DNA of 64,000 nt from Amblyomma americanum (taxonomy: Eukaryota > Arthropoda > Arachnida > Ixodida > Ixodidae): the NCBI RefSeq assembly GCF_052857255.1, contig NC_135505.1, positions 44,718,520 through 44,782,519 of the forward strand, in the 5' to 3' direction. Every line of letters starts with the position of its first letter. Positions within the stretch are counted from its first letter, which is position 1. The notes below the pieces were generated by a model. The model was not told the origin of the DNA. It did not search any database and was given only the letters and a program-made list of their open reading frames with translations. Below, piece after piece: positions 1-64,000 of the stretch. The position numbers and the translations under genes were made by a program.

Positions 1-432
1 TAGTTCAAGACGGTTAACTTTATCGCTTAGCTCATTAAAGTCGGCCTGCCAATGCTGAAGCATTGAAGTCTGGCCTTCAACAACGTCTAACCGGGTCTTT
101 ATGTCGGAAATAGCTTGAAAAGCGATTCTTTGCTGGTCTTTCAGTTCAGTCACCGTCTCGGCTACCGATTTTTGCACTGTTTCCATCCTGATTGAGCGCT
201 CGCCTAAATCTTTGAGTGTATTAAGAATTTCCGCAAGAGTCTGTTTGTCAGGACCCGGATTGCACTCTACGTCCCCACACAAAAGCAATAAAAGTGAACA
301 GAAAGGCTCGAACAAGGCTCCAGGGCATGGAAGCACGACTATAAAGGCATCATCTGACTTAAAGCAGTGGTAAGGTAGTTTGAACTGGTAACTGACCTGC
401 ATGACGAAGAAGAGCGCGCGTAAGCCTCCCAT
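1..432 (-). CDS. LINE ORF1, amino-terminal part with a 2A-like motif; runs off the left edge
   Basis: Reading the minus strand from an ATG at 432 gives 144 uninterrupted codons to the window edge; a second in-frame ATG lies at 402. A hydrophobic stretch (several Leu) is followed by GDVECNPGP at 276-250, which fits the D-x-E-x-N-P-G-P consensus of 2A ribosome-skipping peptides. After it comes a Lys/Glu/Gln-rich region with heptad-like spacing, consistent with the coiled coil of a LINE ORF1 protein. 2A-like motifs at the N-terminus of ORF1 are known in CR1/L2-type and trypanosome non-LTR retrotransposons. The expected product is a nucleic-acid-binding chaperone for reverse transcription. The upstream side is a duplicated 251-bp unit. 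The start codon choice is uncertain, and the rest of the element lies outside the window. Confidence 0.7.
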   Translation of the reverse strand, partial: MGGLRALFFVMQVSYQFKLPYHCFKSDDAFIVVLPCPGALFEPFCSLLLLLCGDVECNPGPDKQTLAEILNTLKDLGERSIRMETVQKSVAETVTELKDQQRIAFQAISDIKTRLDVVEGQTSMLQHWQADFNELSDKVNRLEL

Positions 433-479
433 TCTTTCGGTGCGTCCATGCCCTATGAGTGGCGGCTGCGCAGCACATG

Positions 480-489
480 CTTTTATATG
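480..489 (-). promoter_or_regulatory. TATA-like box in the first LINE 5' unit
   Basis: On the minus strand the sequence reads CATATAAAAG, about 50 nt upstream of the ATG at 432. It is a plausible core promoter element; function is inferred from sequence and position only. Confidence 0.35.
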
Positions 490-801
490 GTGCACAGTGG
501 GGACTGTCGATGATCCTGCGGCTGCGATAGACTGTGGCAGGACGTGATGAGGCAGGAAATGTTGAAGCTGTTCATGTCGGCAAGTTGTCAACCAGTCGCA
601 TCCTGGTGGAGCGGCAATACTGGATGCCCCTGAAGCAGAGGCGTTGATGGCGAGCGCGCTCAAAGGATGCACTTGGCCATGGTCCACCCAGGCGGCAGCC
701 GGCCGGAAAGAAGAGCAACTGCATGACGAAGAAGAGCGCGCGTAAGCCTCCCATTCTTTCGGTGCTTCCATGCCCTATGAGCGGCGGCTGCGCAGCACAT
801 G

Positions 802-811
802 CTTTTATATG
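802..811 (-). promoter_or_regulatory. TATA-like box in the second LINE 5' unit
   Basis: The same CATATAAAAG motif is kept in the second copy of the duplicated unit, 322 bp from the first. If the units act as monomers, each could initiate transcription. Confidence 0.3.
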
Positions 812-971
812 GTGCACAGTGGGGACTGTCGATGATCCTGCGGCTGCGATAGACTCTGGCAGGACGTGATGAGGCAGGAAATGTTGAAGCTGTTCATGTC
901 GGCAAGTTGTCAACCAGTCGCATCCTGGTGGAGCGGCAATACTGGATGCCCCTGAAGCAGAGGCGTTGATG

Positions 972-1576
972 AGGCGTTGACTCAAGTTATGGGCCCACCT
1001 TGTAGACGGCTTAGGAGGAATCGCATTCTTTATGGGTTTCGGTTCTTGAGTAGGAGGCAGTAGCTGCGAGGGTTTAGGTTAGATGAGACAGCAAAGATAA
1101 TGGAAGGAGTAGAGAGCAATGTTGGCCTTTGAGTATTTATGTGGTGTTGACTTGCGTGAGCCAATATCATTGAAACTTTTATACATGAAAACTTTAACAA
1201 TGTGGCCTACAATTTTCCCTACTGTTTGGTTTTGCAAGCCATGCCAGGGGAGGTTTTTCCTTCCAAAAGCAGCCATATTTGTAGCATACAGCAATGAGTA
1301 TTTCTATGAATGAATTGCTGTTTGCATACAAAGATCCACAAGCGCCATATAGCCATAGCAGCAGATATACCACGCAACTATCCTACCTTCCTCCTGCTAT
1401 GTGATAGCTTGTCAGACTTGCATGCAAGGCGGTGACGGGGCTGTATGTCTGTTCCCACCGAGTCATGTGCTTAAAACCGTACATGTGCAAATGAAGTGTA
1501 GTTATGTGGATTTGCCACATAATATTTGTGCAAGCATTCACACAGCATTCCTGTTTCATTCAGTCGTAGGCACCGT
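972..1576. other. Unassigned spacer
   Basis: AT-rich sequence with short overlapping open frames on both strands and no recognisable domain, repeat or RNA structure. Confidence 0.5.
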
Positions 1577-4500
1577 TTATTTTGGTGCCTCTCGCAGCCT
1601 ACGAAGCTGTTCAAGTTTGATTTGTTTTTCAATTTCTAAGATTTACAATTCCAATTTATTTTCTTTATATCGAGGAGTTTTTCTCCTGCCGCTCTTGCAG
1701 AATACTGTTGTGGTCCTCTCGCATCAGCTGCAGACGCAGTCCATGCTCTTCGCGCAGTAAGACCGCTCTATATTCGTTCTCATCTGCCAGAGACCTTTCT
1801 GAAATGGCCATACGCCCTCTTGGAGCCCTGCCAGTATCACCGATGGCCACTGCTTCAGCAGTGGTGGAGCCAGCGGCAGCTCCAGAAGCAACTGTAGCAC
1901 TCCTGCAGCTATGCTGGAAGCATCAGCAGGTTGCACAGCAGGGAAAAAGTGATGGCTCTCCTGCTCAATTGCTTCTGGAGTTGCCCCACTCCTACCAACC
2001 GAAGCCGCTGGTGACTGCAGCTCATCCACAAGCGGAGGTTGCCAGTCGTCTTCTGTAATAAAAAAGGTAAAAATTAGTTGGACAAACCTAAGCTTACAAC
2101 ACATTAGCTGTCTGTCTCAATAACACATATTGTTGGGTCAATTGGTGAAGAGTCATTATAAGGAAAGCTTTATAATGTTCTTTTATAAGGCACCACTTGC
2201 CCTTCTCAGCGCCAAATAGCTGCCATTGTTTCTGGGGGCCCCGGTTTAGTCGTTCTGTTTTGTTTTGCCATATTCCTCACCTTTCACTCTGAATTATGCC
2301 TGATGACCTCACTTTATTTTTTTTCTGCGTATACGGTAGTGATAGTCAAGCAGGCTCAGAGTTTTTACACATGTGGTTATCCTCTAACTCTGCACCTGCA
2401 GCTTTTTTGTTCTTTCATTGGGTTTCTTTTTAATTTTAGTATATTTGCTAGTTTACACTCGTGTGTCCTCTGGCCCAGGGAGCCAGTTATACGCCCTTTC
2501 TTTTCTCAAAATTATCAGCGTCTAGAACTTTGTCAATGCCAATGACCGCCGACAGCTTTGACTTTGTATATCCTGGAGTAGCTGAGCTAACCCACTTTCA
2601 TTTTTTTTTTTTGCAAACGTTTCCTTGTAGAGCCTGCCTGCCTGCTTCGCCGCATATATGCAACACCAATGCCAAGGTGAGGCATACAAGAAAGGTGACA
2701 AATACTGCAGCCTGAGCCACAGCCGATAATGGGCATATGTAAGCTACAGTAGAAAGCTGCTGTTTCTCGTGTATTAATACAGGAGTCCTGAATCAGAAAA
2801 TGTCTGAACACTGTTTCAGTGTTGTTGTATTGTATCGGCAGTGCCATTCATATAGCTAGTACTGCAACCTCGTGTCTGTCTATGTAATATAGTGCATTGT
2901 AAAAATAAAGTATGCACAAGTGACAACTGAGTGTTGTGTTATGCAACAAGTTTCTACTGTTGACGTTACCTGCATAAATATTACTGTAAAGTTTTATTGT
3001 GCGCACACTGCAGCAACTAGTGCTGCTTTTCAGTCAGCACTAATAAGCACGTTTGTAGGCAACCTAATTAGGGGCTACAGAAAATATGCGCTTCGAGTGA
3101 AACCTCTGCATTTCAAAACTAACAATTTCCTTGAAACTAGCAGCCCAATTCGAAAAGCTTTGAGCATTATACATAGGCAAGCTGCACCATTATTAACAAC
3201 AAGAATGTTGTTACCTTATCCCTGGAGCACCATCATGCACAAGTGCATACAAATATGAAAATTTATGTGAAGGAGTGCATGCATAATGAAACTGCATTAA
3301 AGTTGGCATTCGTTTAAAGTGAGGCAGGAATGGCAAACAAGACTAAAAAACATCATCATTAGAGAATATCATAATGAATGCACTTCAGGTTGCAGCACTG
3401 AACGCCTGCTCCCTCGGTGTCCGACGGTTAACCAACTCCTCGCCTTCCACTACAGGAACACAGCATACCACTCACATGAATGTAGGCCGTCAAGACAAAA
3501 TGCCTTCGGAGTGCTGTCCAACAACATGCACCTTGGAGCAGGTCATCCTTTCGCAATGTCAACGAATGCAGCCTTTATCTGCACAAACATTCAGCCAACC
3601 ACTTATAGAGCAGCTTTCCACAGTGTTGTATTAAATAAGATTTTTATAATTTGTTGTAGATGAACCGTAAACTCCTCATAGCAGGTTCAAGGGAATAAAA
3701 AACATTGAAACAGCGTCAAATGTGACAGTACACGCTGCCGCTGTCATCAAAGGAATATAAAGAGGGGAGTGCTGTTTTCCTACAACATGCAAAGTGCTTT
3801 CTTTACCTGCGTAATGGAATTCTGCATTGCCTGCTCCATCCACCATTGGCTGCAACATCCGTATAACAGGCAAACTTGCCACTGGTGGCAGGTCGATGAC
3901 TCCATCAGAGTCAGTCTGGTTGCCTGCCCTGGTCATGATGTGGCTGGCAACAGCAATCACTTGCTCACTTTGAGCGCTGACAGTGCATTGAGCTGACCCT
4001 CCTCCTGAAAATAAAAAAGACACCGCACACAGTGAAGCTACTCTTAATTTAAAGACAATGTGCCATTAAAATATTTAGTTCATGATGTGCCACACAAAAG
4101 CAACCAAAGGCACAGCAATGCATGCAACTGTGTGTTAATTTCGTTACGTTTTTGTGTCACCCGTCCCAGCAGTGTCAGGAATGAGTAAAGGTAGGCAGCT
4201 GTATGTACAGCCTTCCGGATTTTCAATAGTACCAAGCAACTGTCAATAGCGCGGCAAGTTTCCTCATGAACATGAAGGTCGTCTGTGCGGACACCGTCTG
4301 ATCTACGGTGCACCCAGTGTGTTTTCGCGGCGCGATAGTATGCGAAGGGTACCAACTCCGAGCAAAATCGTCCGTTTACAGTTCGCTGCTGGCCTGGCAC
4401 GAGCCCTCCGTCCCACTGCACTGCCCATTCATCGTCGTCTTCTATGCAGCAGAAATCGAATGCCTTCGTACTGACTTGAATGTAGCAAACATTCTCTGCA

Positions 4501-5084
4501 GTTTTTAAAAATTACGGAGGCTGTACAGGATACTGCTTGTGCATTATTTACACAATTAACGCAGGTCGCATTTATCTGCGTTTGTAAATAAAGAAGAGTA
4601 CACTGCACCAAAACGTTATTATGTGCCCATTTACGTGTTATCACACTGTTCCTAAAAAACTATGCATTCCAGTACACGCTGCTTACGCAGACCCAAGTAG
4701 AATAATCATGCCCTTATCCATGGCATACAAAGAATGCAGGAACAAGCATTTGTAAACGGCCTGCAAGCCACGCTCACCTGTCTTGTGGCGATCTCTCTTC
4801 TTCCTCGCGCCCTCCTCCTGCGACTTTTGTTTCATATTGCCCCAGCATTTCTTGAGCTGACTGGGGTCACCTCGGGCCACCCCGTGATTGCTGTTGAACA
4901 GCCCGGCAGTTTCCTTCCAGGTGGCGTTTTTTTTCCCTGCGACGACACAACAGTTTTTTTTGCACTCTAGTATATGCCGACATGCATTAACCAAACACAT
5001 TAACAATTCCTTTTCCTCGAAAGTGAAACGAGGCGCTGGTCTCCGCTGGGAGCAGGAGTCTTCTTGCGACGATTGCTCAGACAT
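1577..5084 (-). pseudogene. Three-exon Myb/SANT-like DNA-binding protein, degraded at its C-terminus
   Basis: Exon 1 (5084-4778) encodes a Myb/SANT-like domain of the Zeste/NAIF1 type: an F-T-x-E-E-K start, conserved W in WKET, and the QLKKCWGNMK helix. Its donor is CAG|GTGAGC. Exon 2 (4004-3807) has a TTTTCAG acceptor and a CAG|GTAAAG donor. Exon 3 (2052-1577) has an ATTACAG acceptor. All junctions are phase 1 and join in frame. In exon 3 the frame must shift near 1815-1910 to reach the Glu/Arg-rich coiled coil (REEHGLRLQLMRED), shift again near 1675, and pass an internal TAA before the LEIEKQIKLEQLRRLREAPK end at 1577. Such proteins bind DNA and are often transposon-derived. The two frameshifts and the stop mark a pseudogene of about 325 codons. 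An in-frame GTG precedes the ATG at 5084; I chose the ATG. Confidence 0.72.
2461..2600 (+). repeat. Dispersed repeat, copy A
   Basis: This segment, inside the second intron of the Myb/SANT pseudogene, matches 35030-35160 at many positions (shared blocks around CGCCCTT, CAAAAT, GTCAA, and the GCTGAGCTAA end). It is a fragment of an unclassified interspersed repeat. Confidence 0.55.
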
Positions 5085-6451
5085 CACTGATATTTTCCTG
5101 CCGCGATTCGAACTAAGGTGAACAGAGCGTGTGCAGGAAAGACTTGCCAGTAGCTACAATGGCACAAGAAAGAAAAAGCATGGGGAAAACTTGCTATAGC
5201 TAAACTAGGATTGGCGCAATGTGGAGCACGTTGCCAGCCAAAAACGTCAATCAAGCTGAAGCAGCGGGTAGCCCTGAAATGTAGTTTTTATTGTTAGCAA
5301 TTTTCTGCAGAAGTCACTCACACCTAGTGCCTGTTTATGACGGCTGAACGAAATGCGTTATTTTATAGGAGCAAAATGGGCGTTATTATAATAGATTGTT
5401 CAATACTCTCATCCCCAGACGAGCAATGCGCCCTCGCTTTCAAGCACGCGCTTAACTTGACGAAGCAAGTCAGGTTGAGCATCTATGAAACACGAAATTC
5501 AACGTGGCCGTTGTGAAGCCGCCTTGGTGCTTCGACTCGACTTGCCGTAGTTGAGTCGAAGCGCGATGCAAGTTAGATTTCTGAATTCGAGGGTTAGGCG
5601 TATCGAAGAAGAGGAGGGCTTCGAAAAACACGTCCGCTCTCTTCGAGCGCCTCAACCGAACCCCCGAGCCTGACGGCGACGAACGCGTTGAAGGCGGACT
5701 TCCTTCGAATATATTTTCGTTCAAATGAAATGAAAGAAGTGAGGGGACAGGAAGAGAGGTTAGGGAGAGGACTTTCTATTTGTGTTTTTTAAGAAAGGGG
5801 AGGTTCCCCTTAAATAGCTTTAGAATCAAGTTGCCGGAAGGACATGAAAGTCACTGTATAAGAAGAAATGAAAATGCAGTGAGAACACAAGGAGCAAGTT
5901 TAGACAGGTTCCGTGCAGGGGAAGACATCATGGTACCTTTTCGATATGTGCCCTTTACGCCCGTTTTTAAAAACTGATCGGAACCGTCTCGAGTTCAGGT
6001 TTGCACAGAATACCCCTCTCAATTTCTGAAACGATTAAAATGGAGGGCTGCTTACTCATCTCTCTTCACGCTAACACCCTGTTTTGGGTAGAGCAGGAAG
6101 TGAAAACCAGTCTGTGAACGAGTGTTTGTCTGAAAGCAAATTTTTGTAAGTCAATTTGTCTGGAATTTTGAAAGTTGAAACAGATAATTCTCCTTCACAT
6201 ACAGCCTTTTAATTTCTTGCTCTGCCAAGAGAGGGAGAGAGAATCAATCGTCTTCCATTTTAATCTTTATATAAAAGAAGAGAGTGATGCCCTTTAATCT
6301 CAGTGAACCTAATGCCCCACAGGTTACCACCAACTTTCAAGATCAAGTGTAAATGGCAGTCGCCAGGTACAATTGTGCACCATTGTACCTGTCTCGACCT
6401 GTTCCTATTGGTCACAGCGCCATGCTCTGCACACAAAAGGAGAGAAAGCGC
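5085..6451. other. Unassigned spacer upstream of the Myb/SANT pseudogene
   Basis: Only short frames in both directions. It includes the presumed promoter side of the minus-strand pseudogene and purine-rich tracts near 5730-5780 and 6230. No domain or repeat is recognised. Confidence 0.45.
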
Positions 6452-6508
6452 GTATACTTGGTGCCTCGATGCGCGCCCGCTCTCCGCATCGAGGCACCCT
6501 AAGTATAC
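6452..6508. repeat. Near-perfect hairpin, 22-bp stem and 11-nt loop
   Basis: Arms 6452-6473 and 6485-6508 are reverse complements except for a 2-nt bulge in the second arm; the loop is 6474-6484. The outer ends read GTATACTT. The stem length would suit a small-RNA precursor or a transposon foldback tip; nothing in the sequence decides between them. Confidence 0.8.
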
Positions 6509-7274
6509 TTATTGTGGATAAACTCGAGACCAGTGCTGGTACAGGAGGCGGGCTCAGCGCCCTAGAGTCCGTAGAAATTTTGGATTCACTGGAACTTCTG
6601 GCTACCAATTGTGTCCTTTCAACAACTTCCCTCTCATACAGATAAAAAAGAGTCTTCCCTCTTCCTTTCCGCAAAAGACTGCGGAAATTGGAACTAGGGT
6701 TTTCGTTTGAAAAATATGTTCTATATTCCAGAGGGTGCTACTACTCGGCAAGTTGTCAACTGACCACTTGCGGATAACAGTGCTCCATCGCTTCCGGAAA
6801 GCTTGTTATCCAACTAAAACGTCTCTAACCCAAACGACGCACTCACATTCTTCTTAGAAGGAAAACTCCCGTTGGTCGCGCGCTGTCTGCAGCAGAGGCT
6901 AGGCACGAAGAGGAAAATGGCTTTGTCACCGTTCCGTGTTGTGTGGGTTGTACATTGTTCGGGATACACGTGCAGAGGGTTGAATGAAGGAAGTTAGAGC
7001 GCCGGAAGTTAAAGCGCAGGTGCGATGAATATTAGCGCCAGGAAGAAAAAGCCACGGTGTAAGAACGGCGCGGGCGCGCCGCTACGAAGAAAGGAGGTCG
7101 GAGCATTCTGCTTACACGGCGGTCAACAGAGCGCGCTATTGACTGTTCCCCGGGTCTCCCGCTTTCGCCTTCGCGCCATTCGATTGTTTTTGCGTGCTTC
7201 GGCTTGTTCCTGCTTTCACGCGCGCGTTTAGTAAAATCTAACTCTCGGATCGACTTATTCTATGCTGCAGTGCG
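6509..7274. other. Unassigned region upstream of the P-type transposase
   Basis: GC content rises toward 7000-7250. This could hold the 5' end and promoter of the THAP/P-type transposon, but I could not find a terminal inverted repeat matching downstream DNA. Confidence 0.35.
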
Positions 7275-10200
7275 ATGTTGAAGTGCTTCGTGCCATTTTG
7301 CAGCAGCGGCTACAAATCGTGTAAGGAGAGGTACTCGCTTTTCAAGCCGCCCCAGGATGACGCAAGGCTCGAGGCGTGGCGGCGAGCAATACCTCGCAAG
7401 GACCGTGTACTACAAAGAACAGATCGTGTTTGCGAAAGGCATTTTGCTCCCCACTTCATCTTCAAGACGTGGTCAGCTGAAGTTGATGGCCACGCGTTAA
7501 TGTCTGGCAAGAGAAGAGCGGTCCTTACAAAAGACGCCATTCCAACTATTTTCGAAGGGGCGCCGAGCTACCTTTCAACACGGATCAAGAGCCCTTGCAA
7601 GACAGCGAAGCGACTATCTGGTCGCGCAGATTCTTCTTTAGCCTCTCAACAGAGCAGCAGCGTAGTTGGATCAAGGCTGCTCACCGACACGACTCAACCT
7701 GTGGCCTCTTCCGATGAAAGCGACTGCGTTGCGAAGTCCTGCGAGGCCTCGTCGTTTGCAACACTCTTCAATGAAGCGGGCAGCATTTGCTTACCTCAGC
7801 ATTCATGGGCAGCACATCGCGTCTACGTTGAAGGGGTGAGAGACATTGAGTTTATTGACGCACAGGTAATACACAGGCAAAGGGACGGTTCTTCAGTAAT
7901 TTTCACTAAAAAGACTGCGTGTGAAGAGTGACATCACAGTTGAGGTGCATGTGTTTGGCAGGCCAATTGATTGTGCTGCTGTTGGTGTAAGTTCGTTTGC
8001 TACGTCGCCATCTGATATCGAATTCATGCTCAAAAACATTGATAGCCTTAACGTGTGCCGGGGAGGGCCAAGTTTAAAGGACTTCCCGAGTGTGCATCCG
8101 GAGTGTGCTTCGGTAGACTCCCAGAATACCTGGAGGCTCAACAAGTGCCTACAACTATTGCCTGGAGGAGCCATATGTCATCATTGCAGCGGTCTCGCTG
8201 ACACCTTGAGGTTGCACCCCGACCGCCAAGCTGCGAGAGCGAAAGAGGAGCCACAATGGAAACGCATCAGGCTTTCCGTGCAGCCTTCCCAGCAGGAAAA
8301 GCTCAAACCATTGCGCCGGGAAAAATCAGCGCTCCAGCAGTCACGAGCGCGACTTATTAAGCGCAACAAACTCTTGATCAAGCAGATACAGGACACCAGG
8401 ACAGAGCTAACAAAATTCCAGGATGAAGACGTCAAAGATAAACTCCAGGCACTGGATATGCCACCAGCGCAGCTGCTTTCGTTAGAGGAATGCATTTCAG
8501 CTCATAAGAGCACAACAAAAAGAAACCGGCGATACGCAGATGACTGGATTCTCTTATGTCTCCTTCTACACATACGCAGCCCTGCTACGTACTCTTTTTT
8601 GCGAAGAAACGACATTTTGCCTTTGCCATGTGTTAGTACTGTTAGGAATTACATCAGCATGGTGGGCTTGAAATGTGGTTTCGATAAAAACTTCTTCCAA
8701 GCCTTGAAGATGAAAGTCTCTAAGAAAACTGCCTTTCATCGCCGAGGAATGCTGATAATGGATGAAATTCAAGTGAGGAAATAAATTGCTGTAAACTAAA
8801 GAAAGATGACCTACGCTGGTCTCGTCGATCATGGGGAGAGAGAAAATCAAAGCAGTGAGCTGGCGGATCATGGTCTCGTTTTTGCTTTTTCTCCTTTTGG
8901 AGAAAATTATTTACAGCCGGTGGCTGTGTTTGCATCGAAAAGGTCAACAAAGGGAACGCTCCTTGCTCAGCTGTTGATTCAGTGTATTGTACAGTTAGAG
9001 AAAGCCGGCTTGTTTGTCGGCAGAGTTGTGTGTGATGGCGCTTTCACGAACCGCGCGATGTGGAAACAGCTCGGCATCAGTGGTATACTCTGGGGGGGTT
9101 GAATGGGGAGATAAGTACGTTCTCCCCACTCAATCGCGGCTGACATGGTTCAAAGCCGCCCGGACCCCACCCCGTGATCGCGTACGCTACCGAGCGCTCG
9201 CCGACCACGGTGGGCCTTGCTCTGGGGAAACAAAGGAACGACACATTACGAGTACGGGAGCCAGTCTCCCCGTCGCTTCCTCGCCCCGCCGGCGAAGAGC
9301 GGAGCCGCGAGCGACACGTCCGCTAGGGCCGACGATCCCAGCCGAAGCCCCCCTGCCCCATCTCCCGCGCGCGGGCTTTGGCAGTCTCCGCGCAGCGATG
9401 CTGGCGCCCTCTCTTGCCAGTTGATGTAATTCCCAAGGGAATGCGCTCAGCCTCTAGGTGAGACCGCCGCTGCACGGTGCCTCGCGGGACAGCAAACTCA
9501 GGGGGCTGCAGGGCAGGTCCCCACAATTCGGACAAGTGGTTAACTGCTTTGAGCACCCAATGGACACTTCAAGAAAGGTATACGTTTCTTCCGACGCACC
9601 CAGTCGCTCTAAGTGTATTAGGAACCGTCTGAACGACAAGAAAGTTCTCAAAAAAGATGGCCACTTTATTTGATGGTCGTGCTACGACGCTGGGTTTGTT
9701 GCCGACAGCAAGAACACTGGGGCGCTTCGAGTCTGCCCAAAGCTTATTTACAACCATGTAAACCCGTCGAACATGCTGAAGATGAGGGTAAAGCTGGCCA
9801 CACAGCTTTTCAGCAATTTTGTTGCCAAAGAAATCATGTTTTATGCACGCAGAGGTGCGCCAGGGTTCGTTGATGCGGAACCGACAGCTAAATTTACACT
9901 TTTTTTGAACGACCTGTTTGACGCTCTAAACCGCCGATACCCTGCAGAGGGCATTCGACCGGAAGCAGAGATTTCACTACTATCCAAACTGCATCTGAAT
10001 GGCTCGAGGCATGGAAACAACAGGTTGTAAACGGTGACATTCCAAAAGTCCTCTTTTTGACCCAGTCGACTGCCGAAGGTTTGCGCGTGACGCTGAATTC
10101 TGTCCAACAACTTTCTACGTACCTTCTAAAAGACTGCGGTTTCAAGTAAGTGTTGTCGGCCAAAATGAGTCAGGACCCATTAGAATGTTTTTCGGAATAA

Positions 10201-10925
10201 TCAGACAGGAGGAAGATCAATATGAACATTCGACCTTTCCCACATTCTTGCAGTTACACCGCATGCTAAGCATGTATTCTTTGTTAAAACCTCCGCAGTT
10301 TGAAAACTGTGCAGCGCCTGATTAAAGTCAGGCTGCCGTTGTTACTCTGGCGGATTTAAGAGCGGTATATCAGAGTTCAAGTATGGAACAGCCGATTAAA
10401 CTGCAAGAATTGAAGCAGAAGCTTGATTGGCTGATCGAAGAAGCCAGCTGGGAATGTGGTGACATATTTGATCTAAACGACTGTGACGCAGACGTTGTAG
10501 ACTGCATTGTATACTACGTCACTGGCTTTGTCTCAAGAATACTCGCAAATGAGGCCTCTTGTGCGATTTGCAAGGAGGCGCTTGAGGGAACAAAAGGGAT
10601 CGCAAACGTGTCTGAAGCCGACCTGGTGAATTTAAAAACGAGAGGCAGGCTGACGCACCCGAATATGCATCTTTTTGATCTCTTCAAATACTTTGGGCAG
10701 AAGGTTGAGAAATATGCGAGTGACAGGCATGCGTTCGATAGGACAATTGATGCCGTTCTGGAAACGTTCCAGTTTACATTTCCATGCAGTCTTCACAAAG
10801 AAGACCTGCTTGCGAAATTGATCCACTACTACGTGTGCTTGCGTATGCGTCAACACTGGAGGCAGTTGAAAGGCCAGAAAGGCAAAAAGAGCCAGCACTT
10901 GCGAAAATTGTCAAAAGTTGTGTGA
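7275..10925 (+). pseudogene. THAP-domain P-element-type transposase, broken
   Basis: The 7275-7931 frame starts with a THAP zinc finger: C4-x4-C9, W35, C53-x2-H56 and IPTIF at 89-93. The frame continues at 7921 in another phase with a Lys/Arg/Gln-rich coiled coil, then the transposase core (CLLLHIRSPATYSFLRRN; DEIQ as a candidate catalytic acid) to a TAA at 8782-8784. Two in-frame stops separate it from 8806, which keeps VCDGAFTNRAMWKQLGISG. After a GC-rich insert (9095-9523) homology resumes with NCFEHPMDTSRKVYV, then NPSNMLKMRVKLATQLFSNF near 9760, then SQDPLE near 10175 after another stop and before a frameshift. The THAP9-like C-terminus is at 10383-10925 (VDCIVYYVTGFVSRILAN). P-type transposases cut and paste DNA using a GTP cofactor. 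At least three stops and several shifts make this copy inactive. No terminal repeats were found. Confidence 0.88.
9095..9523. other. GC-rich insert interrupting the P-type transposase
   Basis: Transposase homology stops at 9094 and resumes near 9524. The intervening ~430 bp is GC-rich with no recognised protein. Its left end forms a 13-bp stem (9099-9111 with 9121-9133, one mismatch, 9-nt loop). It could be a solo LTR or other non-autonomous insert. A clear target duplication is not visible. Confidence 0.5.
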
Positions 10926-11883
10926 GGCCGTGGTTCGAAGCGACTGCATGAGCGCTGAAATTTACTTTGCCGTGCCATATTTTCCCTCACTTTATTCTCC
11001 CACATTAACCAGTTCTTTCCGGACTTGTGCTTCTCTCTTAATTGTTAATCAAATTTCTAAGAGCATTGACTTTCATGCAGTGAAGCGTCTTCATGATCTT
11101 TGCAGGGCGAGTATGGATATACATCAGGTTATCGGAATATCACGCTAACATCCGAGGCGGTGCGCACGTGTATCTTATCGGCATTGGTATGGGTCTTTTC
11201 CTTGCACAGGGTAATGTTCGGCAATATCTAATAACTGGAAGAGTTAGTACGAAGCCTGAAATGCGAAATAAGACAGGGTTTTATTAAACGCATATGCATG
11301 CCATCAACGCCACGTCGCGCTAGCCCCTCGTATAATGATTTCCAGGCTTTGTTTAAAAGAGGTGAAATGTTTTTTGTGTAAACAAAGGACACTTTACACC
11401 CGCAAAGTAGAATACCAGAAGAGGAAATCTTAAGGCCAGTTAACCACGCAGTTCAAGGAAATACAGGCCCAACGCAACGTATAGCGGTCGCGCCGGTGTG
11501 GCCCGGTCGCTCGCGGAGCGGGGAAAAGTTGACCGCGCCATCTGTCGGCTGCCTCCAGGAGTAGAATGTTATGACAGGGAACTGGGCGCGGGCGTTCTCT
11601 CACCTAAACTACTCTTACACCGTGGAAAAAGCAGCCCAGCCAGCAATATGGCGGTACGTGGCAAGAAGAAAAAGAGAGAGAAGGGCATTAGGAGGAGAGA
11701 AAAATTATGAATGAGAAGTGCACCCTTCCTTGCGTCTGAAAAACACTTCTATCGCTGACATGCTGAGTTAGAATCCCTTTGGAATGCAGCCCTTTTGGAA
11801 TGTGCTGTTTTATGGACGCTCCTATATCGATCTTTTCACACTGCACTCCTCTCTGGGGGTTGCAGACGAGTTAATAGACAGTA
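10926..11883. other. Unassigned spacer
   Basis: Downstream of the P-type transposase. Short frames only; a GC-rich patch at 11480-11600. No terminal repeat or gene recognised. Confidence 0.45.
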
Positions 11884-12560
11884 GACAGTTTTAGCTGTGC
11901 GTACGCAACGGCTTAGCGTGCGCAAGGAGTTTGCGGGGATGGTAGTGCGCATGCGCAGAACGCGAGCGCAAGCCTTGCGTCTTGCGTGCGTACGCTAGAC
12001 AGCTGATATTGCGTTGCGGCGCTTGCGTGGCTTGCGTACGCAAACGTTGACAAGATGGCGGCGCCCTGGTCGCCCGCTTCGGAATAAATACATGTCGCCG
12101 CTGGATTCTCCGACGAATAGCTCGCTCAAATGGTAGCGGTTTGCTTTTATTTCGCCTACTCTTGCCCACACGTAGCGGTACAAGCGATAACTAGCCCCTG
12201 TTTTTCCGATAATTTGGCGATTTTCAAGCTCCTAGGCCTAACTGAATGCAGTGTGTTTTCCTCGTAGTAACGACACCTGGCGAAGCAGTTTTCTAGTTTT
12301 TAGCCAGTTCTTACATTTTCTTCGGTTTGCATAGTTTTTCTTCTTTGAACAAAAAAAGGCTCCCATTGCACTAACACTAGTTATCAGTAATCACGGATTA
12401 AATTTTCTTCAACCGAGCGTTGATGTGCTTTGACGTCTAGTCACTAGATGGCGCTACGTGCACCTGGGGGACGCTACCGCTCGGTCAGCTAAAACTACGG
12501 AGCGGACAGCGTAACGCACGCAGCGCCGTAGCCCTTTGCGTACGCACAGCTAAAACTGTC
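11884..12560. mobile_element. 677-bp MITE with 25-bp perfect terminal inverted repeats and TA flanks
   Basis: Terminal repeats 11884-11908 and 12536-12560 are exact reverse complements starting GACAGTTTTAGCTG. TA lies immediately outside both ends (11882-11883 and 12561-12562), consistent with a TA target duplication as in Tc1/mariner-type elements. Subterminal copies of the AGCTAAAACT motif occur near 12487. There is no credible coding frame inside, so this is a non-autonomous miniature element. Direct repeats of GACAG just outside the left end blur the exact boundary by a few bases. Confidence 0.82.
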
Positions 12561-13149
12561 TAATACCTGCTTAGTGGCTGTTTCCCTTGTCTTGCTGCAT
12601 GTTTTATTAGGTTGCAGTTCCTACATCCGTAGTATTCTTCACAGTACAATTTTAACCAAAGTCGTAGCGGCCGCCACCTCTGGGGCTAGATTACGGCGGT
12701 GAAAAGCAATAGGTTTTCTGTAAATCACTTTTCGCCAACCTTTTTCCGCGTACGCAGCGGAAGGTAGCCCGTGCTACCAAAAATGACTCCCGTGCAGTCA
12801 CGGCTTCTTAAAAAAAAAATGAAGCTCTTTTTCTACATTTAGCTAACTGCTTCCCATCTTGTTAGCACCTTTATTCTTGTAACGATTATTTCTACTAATA
12901 TTGAAGCATATTTCCTTGCTTTTCATAACGTCGTCCAAGCTGATGTCAGAGAAAACCACTCTACAAGCGTCATCAACACATTGAGACGCTGTTCAAGTGT
13001 ATCAAAAATTATTTCAACATAGCTGGTCCTCGTTGCAGAAAGTGCTTTATCTTAATAAGAGTGGTTAACAGGATTTAAAAGTAGACAGACGTGACACATT
13101 TTTTTTTTCTTTGCTGTCCATCGCGTTTTCGAGATGACTTCAGAGCAAT
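12561..13149. other. Unassigned spacer
   Basis: AT-rich sequence with homopolymer A and T runs (12809, 13100). No gene or structured repeat recognised. Confidence 0.45.
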
Positions 13150-14290
13150 GGATTTTTTTTTTTTTATTCAGATACCCTAAAGGCCCTTATGGGCATTACA
13201 TAGGGGGGGGGGGGGGGTTAACAACAGGATATTTCAAACACAATTAGGGGGGGGGGCAAGGCAATATAGAACATCGCGGTAAGAACCACCGAATACAACA
13301 AGAAAATATAAAAAGAAAAAAAAGGAGATAGAATTGCATACATGCATACAAAAAAAAAAGAACAACAACAACACTCCGTACAAAGCATGTAGATACACTT
13401 ACAATGCGTCAAAGGCATAAAATTCTGCTTTTACCCAACATGCGTAAAACTGCGTTTCAAATTACTTACAAATGAGTCATGATCACGTATAGAAGCAATT
13501 TCTTTTGGCAGCTTATTCCAGTGATGAATAGCTAGAAAGAGCGGTGATTGTCGCAGGAGATTCGTACGCGCAAACATGGGACGCACTTTGAAGGGATGGT
13601 CGAGGCGGGGGAAAATTTTTTGTGGGGGTTTGATATGGGATGCTGTAAAGGATGACGGGGCATGATACAATCTGTGGAAGTGGGAAAGTAGTGCTAACAG
13701 TCGTCGTGTTTCTAGAGATGGTAATTGGAGGGACTTTTTGATAGCCGTGATGCTGGATGTTCTAGAGTATGTTTTAGTGATGAAGCGTGCTGCTTTATTT
13801 TGTAAAGATTCCAGCTTGCTTATTAGGTAAGTCTGATTTGGATTCCATATTATAGAAGCGTATTCAATCTTTGAGCGAACTAGAGCTGTGTAAGCTAATA
13901 ATTTAGTTGACTGATTTGCTAAATATAAATTTCGCCTAATGAAACCAAGTGTTTTATTTGCTTTCGAAATTATTTCATCAATGTGATCATTCCATGTGAG
14001 GTTAGAAGTTAAATGGACTCCCAAATATTTTAATGTATACACATTCTCTATGCATATGCTGTTCATAAAATATGAACTTAAGTGAACGTTACTGGCTCTG
14101 GTAAATGTCATAGTTTTTGTTTTAGAAACATTAATTTCCATTTGCCATTGCTCGCACCAAAGTGAAATTTTGTTTAGGTCGGCCTGTAAAATATTAGCGT
14201 CTTCAGAGGTAATAATTTGTCTGTAAAGCACGCAGTCATCTGCAAACAATCGAACTGTTGAGGTCAGGTTGTTACTATGATATGAACCGG
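13150..14290 (-). mobile_element. 5'-truncated Jockey/CR1-type LINE, reverse transcriptase end and 3' tail
   Basis: Read on the minus strand, the frame from about 14290 to the stop at 13431 holds the reverse transcriptase second half: LFADDCVLYR carries the catalytic FADD, followed by WCEQWQMEINVSKTK and YLGVHLTSNLTWNDHI, ending in the usual LINE C-terminal region (WNKLPKEIASI). Homology starts abruptly just upstream of the FADD box, so the copy is 5' truncated. The 3' UTR ends in GGGTATCTGAATAAAA and a poly(A) run at 13162-13150. The plus strand carries G runs of 16 and 9 (13202-13217, 13248-13256), that is, C runs in the element's sense strand. The frame is open to its end, so this copy is not very old. 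Confidence 0.88.
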
Positions 14291-16229
14291 ATATGAACCG
14301 GAGATAGAGCATGAGTATCAGTATGAGTAGCCTCCGATTTGTTGAGGACATAGCTCAGGGCCTAGAGAGGAATGTCCCATGGGTGAATACCCGTATAAGC
14401 AATCTACACAGAAGTTTCAGAGCAAAACTAGATGAGAATAAAACTTATTATTAACTGGGCGGGAATTGCAGAAAAGCCACGAAATACACGGCCGCATGTC
14501 GAGACAACAGGCGTGAAATCGCTACGAGAATATAAATGAGGAAGCTGGAGCACTGATAGGCCCTCTAAGGTTATGTCTAGACCTGGAAAAAAATCTTGCC
14601 ACACATCGATCAAAAACGTCGACGCTAACGAAAAGCCTTCAAATTATATTGTGGAAAACAAAGATATCCATTTGGGTGTTTTAAATGACGCGGCAATCTA
14701 GACACCTTTAAAAAAAGTATCCGCTATGCATACTCTCAGGTTCTGCACTATGGCATGAAGCTAGTTAGAACAACCAGGTATTTTTATTAGCCCAGCTGCG
14801 TCACACTTTCACTCTGAGAAGGCTTTGTAGTTCGTCCCACGTAATATTGATGTACTCTTCTGAAGCAAGAAAGCCGAAATCGAGACGGGCTCCCTAGGCA
14901 CCATTATGTTCAAACACGCACGGACCGTTTCCAGTAATGGCAGTGTTATTACGTGCAAGCCCGCGGGTGCATTTCTAACTGCGTAAAATTTCGGGCTGAT
15001 ATTTTTGTATTTAAAGCAGCGTTTTAAACAACAGTTTTCGAACCCTCACATGCAGTATTCCAGCTGAAGCACAAGTCATCGAATAGAAAAGAATCAATTT
15101 TAACACAGCAGCATCTCTCCCAACTTCGGCACATGCAACTAGCTTCCAGGCGCCCTCTGCAATAGGCTGGATGATAAATAGTTTCACATAAAATAAATCG
15201 AAAACCTTTTTTAGCAAAGGTGAGCCAGACCGTAACGGCGTACTATGTAAATTCATACATTTCAGGGTACTTAAAAATGATGACCACATTTCTACACCTT
15301 TTTTATTTCGCAGCTATATAGTAATGTCGAAATATGGCAGTATTTAGGCCATTTCCCTAACGCTGCTAGCTTTATTGACTGGAGCACGCTGCGAACATCG
15401 TAAGGTGATTGGGTAAAGCTGAAGTTGTTAATAGCGCAGATTTGTAGTTTTCCCGTGGTGGAACATTAAATGCCAGTTCCGACGGTTGCTTTGCGGCCTG
15501 AGTGTATCCCGGAAGCATACCTTGGACACCGTTTCATCGAATGACATATATATCATAGAATTCGGACATGGCGCCGAACTTCATTTACTGGAACGATCGC
15601 AACTACACGAAATAAATCTATTTGCTACTATCGTCACGAAACACAAAACGGTGGCAGATGGCCTAAGTTATGTTAGATTATTCAGGCTTGCGGCAGTCAA
15701 ATATGTGAAATAAACTGAAAAACTAACATAAGTTGGACTCGAGCTAGTTAGAAAGGACTTAGAATCTAACAAGCTTCCAAACAACTTTACTCGCCCACGT
15801 GATCACTGCATATAAGCTTTGCATTATTTGCTTTAGAACCTCGGGCCCCCTATGCCACTGCAACTAAAATGCAGTTGGTGTAATTGCGTTTTATATGTGT
15901 TTCTCGTTTTCTGCTCCCTGCTCCTTTTTTTATGTATGTTCTGTACAAATGTGTTTCAATGGCGGAGGAGGCGGGCAGGGAAGGGTAAGTATGCGTTTTC
16001 CATTAAGAATAAATCTGTCGGTGAAATATTTGTTCACTGTAATTTCTAATATAACATCGAGCCGGTGCTTTCCTAGAAGAAGTACCGAACCGCCAGCGTC
16101 GCGCAATTGTTGAAAAAAACATAAGCAGCGCACTGTTGCATGGAGGCAAATTTTGAAGGATCGAAAAGTAGGAGTTGGAGGAAGAGGGATTAATTAATAG
16201 AGGAGGTAAGCCCATCGCAGGGGCCACGC
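14291..16229. other. Unassigned spacer
   Basis: Begins with a short direct repeat of TATGAACCGGA (about 14280-14302), then ordinary AT-rich sequence. The frames present, including a 92-codon minus-strand one at 15011-15289, show no recognisable motif. Confidence 0.45.
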
Positions 16230-16241
16230 GCTAGGACCGAA

Positions 16242-17935
16242 ATGGTCCGCTTTCAGCACCGAAATGAAGAAAATAAAGCGCGAGTGACTGTCAAAGGACA
16301 TACCTATCCTGCGTCCTTTGTTGTGCTACCGCAATGCTCCCGCGAAGTGATCTTGGGCATAAACTTCCTTAATGAGCATCAGGCGATCATCGGCCTGCAA
16401 TTCAAGCTGATCAGGATTTCGACGGACGATGTCATCCCTTCGATGAAAACTCTAGAAAATCACGTTGCCCTGAGTGTCCTGGAAGAAGTAAGCGTCCCAC
16501 CCCGTTCAAGCGTTATCGTGACCGTAGGCGCCACGAAAGCCATTTACGTTGAAGCAATCATCGAGGGGAACATGCAGTTGGTTCTTGACCGAGGAATCGG
16601 TATTGCAAAAGGCATCGCCCATTTCTGCAATGGCCAGGCCGAATTACAGCAGACGAACTTCACCGAAGAATACCGGCACATTAACAGAGGAACGACGCTT
16701 GCTTTCTTTGACGAAATATCCGACGTACGAGACTCCTTCGCCCTCTCCGACTCCTCCGCAGAAGATTCGCCTGACCAAGAGAACTCGTCCACTTTCGACA
16801 TCAACCCAGCCCTGCCCCGAAACAGACAAGACCAGATCCGCAATCTGCTTCGAAGCTACAGCGAGTGGTTTTCGTCATCGCCGAAGGTCTGAGAAACGCC
16901 AATGTGCAAACATTGCATTTTTAACCGACCAGCACGCCCGACCTCTTAGTCAAAGCCCCTACCGTGTGTCGCCGCGAGAACGACAAGCCATCCGGGATCA
17001 AGTGAAAGACATGCTTCGCGACGACGTCATCCAGCCATCAAACAGCCCATGGGCGGCACCGGTTATTCTAGCGAGAAAGAAAGACGGCGCACTTCGATTC
17101 TGCGTTGATGACCGTCGTCTCAACAACATAACAAAAAAGGATTTCTACCCCCTCCGCCGCATCGACGACACACTGGACCGGCTGTGAAACGCCAAGTATT
17201 TCTCATCGATGGAGCTCAAGAGCGGTTACTGCCAAATTGAGATCGATAAAAGAGTTTGCGAGAAGACGTCACTCATCAGTCCGAATGGCCTCTTCGATTT
17301 GCTCTGACGGATCAGCGATAACTTCCGCGGTCAACAACGTTAAATCCGCCTCGTGCGGTAGAAGCCCATTTGTGCCCCGTTTTAAGAAACCGAATCTTAA
17401 TCTTGGGGTAGAGCATCCGCTTCGCATTCGGTAGGTGCTGGATTTGATCCCCAGTGCCGCCGGGTACCCACCGGTTTTCAATGGGCACAAGATTTCCCCC
17501 GCCCTGGTGCTCGGCTCTTCTGGGGTGAGATGCGTGGGAAAAGGGTTTTGAACCGCACCAGCGACATTTCAGCGAGTAATGGATACAGTAATAGCACGCC
17601 TGAAAAGAAAACTTGTCTGGTATATTTAGATAACATCGTTGTCTTTGCCTCGAACATTGAGCAGCACCTCGAAATACTTCGAACAGTACTAGACGCTATG
17701 AAGTCCTCTGGCCTTACCTTGAGAGCAGAGAAGTGCCGCTTTGCCTATGAAGAGCTGCCTTTTCTAGCCCACATCGTTAGCAAGGAAGGAGTACGCCCAG
17801 ACCCGCAGAAAAGAGCTGTCATTGAACAGTTCCCACCACCGGCCGATAAGAAGGCAGTGCGCAGATTTCTCGGACCGTGCGCATATTACCAACGACTTGT
17901 GAAAACATTTCGCGCATCGCCGAGCCCCTAGAAAA
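16242..17935 (+). pseudogene. Gypsy pol: protease C-terminus and reverse transcriptase
   Basis: The 16242-16892 frame contains VILGINFLNEH, the C-terminal part of a retroviral-type aspartic protease; its DTG/DSG active site is not present. A shifted frame then gives the RT fingers (VIQPSNSPWAAPVILARKKD, FCVDDRRLN) and stops at a TGA near 17185 within LDRL-stop-NAKYFSSM. Homology continues to SPNGLFDL, is interrupted by a SINE, and resumes as TFQRVMDTVIARLKRKT followed by YLDNIVVFA. Family members have YxDD at this point, so the second catalytic Asp is Asn here. Stops, frameshift and active-site change show loss of function. Confidence 0.9.
17312..17525 (+). mobile_element. tRNA-derived SINE inserted in gypsy reverse transcriptase
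   Basis: The insert contains a tRNA-like promoter: an A-box-like stretch around GGTAGAGCATCCGC near 17405 and a B-box-like GGATTTGATCCCC near 17442. It continues with a body through CCGGTTTTCAATGGGCAC and GGTGAGATGCGTGGG. Flanking RT coding sequence matches on both sides. Exact ends and target duplication are not resolved, and about ten RT residues are missing at the junction. Confidence 0.7.
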
Positions 17936-18410
17936 TCTGACGAAGGCAGACGCGCCATTTAAATGGGAAGACCCGCAAGCAGAAAATTTCGAAGAACTTC
18001 AGCGTCGTTTACAGTCCCCACATATTCTCACGCATTATGATGAAACCGCCCATACTGAAGTTCATACCGACGCCAGCAGCGTGGGCCTAGGCGCCATCAT
18101 TGTTCAAAGATGCGACGGGCTAGAGAAAGTCATCGCATACGCTAGTCATTCCCTTTCCAAGGCCGAGGCTAACTATTCGACGAATGAGGAGTGCCTTGCC
18201 ATCATCTGGGGTGCGTCGAAATTCCGCCCCTACCTGTACGGACGACCGTTCAAGGTAGTCAGCGATCACCACGCGCTATGTTGGCTTGTCAATTTGAGGA
18301 ACCCCTCTGGCTGCCTCACTCGATGCAGTCTGCACCCCTAGGAGTTTGACGTCACCGTCGTTTACAAGTCCGGACGCAAACACTCTGATGCCAATTGCCT
18401 CTAACGAGCC
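17877..18410 (+). pseudogene. Gypsy pol: RNase H
   Basis: HTDASSVGLGA, YSTNEECLAIIW and VVSDHHAL carry the acidic residues of the gypsy RNase H domain, which removes the RNA template. The frame reaches a TAG at 18339, then continues past it with EFDVTVVYKSGRKHSDAN and meets a second stop near 18402. The linker toward integrase follows. Confidence 0.87.
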
Positions 18411-18599
18411 CCTGTAGATGCGCCGCTGCAGGACGACAATGAGGACGCTTTCCTGGGACCCATCAACTCTTTTGCCCAGCAGCAACGCTCAGACCCCGAC
18501 CTAAAACGCCTCATCGAATACGTGAAAGGCAAAGTTCCTTCACCCCCCGCCTCTTTGAAGCGAGCACTGTCTTTCTTCTGTGTACAGAAAGATGCCCTT

Positions 18600-19725
18600 A
18601 TGAAGAACTTCGCAGTGAACAAAACAGCCTACCTCCTTGTTGTACGTGCTTGTCTCCGCGAAGACTTTCTACATGCTTCACACGACGAACCGACAGCTTG
18701 ACATCTCGTGTTTACTTGCATCCTCCGCCGCATTCAAGAAAAGTATTACTGGCCTCGACTGTCTGCCGATGTCGCACATTATGGGAGAACTTGCGAGATT
18801 GTAAGCGACGAAAGACCCCTTCCACCCGACCAGCACGATTTCTTACTCACACTGAACCCCCCGCAATGCACTTTCAGCAGATGGGCATGCACTTGCTTGG
18901 TCCTTTCCCAAAGTCAACGTCGGCAAATAAGTGGATCATCATAGCGATCGACTACGTGACCCGCTACACCGAGGCAAAATCCCTACCGAACGGAACAGCT
19001 TCAGCAGTCACCAAATGTTTCGTGGAGTGCATTCTTCTGCGACACGGCGCCCCCGATGTGCTCCGCGCGGACAGAGGTACCGCATTTATGGCGGAACTAA
19101 CGCAAGCCATCCTGCGTTACAACCAAACCTGCTACCTGAGGACTACTGCATACCATCCGCAGACCAACGGGCTGACCGAGTGCCTGAACAAAACCATCGC
19201 CGATATGCTCGCCATATATGTCGATGCCGAAAACAAGACCTGGGGCGCCATTCTGCCTACGTCGTCTTCGCCTACAACACCGCAGTGCAGGAGACCACCC
19301 AGCTGATGCCCTTTAGGCTCTTCCATGGCAGGGAGGCAACAACCACGCTAGACGCCATGCGGCCCACCGTTACCAAAGAAGAGAACGTCGACGTAGCCGC
19401 CTACTTTCAACGCGCAGAAGAAGCTCGAAGGCTTGCCAGATTACGGATCAAAGATCAGCAGCGTACCGACGACAAACGCGGCAAACTACCAACACGCAAC
19501 GCGGAATACACGCCAGGAGACCAAGTCAGGGTTTGGATGCCCATTTGCCGCCGTGGATTGAGTGAAAAGCTTTTGCGGCGCTATTTCGCCCCTTACATGA
19601 TTCTTCGTCGGCTAGGTGAACTGGATTATCAAGTCATCCCTGACGCAATGACTGCATCCCAGTGACGCCGCGTACGACCAGAAGTTGTCCATGTCGTCAG
19701 TCTGAAGCCCTATTATACGCGTTAA
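18600..19725 (+). pseudogene. Gypsy pol: integrase
   Basis: After a decayed H-H-C-C zinc finger (HASHDEPTA-stop-H near 18680), two overlapping frames (18650-19306 and 18931-19665) together cover the DDE core: IIAIDYVTRY (first D), VLRADRGTAF (second D) and NGLTECLNKT (E). VVFAYNTAVQETTQ and the C-terminal beta-barrel region (PGDQVRVWMP) follow. The ending VVHVVSLKPYYTR and stop at 19723-19725 is typical of gypsy pol. A frameshift near 19260 splits the core. Integrase would insert the cDNA; this copy cannot. Confidence 0.88.
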
Positions 19726-19838
19726 AGGACGCTGCATTTCTATACTCCGTGTTTATTATCCCACGGTCCGTTTTATCTATTGCTAGTCGCATTATTTCTT
19801 TAAAACATCGGCTCGATGCTTCTTTGAGAGGGGAGAAA

Positions 19839-20207
19839 TGCCGCGAATCTTTTCAGTGTTTGTTCCTTCGAATCTGCCGCACGCCACTTTATCGCCTTGT
19901 TTGCGACGCAAGACGGGACTAGATTTATCTCGATTGATCGCAGCCATTCAGAGCTGATTCTACGTTGTTCCGGAGTGTTCTAGTAACTTTGCACGTTTTA
20001 TCTCGAAAGTTCGCTATCAGCTTTAAATTGAGCACGGCCGACAGCGGCGGGCATTCTGTTCGACGATCGCCGAGCACGCTTGTTGCTACGCCGCCGCCGA
20101 GTGATTTAATCCATAATAGGCGCAAATAAATCCAAATAAAGAGTTTTATTTAGGCATCATTTTCGCAGCCTTTCTTCTCTCCGGAGTGCAGTCACCACTT
20201 TGTGACA
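19839..20207 (+). repeat. Probable gypsy 3' LTR
   Basis: A purine tract (19826-19838) precedes sequence that starts TG and ends CA (TGTGACA at 20201-20207), about 370 bp. It contains AATAAA-type signals near 20125-20140 just before the end. Position after the pol stop and TG...CA ends support an LTR. No second copy is in the window to confirm it. Confidence 0.6.
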
Positions 20208-21398
20208 ATATATAGGCTGACACCCTTATAAATTTCAGTTCCAGGAAGAGTTCATGTGGTTGACCGGACAGTGCGCGGTAGAACACATTCTTCAGTTTTT
20301 GAACGAGCACGCAGAAGCCCCTGTACCGCAAAGCCCTGAAGAGGAAGAGTGTTCCAAGCGTTGTAAACGCCTATGAGATCACTTGTGCGGGTGCACTGGA
20401 AGAATACAAAAAAATTTTAAGTACCGCATTTTCTCGACTGAAATGCATCTTTTGATATGCTAACAACAACTGTTCCGCAATTCATGTTTTTTTAATGACT
20501 GTTCAATCCTGCTTTCCAGACTGCTTCACCAGCGCGGCACTGAATTTGATTCCGTTCCTACTGAAGGAGAATCGGAAGCGGCTCTTTTGTCAGGTAAAGT
20601 TGGATATTGCGCAGGAAGCTTGAGACTATGATAACAGCTATTTCTCTCATTTTTTCGGTTCAGGAAGACAACTGCAGGTATCTTTCCGTCTACGAGTGCG
20701 ACCCGTTCGTTTTCGATCCTTGCGCTGCGTCAGTGGAAGGGCTGAGAATACAGGGAGACGACTTCATCGCCGGCATCTCGTGTGTGTGTACTACAGAAGT
20801 ACTGGGTTTTTGATATCCAATATAGAAACTACCTGCGGCAAACATTCGTGGTTTTGGAATATGCTTTGGGTCTTCCCGCATCACTGACGCCCGGGGTCCT
20901 GGCCACAAGTCTAGTCACCTCTTTGAAAGATCAGCCATGAAGTGTTAATATCGAGTATCATTGTAAATAAAACCTGGAGATATCTTTTTTCACTCGATGC
21001 ATCATTTTACTGCTGTCCTTACATAGACAACACACGCGATTTGCATGCTGCTAAACGAAATTTACCAAAGCTAGCCGTCGCGGCAAAAAAATTTCTTGGC
21101 GTCTGACACGAAGGCAGCCACGGGCCCGTGTTCAGTTGCTGGCAGAATTTAACCACCAGGATGCGGAGGAATAACCCGTTCCTCTATATTGTGCACATAG
21201 TTTTAGGTGTACGGCATCCAGTGAACACCCCCAGCCACGAAGGACCAGTGAAGATTACTACACAACCAGCCTGAACCACCAGCTTTCACGCGTGGAATCT
21301 GCCATCGCTGACAGCACAAGGTCACCCGTTGCAGCGGCCAACAGTCGCAAGTGTGTTCATCGGAGCACATGACCTGCTGCAAGCGCCACCAAACTGGG
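20208..21398 (+). other. Exon-like fragments of an unrecognised gene, and a LINE 5' scrap
   Basis: Three short stretches have splice-like edges on the plus strand: after TTTCAG at 20240 (a frame with many Glu ending near 20373), 20519-20592 between a TTCCAG acceptor and a GTAAAG donor, and from about 20664 after TTCAG, reaching either EDNCRYLSVYECDPF... or another frame to about 20887. AATAAA follows near 20967. No domain is recognised, so this may be the 3' end of a host gene or a transposon. Positions 21157-21205 repeat the 5' start of the LINE at 24001 (ACCAGGATGCGGA...CTCTATATTGT). Confidence 0.3.
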
Positions 21399-21703
21399 AT
21401 ACATACATACATACATACATACATACATACATACATACATACATACATACATACATACATACATAAATACATACATACATACATACATACATACATACAT
21501 ACATACATACATACATACATACATACATACATACATACATACATACATACATACATACATACATACATACATACATACATACATACATACATACATACAT
21601 ACATACATACATACATACATACATACATACATACATACATACATACATACATACATACATACATACATACATACATACATACATACATACATACATACAT
21701 ACA
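21399..21703. repeat. (ATAC)n tetranucleotide array, about 76 units
   Basis: About 305 bp of nearly pure 4-bp repeat with one variant unit near 21465. It abuts the 3' end of the minus-strand LINE at 21704, whose sense strand reads AATAAAATTCC(TGTA)n, so the array is the expanded 3' tail of that LINE. Long frames of alternating MYVC or THIY through it are artefacts. Confidence 0.97.
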
Positions 21704-23960
21704 GGAATTTTATTGCAAGATATGTATATACAGTACATAGCGTGTGCCCGCAGAAGCGCAAGCGCTTGTGGGCGGGCCACGGCAGTCACAACAGCATGCG
21801 GTCAATACAAAACGCTGAAATTGCATAATTTACAATGCAAAAAGAAGAAGAAGAAAAAAAATTAGCAATAACACAAAGCCGAAATATTACATATAGTTCA
21901 GTAAACAAATTTAGCGTTTGATAATTATGTAACGCAAAGAAAATCTGGAGTTAATAAATAGAACACAAACAAGATAGAAAATAGAAAGCAACTCAGTATT
22001 TCCTTTAAAACTTTCAAACCACGCTTGCAGTCCAGATTTCACAGCCGTCAATGAATCACAGTCAAACACCTTTGCAGGTAGTTGGTTAAAGTGGTAGGGT
22101 TTATAGAACTGTCGTGTCCTTTTACCATAATGTGTATAAACCCTCGGAACTTTATAACGCGCTATGTGCCTAAGCGACTCTGGTTTTTTATCTGGCTGTT
22201 TGAACTGTGCTGAAAAGTAGTTTCTCAGAACTACCACCTGCAAGTACAAGTCGTGCAGAGGAATAACTCCTGCTTTAACCATTCTGGTGTTATGGTCGGA
22301 CTTCTCGTAAGCAGTGCCATACAATAAATTAGTGGAGATTCTGCACAGGAAACTATCTACCTTCTTAATCTTACAAGGTGCACAAGAACCATACACTGAA
22401 ACACCGTATCTAAGGATAGATTCTCCTAAATATCTATACACAGTCTGACGCAAGTTTATAGGTGTAGTGTATTTGGTACGATAAAGCTGCACAAAAAGAG
22501 CAAGGAGTCGTTTTAATAAATAGTCAATTTGGGAAGATCAACACATGTTGGAATCAAGACATAGGCCAAGATATTTAACACTGCTCGAGTAGGCTAGTGG
22601 CGAACATTCGCATTTGGCACAGTTGCTACCATGCAGAATAACCGACTGGGTAAGATCAGCATTCTTGTGCGGATTTCTGAAACACATTAACACAGTTTTG
22701 TTTATGTTTATGTATATTTGATTTCCAGATAACCAGTCTACTATTTTTTTGATATCGTACTGAAGTAATTTCAGTGCGAGTGGGCTTGATTCATGGGATA
22801 TCACTAAAGCTGTATCTTCACCATACTGAAATAATTTTGCATTTAATGTTTTATTAACCATTTCATTTACACAAACATTAAACAAAAAGGGTCCCAAAAC
22901 AGAACCTTGTGGAACGCCGTACTGAATATGAGAAAAAGTACTAAATGATTCTTTAATTTTCACTACTTGTTTACGGTGCGAAAGGTAACTTGCAAAAAAT
23001 TGTTGGTATGGACCACGGAATCCAATACTTTCCAACTTACGTAACAAAACGGAGTGCTCCACGGTATCGAATGCTTTCGATAAATCCAAAACCAATCCAA
23101 AAACACATTGATTAACATCCAAGTTACCATTGATAAAATCACAGCAATCTTCGAGAAGCTCAACCGCACCAATATTACGACGGAAACCATACTGTGTAGT
23201 ACTCAAACAAGAATACTTCTCACAAAAACATGCCATATATTGGTGCACAATTTTTTCCATCAGGATGCTAATGACTGGAAGTATGGCATTTGGTCTGTAA
23301 TTTGTTTGATCTGTCTTTATTCCCGACTTGTAGATGGGTCTAAGTACCGAGGTCTTCAGACCTGATGGTATTTCTCCGGTCTTGAAACACCCATTAGGTA
23401 TATGTAAAAGTACATCTTTAAGTTTAGAGTAATTGTTTCGCAAATCACGCAGTCTAATCTTATCGTAGCCTGGTGGTTTGCTGTCTGGTAGCGTCCTAAT
23501 AAGGTTCCACAACTCATCTTGATCAACAGGAGGAAAAGCAGCAGAATTAATTGTTTTCTTGCCTTGGTATTGAATGGTAGAAACAACAGTTTGTTTTTTA
23601 AGTTCCCTAATGGATGATACAAACGCATCATTAAAAGAATTTGCAATGGTCGAAGGATCTGCTTTCAGAAAAGTACAGAGCAACTTCTCATCCAAATTAG
23701 ATTTCTTCTATCTACCTAATAATTCATTTAATAGATTCCAAGGGTTCCTCGTATAGCAGAAAAATATTGCTTCTTTGCTTGCCTCAGCATAGCAGTAAGC
23801 TTATTACGATGTGCCCTATACTGCTCTTTCAAGGCAAGATTCTCGACGACTTGTTTATAGTCATTCCATAGTTTGTCCTTCTCATGAGAAAGTTTAAGTA
23901 TATCATTCGTTATCCATTTCTTCTCTGGATTTCTTAACTTGATTTTAACCTCCTATATAC
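21704..23960 (-). mobile_element. CR1/L2-like LINE, ORF2 C-terminal two-thirds with microsatellite tail
   Basis: Minus-strand element, 5' truncated near 23960, where recognisable ORF2 linker sequence begins (KWITNDILKLSHEKDK). The 3' end is AATAAAATTCC followed by (TGTA)n. It lies head-to-head with the plus-strand LINE starting near 23990, but the ORF2 proteins differ, so they are different families. Confidence 0.87.
21911..23695 (-). pseudogene. Non-LTR reverse transcriptase with an internal stop and altered active site
   Basis: The 23695-22538 frame covers reverse transcriptase motifs in order: SKPPGYDKI, LRPIYKSG, NYRPNAILPVISILMEKIV, QYGFRRNIGAVELL, LVLDLSKAFD (catalytic Asp, residue 204), YGVPQGSVLGP and then QYGEDTALV where YADD is expected (residues 291-294). 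The first Asp of the pair is thus Glu. A single in-frame TGA (just after DSNMC) separates the C-terminal region, which continues in the same frame to 21911. The first Met lies inside the protein and is not the native start; linker sequence upstream has two more stops. The enzyme would copy element RNA at a nicked target. Confidence 0.9.
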
Positions 23961-24006
23961 GCGCTACGAAGAATCTGCTAGTATTGGGCACGGCAGCACT
24001 ACCAGG

Positions 24007-24770
24007 ATGCGGAGCAATAACCCGTTCCTCTATATTGTCCAGGTGACAAAACCATTCGGTAAATGTGTCCGCTCAAATGACCCCTTTTTGTTCATGCTGC
24101 CTTTCCCGCAGAAATTGTCTTGTATCACTGTGGTATTACGCAAATTGTTGCTCCTAGGCGGAGATATTGAAACTAACCCAGACCCGCATGTAACCCAAAT
24201 TGCCGAAAAACTCAAAGATATCGCTAGCGACATAAAAGACATAAAGGAAGTACGTCTCGTTGATATAGACAAGAAGCTTCGTGCCCTATCACAGCTTGAA
24301 AAGAAACTCGCCACCTGCCAAAACAAAATTTCACACATGGATCGCATAATTGATACAATGGAAAAGAAAATCGATGCGCTGGAAAACCTTAGAAGATGGT
24401 CCAATTTAATTATATACGGAGTGCCGGAGGAGGAAGAAGGAACTAATGAAAGTCTTGAAGAAAGAACGAACAAAATTATAGTACATGATACCCTCGAACT
24501 AGAAGCCGTGGCTATCGAGCGAATTCACAGGCTATGTAGACAAGAAAAAAACAAGGCTAGGCCAGTTGTGAAGCTGCTAGATTATAGACAAAAACGCTAA
24601 TATTGAAAAACGACTTCAAACTAAAAGACCCACAATATGCTATCGGTGAAGATTTTTAAGCTAGAGCTCGCGATGTTAGAAAGAAACTGTGGGCGAGCGC
24701 CAAACAAGAACTAGAAAGTAAAGAAAAGGTTGCGCTAGCCTTTGACAAGTTGATCATTAATAAGAGCGTT
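24007..24770 (+). pseudogene. LINE ORF1: degenerate 2A motif, coiled coil and L1-type RNA-binding domain
   Basis: Residues 52-60 read GDIETNPDP after a Leu-rich run. This matches the 2A consensus except that the Gly before the final Pro is Asp (24181-24183). Residues 66-123 are heptad-like, rich in Lys, Asp and Leu. Then RRWSNLIIYGVPEEEEG begins the RRM-like domain of L1-type ORF1 proteins (Transposase_22 type), with RIHRLCRQEKNKARP. The frame stops at 24598, but another frame continues the family's C-terminal domain (DVRKKLWASAKQELES, ALAFDKLIINKSVYI) with stops to about 24778. The protein would bind element RNA as a trimer. Confidence 0.83.
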
Positions 24771-24868
24771 TATATTTGAGACGAAGAAAAAAATAGCAGA
24801 GTTCCTATCCAAAAAATGGACACAGAGTTAAGCCCGCGAGTGACTCGTCAGAAAACTCAGTTGAACAA

Positions 24869-25609
24869 TTGTACATCATAAATATAAATGCGAGAAGCAT
24901 ATTGAACAAAACACAATCACTTGAAAGGCTCTTACTTTGGCATGAAGCAGACGTTATTGGTATCATCGAAACATTGCTTCCACCTGAAATTACAAATCAC
25001 GAAATTGCTCCACCGAACTATTCCGTCATCAGAAAAGACAGTTTTTCACGAGGAGGGGGCGTGGCAATACTTATAAATAAGCAGCTACCTTTCGTTATTC
25101 TCCCTGAAGTTCCTTGCTCGGAAGCTGTTTTCTGCAAGATAGTTTGTAAAGATACAGACAAAATTACCGTCAGAATTTACAGAAGTCCTACCAGATATGA
25201 AGCCATCACTGCAATTCAGGAATTATTTCAGAACCTTGTCCGAAATTCACGAATTATTATCATGGGTGATTTCAACCACCCCGACATAAACTGGACAACA
25301 ATGCACTATATATCAAGAGATTCAGAAGCGCTCATCGATTTAATGTTCACTTTTAATCTTCATCAAATTGTGTCAACACCAGCACGTACCCAAGAAACAA
25401 CTGGTAATATCCTAGATTTGATTCTAATCAGTAATCACTTTCCTGAAAACCGTGCTCATGTTGTCGTCATAGAAGGCATTCCGGACCACAGTATACCTAC
25501 CTGCCGATTACCACTACAGAGAAGTATAATATATCAAAAAAACATGCAGATCGTAACTAATTTTGCTAAAGCCGACGACACTATTATTACAACACACCTT
25601 GCGAACTAA
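24869..25609 (+). pseudogene. LINE ORF2: apurinic-type endonuclease domain
   Basis: The 246-codon frame shows the APE-like endonuclease order: ININARSILNK, DVIGIIETLL (catalytic Glu), RGGGVAILI, IIIMGDFNHPDINW, NILDLILIS and GIPDHSIP. The last motif is normally SDH; the Ser is Pro here, which would weaken activity. The domain nicks target DNA to prime reverse transcription. The start shown is the first Met in the frame; upstream sequence has stops. Confidence 0.87.
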
Positions 25610-25839
25610 TTCCAATCATTTTTCGACTTTGCTTCGTTTGAGACCACTGAAGTGAACACCTTGCGGGAACAGTTTCAAAAAATACGGTAACCTACACTGT
25701 AGGTGCATTCGTTCTGCGAAAAATAAAACTGCCTGAGAAAAACAACCCGTGGATTACATGGGACGTAATTGACGCACAACGGCAAGTCAAGCGGCTCCGT
25801 AGATCAATTAAAGAAAAGCAGCAAAGTGTTACCAAATCA

Positions 25840-26504
25840 TTGAAACTCACCAGTGCAGTCACAAGGCTAAAAGAAATATCAAAGCATGCAAAGGAACAGT
25901 ACTTTAACGTGACCTTTCTTACACTTCATAGGAATAATCCTCACAGATTCTGGAAATATTTTCGCGATGAAAAATCAGCCACATCGAACCAGTCCATGGA
26001 GAAAAAACAGAAGAAAGCTAACTTGCACGACGATTTCTTTAAATCTCTTTTTACAAAAAACTAACGGCATTCTCCATAATAGTTTCTGCAAATCTACGCC
26101 ATGTATTGATCCTTTCCACATAAGAGATGATGGTGTTCTGAACTTGCTGCTAAAACTAGACATAAAAAAAGCAAGTTGTTCAGATGACATCACAAATCAG
26201 TTCCTTAAACGATATGCAGAATGGTGCAGTATATATCTTAGTGTCATTTTTCGTAAGTCTTTGTCGACTTTGAAGCGAAGCTACCCGACGATTGGAAAAA
26301 GCAAATGTTCTACCCATTTATAAATCCGGAGGTGGAAACTCACCTCTAATTATCGACCCATTGCACTTACCAGTACGTCGTGCAAACTCACGGAGCACAT
26401 TATAGCAAAACAAAGAACTTTCTGGAGACCGAGAACTTACTATCACCCCATCAACATGGCTTTCGTGGTGGCTTGTTAACTGTCACACAACTAACAGAGG
26501 TTCA
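25840..26504 (+). pseudogene. LINE ORF2: linker and start of reverse transcriptase
   Basis: The 25840-26064 frame (KHAKEQYFNVTF, NNPHRFWKYF) is the usual linker between endonuclease and RT. A second frame, 25967-26323, contains DIKKASCSDDITNQFLKRYA, the first RT motif. A third gives KKANVLPIYKSGG, NYRPIALTSTSCK and SPHQHGFRGG before homology ends. Three frameshifts within 700 bp. Confidence 0.8.
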
Positions 26505-28319
26505 TCCCCAGGATTCTGGACCATGCGCCTCGAAAAACCGGTCGCGCCATCTCGCGACAGCCGGCGGCGCGGCGGCGCGTAACTCAATGGCGACGAAAAA
26601 TAAAAATTGATATTTCGTCGCGCATAACAGTTAGAAATTAGCTCTCTCGCCTAGATGTTAAATGCATCTTAAAGTTTCATTTAGTCGAGTTTCATCGATG
26701 TAGCTTACATATTGCGTTTTCCATGAGCAATGATCTATGACAGCATGGAGCCTATGGCGAGGTCCTGAAAAATACCCCACTTGACTTCAATTTATCGCTC
26801 ACTACAGCCCTATTTTAAAATATATCGACAAGCTCTAGCAGGTTCACGTAGGGTAATGTCCTACCTTTAAGGAAGTATAAGGTATTTTACATTTCAATGG
26901 CGTAAAAGTCTTCCTGCGCTATTTCACTATTGATCATGCATCATCAGCTTTTTCATGAAACGTGTGGCGCCCTCTCTCGGTGCGTTGGAAAGGCACACGT
27001 CCCTGCTCGCGGCCGGGCTCGAGTAGCGGAGGCGGCTCGATTCCGGCCGTGCCCTGCTACAGTGTCCCTGCTTTGGTAGGTTGCTTTGGGAGGTTGAACG
27101 TGCCGTACGAATGCGCAGTTTTATCAAAAGTGCCCCCATCGGAGGGAGGCTATGGCCATGGGCTGCTACATAAAATGCTACAAGAAAGCGTGTGCCTTCT
27201 ATGAGGTGTCACAAGGGTAGAAACTTGGGCGAGTCGGTAACGGTGATCCATGGAAAGTGAGAGTTTTGCGCTACTCTCACTTTCTATGAGGTATATAGAG
27301 GAAATTATAAGAAGACTCTTTTGCTTGACAGGTACATTTTTCATTAAGCGCGTACAGTGACCACACCGGCATAGGTGATAGTGGAATTGCGTACGCAATA
27401 ACAGTGCAAAGCAATGAAGCTTGTAGGTACTTTCGTTCAAGCAGTGAAATTTGTAATTCCCGGACGCTCATACTTAGAGCTCACTCACCGATACTTGTAT
27501 ATGGTTCTTGTACTGTGCATTCAAAATTGTAAAATCGTGTCTTAATGTCTACATTTCAACACTCATGTTATTAGCCTCAATAGCAGAAAGCTCTTCCAAT
27601 TTTTTGTCGATGCTGTGCAAGTGCAGCAAGGATGCGTTGAAGTGAATGTTGCATGTGTTGCACATAAGAGGCGGCAAACCTGATGCTGCGTTTTATGCCA
27701 GTAGGTTATTTGTCCAATGTAACAATTAGTAGTGTGGTAGTTCACATTTTTGTCTAGGTTGGTAAAGTGCTTCTCACGATTCGATCGTTCGCCCTCGAGA
27801 AGGGGTTTACCATTACCGTAATCGATGCTAGTTTCGGCAATTCTGTCAAAGATGTACGTGAAGGATGAATCGCTAACGAAGACTTCATAGAGTGGCATGC
27901 TGGGAACTATTCAGAAGAGTGTGCCATCAGTTCGGCAAGCCAGTAACTACGCCGTTACCCAGAGCAGCAATCAAGAGTCAAACTCTAGTTAAATGTTCTT
28001 GATTATAATTTAAATCTGCTAAGAAATGAACAGAAGTTATTGTCGGATAACACGATGTTTAAAAGATTACTGGTTTTCTCCAGTACGGTGACTCGGCGCT
28101 CCACCCAACCCGTTTGTGCAATGCGCCGCTAGCGCGATTCGTTAGAGACAGGACGCTACATGCTCGCGGCCCTGAATATGCAGTGAATTTACCGTGTTGC
28201 GAATATGTGCAACAATACCCATAAGCACTTTCGCACGAGTGGCGCGAACATATTTTTTTTTTTGCATAAGTTCCAACCTACCCTCGTTTTTCTTTTTTTC
28301 TGCCGCTCTCCTATCTACT
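26505..28319. other. Mostly unassigned DNA
   Basis: GC-rich at the start, then AT-rich. A perfect 12-bp hairpin lies at 27253-27284. Around 27590-27860 the minus strand shows Cys/His-rich and Lys/Glu-rich peptides in broken frames that might derive from a LINE ORF1, but this is too weak to call. Confidence 0.4.
27253..27284. repeat. Perfect 12-bp hairpin with 8-nt loop
   Basis: Arms 27253-27264 (GAAAGTGAGAGT) and 27273-27284 are exact reverse complements. Not followed by a T run, and no function is evident. Confidence 0.8.
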
Positions 28320-28430
28320 TTTCGCTATCCTCTCTCTTTGCTTTTAATTCCACCGGTTGCAGTTCCAGTGCTTGAGGGATTAGATAGCAATCGCTGGGCC
28401 GGCAACATTTTTAGCTTTCTTTTTGTATTC
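28320..28430 (-). repeat. Dispersed repeat, inverted relative to 47430-47560
   Basis: The reverse complement shares ATGTTGCCGGCC and AATTGCTATCTAAT-like blocks with 47430-47560, plus a gapped GATAGCG-type block. It is a member of an unclassified interspersed family. Confidence 0.55.
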
Positions 28431-28944
28431 TCGTCTGTTGTTGCCTCTGAAGCTGTTGGCAAACTGCTACTTCTTGGATGTGTGACTCCCGGGGAGTTAG
28501 CGCGGCTTTTTAGGCGCACAAACCGCGGGAGTCAGAAGAGGGAGCCGTTTCCACGGAACGATCCAGCGACTTTTAAATGTGCCATGCATCTCCATGTTCC
28601 TGGTGCTGGCTCCCTTCCCCTGTCGAGCGGACGGAGAGAATTTCAAGCCGTGGAGAGAAGGGGTTGGGGGCGATGAAAGAACAACTTAAACCGGGAAGAA
28701 AAGTTCGGGGAACCTGAAATAGCTTCAAGCCATGAAGAAAAGAGCCACCGAGAGCCCGGCGATCCTTCCATTGTTATAAACCGGACCCCCCTTCCAACGC
28801 GTACACGAGCACCCGCGCGCTGATGCCGACATCTAGCACGGACGCCTCACCTAGGCTTGCTGGCGTCTCCTGCAGTGCGCATGCGCAGACCGGTCTCGGC
28901 TTACGCTAAGAGCTCGGACGCTGAGCGCGTACGCCCAGGAAGGG
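28431..28944. other. Unassigned spacer
   Basis: GC-rich, with no convincing frame or repeat. Confidence 0.4.
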
Positions 28945-29230
28945 CCATTCCAGTTGGCGCCTCTAGGCCTTTTTTGGGGTGGGATGACTGTCTTTGAAGT
29001 GGCACAGGAGGCCTCCGATAATGATGTCCGGCTTGTGTGTAGTTTGCATCCCTTCCTTTCTGAGAACACTGGCCAAGGTTTCGCAGACACCCTTTACGTA
29101 CTAACTGCATACGCGTTTTTGCCACCAGCGTGTCCTTAGCATAAGCATATCGAGTTGTTTTCGTTGCATCCTTTTCAGTTTTAGATGATACATCGAGTGA
29201 AGAATCTTGGGTATCCATTGCCTAGAAAAG
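28945..29230 (-). pseudogene. Penelope-like element fragment, region before the GIY-YIG domain
   Basis: On the minus strand one frame reads YVKGVCETLASVLRKEG then HKPDIIIGGLLCHFKDSHP. This resembles the conserved stretch between the PLE reverse transcriptase thumb and the GIY-YIG endonuclease (P-Y-V...L...HKP...KD). The following GVVYKI-type GIY-YIG start is missing, and the frame changes near 29125. PLEs encode a telomerase-related RT fused to a GIY-YIG nuclease. Confidence 0.6.
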
Positions 29231-32200
29231 TTTTCTTTTGCTGATGATGAGTTTTAATGGCGCACTGGCAACCTCGCACCAAGCGCAATGGGTTGAAGTG
29301 TTTTCTTCAACACAATGTTAGGTGGAAGACCATTTTCCGAGCACTTCAACTCAAAGAAACCAAGCGCCAGGCTTCGAGAAAACTTCTACCCATTGGAAAT
29401 CAGTGGGTACACGGCGACACTGCGGAACGAATCACACACCGTCCTCGAGCCGCAAGCTCAAAGCGATGTGTCATTGCTGTTGTCGCTGATTTTAAAACAA
29501 ATATGCAAGAATTGGGAATCGTCTTAACCAAAACTTGCTTGAATTCCACCCTACCCTTAGGGCACAATTTTCAGCACTGTTCCTCCCAAAAAGGCTACGG
29601 GAACAAGACGCACAACACGCAGCATCAAACGGATGAAGAACGTGGAGAGGCGGTAACGGAAAGGGCCAAGGATGATTTGAGCAGATGCATAGGTACGGAG
29701 AAATTCTTTTTCAAGAGCTACACGGGCAGCCGGTAGCAGGGTGGTAAGAGGGAGGAAGAAAAGGACAGTGGGGAGGGGTCTCCTGCTGTGCCTTTGCCTG
29801 CCTTTCTTGTTTTTTCTCCTTTTACTTTTCCTCGAATCGTGGAGCGGGTTCCATGGTTGCTTTTTGGATGCGCTATGTTTCTGTTCCCTATGGTGCGAAG
29901 CACGAGCTGCACGACATAGACGGCGCCTCTGCGAAAACGGCCCGGAAAGGTCATGGACGCACTCTTGCCTCCAGGCTGTCACAAAAAAAAACTTACAACC
30001 GCTAATGTGTCAGTCCTGGCAAAGGGTTTTTCCACACGCAGACAAAAATCTCCCAAAAAAGACATCAGAATTTCTGCAGAAGATTCTTTACTGCCTTCCG
30101 CCAAACTAAGGAATTCCACCAGCCTTGTTAAAAGCACAGCGCATGGCACAGGTAGACAGTGCCACCAAAATCAATTTCGGACGAGTTAGCGTGGTTACGC
30201 CAGTTGCAACTAGGAGTGCTAGCACTTCGGTTTTCTGTGCTGTTTCAGTGTTCGGTTCCGTTGCGCATAGATGCAGCTGATGAAGACGACGATATCCAAA
30301 ATACAGCGCTAGAGACTGGTATTTTATGACGCAGAATGTTCGGCTGCGGCGGTGTGGCAGCCGACGGCGGCAAAAAAGCGCTCCGCTGCCGCCGACGCCG
30401 GCGAATCGCCCGGAAAAACGCTCCATGCGGGCCACGCTTAACGCAGTAACCAGCAAAACATATGCGTTCTCGCCGCCTCGGGTTCGAAACTCGCTCGCGG
30501 CCGTAAAACATTTTCGATTATATTATTTCAGGTCAAGTAAATTTCAGACATACAAAGAGGCCACGTCGAAATCCAAAATTGAAGCCTCAGTGCTGCAATG
30601 AAAAATGCGACCCCGTTAGCCCGCTGTTCTACCAGCTTGTGGAGGCAACGGTTGGTACCAATGCGGCCACTCGATGGAACCGCAACACCTAGTGGCCGTG
30701 GCTCTCATCTGCTCACTCACTGAAAAAGGCAGCGCGTTGGAAATGTTTTCCTTAAGCCCCAACTCGATGGGCACATCCTAGGCATACGGCAGAGCGCCTG
30801 CGCGCCCAGCCCCGCGCCGCGACGAGGCAACACAAAGCGGACGTCCGACAAATGAACCGTGACCGCAGCGCTGCGGCCGAACACTGCGAGGCATGCGACC
30901 ACCGAATGGACGTTGACGGCACTAATGTACTGGAAACCGAAGCTAACCCGCACAGGAGGCTTCTACTTGAGTCGTGGCACATCCAACAGACAGGGAAGAA
31001 TGTTAATCGCTCCCTGGGGACACTTCCCGCTTCTTACATCCATGGTTTGCAGCCACTGACCCGGATGTCTTCAACACGAGGGCTTAAAAAGCCGAGGTTC
31101 GAACCATCCGAGGGTTTGTCGACTGCCCGGCGCCGAGATGCGGCGATTTCCCTGTTAATCCCCGTCAGCAGGAAGCGTGCATGGCGAGGCAAGCGGGCGT
31201 AGACCGGCGAAGGCAAAGACCGAGCCAGAGGAAAGGAGCCAAGACGTTTTCCCGAAACCGCCCGCCCCCCTTCGCCCGTCTAAGGAAACCACCGCAGTGA
31301 TAGCGTAGCATAGCGCATGGTCAGCGCGGACGCGGCAAGCAGACGCCGCGTCTAAGCCGCGACGGCGTCGAAGTCAGAGGATGGGGCATACCAACGGGTC
31401 CCGAGAAGCGGGCCTGCTTAACGAAACGCTGAAGCGTGTTCAGAGGCAGCAACGACAGGCTGGCGCCTCTTTCGAGATTTTGCGGGGACGCCTGTCAACA
31501 GTCGTCCCGAAGACGAGTAGTCTACTACTCGCAGCGGTAGCGATTGGTTGAATATCGGTAATTGGCGTAAAGCTGGGAGCCGCATGGGAATGTTTTGATG
31601 TATTTTCATATGTTTCTCTTTTCACTTTTTAAGGGAGAGAGTTTGAGTAATACTGTGGAAGGATGGAGCGTGGCACGTAAACCTGTTGGCCCAAGCATTT
31701 CGAGGGTTCATTCCCGGAATTACATTTTGTTATAGCAATTTAGATGTACTGTGTATTTCAGGGAGAGGGTTTGAACTTGCCGAAATTGGAGGGCGTGCCA
31801 TGAAGTTTGTAAACCAATGATGGGTTAGTTTGCTGTTGATTGGGCGATGCAAGAGGTGGGCCGGGTTTCTAGGTCTTTAAAACCAGGGTCCGGAGCCATG
31901 GGAGATCGTTCTGAGCTAGATTTAGATCCCTTGCATCTTCGGCGGTGCCAATGAAGGAAGATTTTCCCTTAGCCAGTTCCATGTAACCGCCATCGCCCCC
32001 CATACACCTTGCCCTCGTCTCCCGCATCCTTTCAGCTCCTGAGGACCTGGCTGTCTCGCTACTGTCGGTCATCAGCTGCATCTGGTTAGCCAGTTCCCTG
32101 CGTCCATTGACTTTCTTCTGCTGAAGTTTTGATGTACCACCTGGTCGAGAGAGTCATTTCCAAAACGGTAAGTAACAACCTTCCCAAGCCATTTCATTAA

Positions 32201-32439
32201 GCACCTCGGTCCATGTTACGTTTTGTGTTTGTTTGCATGTCCTGATTACAAAATTCAGGGCGGTCTGTAGAGCTTGTTGGTAACTTTTTTTTAATTCCTA
32301 CAGCATGACAAGCGTAGAGCTTACATGCGTGTGCAATCACTGTGGATTTGGTTTGTGCGGAAGGATTGTCACGGAAATTCATTGTGGGGTCATCGTTACG
32401 ACATAGTTCCTGACCACTCTTCCTCCTATAGTTTATGGC
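29231..32439. other. Long region without recognisable genes
   Basis: Several frames of 60-160 codons exist on both strands but show low-complexity or Arg/Ser-rich composition and no motif. 30330-30500 and 30770-31400 are GC/CpG-rich. 31640-32110 has a TTTAAAA box near 31878 and could be a solo LTR, but I cannot define its ends. Confidence 0.4.
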
Positions 32440-32576
32440 TATAGTTATTTCATTTCTCTAATCTGCCTGATATCCCTTTATTTGCGCTGCCCCAGCTCAG
32501 GTGCTCGCAGCAGGGAAAATCTTTCCCTTCTTTTCTTTTTATTATTTGGATAAAATAACCGCTACTACTACTACAT
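32440..32576 (+). repeat. LINE 3' end fragment with (TAC)n tail
   Basis: T/C-rich 3' UTR-like sequence ends ATTATTTGGATAAAATAACCG followed by four or five TAC units (32560-32576). It resembles the end of the I-group LINE near 38970, which also finishes in (CTA)n. Confidence 0.5.
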
Positions 32577-32630
32577 AGAATTGCCACCCATCACAGTTAG
32601 CATTCAACATTGCACATGCGACACGTGACA

Positions 32631-32870
32631 CGCCGCCGCGGTGGCTGAGTGGTTATGGCGCTCGGCTGCTGGCCCGAAAGATGCGGGTTCGATCCCGGCC
32701 TCGGCGGTCGAATTTCGATGCAGGTGAAATTCGAGAGCCCCGTGTATTATGCGTTGTCGATGCGTGTTAAAGAACCCCAGGTGGTCGAAATTTCCCAAGC
32801 CCTTCACTACGGCGTCTCTCATAGCCTGAGTCGGTTTGGGGCGTTAAACCCTCATAAAACAACGACCATA
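32631..32870 (+). mobile_element. Ruka-type tRNA-derived SINE
   Basis: Starts CCGCCGCGGTGGCTGAGTGG (A box) with GGTTCGATCCC as B box about 45 bp later, like a tRNA-derived polymerase III promoter. The body passes through AAAGAACCCCAGGTGGTCGAAATTTC and CCCTTCACTACGGCG to GGCGTTAAACCCTCATAAAA. This family is the strongest taxonomic clue: a SINE with this layout is known from Rhipicephalus ticks. Target duplications are not clear. Confidence 0.9.
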
Positions 32871-33640
32871 AAAAATGTACACAACGACCGGTCGTTCATG
32901 TTTATAGCATGCAAACAGCTTAAGGCACTTGCTTACATGGTGCTAATTGCGGTTTACGTAGTGCTCTCATATTTTATTAGGTAAAATTACAACATTTGGC
33001 CAGAAAAAAGCAGTACAGGGAGACGTCGGAGCAAATGTATTATTATTCCAAAGGATATGCAAGGCACTGCAGATAATTTAGCGAAGCTTAAAGAGATAAC
33101 ATGCAAAGGTCCGAATAATGCAGAAATACAGCAGGCGCCTTCTGCTGGACATAATATTTCTGAAGTACGTAATTAACAAGTAGCGCTATCTCTCTTGTTA
33201 TTCATAACTTTAGCTCAACATTTTCAACATAAATGTAGACCAAGTGAGGACTTTATTTACTAATGTAAGCATGCCAGTGTTACCGGATACGTTGTCATTC
33301 ACAAGTAGACATGATGCAAAGCATGCAAGGCGAGCGAATTAAAGAGGAATCGCTCGTGGGCGATGTAAAACGGTATAGCATACCTACTGACAGAGGAGTG
33401 AAGCGGCAAGATTTGACACATAAAAAAAAAAAAACCTGCAGCTGGTTCGCTTTCTCATCTCAAGGAATAAAAATAAGCGCACAACAATATGTTTGGATAG
33501 AACAGATGACAATCTAAACCTTGCAAGTGCAGAATATTTGCAGCGCGCGCATTTGTTTCTTCAAGCTTTCTTTAGCATTAGCTGAGCGACTTTGAATACC
33601 AGGTGTTACCTGGAAGACGTTTCAAAAATATGCGTTTTGG
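32871..33640. other. Unassigned spacer
   Basis: AT-rich, with no recognised gene or repeat. Confidence 0.45.
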
Positions 33641-34508
33641 CTTTGAAATATGGCTTTTACGGCACAGTATTACCAGTGTGAATTGTTTCCGGTGAATCGT
33701 TTTAACTATTCAGCTGGTTAACTAGATTTTAATAATTAACTTTTAACAATTGCAGTTAGGCGCTTAGTCGTAATTTTAGATTTGTAGCCGGTAGTTAGTA
33801 ATAGCCATATAAGTTTTTAGAATTTCCAAAACATGGTTACCTTTGGCCATATGGATCGACAAAATTTGGCTGTTTCGACTAGTTACGCGCACTGGAAAGG
33901 TTTCTTTGCTTGCATGCTTTCGAAAGCGCATGTATTTTGGCGCTAACTGGTTCTTGAAAATTGACTTTTGAGGAGAGGAAATGACACAGTAACTGTCCCG
34001 CCTATCTCGGCGGGCACCCGAATTGCACCGTAAGGGAAGAGATGAAGGAGGGAGTTAAAGAAGAAAGGAACAAATAGGTGCCGTTGTGGAGGGCTCCAGA
34101 ATAATTTCGACCAACTAGGGATCTTCAAAGTGCAGTGATATTGCACAGCGCATGGGTGCCTTTTGCGTTTCGCCTCCATAGAAGCGCAGCCGCTGCGGTT
34201 GAGTGCCAACCCGGGTACTCCGGCTCAGCAGATGAGCACCTTAACCACTGAGCCATCGCATGATGTAGCCAAATTTTGTCGAGCCACTGCGATGAGGGTA
34301 ATCGCGTTTTCGAAATTCTAAAAACTGATACGGATATTAGTAACCTACCTCTAACTGCAACTAGGCGCCTAACTAATAGTTAAAAGTTAATATCAGAATT
34401 AGTAAACCAGCTTCCTCCCGGTTTACTGCCTGTTAACTACTGGGTAACTACCGGTTAGCTACAGTTTGCGGGCATTGGTATACTATGCCGCAAAATCCAT
34501 ATTTTAAA
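33641..34508. repeat. Long inverted repeat with ~230-bp arms around a SINE
   Basis: The left arm 33641-33871 and right arm 34267-34508 are diverged reverse complements (shared blocks include AAATATGG, TTAACTTTTAA, GTTAGGCGC, TTTTTAGAATTTC and GACAAAATTTGGCT). The spacer is mostly a minus-strand SINE. It looks like a foldback element or MITE with long terminal repeats that later received the SINE. I estimate 70-80% arm identity by eye. Confidence 0.78.
33951..34260 (-). mobile_element. Full-length tRNA-derived SINE inside the inverted repeat
   Basis: On the minus strand it begins GATGGCTCAGTGGTTAAGG (A box, right end). It continues through a body with GATCCCTAGTTGGTCGAAAT and CCCTCCACAACGGCACC, and ends with CATTTCCTCTCCTCAAAAG. 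Same family as 47034-47257. Confidence 0.85.
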
Positions 34509-35329
34509 AGCGAAAGCTTTTCCTGTTTTCGTCGGAGCGATTTCGCCATCACCTCACGTTTGATCTTGAACGTCCTTGATGCGCCGCTGCCATAGCAACC
34601 CAGCAAGTGACTTCGCCGCGCCGCCAAGCCTAGTCTTCGCCGTCTCTGCGCAGGGGCTCCACAGCCATGCAGCGGCTGCTGCCTGACCATGTTATCTAGC
34701 CGAGTATCAGCTGGATAAGAAAATATTAGCTGTTGCTCAACTACTGCTGAACCTTGTTAGAGAGCGAGAGCTGTGATGTATCGTGCAAGCAGACGCGGCT
34801 TAGCGTCTGTAGCGTTGAGTGCGTTCCGCACACTGGATGAGCAGTGCGCCCAACCTGCCACCCTGGCAGGTGGCATTTGAATTAATGGCTGATCGCGAGA
34901 GGTTGGTTAGGCTGCGGCCTATTGCTGCAGTGCCGCGTGTCTGCCACAACGTTGTCAGCGCTAATGCATGCAGCCCACATCTTTCTCTCACTACCATCAC
35001 GTACCTCAAAGCGCTATTGAGGCGCCCACTTACACAGGTGGCCTGTTATATGCGCCCTTCCTTTCCACAAAATCACCAAGAAAGTTGTCAACGCCAACAC
35101 CAATGAACACAATGAACGCCGACGACTTTCGCTTTGTTAGCTGAGCTAATCCGAGAAAGCTTAATTTTGATGATGACTTAGTCTTCTCTGTAACACCTGG
35201 TATGTGTTACTGCTGTTATCTGTATAAGGGAGCCCAGAAAAATTCAAACCTTTTTCTTTTGCATTTGTTTATTGATGTTTGAAAAAATGTTGTTAGCATG
35301 CATATAAATAAGCTGCGAGGAATATAAAC
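34509..35329. other. Unassigned spacer with a dispersed repeat
   Basis: Short frames only. Positions 35030-35160 are the second copy of the repeat described at 2461-2600. Confidence 0.45.
35030..35160 (+). repeat. Dispersed repeat, copy B
   Basis: Matches 2461-2600 in the same orientation in several blocks, ending in GCTGAGCTAA. Unclassified. Confidence 0.55.
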
Positions 35330-35333
35330 TTAA

Positions 35334-37898
35334 GGGCACAGGGTAAGCCCTATACTTCCCATGCATTTTAGGCCATGTTGAGGTACATGTTTCTCACTAA
35401 CTAATAACAGTAGCCTAATAATACATATATCATTGTTTGCCAAATTTTGTGCTCTTTTTACTGAATCAGAATATTTGAAATGTGTTGAAAATTCGATTTT
35501 TAATAAAATTTTTTCCGGTAGTACACAAATCTAGCCTTTCTTTGCGCATTTCAAAATTCATAACAGAATAACTGCTCAGTGAAATTGCTTAATTCTAGTT
35601 CAGTAGTTGGCAACACTTATGTAGATGATTGCAAAAAAAAATCAGCCGTCTGTCTTGAAAGGCATTGGAAATAATGATACCTTTGTAAGAAAAAACACTG
35701 TTTTGAGATAATAGAGCGTAAAGAGAAAAAAGATGTGAAAAACCATTTTTTATTCGGTCAGAAACGCCTCCATAGTAAATGGTTTAACAGCCCCCTGCTT
35801 CGTGGTCACTGTCGCCGTCACTTTTTCGCTTTTCGGCTTGTCGTTTTGACTGTCGGGCCTCTTTTGTAAGCTTTCGTGTTGCTCGGTCCGCAAAGTACAT
35901 GCGCTTATGGTCAGCTTCCCTCAGCCACTTGATGGTGTTGCTCCCTGGGTTCAATCCACACGCCTTCAAAACGTTGGCCCGTGCGATGCTACCATCATTA
36001 AATGAAAGAACAGCATCCAGTGTTGCCATCCGTAGGGTCCGAAGCCTAACAAACACATTCTTTGGCGCGCGTTCCCAAACAACATGGTTGAGAGTTCGCC
36101 CATGCAGGCACTTCTCTAGGAGCTCAGCCTTCGATAGCTCCCTATAAATGGGTTTGATAGCCTCCAAGACAGATGCAGGCAAACTCTCCTTGTGGAAAAA
36201 TGGCTTGCCCTCTGACTGACTTCTGTTGAAGGCACACCACGTATCAGGTTCCTTTGGGCAAAGTCCATAGCATGGGTCATCGTCTGTGGCCGATAAGTGG
36301 AAGAAGGTTGCCCAAACGGCCTTTCGCATTTCATCCAGGTTTCCTACATTTCTTCTGATGGCCAAACCATAGTACGTCTGGAGCTTGTCTATTACTGCAT
36401 CAGTCAGTCGGCCTCGGCCCGAGAGGCTCTTTCCATCAGAGAGTTTTCCTGCTTTGTTTCCTTTTTTTAGCCTTCGTAACCTTGTGCCCATCCTTTTTTG
36501 CACGTGCCCTATGCACTCAACCTTGGATATTTCAACGGAATCACCATATGGCATTTGTGCCTTCACAGCCATAAAAGCCTTGCTGTCACCATCCCCAAGG
36601 TATTTAACGTATCGAACGCCGTGAAGCTCCTCACTCCTGCCGAAAATTTTCAGTGCTCCTGCGACTTCCATTCCACCGCTGGTGCCTTGGTAGTTGCTTT
36701 GGCACACCTCTCTATGAAGGGGGTCACTGTTTGTACCCTTGATGCTGCACTTTGGACAACGTTTAGACAAAACCTCCACATCCAGCACTTTCCCAGAGTC
36801 CACACTGGTCGCAGAGACTATGCCGTTATTGGAAGTATGGCCTCGCTTCTGCCAGCTTCCATCAAGAGCAACTGCAAAGTCTTTATCCCCCTCATTCAGC
36901 TGCACAGCTTCGTCAGCTGCCCTTTTCATCGACTCCTGAGCAGCAGCTTCGATGTGACCTAGAAGCTCTTGATTGTATTTCGCAAACTTTGTCGGCGGCT
37001 TAGGAAGGTTTAGCATAGCACAGAGTATATTTCCTGCAGCCATTCCCTTACCAATGGACCTCAAGGCATACACTAACCTGAGGTTGGCTTCATAGAGGCC
37101 AGAAGTAGTTTTCTTCGACGTCTCAAATCGTTGTGCGGCACTACACACTTCACAGTTCAAACTGTAAACGCTTGCAACACCTACCCGTTTTGTCACAATT
37201 TCGATGAGCTCAACACTTCCACCGCACTCTCTGCACACACAAATCTGTGTAATTGCGGCACAAATGCCGTTCATGTCCATTAAGGCATATTGGCTGCTGC
37301 TCTGTAGCACATTCTCTTCCTGGAAGCACAGAGAAAATCTTGAAAGCTTCGATGTCGAGGAGCTGGCGCGTTCGGCGTTCGGGATCTCATTCGGTCGTGG
37401 ACATCCTTTTGATTTTTCACGATGAGCGTAGCGGTTGCGTGAAATTCACGCCTGACGAAGGCCTTCTTTGCCCTGGGCATCTCAACTTATCAGCAGCAAC
37501 CAACACCGGAACAATTTACAATACTGATCGAAAGGGATAGCACTCGGACGCAGCTGCATGAAGGTTGCAGAAACGTGGAAAAAACGTGCAAAGCATCTCA
37601 GGATTGTCTTGCCTCAAAAAGAGGAGCTGTACAATAATTGCCAGACAATTTTTTATATGTAGCTGATTTTAGACAAGTTTTGAAATCAGGTGGTGGACCT
37701 TTTGGTTGAAAAAAATGACGTTAATCCTGAAAGGGGGCGTGGCCGCTCACTACTTGGTTTCGGAAAAAGCGTTTTTCAGCCGTAAATATGGCTTTCTGAG
37801 GAAAGTGCGATCATGGAACATGTGTAGAAAGAATTGAACTTCTAAAATTCCAAAAGAAAAAAAAACAATTTTTTTCTAATTTTACCTTACCCTGTGCC
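35334..37898 (-). mobile_element. Mutator-like DNA transposon with 14-bp terminal repeats and TTAA flanks
   Basis: Exact terminal inverted repeats GGGCACAGGGTAAG (35334-35347) and its complement (37885-37898) bound a 2.57-kb unit. TTAA lies immediately outside both ends (35330-35333, 37899-37902). The only long frame inside, on the minus strand, is a Mutator-like transposase. TTAA duplications are typical of piggyBac, while Mutator elements usually duplicate 8-11 bp, so the combination is unexpected. If TTAA is counted as part of the repeat, the perfect inverted repeat is 18 bp. Confidence 0.85.
35784..37480 (-). CDS. Mutator-like transposase, nearly intact (one frameshift near the N-terminus)
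   Basis: From an internal in-frame GTG at 37310 the frame runs 508 codons to 35784 without a stop; the first in-frame ATG is 37280. Features in that numbering: a possible zinc ribbon (C24, C26, C29, C53, C56), VALDGSWQKRG with candidate catalytic D150, CPKC at 185-188 with H199 and C203, YLGDGDSKAF with D240/D242, and a basic Lys/Arg tail. This resembles the arthropod/cnidarian Mutator-like transposase family. A likely native start is the ATG at 37480 (MPRAKKAFVRREFH). The frame must shift by one base near 37437 to enter NRYAHREKSKGCPRPNE and then the main frame. That shift is the only lesion I see. The enzyme would cut at the 14-bp terminal repeats. The third acidic residue is not assigned. 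Confidence 0.85.
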
Positions 37899-37902
37899 CT
37901 TA

Positions 37903-38049
37903 AGAGGTGTCTTGATCACGTTTTCTTTAGGTTTTTAGGTTTTCATTGACTAAAATGTGTTAGAGAAATTGGTAAAATTGCACAGTAGGAGGCCCCAAAG
38001 CGCGGCAGTCAGGGAGACTTCCTATAACAAAATGTCTCCGCAATTTGTA
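37903..38049. other. Short spacer
   Basis: AT-rich, between the Mutator-like element and the I-group LINE fragment. Nothing recognised. Confidence 0.4.
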
Positions 38050-38992
38050 TACCGCCAGTTTTCACTCGGACTCACAAAAGGGACGACGAAAGGCGCGAGT
38101 GGACTACCTGCGCCGCACACACCGACAGGCACGAAATGCTGTATACGTCGACGCAGCCATGTATCCCAATTCCACGAACGCGGTGGCGGTAGTTTTGGAC
38201 ACCAACTTCAAGGATCTCGCCAGCGCCTCTCTACGCAACTGCTCTCCCACAGTAGCAGAAACGGCCGCAATCGGTCTCGCCGTCCAGCACGGCGATACCA
38301 CGCGAAACGGACTAAAAATTGTTACAGACTCCCAGTCGGCGTGTCGGCTCTTCCTCTCTGGCAGACTTCCGCACTCCATCGCTCCCATTCTGACTACCCC
38401 ACATGTTAAAAATTCCACATGCAAGCACCAAATCACTTGGGCTCCTGGGCACGAGGGGCTCGAGGGAAACGAGGCCGCGGACAGTCTAGCTCGAGATACA
38501 CCAACCGAGCGACTAACCTCCCCGACGTCACCCCTCTTCCCTCTATGTACGGCGAACGCCTCCTCCTTCTCCGAACGCAAAGGCAAGTCTATCCCCCACC
38601 ACACTCGAAGCTAACGGCGGCAGAGGCGAGGGGCTGGCGACAACTACAGACGAACACCTTCCCAAACCTACACAAATACCATATCATGTTTCCCGATTGA
38701 GACGACGGAATCTGCCTCTGGTGTGGCGGAATTCCAACAACATACCATGTAACATGGGGCTGCTCCGGTAACAAGCCCCCCGAACTAGACAAACATCAAT
38801 CCGAGGAACAGTGGGAGTCTGCCCTGCTCAGCTCCGATTTGGCGACCCAGCGTAGCCTGATATCCCAAGCAAGAGCAACTGCGGTGGACATTGGGGTCCT
38901 GAAATAAGGACTCCACCCAAAATCTGTTTTTTCCCGCCTCTTTCTCCTACCTTTCTATGAATAAATGTTTTCTACTACTACTACTACTACCG
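38050..38992 (+). mobile_element. I-group LINE 3' end: RNase H domain, zinc knuckle and (CTA)n tail
   Basis: The 38045-38614 frame carries an RNase HI domain: VYVDAAMYPN (Asp), VAETAAIGL (Glu), IVTDSQSACR (Asp) and WAPGHEGLEGNEAADSLAR (His, final Asp). After a frameshift near 38590, KLTAAEARGWRQLQT leads to CLWCGGIPTTYHVTWGC, a C-x2-C-x8-H-x4-C finger typical of this LINE C-terminus, reached through a TGA at 38698. It ends VDIGVLK-stop (near 38905), then AATAAATGTTTT and (CTA)n. An RNase H domain distinguishes I/R1-like LINEs from the CR1/Jockey types elsewhere in this window. The element is 5' truncated. Confidence 0.88.
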
Positions 38993-39210
38993 TCAGTTTT
39001 GAACACTCGACTTCCAAACTTAGTGATGATGCCAGAGACAAAGCATTTTTCATAAATATATTTTTTTGCGCTAAGCGGGCAGCCTGAGTCCAGTAAGGTA
39101 GATAACGCGGTCAAGATTTTGAGCAAACCCTTCAATCCCCAGTAACTTAGGTCCTCTAAGGCACTCATTTCGTCACAAATGGATATGTTAACATTTGCAT
39201 AAATTACCAT
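38993..39210 (-). other. Unrecognised coding-like fragment
   Basis: The minus strand from 39210 gives a protein-like stretch (CDEMSALEDLSYWGLKGLL, then CFVSGIITKFGSRVFKT) that stops resembling coding sequence at the (CTA)n tail. Mixed hydrophobic and charged composition suggests a real coding remnant. I do not recognise the family. Confidence 0.35.
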
Positions 39211-39353
39211 TCAAGTTCATTGGCTCTTCATTTCGTAGTGACATATCTTTCCTTTGTCTTTTCTTTGGTTCACTTGTGCTTCGTTTTGTCGTTCCTCGGC
39301 GTGTGTGAGTTTTCTTGCGCTAAATGTTTCACCATGCCATCTTTTTTTTACAG

Positions 39354-39845
39354 AGCAAGGGATACCTTATAAAATGGAAAGGATATTCCAAGTGCCATTG
39401 CTCCGTTGAACCAAGAAAAAATCTGAACGGCGCCTGTCTCCGGGAATTTAAGCACCCAAGCAAGCCATCGCCACAACGACTGGAAGCTGCTGCTGAGGAA
39501 TTAATTTACGCTGTGCAAAAGAAACTTTCCAACAGCCGTCGATCCAGCGGGCTTGTCAAGGTGAACATAGACCTGGACATCTTTAGATGGGTTTTCAGTA
39601 GGAAAGGAAGGCCGCTCGAAAGGGGTTGGATTGTTTGCAATGAGTCAGACTTTTCAAAGCTGAATCTTCCCTTTGGGTGGCATACTCGAGAAACGAAACT
39701 TGGCAGTGTAGTGGCAATTGAGTTCCCAGTGCGTGTGAAGGCTGCTGTGACACGACAGAAAGCTTGCAAGCTCTTTCCAAACGGCTATCCTGTGGAAAGT
39801 CTGCAAATGTTCCTTGTGTCGAAGGTTGTTGCATGCAGAACCTAA
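39354..39845 (+). CDS. Chromodomain-containing exon
   Basis: An exon appears to start after a pyrimidine-rich TTTTTTTACAG acceptor (39353). It reads SKGYLIKWKGYS, the second strand of a chromodomain with its KW and W/Y aromatic positions, followed by VEPRKNLNGACLREFKHP. In most chromodomains this segment is W-E-P; here the Trp is Val. A Lys/Arg-rich, partly hydrophobic region of about 110 residues follows with no domain I know, ending at 39845. Chromodomains bind methylated histone tails and also occur at the ends of some transposon proteins. The upstream exon with the first half of the domain was not found. It might belong to the same gene as the frame at 41608-43653, with a LINE in the intron, but this is not shown. 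Confidence 0.55.
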   Translation, partial: SKGYLIKWKGYSKCHCSVEPRKNLNGACLREFKHPSKPSPQRLEAAAEELIYAVQKKLSNSRRSSGLVKVNIDLDIFRWVFSRKGRPLERGWIVCNESDFSKLNLPFGWHTRETKLGSVVAIEFPVRVKAAVTRQKACKLFPNGYPVESLQMFLVSKVVACRT

Positions 39846-39975
39846 CCCACAGAAATAGTGAGCCTTCCGCCTTTCACATATATGTTGCCAGCAAACGTTT
39901 TTGGAACTTTGTTTTTTTTTTCGATATAGTATTGATTCTTGCATTTCAATTTGTGTTGTTTAGAATTTCTTAAAA

Positions 39976-40218
39976 ATGAGTTCTGGAGCTTTGCGCTTAG
40001 AGATTTCTGAATGTGCGATTTCATTTACAATGACAAATAAGACAGTTCTGGAAATCTTTAGCAACAAAACGGTTTTGGAGAAATCTTATTTTGAGACAAT
40101 AACATCTTTTATTCCACTTGGCATGTCCATCCCAGAGAGTTTAAAGGTTGCAGTAGAGACAAGATTTAGAAGCCTCTGCTCCTCGGTAGATACTCAGTAC
40201 AGAAAAATTAATGGCTGA
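39976..40218 (+). other. Short coding-like frame of unknown nature
   Basis: Eighty codons rich in Ser, Thr, Glu and Lys (ISFTMTNKTVLEIFSNKTVL), ending just before the LINE insertion. It may be an exon of the surrounding locus or chance. Confidence 0.25.
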
Positions 40219-40249
40219 GCAAAAGAGGGGTTCCTTAAAAAAGAGCGCC

Positions 40250-41605
40250 ATGTAAAAATTCCCTTCGATAAGAATCAGAATCAGAATCAGAACGTTTATT
40301 CACGCAGAAATTTATACACAAAATGCTGTGTAGTCATCTGGATCCTTAGCCGCTATGGCTAGTGATGTATCCATTACAAACATTGTCAGAGTTAAACAAT
40401 CACTATATGGAGCATTGCTATGAGCAACAAAACGTGTTTAGCTTGGTGCATCAGATTGCTTGTTAAGGTAGTGGCGTTTTAGTTTAGAAACAAAGTTGGA
40501 CGTGTATTTCATGTAACACGGCACGGTATTCCATATTTTAGCCCCGATAAAAGAAATTGAGCGCCGCCCGTATATGTTGTGAGCTATGGGTAAATTAAAA
40601 TTATTGTGCTGTGCCTGCCTAGTGTCACGTTTGGGAGAGATGAATATGGAAGAAGGATGTGGAGAGTTCGTGCTATTTATCTGGCGGACTAAAATGGCCG
40701 TTTTGTACTCACGTACATTGGTGAAGGGCATTATGTTTAATTCATCAAAAAGGGGTTTGGATGGTATTGCTCTCGGTGCATATGATATTATTCTGACAGC
40801 CCTTTTCTGGAGAGTGCTAACTTTTGCTAAGTAAGATGCGAAGGTGAAACCCCAGGATTCAATGCAGTATATTAAATGGTTATGGAAAACGCTGAAATAT
40901 ATCATTCGTAGTGTGTTCTTGTCAAAATGTTTTTGTGCTTTAATTAGTGCATAGCACCCAGAGGTTAACTTTTTGCATAAGTTTTCTATATGAGGTGCCC
41001 AGTGTAGATTCTCATCAAGAGTTACTCCTAAATATTTGTAGCTTTGAACCCGTTCAATTGGTAATCCATCGAGATGCAGACTACATTCTACGGGGGTAGA
41101 TTTACGACGGGAGGTGAAAGCAATGAACTTTGTTTTTTTAACATTTAGCGCTAGTTTGTTAGTGCTAAACCAATTTGCTGCTTTTTGGAGGCTATCATTT
41201 GCAAGTGATTCAGCCTTTTCTGCCGACTGATGAGGTATTAGTAGAGCTGTGTCATCTGCGTACATGACTGCTTGTCCATGCTCAATGAAACGAGGAAAAT
41301 CATTTATAAAGAGGGAAAAAAGCAGGGGGCCAAGTACTGACCCTTGCGGAACTCCTGTCCTAACTTCCCCCATTGAAGATCTTTGATCTAGGATTTGCAC
41401 GAATTGCATGCGGTTAGTTAGGTAGCTACGGAAAAAATTGATGGCTGGTCCTCGAAATCCATAACTTTCAAGTTTCTGTAACAAAATGTCATGTTTAACA
41501 GTGTCGAATGCTTTTCTAATGTCAAGGAATATGCCTATAATAATCTTGTTTGAATTTAAAGCCCGGTTAATTATTTCTGTTGCTGAGTGTACTGCTGTGC
41601 CTGTA
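40250..41605 (-). mobile_element. CR1/Jockey-type LINE, 5' truncated, intact reverse transcriptase end and (TGATTC)n tail
   Basis: On the minus strand the frame is open from about 41605 to 40438: FLDIRKAFDTVKHDILLQKL, TGVPQGSVLGP, MYADDTALL (intact YADD), SYKYLGVTLDENLHW and the C-terminal region, with no stop or frameshift. The 3' end reads AATAAACGTTCTGATTC with three or four 6-bp units (near 40270). The native start is lost by truncation. The absence of lesions points to a recent insertion. It lies between the chromodomain exon and the RAG1-like frame. Confidence 0.9.
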
Positions 41606-41607
41606 GA

Positions 41608-43653
41608 AGGAAAGAAGGAAAGTTCTGTTCAAAATTCAAATAACAGTATCAAGGACATCATTATTCAAGCTTTACAAGAAGAAGTGAAGCGAATGGAGGG
41701 TGTATCAGAACGGTCTCTTTCTGAACTGCGTAAGTCCATTCAGGACTTTGAGGCAAAATGCCTTCTGCTGCAAAAAGAAAACAAAAGCCTGTCATCACAG
41801 GCAAAAAACTGCCGCTTGCTCAACAACTGCGGAAAAAGGGTCGGGGAAGGTTCGAAAAGCACCGATAGAAGAAAGCTGCATTCTGTAGGCAGCGTGATAG
41901 TTCAAGGGCTAGAAGAAATTTTGGAAAGCTATGGCTTGGACTTATGCCAGTTGGTTGTAGAAGACCTTCGAGGGCTACTGCACAAAACTACTTTTTCTGA
42001 CATTGACGGAATCTCCGTGGAGCGAGGAATCAAAAAAGAATACCGCAGTAATGGTAAAACTATCAGGGTCTTTCTTCCCCCAAGAAGAAAAGCGTCCGTG
42101 CAATCACCGCGCTCTTAGACAACCACTTTGTAAGCAATGTTTTTTGGGAAAAAATGTCTTCAGCTGTCCCTAATTTACCCTCGCTCCGTGTCATCAATTC
42201 ATACAGGCAAAAACTAGACGAAAGCACTGCTGTGTTTAAAACCTTAGGAGAAGCAGCTGGCGCTCAGGTGTCTTTTGTGCACGAACTTGAAACTGCCGTT
42301 GCGGAGTACGCAGTGAATAGAGGTATGACAGGAGAACAGCTCAGGTCGCAGCCAATTTTGGTCAAAATAAAAGGAGATGGCTGTGTAGTCAGCACACGAA
42401 CAAGCTGGACAACTCTATCTTTTCTCCTGATTGACAGCAGCCGGAGGCTGCAGAGCCATACCTTACATCGCCTGCTCGCAGTCGTCGAAGTCTCTGAAAA
42501 CTATTTTCAGATTAGAGAAAGTTTGAAGGATTTGATAGACGAAGTTAACAGTGTTGTGAAAAGGGGCAATGTCAGCTTGGAAGGAGAGGAAGTTCTCGTC
42601 ATAGTCTGTCTGGGCTCAGATCTAAAATTCTTGCTCATGGTTCAAGGATTGCAGTCGGCGTCTTCTAGGCACCCATGTCCTTTCTGTCGTATTAATTTAA
42701 AGGAACAAAGCAGAGCTGGGGCAAACAAAGAGGAGTGTAATAAGCCGCCTCTTCTGCGCACTCTAAAAAACATGAGGGAGGACGGCATTGTTGAAGAATT
42801 CGGAATGAAAGTCGTTCCCCTATTCAACATTGAACCTGCATTTGTGGTTCCAGACATTTTACACATGCGCATTAGAGTCGTTAATCGCCTGGTTGATGGA
42901 TTGATTGTCGAAGCAAAGGACAAAGACAACCGCGATAAAGTTATCAACTTAGACACCAAGAGCACTCACGTGGAAGCAATTGTGCAGGCAATTAATAGCT
43001 GTGGTGTAAAATTTGAACTGTGGCAGGACGAAAGAAAAGGAAAAAATTTCACCTGTATTCAAGGAGACTCCTGCGAGCGCCTGCTTGAAATGCTGCCAGA
43101 GAGGCTCACTGGAAAACTCAGCCTGGAAACAGAAAAAAAAATCATCTCACTTTGGAAAATGCTTAGTCGCATTTTTGATCATTTTGAACATAACACGACC
43201 GGCGAAAGCATCGAGCAAGAAATAGCCAAATTCCATAAAACGTACTTAGAACTTGGAGAACGAGGGCATAAGGGTTACGGGGCTGAAAGAATGACGCCAT
43301 ATATGCATATTCTTGTGTGTCATGCCTCAAATAAGCATAAAGAATTCAAGTGTTTGGGGTGGTTTTCGAGCGAAGGCATTGAGAAAAAGAATGATATTCT
43401 GAAGCATTTGCATCATGCAAGATCCAATAAATGGAATGCGGCCGCCGATGCGCTGAAGCTGGCAAAACGCCTTGAGAATAGCGCGCACGTAACAACAAGT
43501 CGAGCGTACAAAAAACACGATCGTTCATACTGGGTTGAGGGTATGATTGAAGAGAGTCGCACAAATAGGGCTCGGAGCGCTCCTGAAATGGAGCGCGAGG
43601 ATACACCTCCCGCTTGCATCGAGGATATGGACGCGGTTGAACTGCGGACTTAA
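41608..43653 (+). CDS. RAG1/Transib-core-like transposase protein, one frameshift
   Basis: The 5' part (to about 42080) is a Lys/Glu-rich coiled coil (EEVKRMEGVSERSLSELRKS) with Cys residues, then ISVERGIKKEYRSNGKTIRV. A one-base shift in a C run near 42078 connects it to a 499-codon frame (ATG 42154; the same phase is open upstream from about 42082). In 42154 numbering: KIKGDG (D75), CLGSDLKFLL (D156), CPFC (C175, C178), PDILHM (D234, H237), YMHILVCH (H385, H390) and SSEGIEKKND (E407, E410). D156 to C175 is 19 residues and H390 to E410 is 20. In RAG1 the corresponding pairs, D708-C727 and H942-E962, have the same spacings, and C727-x2-C730 and H937-x4-H942 match too. RAG1/Transib enzymes cleave DNA by hairpin formation. 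Similar proteins are, as I recall, widespread as hypotheticals in cnidarians and ticks. The RAG1 link is inferred from pattern. An exon start after CTGTAG (41606) is possible; the boundary with the LINE is uncertain. Confidence 0.7.
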
Positions 43654-44582
43654 TTGAAAGCTGCTGGCATTTCAACGAAAGTAAAATCAGTTCCCAAACT
43701 GCGTGAAATGCTTCGCAAAGAAAGGGAAAAACGATGTTTTCAGCAGTCGACTTGACTTCTATTAGCAAAAATTGCCTGCAATTAGCAATTGCCTGCTCGC
43801 GATGTTCCACAAGTCTGTATGCCTCAGTTTTTATCATTTCCTACTTTTTTAATGAAATATTCATCAAAAAACTTTGTAGTGCAGTATGTGCACACTTGCA
43901 GCTTGAACGGTTTACTATGTCTCTTCACTCAATGCTAAAACTCGCATTCTCGCTGGTACGACTAAACGAGAGTGAAATGCTTTACACGCTGTATCTGTAT
44001 TCATGTATGATATGTTTATATTTTTTGTATCGCGCCACGCTGTGTTGTTTTGTGTTTTTTGGGTTTCATCAAGATTAGGCCAATTGTGTTTTATAATTAC
44101 TGCAGTGCACGCTTGAAATGCCTTCGCAGTGCACCTCTGGCTGCCTATGTTCCCTGCGAAACGGCGCGGTTCATGTGGCTGACCTCATTGTAGCGCGAAT
44201 GTTGCACCTCTCCTTTCCTCACTACCAGCCTAGTGATGTGTGGCGGTTGCAAGTGGTACACGTCTATGTAGAAAGTGTAAAGTTTTGCCATACTTAATAT
44301 TTACTACCGACACTTTCTCAAGCTGGTTCTGTGCATAAGTGCATTGTGTATTTCTAGCAAACTGTCGAAATGTATCGTTTAGACTTTTTCTGCGCCATGA
44401 TGTGATGCGATAATAAATGTATTCTGTCATGTCAAGTAAACTGCCGCTTTGATTTTTTGTACGAGTTTTTGTAGCGATTATTACGGCAGCATTTCGAGCC
44501 TTCAACGTGGCGGCGCCGTGGTGGTGGCGGCACCGCCACCCTGTGGCTGCGTTGACACCCTGTAGATGCGCCGCCACCCTGT
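43654..44582. other. Region downstream of the RAG1-like frame
   Basis: A Lys-rich peptide continues a short way past the stop (43655-43730) in the same phase and may be read-through remnant. Otherwise AT-rich. 44508-44580 has CGCCACCCTGT repeated around E-box sequences. Confidence 0.4.
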
Positions 44583-44641
44583 CACGTGGTTGGTCACGTG
44601 GTGCGGCTGATCACGTTGTTGGTCACGTGTTTGGTCACGTG
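44583..44641. promoter_or_regulatory. Cluster of four CACGTG E-boxes
   Basis: CACGTG occurs at 44583, 44595, 44624 and 44636, each preceded by GT; the last lies in the palindrome GGTCACGTGACC. A related CACGTT lies between. Such motifs bind bHLH-zip factors (USF, MITF/TFE, MYC-MAX). No adjacent gene start is recognised, so regulation is speculative, and a simple-repeat origin is possible. Confidence 0.4.
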
Positions 44642-45384
44642 ACCAAGTTCCACTCGGGCAGCTGTAGCTATCGCGTCACTCCAGGTTTAACCAAAGCTAA
44701 ACCACCGTTATTTTTTTTTTTGCAACTTGCACAAAAGGACAGGAACAAAGAATTGAGCAAAACACTCAACAGGTTAGGAAATTCGGTAGGCTGAAGAAGT
44801 TAAACTGAATGTACGCATTGCTACATTTAATTTTCGCTATTTTCAACTTCACTCCTGAACCTAATATGGACTCCTTTTGGAGATTCTCATTTGCGATGGC
44901 ATGTTCTATCTGCGGCCGCCTCAGCATTCACAGTTGACGGCGAGGGGACCGAATTCCCGGGGGTATTCAGCGTCGGTCGTAATCGAGTCACGTCACCATG
45001 CTGGTGAGTAACGTCATGTAGATCCGGGCGTCAGGGTACGTTAGTAAATTTCAGCTTTAACATAAGTGATGTGTCCCCACTTGGATCCCAATTTAGATCA
45101 GTTACGAAAAACAACAGAGGGAACGAAGAGGACCGGGTGGGACGCATTGCTGCCGTTATATGATCTCTAATCGTCTTTGAAACATTTGTCAGGCAGTGCT
45201 TTCAAATACGTGAAAAGGTATGTTTGGCGCATCACAGCTCCAGCTGCCGCTGAGCGAGTTCTTACAACGTGAAAAAGCAATGCTTGCTTTCCGATCCCTC
45301 ATAGTTATGTCACACACAAAAATAATTGTGGAATCTCCTTCATCACGCTTTTCCATAAGCCGTTTAATATTTCCATGCGTTTTG
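44642..45384. other. Unassigned spacer
   Basis: No gene, structured repeat or known element recognised. Confidence 0.4.
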
Positions 45385-45530
45385 GTTTACGGTTTATCGT
45401 CCCAAAGCGACTCAGGCTATGAGGAACGCCGTAGTGAAAGACTCCGGAAATTTCGACCAGCTGAGGTTCTTTAACATGCACTGAAATCGAACAGTACACG
45501 GACCACTAGCATTTCGCCTACATCAAAATC
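45385..45530 (-). mobile_element. Partial Ruka-type SINE lacking the tRNA head
   Basis: The plus strand reads GTCCCAAAGCGACTCAGGC through GACTCCGGAAATTTCGACCAG and ATTTCGCCTAC, the complement of the SINE body seen at 32631 and 62588. The tRNA-like promoter is missing. Confidence 0.8.
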
Positions 45531-46608
45531 CAAGCGCTCCATAACGATCGCAAAGTACAACATTGATGACTTGACTACACAACTCCTCACTGCGGCAGCA
45601 CTATGAGCAGTACATTTGAACAAAGAAAAGAAATCGCGCTGAAATTAAGAAATTTGGGGAACACTTAACTCCGCCTTGTTGGTATGATGCTATAGCATTA
45701 ACAGGTCTTTTCTGCGGCTTGGTGTCCTCTGCATATTTTGTATTCGAAATTTCAGGCTATTTCGCATGGTCTCATGACGTAACATTTAGCCCGGTGAGCA
45801 ATGAGCACTCGACCGTATAACCAGCCAACAGCCACCCGCTAGTGCACCTCCCATCTCGGACATGTGACGGCGCTTGGTCATGTCACCAGGTATCGTAATC
45901 TAGTATCTTAACCCCGCTCAGCCACAGCGTTTAATGCCGGGATGCATGAGGCGTTTTTACGGCGTGAGGCCGGCGATTTTCACCCGATGGTGAGCGCCGC
46001 CACCAATGTGGACCTACCAGATAATTTTCGCACGTCGTCCGACGACGGTTGATGAGGCGGCGGCTGACGCGAGCGAATAGGTGCGCAGAAAGCCCGCTCT
46101 TTTCCGATATGACTGCTTGCGCACGTCGCCGTCGACGAGGCCGCCATGGCCGACGAGCACGTGGCGACTTGGGGGGCGGGCATGGAAACGTGACTGTCTT
46201 GAAGATAAACGATTCATCAAGCATAGCATGTCTTTTTTTTATGGGGACATGAATTACTGTCGTATGAAAATGGGCGCGCGCGTTTCCTCAAGGCCGGTGG
46301 AAGAAAACCACGCGCGCAAAAAGCCTGTGTTGTCTCGAGCGTGTGGTTCTCGATATCTGGACATATTCATGCGGAGTAATGTGATGAAAAAAAAAATTCG
46401 AGGGATCTGGTTGCATGTTACATTCTCGAATTTCCTGTTTACATTATCCCTACGTCATAAGACAGGCCGGTGATCAGCCATGGAACTTAAAAGCTTCACA
46501 TCCTGAGCCGGCCCTCGCCCTCCTAACCAAGCCAAACTTGCGACAAGCCAAGTGGGAGCTCCGCGTTTTTGCGCCACTGCATGCAATGGACTCTACCGTG
46601 GCGCGCGC
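45531..46608. other. Unassigned region, GC-rich at 45950-46190
   Basis: Overlapping Arg-rich frames on both strands at 45930-46250 reflect GC-rich composition rather than a gene. Nothing recognised. Confidence 0.4.
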
Positions 46609-46647
46609 GCACACACCCACACACAGCCCAACACACACACACACACA
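46609..46647. repeat. Interrupted (CA)n microsatellite
   Basis: About 39 bp of CA dinucleotides with CCC and GCC interruptions. Confidence 0.9.
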
Positions 46648-47033
46648 TGCAGAAAAAGGCAGTGAACTAGGGCGCCAGGAAGTCACGTGCATGCAGGTAC
46701 AATTCCTATACAAGCGCATCCCGAAAATGGTTACACGTTTAAATGGTATTATTCAATAATTTGTACGATGAGCAACCTGTCACCATACTTGTGTATAAAT
46801 GCAGGAAACACATGTTGTGTGCAAGCAGCCTAGGTAAAATGATCAGCGCCGTTCGTAAGTAGAAGGCAGCATATTTTCATTTTTGCGAAAGCATAGCAGC
46901 TCACAAGGAGGAAAATCAGGCGTTGTCCTCCCCAGAGGTTTGGAAAAACCACGTGACCAAATCAGAAAAAGAAAAATTAAGTTTCGTAAATAAAATACTT
47001 TCCGAAGTGGGTTCCGCACCCACGAAGGGAACC
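46648..47033. other. Unassigned spacer
   Basis: No feature recognised. Confidence 0.4.
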
Positions 47034-47257
47034 CGCCGCATTGGCTCAGTGGATAGGGCGCGATGTCAGTGCACGCTAAACATCCCCAGGTGTTCTAAAT
47101 TATTCCAGAACCCTCCACTACGGCACCTTTTTCTCCTTTTTTTTTCACTCCCTCCATTTTCCCTTTACGGCGCGGTTCAGGTGTCAGCCGATATGAAAGA
47201 CAGATACTGCGACATTTCCTTTCTCAAAAAACCAATTTTCAATTTTTACTTTCAAGG
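47034..47257 (+). mobile_element. tRNA-derived SINE with an internal deletion
   Basis: Starts CCGCCGCATTGGCTCAGTGG (A box), then jumps directly to GATGTCAGTGCACGCT, losing the B-box region. It continues through CCCCAGGTGTTCTAAATTA and CCCTCCACTACGGCACC to TTTCCTTTCTCAAAAAACC. Same family as 33951-34260. Loss of the B box should silence polymerase III transcription. Confidence 0.82.
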
Positions 47258-47271
47258 TTAGTTTCTAAAAT

Positions 47272-47345
47272 TAGTTTTGAGGAAAGGAAATGGCGCAGTA
47301 ACTGTCTCACATATATCGGTGGACGCTCGAACCACGCCGTGAGAG
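47272..47345 (-). mobile_element. SINE 3' fragment, inverted next to the previous copy
   Basis: TTTTGAGGAAAGGAAATGGCG is the complement of the 3' end of the adjacent SINE family, so two copies lie tail-to-tail within about 15 bp. Confidence 0.65.
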
Positions 47346-47429
47346 GACTGACCTCTGGCCCACTTGAAGGTCAAAACCGTAAGCACCGCGAAATTGTTAC
47401 GAGGTAGCATAGTGAAGCTTTCGCATCAA

Positions 47430-47560
47430 AAGTGAAGGAAAATAATGTTGCCGGCCGTGGCAATTGCTATCTAATATCTTAACCACCCGAGCTCCAGCCG
47501 GCGGAGGAGAAAGGGAAATGATATCGAGGAGAAATATAAAGGGGAGCGATAGCAAGGAAG
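47430..47560 (+). repeat. Dispersed repeat, inverted relative to 28320-28430
   Basis: Contains TGTTGCCGGCC and CAATTGCTATCTAAT, matching the complement of 28320-28430. Unclassified. Confidence 0.5.
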
Positions 47561-48854
47561 CACAGGATCGAGTATTCGGGTGTGGCTCAATCCCCGGTCC
47601 GCTTTCGAAGGGGGATGCCATTCACATACCTGGCTTAATATCTCATATGGGCCCTTGAGGCTTGGGTGTTACGCATATTTTGAAAGTATGGCGGAGTGCT
47701 TGGCGTAACGCACTCTGGCACAGGTCAGCCCGGTATTGCACTGCCTCCGGGATTGGCCCGTGGCCTACGGGCTATTGCGCGCGCTTTTCTTCTGTCTCTT
47801 TATTCCCATCTTTCACCTCCTACTATCAGCACGCAGGCAGCTGGGCGTGGCTCCGCATTGAGCCAGTAAGCAAGCCCGTGCTTTTCCTTTCGTCCTTCTG
47901 TCGACAACTCAACTCAACTCGAAAAAAGGAAGCACAGGGGCTCGAGCTGGGTTTGGGTATCGTCGCCTTCATCAACTTCCATTCGGGCGGCGTGAACTGA
48001 TCAGCTTGGCTGGCCATTGCATTAGAGCAGCACGCCATCGCCGCAGCCGAACACCACGCTGCAAGCTTTCTCCTTCACAGCTCGTCAGTAGACTTAATTG
48101 TTGTCCGTAATTTTTTTCCCCGTTGCGAAAAAACTTGACAATTATGGTGAGTCAGGTTATAACTGCAACCTCTTTCGAAAAAATAAAAACACTGACGTGT
48201 AAACAAATGCGCAACACAAGGTTCTTACTGATGCTTATACGGCCGCTAGTTCTCTTCTGTCACCAGTCATCAGATTTTCTGTACAGCAAAACACCATTTA
48301 CCATGAAGACACAGACCGTCCCACGGGGAGAAGTTGGGTGCAGCGCTAAAAAAATTCTATTCCACGCATTATGCTCTGGACTCACTGAGTGATAGCTGGG
48401 CCTTGGCAGAATTCTGGAACATTTAGCCATATCTTGTGTGATGTGCATATATACCGCCAGTAGTTTTTGACAAATGGCCCCTCAAAGTAGGACAAAGACG
48501 GGGCGTGTACGCCGCTTCAACCCCAACCCGACTTCTTTCTTTTCTTGCACCGCAGTAAAGGAACAGACTAGGGGAGCCGCACAGTCAGCCCGTTTCGAAC
48601 ACGCTGGGTGGAAAAAAAAACAAAACAGAAACGCGAAGGGTGCCCCCCTCCCGAGGAGCTTGGCTTGAGGGGAGGACACACAAAGCGGACAATGGGCGAA
48701 GCTTACTAGCGTCTCTCTCTCAAACCGGGAGGAAGAATGCAAGAGAAGGAGGAGGAGCTCAACTTCATGCGGCCCGTGGTGGCGGCGTTGTGAACTAGGA
48801 GCGGATGAACCAGAATCCTGGCCATGGCGCATGATCTAGCCATTAGTCTTGACG
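47561..48854. other. Unassigned region
   Basis: Frames of up to 116 codons on both strands without recognisable motifs. No clear repeat structure. Confidence 0.4.
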
Positions 48855-49210
48855 ACTGCAATCAGATATATTACTACTAGACTTCTCTAAAGCATTTGAC
48901 AGTGTAAGACACAACAAACTAATATCAAAACTACGCATCATAATTGGAGATGGCCCAATGTTACTTTGGATCAAGGATTTTTGGACGAACCGCTCACAAT
49001 TTGTAACTTTCGAACATGCTTATTCAAGAACAGTTCCCGTTAAATCGGAGTCCCGCAGGGATCTGTCCTACGACCAGTGTTATTTGCAGTTCTCATCATT
49101 GTAGAAATAAACATACACTCGCCAAAAGTTTCGGCGAAAAAGAAACACGACGTTGCGGGGCCCGTACGGCTCCCTTGATCACATAGAGCGCCGCATGAAA
49201 GGACGGTGGC

Positions 49211-49985
49211 TTAATTACGGTTAAAATTGCGTAATATTCGATTATAGATCTCTGAAAGATTTCCACGTGTCCTGTTAAGAGCATGCTTCGTGTTGTGTTT
49301 ATCAAAAGATTCTAAAAGAAGGCGCAATGATAAGTTTTTCTCTGTGGCGATGATTGCTGCTTCGTCCCAATCGATGGTGTGTCCCGTTGTTACGCTGTGT
49401 TCCGCCAAAGCATTAGAAGTGGAGCGGCCGTTCGTGACGTCATTGTGATGCTCTCTCAGCATGCGTCTGAAGTTTCCGGTTTCGCCATTGTAAGCGTCGT
49501 CACAGACTTTACATGGTATCTTGTATACCACACCCTGGTACCTTGAGAGATCTAGACGATTTTTACCCGGACCAGCTGCTGTTTAATCTTGCTGGTAGGC
49601 ACATGAAAAATGTGCACGTCATAGCCTTTGGAAATGCGTGCAAGTGCTTTGCTTACCCCGAAAGCATAAGGAATGCTCGCTCGCTTGGCTCCTGCGTTTT
49701 TCTGCTCTTTGCCAGGATTGGAAGCGTGAGCGGAGTTCTCTTGGCTTTTTATTAACTGCTGTGGATATGCATTGCTCTTTAAGTCTTACTTCAATTTGTC
49801 GATTTCGCAGCGGAGATTTTCTTGGCCCGAGCATAGGGTGAAAGCGCGATTAAAAAGAAAGTTGGCGACTGACCGCTTGTGACCAATTGGATGTATGTAC
49901 AGACAGCTAAGGTACTTTCCGGTGCGTCGGTTTTCGATATACTGAGGTTTCAAGCGCGGTTGTTTTTCGCTGCACGAGGACATCA
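49211..49985 (-). pseudogene. PLE left arm: RT thumb and GIY-YIG endonuclease
   Basis: On the minus strand: FLDVLVQ-type thumb sequence (49985), HPIGHKRSVANFLF, then a frameshift to RRSQASEHSLCFRGK, then PTSKIKQQLV, and VYKIPCKVCDDAYNGETGNF starting the GIY-YIG domain, followed by RRMLREHHNDV and AEHSVTTGHTIDW. The frame 49531-49211 is open. The YIGE of the family reads YNGE here. PLEs copy RNA onto DNA ends and use the GIY-YIG domain for target nicking. The catalytic RT palm is absent, so the arm is 5' truncated. Confidence 0.85.
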
Positions 49986-50055
49986 AGAAAAGGAATTTTT
50001 TCTTTAGCTTCTTTTTCCATGGTAAATTGTACTGATGGAAAAAAATCCCATTTTC

Positions 50056-50833
50056 TTCATGTCATTGTGCAGCGAAAAACAACCGTGCTTGAATCTCAGT
50101 ATATCGAAAACCGACGTACACCGGGAAGTACCTCAACTTTCACTCCGCACATACAATTGGTCACTAGCGGTCAGTCGCCAAATCGCTTTTGAATCGCGCT
50201 TTCACCCTATGCTCGAGGCAAGAAAAGCTCCGCTGCGAAATCGACAAATTGAAGTAAGACTTAAAGAGCAATGTATATCCTCAGCAGTTAATAAAAAGCC
50301 AAGAGCACTCCGCTCATGCTTCCCGTCCTGGCAAAGAGCAGAAAAACGCAGGAGCCAAGCGAGCGAGCATTCCTTATGCTTTCGGGGTAAGCAAAGCACT
50401 TGCACTCATTTCCAATGGCTATGACGTGCACATTTTTCATGGGCCTACCAGCAAGATTAAACAACAGCTAGTCCGGGTAAAAGATTGTCTAGATCTCTCA
50501 AGGTACCCGGGCGTGGTACACAAGATACCGTGTCAAGTCTGTGACGCCGCTTATATTGGCGAAACCGGAAACTTCAGATGTAGGCTCAGAGAGCATCAGA
50601 ATGACGTCGCGAACGGCCGCTCCACATCTAATGCTTTGGCGGAACACAGCGTATCAACGAGACACACCATCGATTCGGACGAACCATCAGTCATCGCCAC
50701 AGAGAAAAACTTATCACTGCGCCGTCTTTTAGAATCTTTTCATATACAAAACACGAAGCATGCTCTTAACAGGACACGCGAAAATCTTCCACAGATCTAC
50801 AATCGGACATTACGCAATTTTAACCGCACTTAA
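50056..50833 (+). pseudogene. PLE right arm: RT thumb and GIY-YIG endonuclease
   Basis: Same order on the plus strand: a 129-codon frame (50035-50424) with the decayed thumb region, then an open frame 50426-50833 with GPTSKIKQQLVRVKD, VVHKIPCQVCDAAYIGETGN (intact YIGE), RCRLREHQNDV and AEHSVSTRHTIDSDE. The frame break near 50424 matches the one in the left arm, which suggests both arms derive from an already-broken copy or share the true frame relation. Confidence 0.85.
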
Positions 50834-52255
50834 GCCACCGTCCTTCCATGCGGCGCTCTCAGTGATCAAGGGACCCGTACGGGCCCCTAAAAGTCGTATT
50901 TTCTTTTCGTCAAAACTTTTGGCGAGTGTATGTTTATTTCTGCAATGTTCGCCCCTTGCCAGACGGTATTCCGTCAAACTCTGGACTATAGTTCTCATAA
51001 ACGATATTACCAACAATATTGAGTGTAACATAAAACTTTTCGCCGATGATTGCATTCTGTACAAAACGATAAAATCCTGAAGACCACCTTATGCTAAGCA
51101 GCTCTCCTAACACAATTGTTGAATTGTGTAACACTTGGCAGATCACATTAAAGAACCTAAAATCCGTTTGCATGAACGTCACCAAGAAAAAACTGCCATA
51201 TAACTAAGCCTACAGTATCAGTGAATCAACGTTTCAAGGTTCTCTGAACATAAACACCAAGGGTTAGCTTCTGACCTAAGATGGGACGCGCATATTGCTA
51301 ATGTTACCTCTGCTGCCTTGCGAAAGCTGTTCGTCTTTTGAAGATGCTTACGTCTGGCCCCTCGAAACACCAAACGTTTTGCATACGCTACCCTAGTAAG
51401 GCCAATTTTAAAATACGCAAGCACTGTTTGGTTCCCTCGATCAATCACTTACATCACTCACCGAAGAGAGTGCAATGAGAAGCTGTAAGATTCATTGATA
51501 ACAAACATAAACCCTCTGAATCCTCTACCGATCTTGCCGCATCATCTAGCCTTCCATAAATATTATCAAGGGCAAAACAATCTCGCCTGATGCTTCAATA
51601 TCAATTATTACACAACAGCTACAGCATAGATGTCTCTAAATATGCATCCTTCTCACAGCCACGGCAATCCCGGCACAACCATGCGCACACGCTAACTCAA
51701 TACTCATGCCGAAAAAACACTCTCAACGATTCTTTCTTTAGCCATAGCGAATGGAATCAACTCGATCCATCGAATACGATGTCGGACTCACTATCTTCCT
51801 TCTCCTCAAGATTAGTAGAATGTAACAAGAGTCAGTAAAGTGCCAATAGTCCTACATTTTGCAGATGACTGCCCAACATTTAATTACTGACATCTCTTGA
51901 TACTATGTCATTTTTAAGGATGATTGCATTGTCTATTGTCACCCGGCCGTTACCTTCTTTTTCTCTTTCTTCTAGTTCCTATTGTTAAATACTTCGAATA
52001 CTAGCATGCTGGCTGGCATGAACGATTGCTGCTGTACTTGTTTTCTTATTGTCACAGTTCTGAATCTTCAGAGTATTGTTTGGTAACCTGCCTACTAGTA
52101 GTTATCTAGCACATATTGTAATTAAGAGTTCTCTTTTTTGTTGATCTGCTTGTAATTTTTCTTCTATGTTTTGAACTTTATATTGGACTCATTGCCCACC
52201 CGCTACGGTCTCTTAATGAGACTGGCAGTATTGTATCGAAATAAACAGTCAAAAA

Positions 52256-52831
52256 AGGAGGAAATTTTAGCGCCGTTCGTTTCTGCCCCTGTGCAACGCC
52301 TGTGGGTAGGGAGAGCCGACGAGCCAACGTGGCCTTGACAACAAACAGCCCTGCAAGCCGGCCGGTACAGCGTTTTCTTCTCCTCTTTTTTTCTTTGGCA
52401 GCTTGGACGCGAACAGCTGCGGGCACTGCAAGAAAAAAGGGCGAAGAAAATCGTTTTTTTTCGTAAGGTGACCGAAGAAGCTGGATTTCGGCGGCATTGG
52501 AAGCCGGAGCTGAAGGCAATCTCTGCTGCTGGCATGGCCAGCATGGCCGCGGTATGTTAGGACGTTGGGCGCAATTTTCCTTCATGTCAGGCACAATTCG
52601 GGGTTTCCACGGACGTTTTGTCTGCTGCCTGTGGCTGCTTCAAGTCCGGTCGTGTCTATTTCCACTGTTCCGTCTGTGGCTAACATGTTCCTTTCACAGT
52701 GCTTGCTGCGAAGACGGATTTGGGTTGCAACGATTTGGCGTGTGCGAATTCGTGAGGCCACAACGAGGGCGGATCGAGCACGCGAGAAGAGTGGAGAGTT
52801 GCTTCCATCTTGACTTTGCGTGGATACTTAT
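52256..52831. other. Unassigned spacer
   Basis: Frames on both strands without motifs. No repeat identified. Confidence 0.4.
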
Positions 52832-52990
52832 GGTTTATGGTTTATGGGTGTTTAACGTCCCAAAGCGCGTCAGGCTTTGAGGGACGCCGTAGTGAAGGGC
52901 TCCGGAAATTTCAACCACCTAGGGTTCTTTTACGTGCACTGACATCACACAGCACACGGGCTTCCAGAACTTCGCCTCCATCGAAAATCG
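52832..52990 (-). mobile_element. Partial Ruka-type SINE lacking the tRNA head
   Basis: The plus strand reads GTTTAACGTCCCAAAGCG through GGCTCCGGAAATTTCAACCA and CTTCGCCTCCATCGAAA, the complement of the SINE body; truncated before the promoter. Confidence 0.82.
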
Positions 52991-53149
52991 ACCACAGCTA
53001 TTTGCTGTCGATACGTACATGTAAGTCTTCATGTACTGCATGCACAAGCATAGAAAGTTGGTCTTGCTGACGTGAGTTCGTCTTGAAAACCGCGCTAACG
53101 ATGGACAACACGAGCGCCTTCGTCTTTCTGGTACCGTTCAGCAAGACGA

Positions 53150-53480
53150 AAATTTGACGACTTAGTAAGTATTCATCATTTTTGCTCACAGCGCAACAAG
53201 AACGGGACTTGAGGCTAACGGCAAACACACTCAAGCGCTGACAATCAATTTTTTTTTATTGAACGAAAGGAGTATATATACAGACAAATAATGACTGATC
53301 AAGACAACAAAAGTTATCTGGAAGGCACATGGGAGGTCAGATAACTCAATTCCCTCTCGTATAATGTATATATACGCCTTCCCATATTCAATAAAAGACC
53401 AGTTGATAGTCAGCGCTTGTTTGCGTTTGTCTTTCGTCTCGTGTCTCATTATTGTTACGCTGTGAGCAAAAATGATATTT
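53150..53480. repeat. Mirrored repeat resembling PLE ends
   Basis: Left arm about 53165-53280 and right arm about 53340-53480 are diverged reverse complements; shared blocks include TTTTTGCTCACAGCG, CAAGCGCTGAC and TATATATAC. The CAAGCGCTGACTATCAAC-like block is, as I recall, typical of tick PLE ends. No coding sequence remains between the arms. Confidence 0.6.
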
Positions 53481-53679
53481 CTCGCCTCTTCTTTTGCGCA
53501 GTTATCAAGACGAAGCTGCGTGATTCCACGCGAGTTCAAACTGACTAAATATTTCAAACTATAAGTTTTCTTGATTCAATACGCCACCAGTGAATTTAGT
53601 TTTGTGAAAGTGCTATTTCAGAAGAAAAAAATATAAACGACGCCGTGGCACAGGCAGCCCGATCAAAACGCACGACAGA

Positions 53680-54215
53680 ATTTTTTGTCGCGCATCTGTC
53701 GCGCGACACAATTTTGTGTCGCAAGACAAGCTGTCTTGTCGTGCCTTGTGTCGTGCGACAAGGTTCGTGTCGTGGGTTCTTTCGCGCGACAAAGTTGTTT
53801 GTAGTAGGTTCTGCCGCACGACAGACATCATTCCTGCATTTTGTCGTGCGAAGAAGGTCCCTGTCGCAGCATTTGTCGTGCGACAGGTTTCTGTCGCAGG
53901 TACTGTCGCGCGACAGAGGGAGTCATGCCGCGCGACAGAGATTGCGTGCCTCAGCAAAGTTGCCTGTCGTGGGTTCAGTCGCGCGACAGACTTCTATCGC
54001 GCCTCTTTTCACGCGACAAAAGTACCTGTCGTGCGGCCTGTCGCGCGACACAACAGCTTGTCGTGGGATATGCCGCGCAACAGATACCTGTCGTGGATTG
54101 TGCCGCGCGATAGATACCTATCGTGGGATGTGTCATACGACAGATTCCTGGTGAGGGTAATTGTTTTACTGCAGAATCCTAGAAATACTGTCGTGCTGTC
54201 GTGTGACAGCGATAG
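53680..54215. repeat. Array of palindromic ~31-bp units (TGTCGCGCGACA-type)
   Basis: About 15 diverged copies of the self-complementary core TGTCGCGCGACA recur at roughly 30-32-bp intervals (for example 53697, 53875, 53907, 53980, 54041, 54103), alternating with CTGTCGTGGG-type spacers. Open frames of up to 200 codons cross it in all directions because of the regular composition, giving peptides with repeated CRATD or ARQT; I do not regard these as genes. Confidence 0.85.
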
Positions 54216-56899
54216 GATCAAATTGACCAAAGATGCTTCAAAGCGCATTCACTGTGGCGAGTCGCGAAGAGGATGCGAGGTGCTCTGGTCTGTTGGTGAC
54301 GGGCCTCGAGCGAAATGAAGTGCTCATTCACATTGGCGAATCGAGTTTTCAACTCGCTTCCCGCGACCTGGCTCTCTCACCGAACGAGAATTGGCTTAGA
54401 GGAGAGGCACTGCTCGAGCACTCACCTAATTCCCTTCTGTTCACACATGGCAATGTGACGAAAGTAGTGCATGCTTAAGGGTATAATGCGGCTTTGAAAG
54501 CCCAAAGAGCTGTAATGCACAAGCGACGAAGCCAGCGGTGCCTGCGTATCCGCACGCGCTTGCAGTGGCGGCATGTAGCTGCAGCCACGGCAGCGCCTGC
54601 ACACCAATCGGTGTGCGCAAGTCGAATGGCGTTACTGAAAGTCAGTGTCCTATTGGCTTCTGTGACATGTTCAAGCCATGTAACATAATGTACCGCTACT
54701 ACTACATGCACAGAAAAGGCCAAGGAAACTTCTATGCGTCGCGGAAAAGAATGTAGTTAATCGTCAATCAGGGAAAATTACTCGCCATAACCATCCGGCT
54801 ACACAAAGGCAGCATGTGTGTACATGCACGCAGTTCTCTGTATAAATGTTCAAAGCAACCCCGATATTTTTCCTCGTTTCAGTTTTAAGAGCGTCACCTC
54901 TTACTACTTACGTTTGTCAAGGACACGTCTGTCTGCAGGAAAGGTCAAATTGGCCAAGACCGTTACCACACTATATCACATAGCAACAGCGGGCGCGTAG
55001 AGCCTCAGTTGTCACAGATACCTTCGATCCGTTTTACATATGCCAGTTTAGCGGCTATCGAAGTGGAACCCCGGGGACACCTATTTGCATCAAATTTGGG
55101 GGCCCCCCGTTTGACGCATAACGATCGAAGTGGTGTCATTTGACTTGTCATGTTCCTGATGATAAAATAAATATTTAGATGAAGCCCAAAATATGTGTGG
55201 GATTCGCACCGACGACCTTTTCGCCCCAAACCGTGCATTCCGGGGACTTCCAGACAGCCATATGGCCTAATCGTTTGTCGCAGAGGGTTCCGGATGCGGT
55301 CAAACAATTCGTCTTGTTGTAATGCACACGTTTTTAAAATTCGTTAACTGATATATAGGGAGGAAACATACAGGATATAGCGAAGGTGGCTGTAAATCGC
55401 AATAGTAGTGCAAAATCTTTCAAGTAGATGACGCTGCTTGTATCTTAGAACAAATGTTTCCGAAACGAAACGCTCTCAGATGTTTGTGTTTTGTCTTCCC
55501 CACGTTTGCTGAGCACCCCGATCTAGCACCCAGATCTAAACACTTGAAGCTCTCGTAGCTAACGCTCTTAAGTCCAACACTGATGCAGTGTTGGCGGAGA
55601 ATTTTTTAGCGGCAGTGACGTGGTGGTTATCATAAAACAGCAAAAAAAAAATACTTTACGACGTCGTTCATTGCCTTCACTGAAAATTTCATGACGGTGA
55701 CACGAAAATGTCGCTAAATATAGAAAACAGCGTATGCAGCCGAATGTGAAATGCGGCGGCCGGCGAGTTTGAACCGATTTGATTCTCGGTCGAAATGAGA
55801 ATAAAGTCTTGGGACTGACGTCAACCGCGCGCTTTAAAGAGTTTCGCCTGCTTTGACACAGTCTAGCTCCTGTGCAGCCGCGCTCGGTCCTCTAAACTAC
55901 TCTGGTCCCAGTGTGACTGTGTGCTATGACAATATGAGCGAAAAGAAGGATGTCTGGGGGTTTTGATGTGCACCACAGCCATACAGTTGAGCGACATGAT
56001 AACGTACGGGCGCGGAATGCCAGCCTGAATACCGGCCGCCAGCATCAGAAAAATGCGACAGTAATGTTTGTTCAAGTCCATACTAAGCCGTCGGATGGAG
56101 TATCGTTGGCCAATATCGAGTCGTTGGTAGAAGCGATAACAGGAATACAAACAAATGTCTCCCCAAGGCGCCTTTAATTGCTGCTGCTCAATCGCGGCTC
56201 TCCTGGCCTCAGCTGGCTCCGCTCCTGAAGGTGTCGCGGAAACCGAGCATATCTTTGTTTTACTATGAGACGAGGTTCACAGTAAAACGATGACGAGAGC
56301 AGAGCCTCAGCGCTAGCCAGTTTCGAAGTGCACTCAGCTGCTGCATCGATGTGAAACCGGCTAGGCTTAGCGACGACTAGGGCAGCCAGGGGGTAGCGCG
56401 TAGTTCATTGCCCGGCGCACCCGCGGGCGGCGTCGTTCCCGAAAGCTCGCCTCGCTCACTCCGGCTGGCTCACTGATTGGCTCAACAGCTTGCGACCTTC
56501 ACTCGGAAGGCTGGAAAATCGAGCAGCGAGCGACTGGCGCTGCGACTGAGCGATACTTTATGCCCAAGTTTGCACTACTGGTGAACAACCTTTAACGCCC
56601 ATGTGCTTGGGTTATCGGCTGCGTTGCGGCGAGTCTTATAGTGGTTTCCATTAGGCGAACAGGAGCACTTTTAACTGCGCTCAAAGTGCTCTCGCTAGTT
56701 CCAGCGCCTACCAGTGGTCGAGCAGGTGCAGGAGCGTTGTGTTCCTTTGGCTGAGGAGGAGTGCTTTTGCGGCGCCGAGAGCAGCCGAGAGCAGTTCTGG
56801 GTGCTCCGTCGTCAGCGGCGGAGTAACAGGGGAACGGAGGAAGTCACGTGACCTTTTTGACGTCACTTCTGGTTTTATCTTTGGGAAGGCCGAGGAGAA
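54216..56899. other. Unassigned region, GC-rich at its right end
   Basis: An 81-codon frame at 54233-54478 and others lack motifs. 56380-56890 is GC-rich and may include the promoter of the Harbinger-type gene. Confidence 0.4.
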
Positions 56900-58084
56900 A
56901 TGGCGGAAAGCAATAGCGGTGACAGTCGGCCGGTGCCAACAAACGTAATGTCAGTAGCTAAGCGCAGCCGTCTCGACGAGGAGTTGTTAATGCTGTTTGA
57001 TGAAGACAGCAGCTGCAGCGTCGACACAGGCTCGTCTTCGGACAGCAGCAGCAGCAGCAGCGATGACGACGATTTGGCGTTGTACGAGGAGATGTTCTAG
57101 CAGCTGTTTACCCCGCCGGAGAAGCGACCTAAGTTCGAGTCGTATCTGGAAAAGACAGTTGCCGCGTATTCTGACGAAGAGGTGAGTCCTTGTATCCCAT
57201 TTAAAACGGGCGATCAATAAGTTACCTGCGTTTGTTTCTTTTTTTACTCACCAATTTCGCAGGAACTTCCGATTGTCGCGGTCGGTTGCAAATGCTCTTG
57301 CAGCTGAGTTCGCGAAATCGCCACACTATCCCTCAAGGACCGATCGCGGAGGCCTGCCGCCAAAGTCGCCTCAAGAGCATGTGCTCTCCTTTTTGTGGTA
57401 AGATATTGCAATTTTTTAGTAGCAAAGAAAAAGGAGCTGTTATTTAAGATGACTGATTGAAGAAATTTAGGAGCAAAAAAGTCTGGGCGCATCTAACCGG
57501 GTGCGAAGCCTGAAATTGAATGCAGTAATACGTCGCGTGATGGAGAGTTTAGCAATCGATTTCTCGCTAAATGCTTATACTGCCTGAAAATTGCTTTTAA
57601 ATGTCACTGCTCTTCCGCAAGCGCCAGGCTCAACGGATCGCATTCTTCCCAAGTGCGAATTTAAATGTATGGGATCACAAATTCGACTTGCGCAGTTTTT
57701 TATTATTTCTGTTCTTGCCTGTGCTTCCGTTGTGACATTCAGTGGGAAAATATCGTATGGCAGTACCAAATGTGCCTGATGAACACGTGAAGCTTGTTCA
57801 GACAACTGGGCAGATGTGGATTTTTTTCTTTACGTCGCTGCAATGCTTGATGGTTAGATAAGATGCCAGTTTCACGATTTCGTGTTCTTATAAAATTGTA
57901 GCATTTTTTTTGCAGGTACGCTGCCAACAAATCCTGCATACGGGATGTTGCAGGGCGCTTTGAGCTCGGAGAAAGCACGCATCACAGGATGATGTACCGC
58001 GTCATGGCGTTTCTTCTCGACATCGCCCCACGCATCGTGACCTTCCCAGATGACTTGGAGAAGCTTGCCGATGAGTTTGAGCAG
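56900..58084 (+). pseudogene. PIF/Harbinger-type transposase, N-terminal exons
   Basis: Exon A starts MAESNSGDSRPV, has a Ser/Asp-rich acidic stretch, passes an in-frame TAG at 57098 and ends SDEE at a GTGAGT donor (57181). Exon B (57263-57397) reads NFRLSRSVANALAAEFAKSP and GGLPPKSPQEHVLSFLW. Its donor (GTAAGA) and the next acceptor (TTTGCAG) are phase-correct for exon C (57916-58084): YAANKSCIRDVAGRFELGES, MMYRVMAFLLDIAPRIV, FPDDLEKLADEFEQ, ending at a GTAATG donor. This is the helix-turn-helix region of HARBI1-like transposases. Exons A and B do not join in frame, and the catalytic DDE part (GCIDG and after) was not found. Introns suggest a gene-like past; the stop, shift and lost 3' half make it a pseudogene. 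Confidence 0.82.
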
Positions 58085-58164
58085 GTAATGAAAAAAAATG
58101 TCCTACTTTCAGTTTGTACTGTGCGTAGGAGTTGCACTAGTGTAGACAGTTGGTCTTGTTAGTG

Positions 58165-58275
58165 TGAGATCATCTCAAAAACCAGCTGTTACAACACATG
58201 AAGGAAAGAAGGCCTTTGTCCTGTCGCCTTCTTTCCTTCATGTGTTGTATGGGCTGGTTTTCAAGATCATAGGAG
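58165..58275. repeat. Hairpin with 23-bp perfect core; looks like joined PLE ends
   Basis: 58191-58213 and 58226-58248 are exact reverse complements with a 12-nt loop. Pairing extends outward with mismatches (AAAACCAGC-type blocks) to about 58170 and 58270. The CCAGC...ACAACAC...GGAAGA pattern also forms the outer ends of the mirrored PLE at 59868 and 62925, so this may be that element's termini with the body lost. Confidence 0.8.
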
Positions 58276-59867
58276 TCGCCCTTAATCAAAACAGCATATC
58301 ACTTGCCATGTATATTACCCTTCAAAGAAACCTGGTTTCTCCCTTCTGTTGCACCAATAAAGTTTCTTAAAGATCAGGTTCAATGCGATTTCTCTGCAAA
58401 TGTGCCTGTAAGAAAGAGTGGTTTGAAGGTGCACAAACCGAAGAACTGCTGGAGTGTATTGGATGTCACATAATTCATCTGACACATTTTTTAAACAATT
58501 CTGGTTATTTTATTTCCTTTTTAATGTTTATTGTTTGTCGGCTGCCTATAATTTTTGGATAAATTGAAAAGTACATGTACTGACTGGTATTTCATTCCAA
58601 TAATTATACCCATTATTATGAAGCTGTGTTGGAAGGTAGGTGCCCATTTAGTATGCGTGCTTTGAATTTCAGTGATTGTTTCTGCAATGCAAAATAGAGG
58701 ACAGGTCTCTGCTGTGCGAGTTTTTTGCAATGGAGTGAAAGTAGCTTGAGCAGCATTCGCTACTGTGTCACCCAGCCAAAAGTTCTCCCACAGACCATTG
58801 AGCTTCTGAATACCAATGTCTAAATCTCGAAGCTCTGGTTGCCCTTTCCGAGGTTTTCTGCATTAACGAGTGCAAGCCCAAGGGCTCAGAGCTTACAAGC
58901 ATTTGAAACCATTGAGCTATACACAGTAGTGCTGGGACAGTGCAGCAAGTCAGTGTGAATTAGGTCGCAATAAGCGTGGTTTACTGTAGAAAGCTAGTGT
59001 GAAAAACTAGTGGCGCTCCCAGAAACCGCTGTTTTTTTCTTAGTCAGTCATTGAAACAAAGCAATGCATGTAAAATTTGATATCTCACTTATCCCTCAAT
59101 TTTTTTCCAGCTAAAGACCAAGAGTTGCATGGAAGTTGTGCAAGCCATCAAGTTGCGTGTGATTTTTGCCAGGGACCTGGAGCAGGCTGGGAATTAGTGG
59201 ATGGCCAGTCGTATTACTCAGTAAGGCAAGCTTTTCTGTAAGTACAGTTTTTGGCATGGCATTGCTTAGGGATGCATGCACCAATCTGACTACTCTACGC
59301 CCGCCCATGCTTCAAGAATAATGAAGTACATGAAAAAAATTGATTGCCGAAAAAAAAATTTCCGCTTCTGTTATGCTTTTTCAGGAAAGTATTTGCCATT
59401 TAAAGGGCTGTGAAAACCTTAAAACTTATTATGTGCTTGTTGTGGCTTTTTTTCAAATTTTTCCTTCCACGTCTATGTTGGCCTGACCTTGTAGCTTGTC
59501 TGCATGAGATTGGCTGCTACCTACAGTTCGCTTTTTGTTGCTCCTTTATTGCCTGTCACAATCTTTACTTTGCGTGGCAGTGTCATGCAGTTTGGGAAGT
59601 AATCTGATCTTATTTCTGCATTGGCCTGATGTGCAAGCTTTTGCATGTGGGGCAGGTTTATGGTGTCCTTTTGTTTGCTGTAACTGCAGTTTGGCCATGA
59701 GGGTTAGAGGCTTAGTCCTTTTTTTATTTTGATGCATTGTCATATACTTCATGCATAAATTAATAAACTAAGCACTATTTTTTGTTATAAATGGACATTC
59801 ATTATAGCTGCGGCCATTATAAGTGCCCTTGACTCTAAAATGGCTGTCTTCCGGCATTCAGTAATAC
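58276..59867. other. Unassigned region, possibly intronic
   Basis: AT-rich. An acceptor-like TTTTTTTCCAG at 59110 precedes about 30 codons (LKTKSCMEVVQAIKLRV) with no Harbinger similarity. Confidence 0.4.
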
Positions 59868-60249
59868 ATCTTAAAACCAGCCGGAAGACACAACACAGGA
59901 GAAGAGATGAGCATAAGATGAGGCTGGTCTAACAACTGAAATTTTATTGAAGGAAAGTGGCAAAAGAAGACCTGCAAAGAGATTCAAGCACGCAAACCCC
60001 CAAAGCAGTGAGAGGGCAAAAAACAATCGAAAGGCACTGAAGTACTAGTAAACCATCTAAAAACTAATTCCTTACAGTGAAGGTTCACCGACGGTTTAGC
60101 CAGGCACTTGTTTTTAGCCTTACTGATGTAGTAAGCCTCAACTATATCAGGACAGATTTATCACTTCCCTAAACCACTGATGTGCCGCGGAAATCAGGCG
60201 TGCAAAGAGAAAGGTCGTCCTCCGATTGCATTCACGAGATTACACGTGC

Positions 60250-61345
60250 AGTGTCAGGTGAAAATTCGCCTTCCTCTCTATACAGTGAAAGTGCTCTCAG
60301 CCAGGCGCACATTCAGATATCTGCTTTTCTGCCCATAGTAGTTTCAGCTACGAGGCAGTGGAATGCAAAAAACACGTTTACTTTTGCAAGTGGTGAACAT
60401 TTTTTATCTGCCACTGCGCATAGCGGACGATTGCCCGTAGTTGTATCAAGCCTAGTTTGAACGAAGAAGCAAAGGGCTCCTACCTTACTTTTAGCGGTCA
60501 AGACAACAGCAACATCATACTTTGGTGCAACTTTCTTGGGACGGTGCGAAATGGCATGGAGGTAAGCTATCGAGCCCGTCTTTTTGTGCTGCTCAACTAC
60601 GTCAGCATCATGCGAATGGTGTTCCGTTCCCTGGAGAGAGTAAAAACACACTCTGACAGGTGCGCGAGATGGGCAAGTGGGAACCCAGGTGCCATTGGCT
60701 TGGAAACCTGCTCCGAGAATGCATTCTAAACACTGTGATGGCATGACTTCCATAAAGCGGTCCTTCATCAGCCTCGAGTGGTTCGACTCATAGCTAAGAG
60801 GCTTCCCGATCTTGGGCTGTGGCGCCAACATATGTGGTCGTCCGCAAACCGCAGGTCTAAGCCAAGAAGCTACAAACGGTTATGCTTAGTGAAATTCAGA
60901 CGTAAAAGATAGGCTTTGACCACATGCCTAAAGATTTCTAAAACGTCTTGTGTCAACTTATCTGAGCCCTCCTTGTGCAAAAAAATTAGGCAGCTATCAA
61001 CATAACGAAATGCTACTACTCCGAGGTCTTCCAAACAGGGCTATGATGCGGTATCGACTCTGGACAGAAGAATGTCGCGGAGGAACAGTGCAACCTGGGA
61101 CCCTCTGCATATGCCTGAATTCTGATGTAAATACCACCTTGCCAACTCACAAAAGTGGAGTTCTGTGGAGTTCTAATTTCTTGTGGACAGCAACCTGGGC
61201 AGGTGCTCTGCAGTGAGCATTGACATGGAGGGCCTGCACTATTCATTGTCACATGATAGACCTCTGAGGCATGTGCAAACTGCATCAGGGTGAACAATGA
61301 ACATGCTTTTACAGATGATAGCGTGATTTCGGTCGCTGGCTTCAT
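60250..61345 (-). pseudogene. PLE left arm: reverse transcriptase and GIY-YIG
   Basis: On the minus strand: STFVSWQGGIYI, then FRYVDSCLIFL (60993-61007; the second Asp of YxDD is Ser), LSYESNHSRLMKD, YLHAISHRPKKVAPKYDVA (open frame 60831-60313), and in another frame a GIY-YIG remnant (VFCIPLPRS-stop-NYYGQKSRYLNVRL). Stops at several points. PLE RTs are related to telomerase. Confidence 0.82.
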
Positions 61346-62275
61346 GGGGCTGTTGTCCTTTTACTGCAAATCCGCATTTGTCAGTTGGCAGGGCGGTATT
61401 TACACGCAGGTCGTACCTTTGCTCAGCAACATTTTTTTGTCTAAAGTCGATAAGGCATTAGAGCCCTATTTGGAAGACCTTGGCACAGTGTCATTTCGTT
61501 ATGTTCATGACTATCTAATTTTTCTGGAGATAGAAGGCTCAGATAAGTTGGCACAAGATGTTTTAGGAGTCTTTAAGGCATGCGGTCAAGGCCTGTCTTT
61601 TACATCAGAATTGTTTAAGCAGAACCGTTAGCAGTTTCTTGATGCAGACCTGCGCTTTGTGGACGAATATGTTTGTCGGGGCTACAGCTAAAGATCGGGG
61701 AAGGCTCTTTTTAGCTACGAGTCGGACCACACGTTGCTGGGGAAGGATGGTGAAGAGGTGTATTTGTCGCTGGTTAAGGTCAGTAAAGATGGAAACACTT
61801 GATGGGTGTGCAATCGTGTGCATGAAATCAGCTTTACATAAGTCATGCCATCACTGCTGATGACGCATTCTTGTAGCAGGTTTCCAAGCAGCTGGGTTCC
61901 CACTTGCCCATCTCAACAACCTGTCATAGTATGTGTTCACTCGCTCGAGGGTAAGGAACACATACTCCGATGATGCTGATACACCTTACCTCCACAGTAT
62001 GTCACAGTCTCAAGAAAGTCGCGGGAGAGCGTAATGCTGCTGTTGTCTTAACAGCGATGTGCAAGACAGGAGGCCTTTGCGCCGCCATTAAAAAGGCTTG
62101 ATAAAACTGGGTACTTGTCCACAATGGACGGTGTCACAAAAAAAGGTTCACCATTTGCAAACGTAATGGAGTTTATTGCGTTCCACTGCCTTATGGCTGC
62201 AACTAATATGGGCAGACAGGCAGATATCTGAATTTGCACCTGACTGAGAACTTTCACTCTATAGGGGGAAGGCAA
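61290..62275 (+). pseudogene. PLE right arm: reverse transcriptase and GIY-YIG
   Basis: Plus strand: SAFVSWQGGIYTQ, VVPLLSNIFLSKVDKAL, FRYVHDYLIFLE (61500-61514; first Asp of YxDD is His), LSFTSELFKQNR and a stop near 61631. Later frames give SLKKVAGERNAAVVLTA and NGVYCVPLPYGCN-stop-YGQTGRYLN, the GIY-YIG core. It is decayed independently of the left arm, since the active-site changes differ. Confidence 0.82.
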
Positions 62276-62587
62276 ACTCTAATCTGGCACTGCACGCTCA
62301 ATCTTGTGAATGCAAATCTGAGGATGACCTGTCTCTTTGCGCGACTAATTTCCACGAAATATCAGTAGTTTATGGAAGGGATAAATCTGTCGGTAGATAG
62401 TTGAGGCTTACTACATCGGTAAGGTTAAGGACACGTGTGGCTAAGCCGTCTTTAAACCTTCACTGTAAGGAATTTGCCGTTTTAGATGATTCATTAGTAT
62501 GCCAGTGACCTTTGATTGCACTTCGTCCTTTCACTGCTTTGGGTTTTTGTGCTCTTCGCGGGTCTTCTTTTGCGGCTTTCCTTCAAT

Positions 62588-62837
62588 GATGCCGCCGCGG
62601 TGGCTCAGTGGTTATGGCGCTCGGCTGCTGTCCCAAAAGACGCAGGTTCGATCCTGGCCGCGCCAGTCAAATTTCAATGGAGGCGAAATTTTAGAGGCCC
62701 GTGTACTGTGCGGTGTCAGTGCACGCTAAAGAACCCCAGGTGGGCGAAATTTCTGGAGCCCTCCAGTGCGGCGTCCCTCATAGCCTGTGTCGCTTTGGGA
62801 CGCTAAACCCTCACAAATCAAATGAAATAATTAAAAT
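62588..62837 (+). mobile_element. Ruka-type tRNA-derived SINE with 7-bp target duplication
   Basis: Starts GCCGCCGCGGTGGCTCAGTGG (A box), B box GGTTCGATCC, body through AAAGAACCCCAGGTGGGCGAAA, and ends GACGCTAAACCCTCACAAAT with an A-rich tail. CTTCAAT flanks it (62581-62587 and 62838-62844). Removing the SINE and one copy restores the match to the left arm of the PLE. Confidence 0.93.
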
Positions 62838-62925
62838 CTTCAATTAAATTTTTGTTAGTCCAGCCTCTTGAGCTCATGTCTTCTTGTGTGTTCTGCCTTT
62901 TGGCTGGTTTTAAGGTGAGTTAGTA

Positions 62926-64000
62926 CCAACTCGGCCAGTCATAAGCCTTGTTCAGTAGTACAACATTCTGAATAAAGTGGGAAGTTTACTAGGCTGTGTT
63001 GCCGGGGATCGTGTCCGCAGCAGTTGTGGGCAACTCAGAAGAGATAGCGTCATACCATTGGTTGTGTAATTGGCAGAGGATGATGTGAGGATGCTGCGCG
63101 AAAAGAAAATTTCATAATCGGATAATTATTTACAGCCAGAAATGACCAAAAGTAGCTGGGCCAGAGAAAAAGTGCCGCGAAATTTGAAAACGCTGGAAGT
63201 AGGTGGAGCTACAGCGTAGTGCCAAGTTTGAAAAACTGGAAGTATGGACAAAGCCAAAGCTTGGCGCCAAGTTTGAAAACTCGAAATGAGCAATCACGTG
63301 ACCAGTGATAGTTTCCTATACTTCACCAGGAGATAGAAAAAAGTATGATAAATTAGAGGCAATTAGGTAATTATTGAGAAGCAAAAGGCAATGAACGGGT
63401 GATTAGACTGGGCGGGTATTCAGTGAGTGGGCAGGAATGATTCATGGAGGAAAATTTGAAAACTCGAAATCGTTGCTGGGATGAAATGAGGGTAAAATAA
63501 GAGTTTATTGATAACCAATCAAGTCAACGAGAAAACGACCATGGCGTCAAATCTGAAAGGCGACCAGTGCCGAGGAGGCGTCAACGCTTTCACATTTTTT
63601 TTGCGCAGGTAGCAGCGGTGATCTCTATTTTTTCTTTTTTTCAGCCAGGACAAGAACCATTTTTCTTGGCTCATGGGCGATGTATCTAGGAACCTGCGGC
63701 CAGGACAACGCTGGACAGCATGCATCAGCAAGCTCGAAAAAAAAGCACGAAACAGTAAATAAAAATTGATCATTTTCATTTCAATCCTAGTGGTATTGTG
63801 CACGAATTAATCTGGAATGCACAAAGCTTGTCTTAATTGACGGGCGACAATTAACAAGCTGTGCATTTTTGTGCATTGCCTACTCCAGAACACAAATCCT
63901 GTGTTAATTGACAGGTGACAGAGTAACGACTGTTACACAGTGTACGAGCACTACACAAGACACACTACAGAAGACAAGGCAAACTACAGGAGACAAGACA
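62926..64000. other. Unassigned right-hand region
   Basis: 63170-63300 and 63450 repeat a loose AATTTGAAAA(C)...GGAAGT motif. The last 50 bp repeat ACTACA-AGACAAG units. No gene recognised; a minus-strand frame at 63519-63803 has no motif. Confidence 0.4.

Follow-up and report, generated by a model that had tools for sequence, protein, structure and literature searches.

A RAG1/Transib-type transposase gene inside a large mobile unit of the tick Amblyomma americanum

Described relatives

RAG1 cuts DNA with the catalytic residues D600, D708 and E962 and binds zinc through C727/C730 and H937/H942. Transib elements are known from arthropods. The CMC group (CACTA/EnSpm, Mirage and Chapaev) makes short target duplications of 2-4 bp. 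In the available part of one survey, the hallmarks of Transib and RAGL elements are CAC ends and a 5-bp target-site duplication, and Arthropoda are listed among the protostome groups in which RAG-like elements were not found (PMC7204232). CMC transposases have C(2)C and H(3-4)H motifs between the second D and the E, as does the RAG1/Transib group, according to the accessible text of another source (PMC12730594). Finally, Spy elements are DNA transposons described as lacking target site duplications in the title of a work cited by PMC4482050, which places them with PIF/Harbinger in the PHIS group; the tick unit considered below would share this lack with Spy. Among the matches listed from open-literature titles and abstract openings, none named a RAG1-like or Transib element, or a chromodomain-paired one, from ticks.

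Transposase gene and its key residues

The window, that is, the whole 64-kb stretch of A. americanum DNA analyzed here, contains a copy of a large mobile unit with the following transposase gene.

39976..40272, plus strand: transposase gene, N-terminal part; the window copy has a TGA in frame here
40273..41614 (approximate), minus strand: non-LTR retroelement fragment interrupting the gene in the window copy (RVT_1, 2e-27)
41615..43653, plus strand: remaining transposase gene in two frames, ending in an early stop TAA (43651-43653)
42376..42378, plus strand: codon of the first catalytic Asp, assigned from position and predicted strand
42619..42621, plus strand: codon of the second catalytic Asp
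42676..42687, plus strand: zinc ligands C-x2-C
43306..43323, plus strand: zinc ligands H-x4-H
43381..43383, plus strand: codon of the catalytic Glu
43654..43755, plus strand: rest of the C-terminus, lost to the early stop in the window copy, weakly SAP-like

An earlier note on this DNA had started the gene at 41608; the true start is the ATG at 39976. Its reading of the residues was correct: the 499-codon stretch, which opens at an ATG inside the frame 42058-43653, carries D75, D156, C175, C178, H385, H390 and E410 (codon positions rechecked), and these positions give the claimed spacings of 19, 3, 5 and 20. In intact copies translation continues to a stop at 43753-43755, and the likeness of this C-terminus to SAP sits below the Pfam cut-off. 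The window copy itself is dead, its defects being a Mutator-like insertion, the non-LTR insertion, a frameshift between approximately 42058 and 42082, the in-frame TGA, and the early TAA.

The key residues are kept across the tick family in two alignments, one of 8 members and one of 12 rows, and therefore are beyond chance. In the larger alignment the first GDG is seen in all nine rows that cover the site; the exceptions are P0010, which has no C-x2-C, and P0012, with R at the second H. The named homologues come from Hyalomma, Rhipicephalus, and Haemaphysalis and are 50-66% identical to the window frame. The ninth named match, P0008 of Rhipicephalus microplus, was left out of the alignments as a chimeric gene model. 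It joins a THAP domain, a TNP-like RNase H, and a stretch of RAG1-like transposase, and reflects either a fusion of two transposons or an error of annotation.

Family and fold assignment

The protein, together with the hypothetical-protein family to which it belongs, had been proposed to be a RAG1/Transib-related transposase, and four kinds of comparison support this proposal. The tick-family profile matched amphioxus RAG1L in the PDB with E=2.1e-5, with HzTransib absent from the results of the sequence-profile searches, and a profile-profile comparison with a control backs the relationship to RAG1/Transib. With the AlphaFold model of the tick transposase, all 37 Foldseek matches at E<=0.001 were RAG1, BbRAG1L, or HzTransib; with that of a Hyalomma relative, all 26 at the same threshold were RAG1 or HzTransib. 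VIA-align on the fold fits the same assignment. The structure check suggested in the earlier note thus yielded a predicted RNase H core, which carries a long helical insert, and the closest structures are those of RAG1 and Transib. The core fold is shared with BbRAG1L (PDB 6b40), and the fold with HzTransib (PDB 6pqx, 6pqr, 6pqn). The second Asp, C-x2-C, H-x4-H, and the Glu align in register with RAG1/RAG1L, and the first Asp is outside the aligned stretch.

Pfam was uninformative for the transposase, without a match even to RAG1's own family, and the N-terminal non-core zinc regions of RAG1 had no Pfam match in the 8 alignment members, several of which are incomplete. Taken from profiles and modeled structures, the predicted protein is supported as a DDE transposase of the RAG1/Transib type.

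Ends of the unit and insertion sites

26503..48826, plus strand: whole mobile unit, window copy; 22,324 bp, or about 18.4 kb without two insertions of its own
26503..26525, plus strand: left terminal inverted repeat CATCCCCAGGATTCTGGACCATG; homology with copy c018 begins here; 9 of 11 left-end fetches
48804..48826, minus strand: right terminal inverted repeat, CATGGCCAGGATTCTGGTTCATC on the minus strand; homology stops here; 12 of 12 right-end fetches

The ends of the unit are sharp, with the inverted-repeat sequence CATSSCCAGGATTCTGG. The terminal repeats CATCCCCAGGATTCTGG and CATGGCCAGGATTCTGG match at 15 of 17 positions, and their core pattern has just two sites within the window, the unit ends. 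Right ends were additionally found in o475 and o130. The right end was not reached in c002 (homology breaks at 47960), c006 (47980), o541 (46559), and c005 (fetch too short), and left ends were not found in c003 or c143, nor in the left flanks fetched for c002 (19 kb), c005, and c009. Position 30824 was considered as a left end and rejected, since the break there is an internal difference between copies. In the left part of the unit (26503-30824; c002, c018, c009), the copies differ by several indels of up to kilobases, though the shared stretches are about 98% identical.

Inverted repeats of the CACWRTG type and 5-bp target duplications had been expected from the RAG1 relationship. The unit ends start with CATSSCC instead, and none of the nine copies having both ends shows a 5-bp duplication, or indeed any exact target duplication of 2-10 bp; the sole duplication-like match at offsets up to 3 is 4 bp long, at shifted positions in c004. 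A search for CACWRTG around the transposase gene found weak pairs only. Inside the unit, no CAC pair with an exact 5-bp duplication had 12 or more of 20 positions matching, and the same scan on shuffled sequence returned one pair from one of five shuffles. Thus the interpretation of the earlier note holds at the level of fold and family, while the two Transib hallmarks tested, CAC ends and the 5-bp duplication, fail.

The joined flanks of c004 match a LINE protein encoded in the window, at 44% identity over 192 residues and with no gap at the junction, so nothing was duplicated and nothing lost at this insertion. This is the one junction of nine supported by an independent protein alignment. 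The remaining spanning matches are to the copy's own locus or to another copy of the element, except in c008, where a weak gapped match is to the right-hand fetch of that copy; the window copy has none. In c402, which has a mariner-like flank, the Pfam HTH_48 match lies only to the left of the junction. The frame stays open across the junction in c402 and in the window copy, which by itself is weak evidence; the junction spacing in both presumably fits proteins of such kind. The left flank of c534 sits within the chromodomain exon of another copy.

The termini of c017 (L054, L055) have T for C at the left and A for G at the right, that is, they differ complementarily from those of the other eight two-ended copies. 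This could hint at joint processing of both ends.

Copies in the genome

The search for further copies that the earlier note had proposed gave at least 83 matches in the 2.56-Gb assembly (81 scored of 987 candidates), and at least 12 of the genome matches listed read without a stop for 815 codons or more. Of thirty loci fetched, eight are open over at least 816 codons; three of these eight start and stop exactly like the reference copy. At the DNA level the copies compared are mostly about 98% identical. Three matches of lower identity, o475, o130, and o541, were considered as old relatives and rejected, since their DNA is about 98% identical and contains frameshifts.

Among 29 copies, nearly all changes in the transposase are singletons (455 versus 51 shared); the mean pairwise difference is 2.9% and the highest 18.8%. 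Synonymous changes make up 27% of the singleton and 27% of the shared changes, the expectation being 28% under an assumed transition weight. This pattern fits one young burst followed by neutral decay. Since even the shared changes look neutral, they do not demonstrate selection on the gene during the burst. Locus L006 has the early TAA in common with the window copy; its frameshift falls at the same site but is not the same one. Defects of the transposase gene are common to two pairs of loci, L001 with L006 and L014 with L025, the latter sharing one deletion. Defective copies therefore may have multiplied, either assisted in trans or through segmental duplication.

Chromodomain gene and other contents of the unit

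32132..32167, plus strand: chromodomain gene, predicted exon 1 of 12 residues, MYHLVERVISKT; donor GTAAGT follows; the join in R. microplus P0020 agrees
39354..39845, plus strand: exon 2 of the chromodomain gene, stop included; acceptor TTTTACAG in front
35335..37898, minus strand: Mutator-like element (PF20700, 4e-69), in the window copy alone among the copies compared
37954..38990, plus strand: fossil non-LTR fragment with RNase H, also in c002, c003, and c006

A nearby chromodomain exon had been noted earlier as an unusual partner of the transposase. The chromodomain stood, and the exon was found to belong to a two-exon gene upstream of the transposase gene; as this gene lies inside the same mobile unit, it is a real neighbor. 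The protein joined from both predicted exons matches Pfam Chromo with 5.6e-7, and exon 1 is present in six other copies as well. Six of the eleven homologues of the chromodomain protein are from R. microplus, and in one, P0020, the exons are joined identically to the prediction. The gene model of another R. microplus protein, P0021, runs from the chromodomain protein into the transposase C-terminus (71% identity over 94 residues to P0009). It joins both proteins, which indicates that the two genes are neighbors in a second genus.

No RAG2-like domain (kelch or PHD) was matched by Pfam in the 21 frames of the unit of at least 120 aa, although short exons could escape such a search, and in the same frames Pfam found no other transposase or recombinase save the Mutator-like insertion. 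These absences are of limited weight because Pfam also misses the RAG1-like protein. The fragment at 30824-31202, seen also at L037:1213-1746, has a weak GIY-YIG match (0.0015), below the Pfam cut-off, and is longer in c002; presumably it comes from a Penelope-like element.

Proposed mechanism and alternatives

We consider it probable that this transposase gene belongs to a large hard-tick DNA transposon, in which a RAG1-like enzyme moves the unit without target duplication and a chromodomain protein serves as targeting partner. The mobilization of the 22-kb unit by this enzyme is suggested here as follows. The transposase would bind the near-palindromic sequence at both unit ends, cut at the bound ends, and join the element to new DNA; if both strand transfers occurred directly opposite each other, with no stagger, no target duplication would arise. 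The chromodomain protein probably would steer the complex to marked chromatin, like the PHD finger of RAG2. Against this mechanism we count the ends and target geometry, which are unlike those of Transib and RAG, the defects shared by copies with broken genes, the neutral-looking changes, the independent protein support for just one of nine junctions, and the left ends not found in c002, c003, c005, c009, and c143.

The same observations could be explained if the RAG1-like and chromodomain genes were captured or nested passengers of a unit moved in trans by another enzyme, which we regard as unlikely. In favor of passengers, the unit ends and the absent duplication do not match RAG/Transib, the unit does hold further fossil fragments, such as those with RNase H and GIY-YIG, and the changes within the burst look neutral. 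Against them, the genes are not surrounded inside the unit by any pair of CAC ends with a 5-bp duplication, the shared part of the unit has no other transposase or recombinase domain by Pfam, and the two genes also sit together in a second genus. Still less probable is an ordinary Transib whose CAC ends and 5-bp duplications were erased by decay or recombination, a reading with which the HzTransib-like fold agrees but which we find barely credible: the copies are mostly about 98% identical, yet the duplication is absent from all nine, their ends agree at independent sites, and the one LINE target reads exactly through.

Assignment of the transposase to CMC rather than to RAG1/Transib is improbable in our judgment, though less so than an ordinary Transib. 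Both groups carry C(2)C and H(3-4)H, and such shared motifs leave room for this placement on sequence; moreover, no CMC structure or chain is among the PDB matches listed from Foldseek and VIA-align, which excludes nothing, and the comparison of folds may fail to tell the groups apart. Against CMC are the match to RAG1L at the sequence level, the CAT ends, and the lack of a 2-4 bp duplication in all nine copies. The transposase also has no Pfam match, a point against CMC as well, although RAG1's Pfam family likewise gave none.

Under the RAG1-like reading, the tick unit differs from amphioxus RAGL in having a chromodomain gene and no detected RAG2-like domain, in its non-CAC ends, and in the missing 5-bp duplication, and from Transib in its two genes, its size of about 18-22 kb, its CAT ends, and the lack of duplication; from CMC it is set apart by its ends and the lack of short target duplications. 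It looks like a new two-gene branch of the RAG1/Transib type, possibly a new superfamily. We give about an even chance to a superfamily-level tick branch that is giant and two-gene, with a chromodomain reader in the place of RAG2, near-palindromic CAT ends, and no target duplication. If so, enzymes of the RAG1-like family would be able to change their chromatin-reading partner as well as the 5-bp geometry of the target, and a second, independent pairing would make the origin of the RAG1-RAG2 partnership testable.

Other features in the window

At 7242-8784, and perhaps also at 10326-10925, lie the remains of a P-element-like transposon, with a THAP domain (1.4e-14) and, after it, a weak match to TNP-like RNase H; the third frame has no Pfam match. 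A Myb/SANT-like DNA-binding domain (7.6e-14) is encoded on the minus strand at 4683-5153. Finally, positions 21399-21703 are occupied by a uniform ATAC tetranucleotide array of 76 copies with 99% matches.
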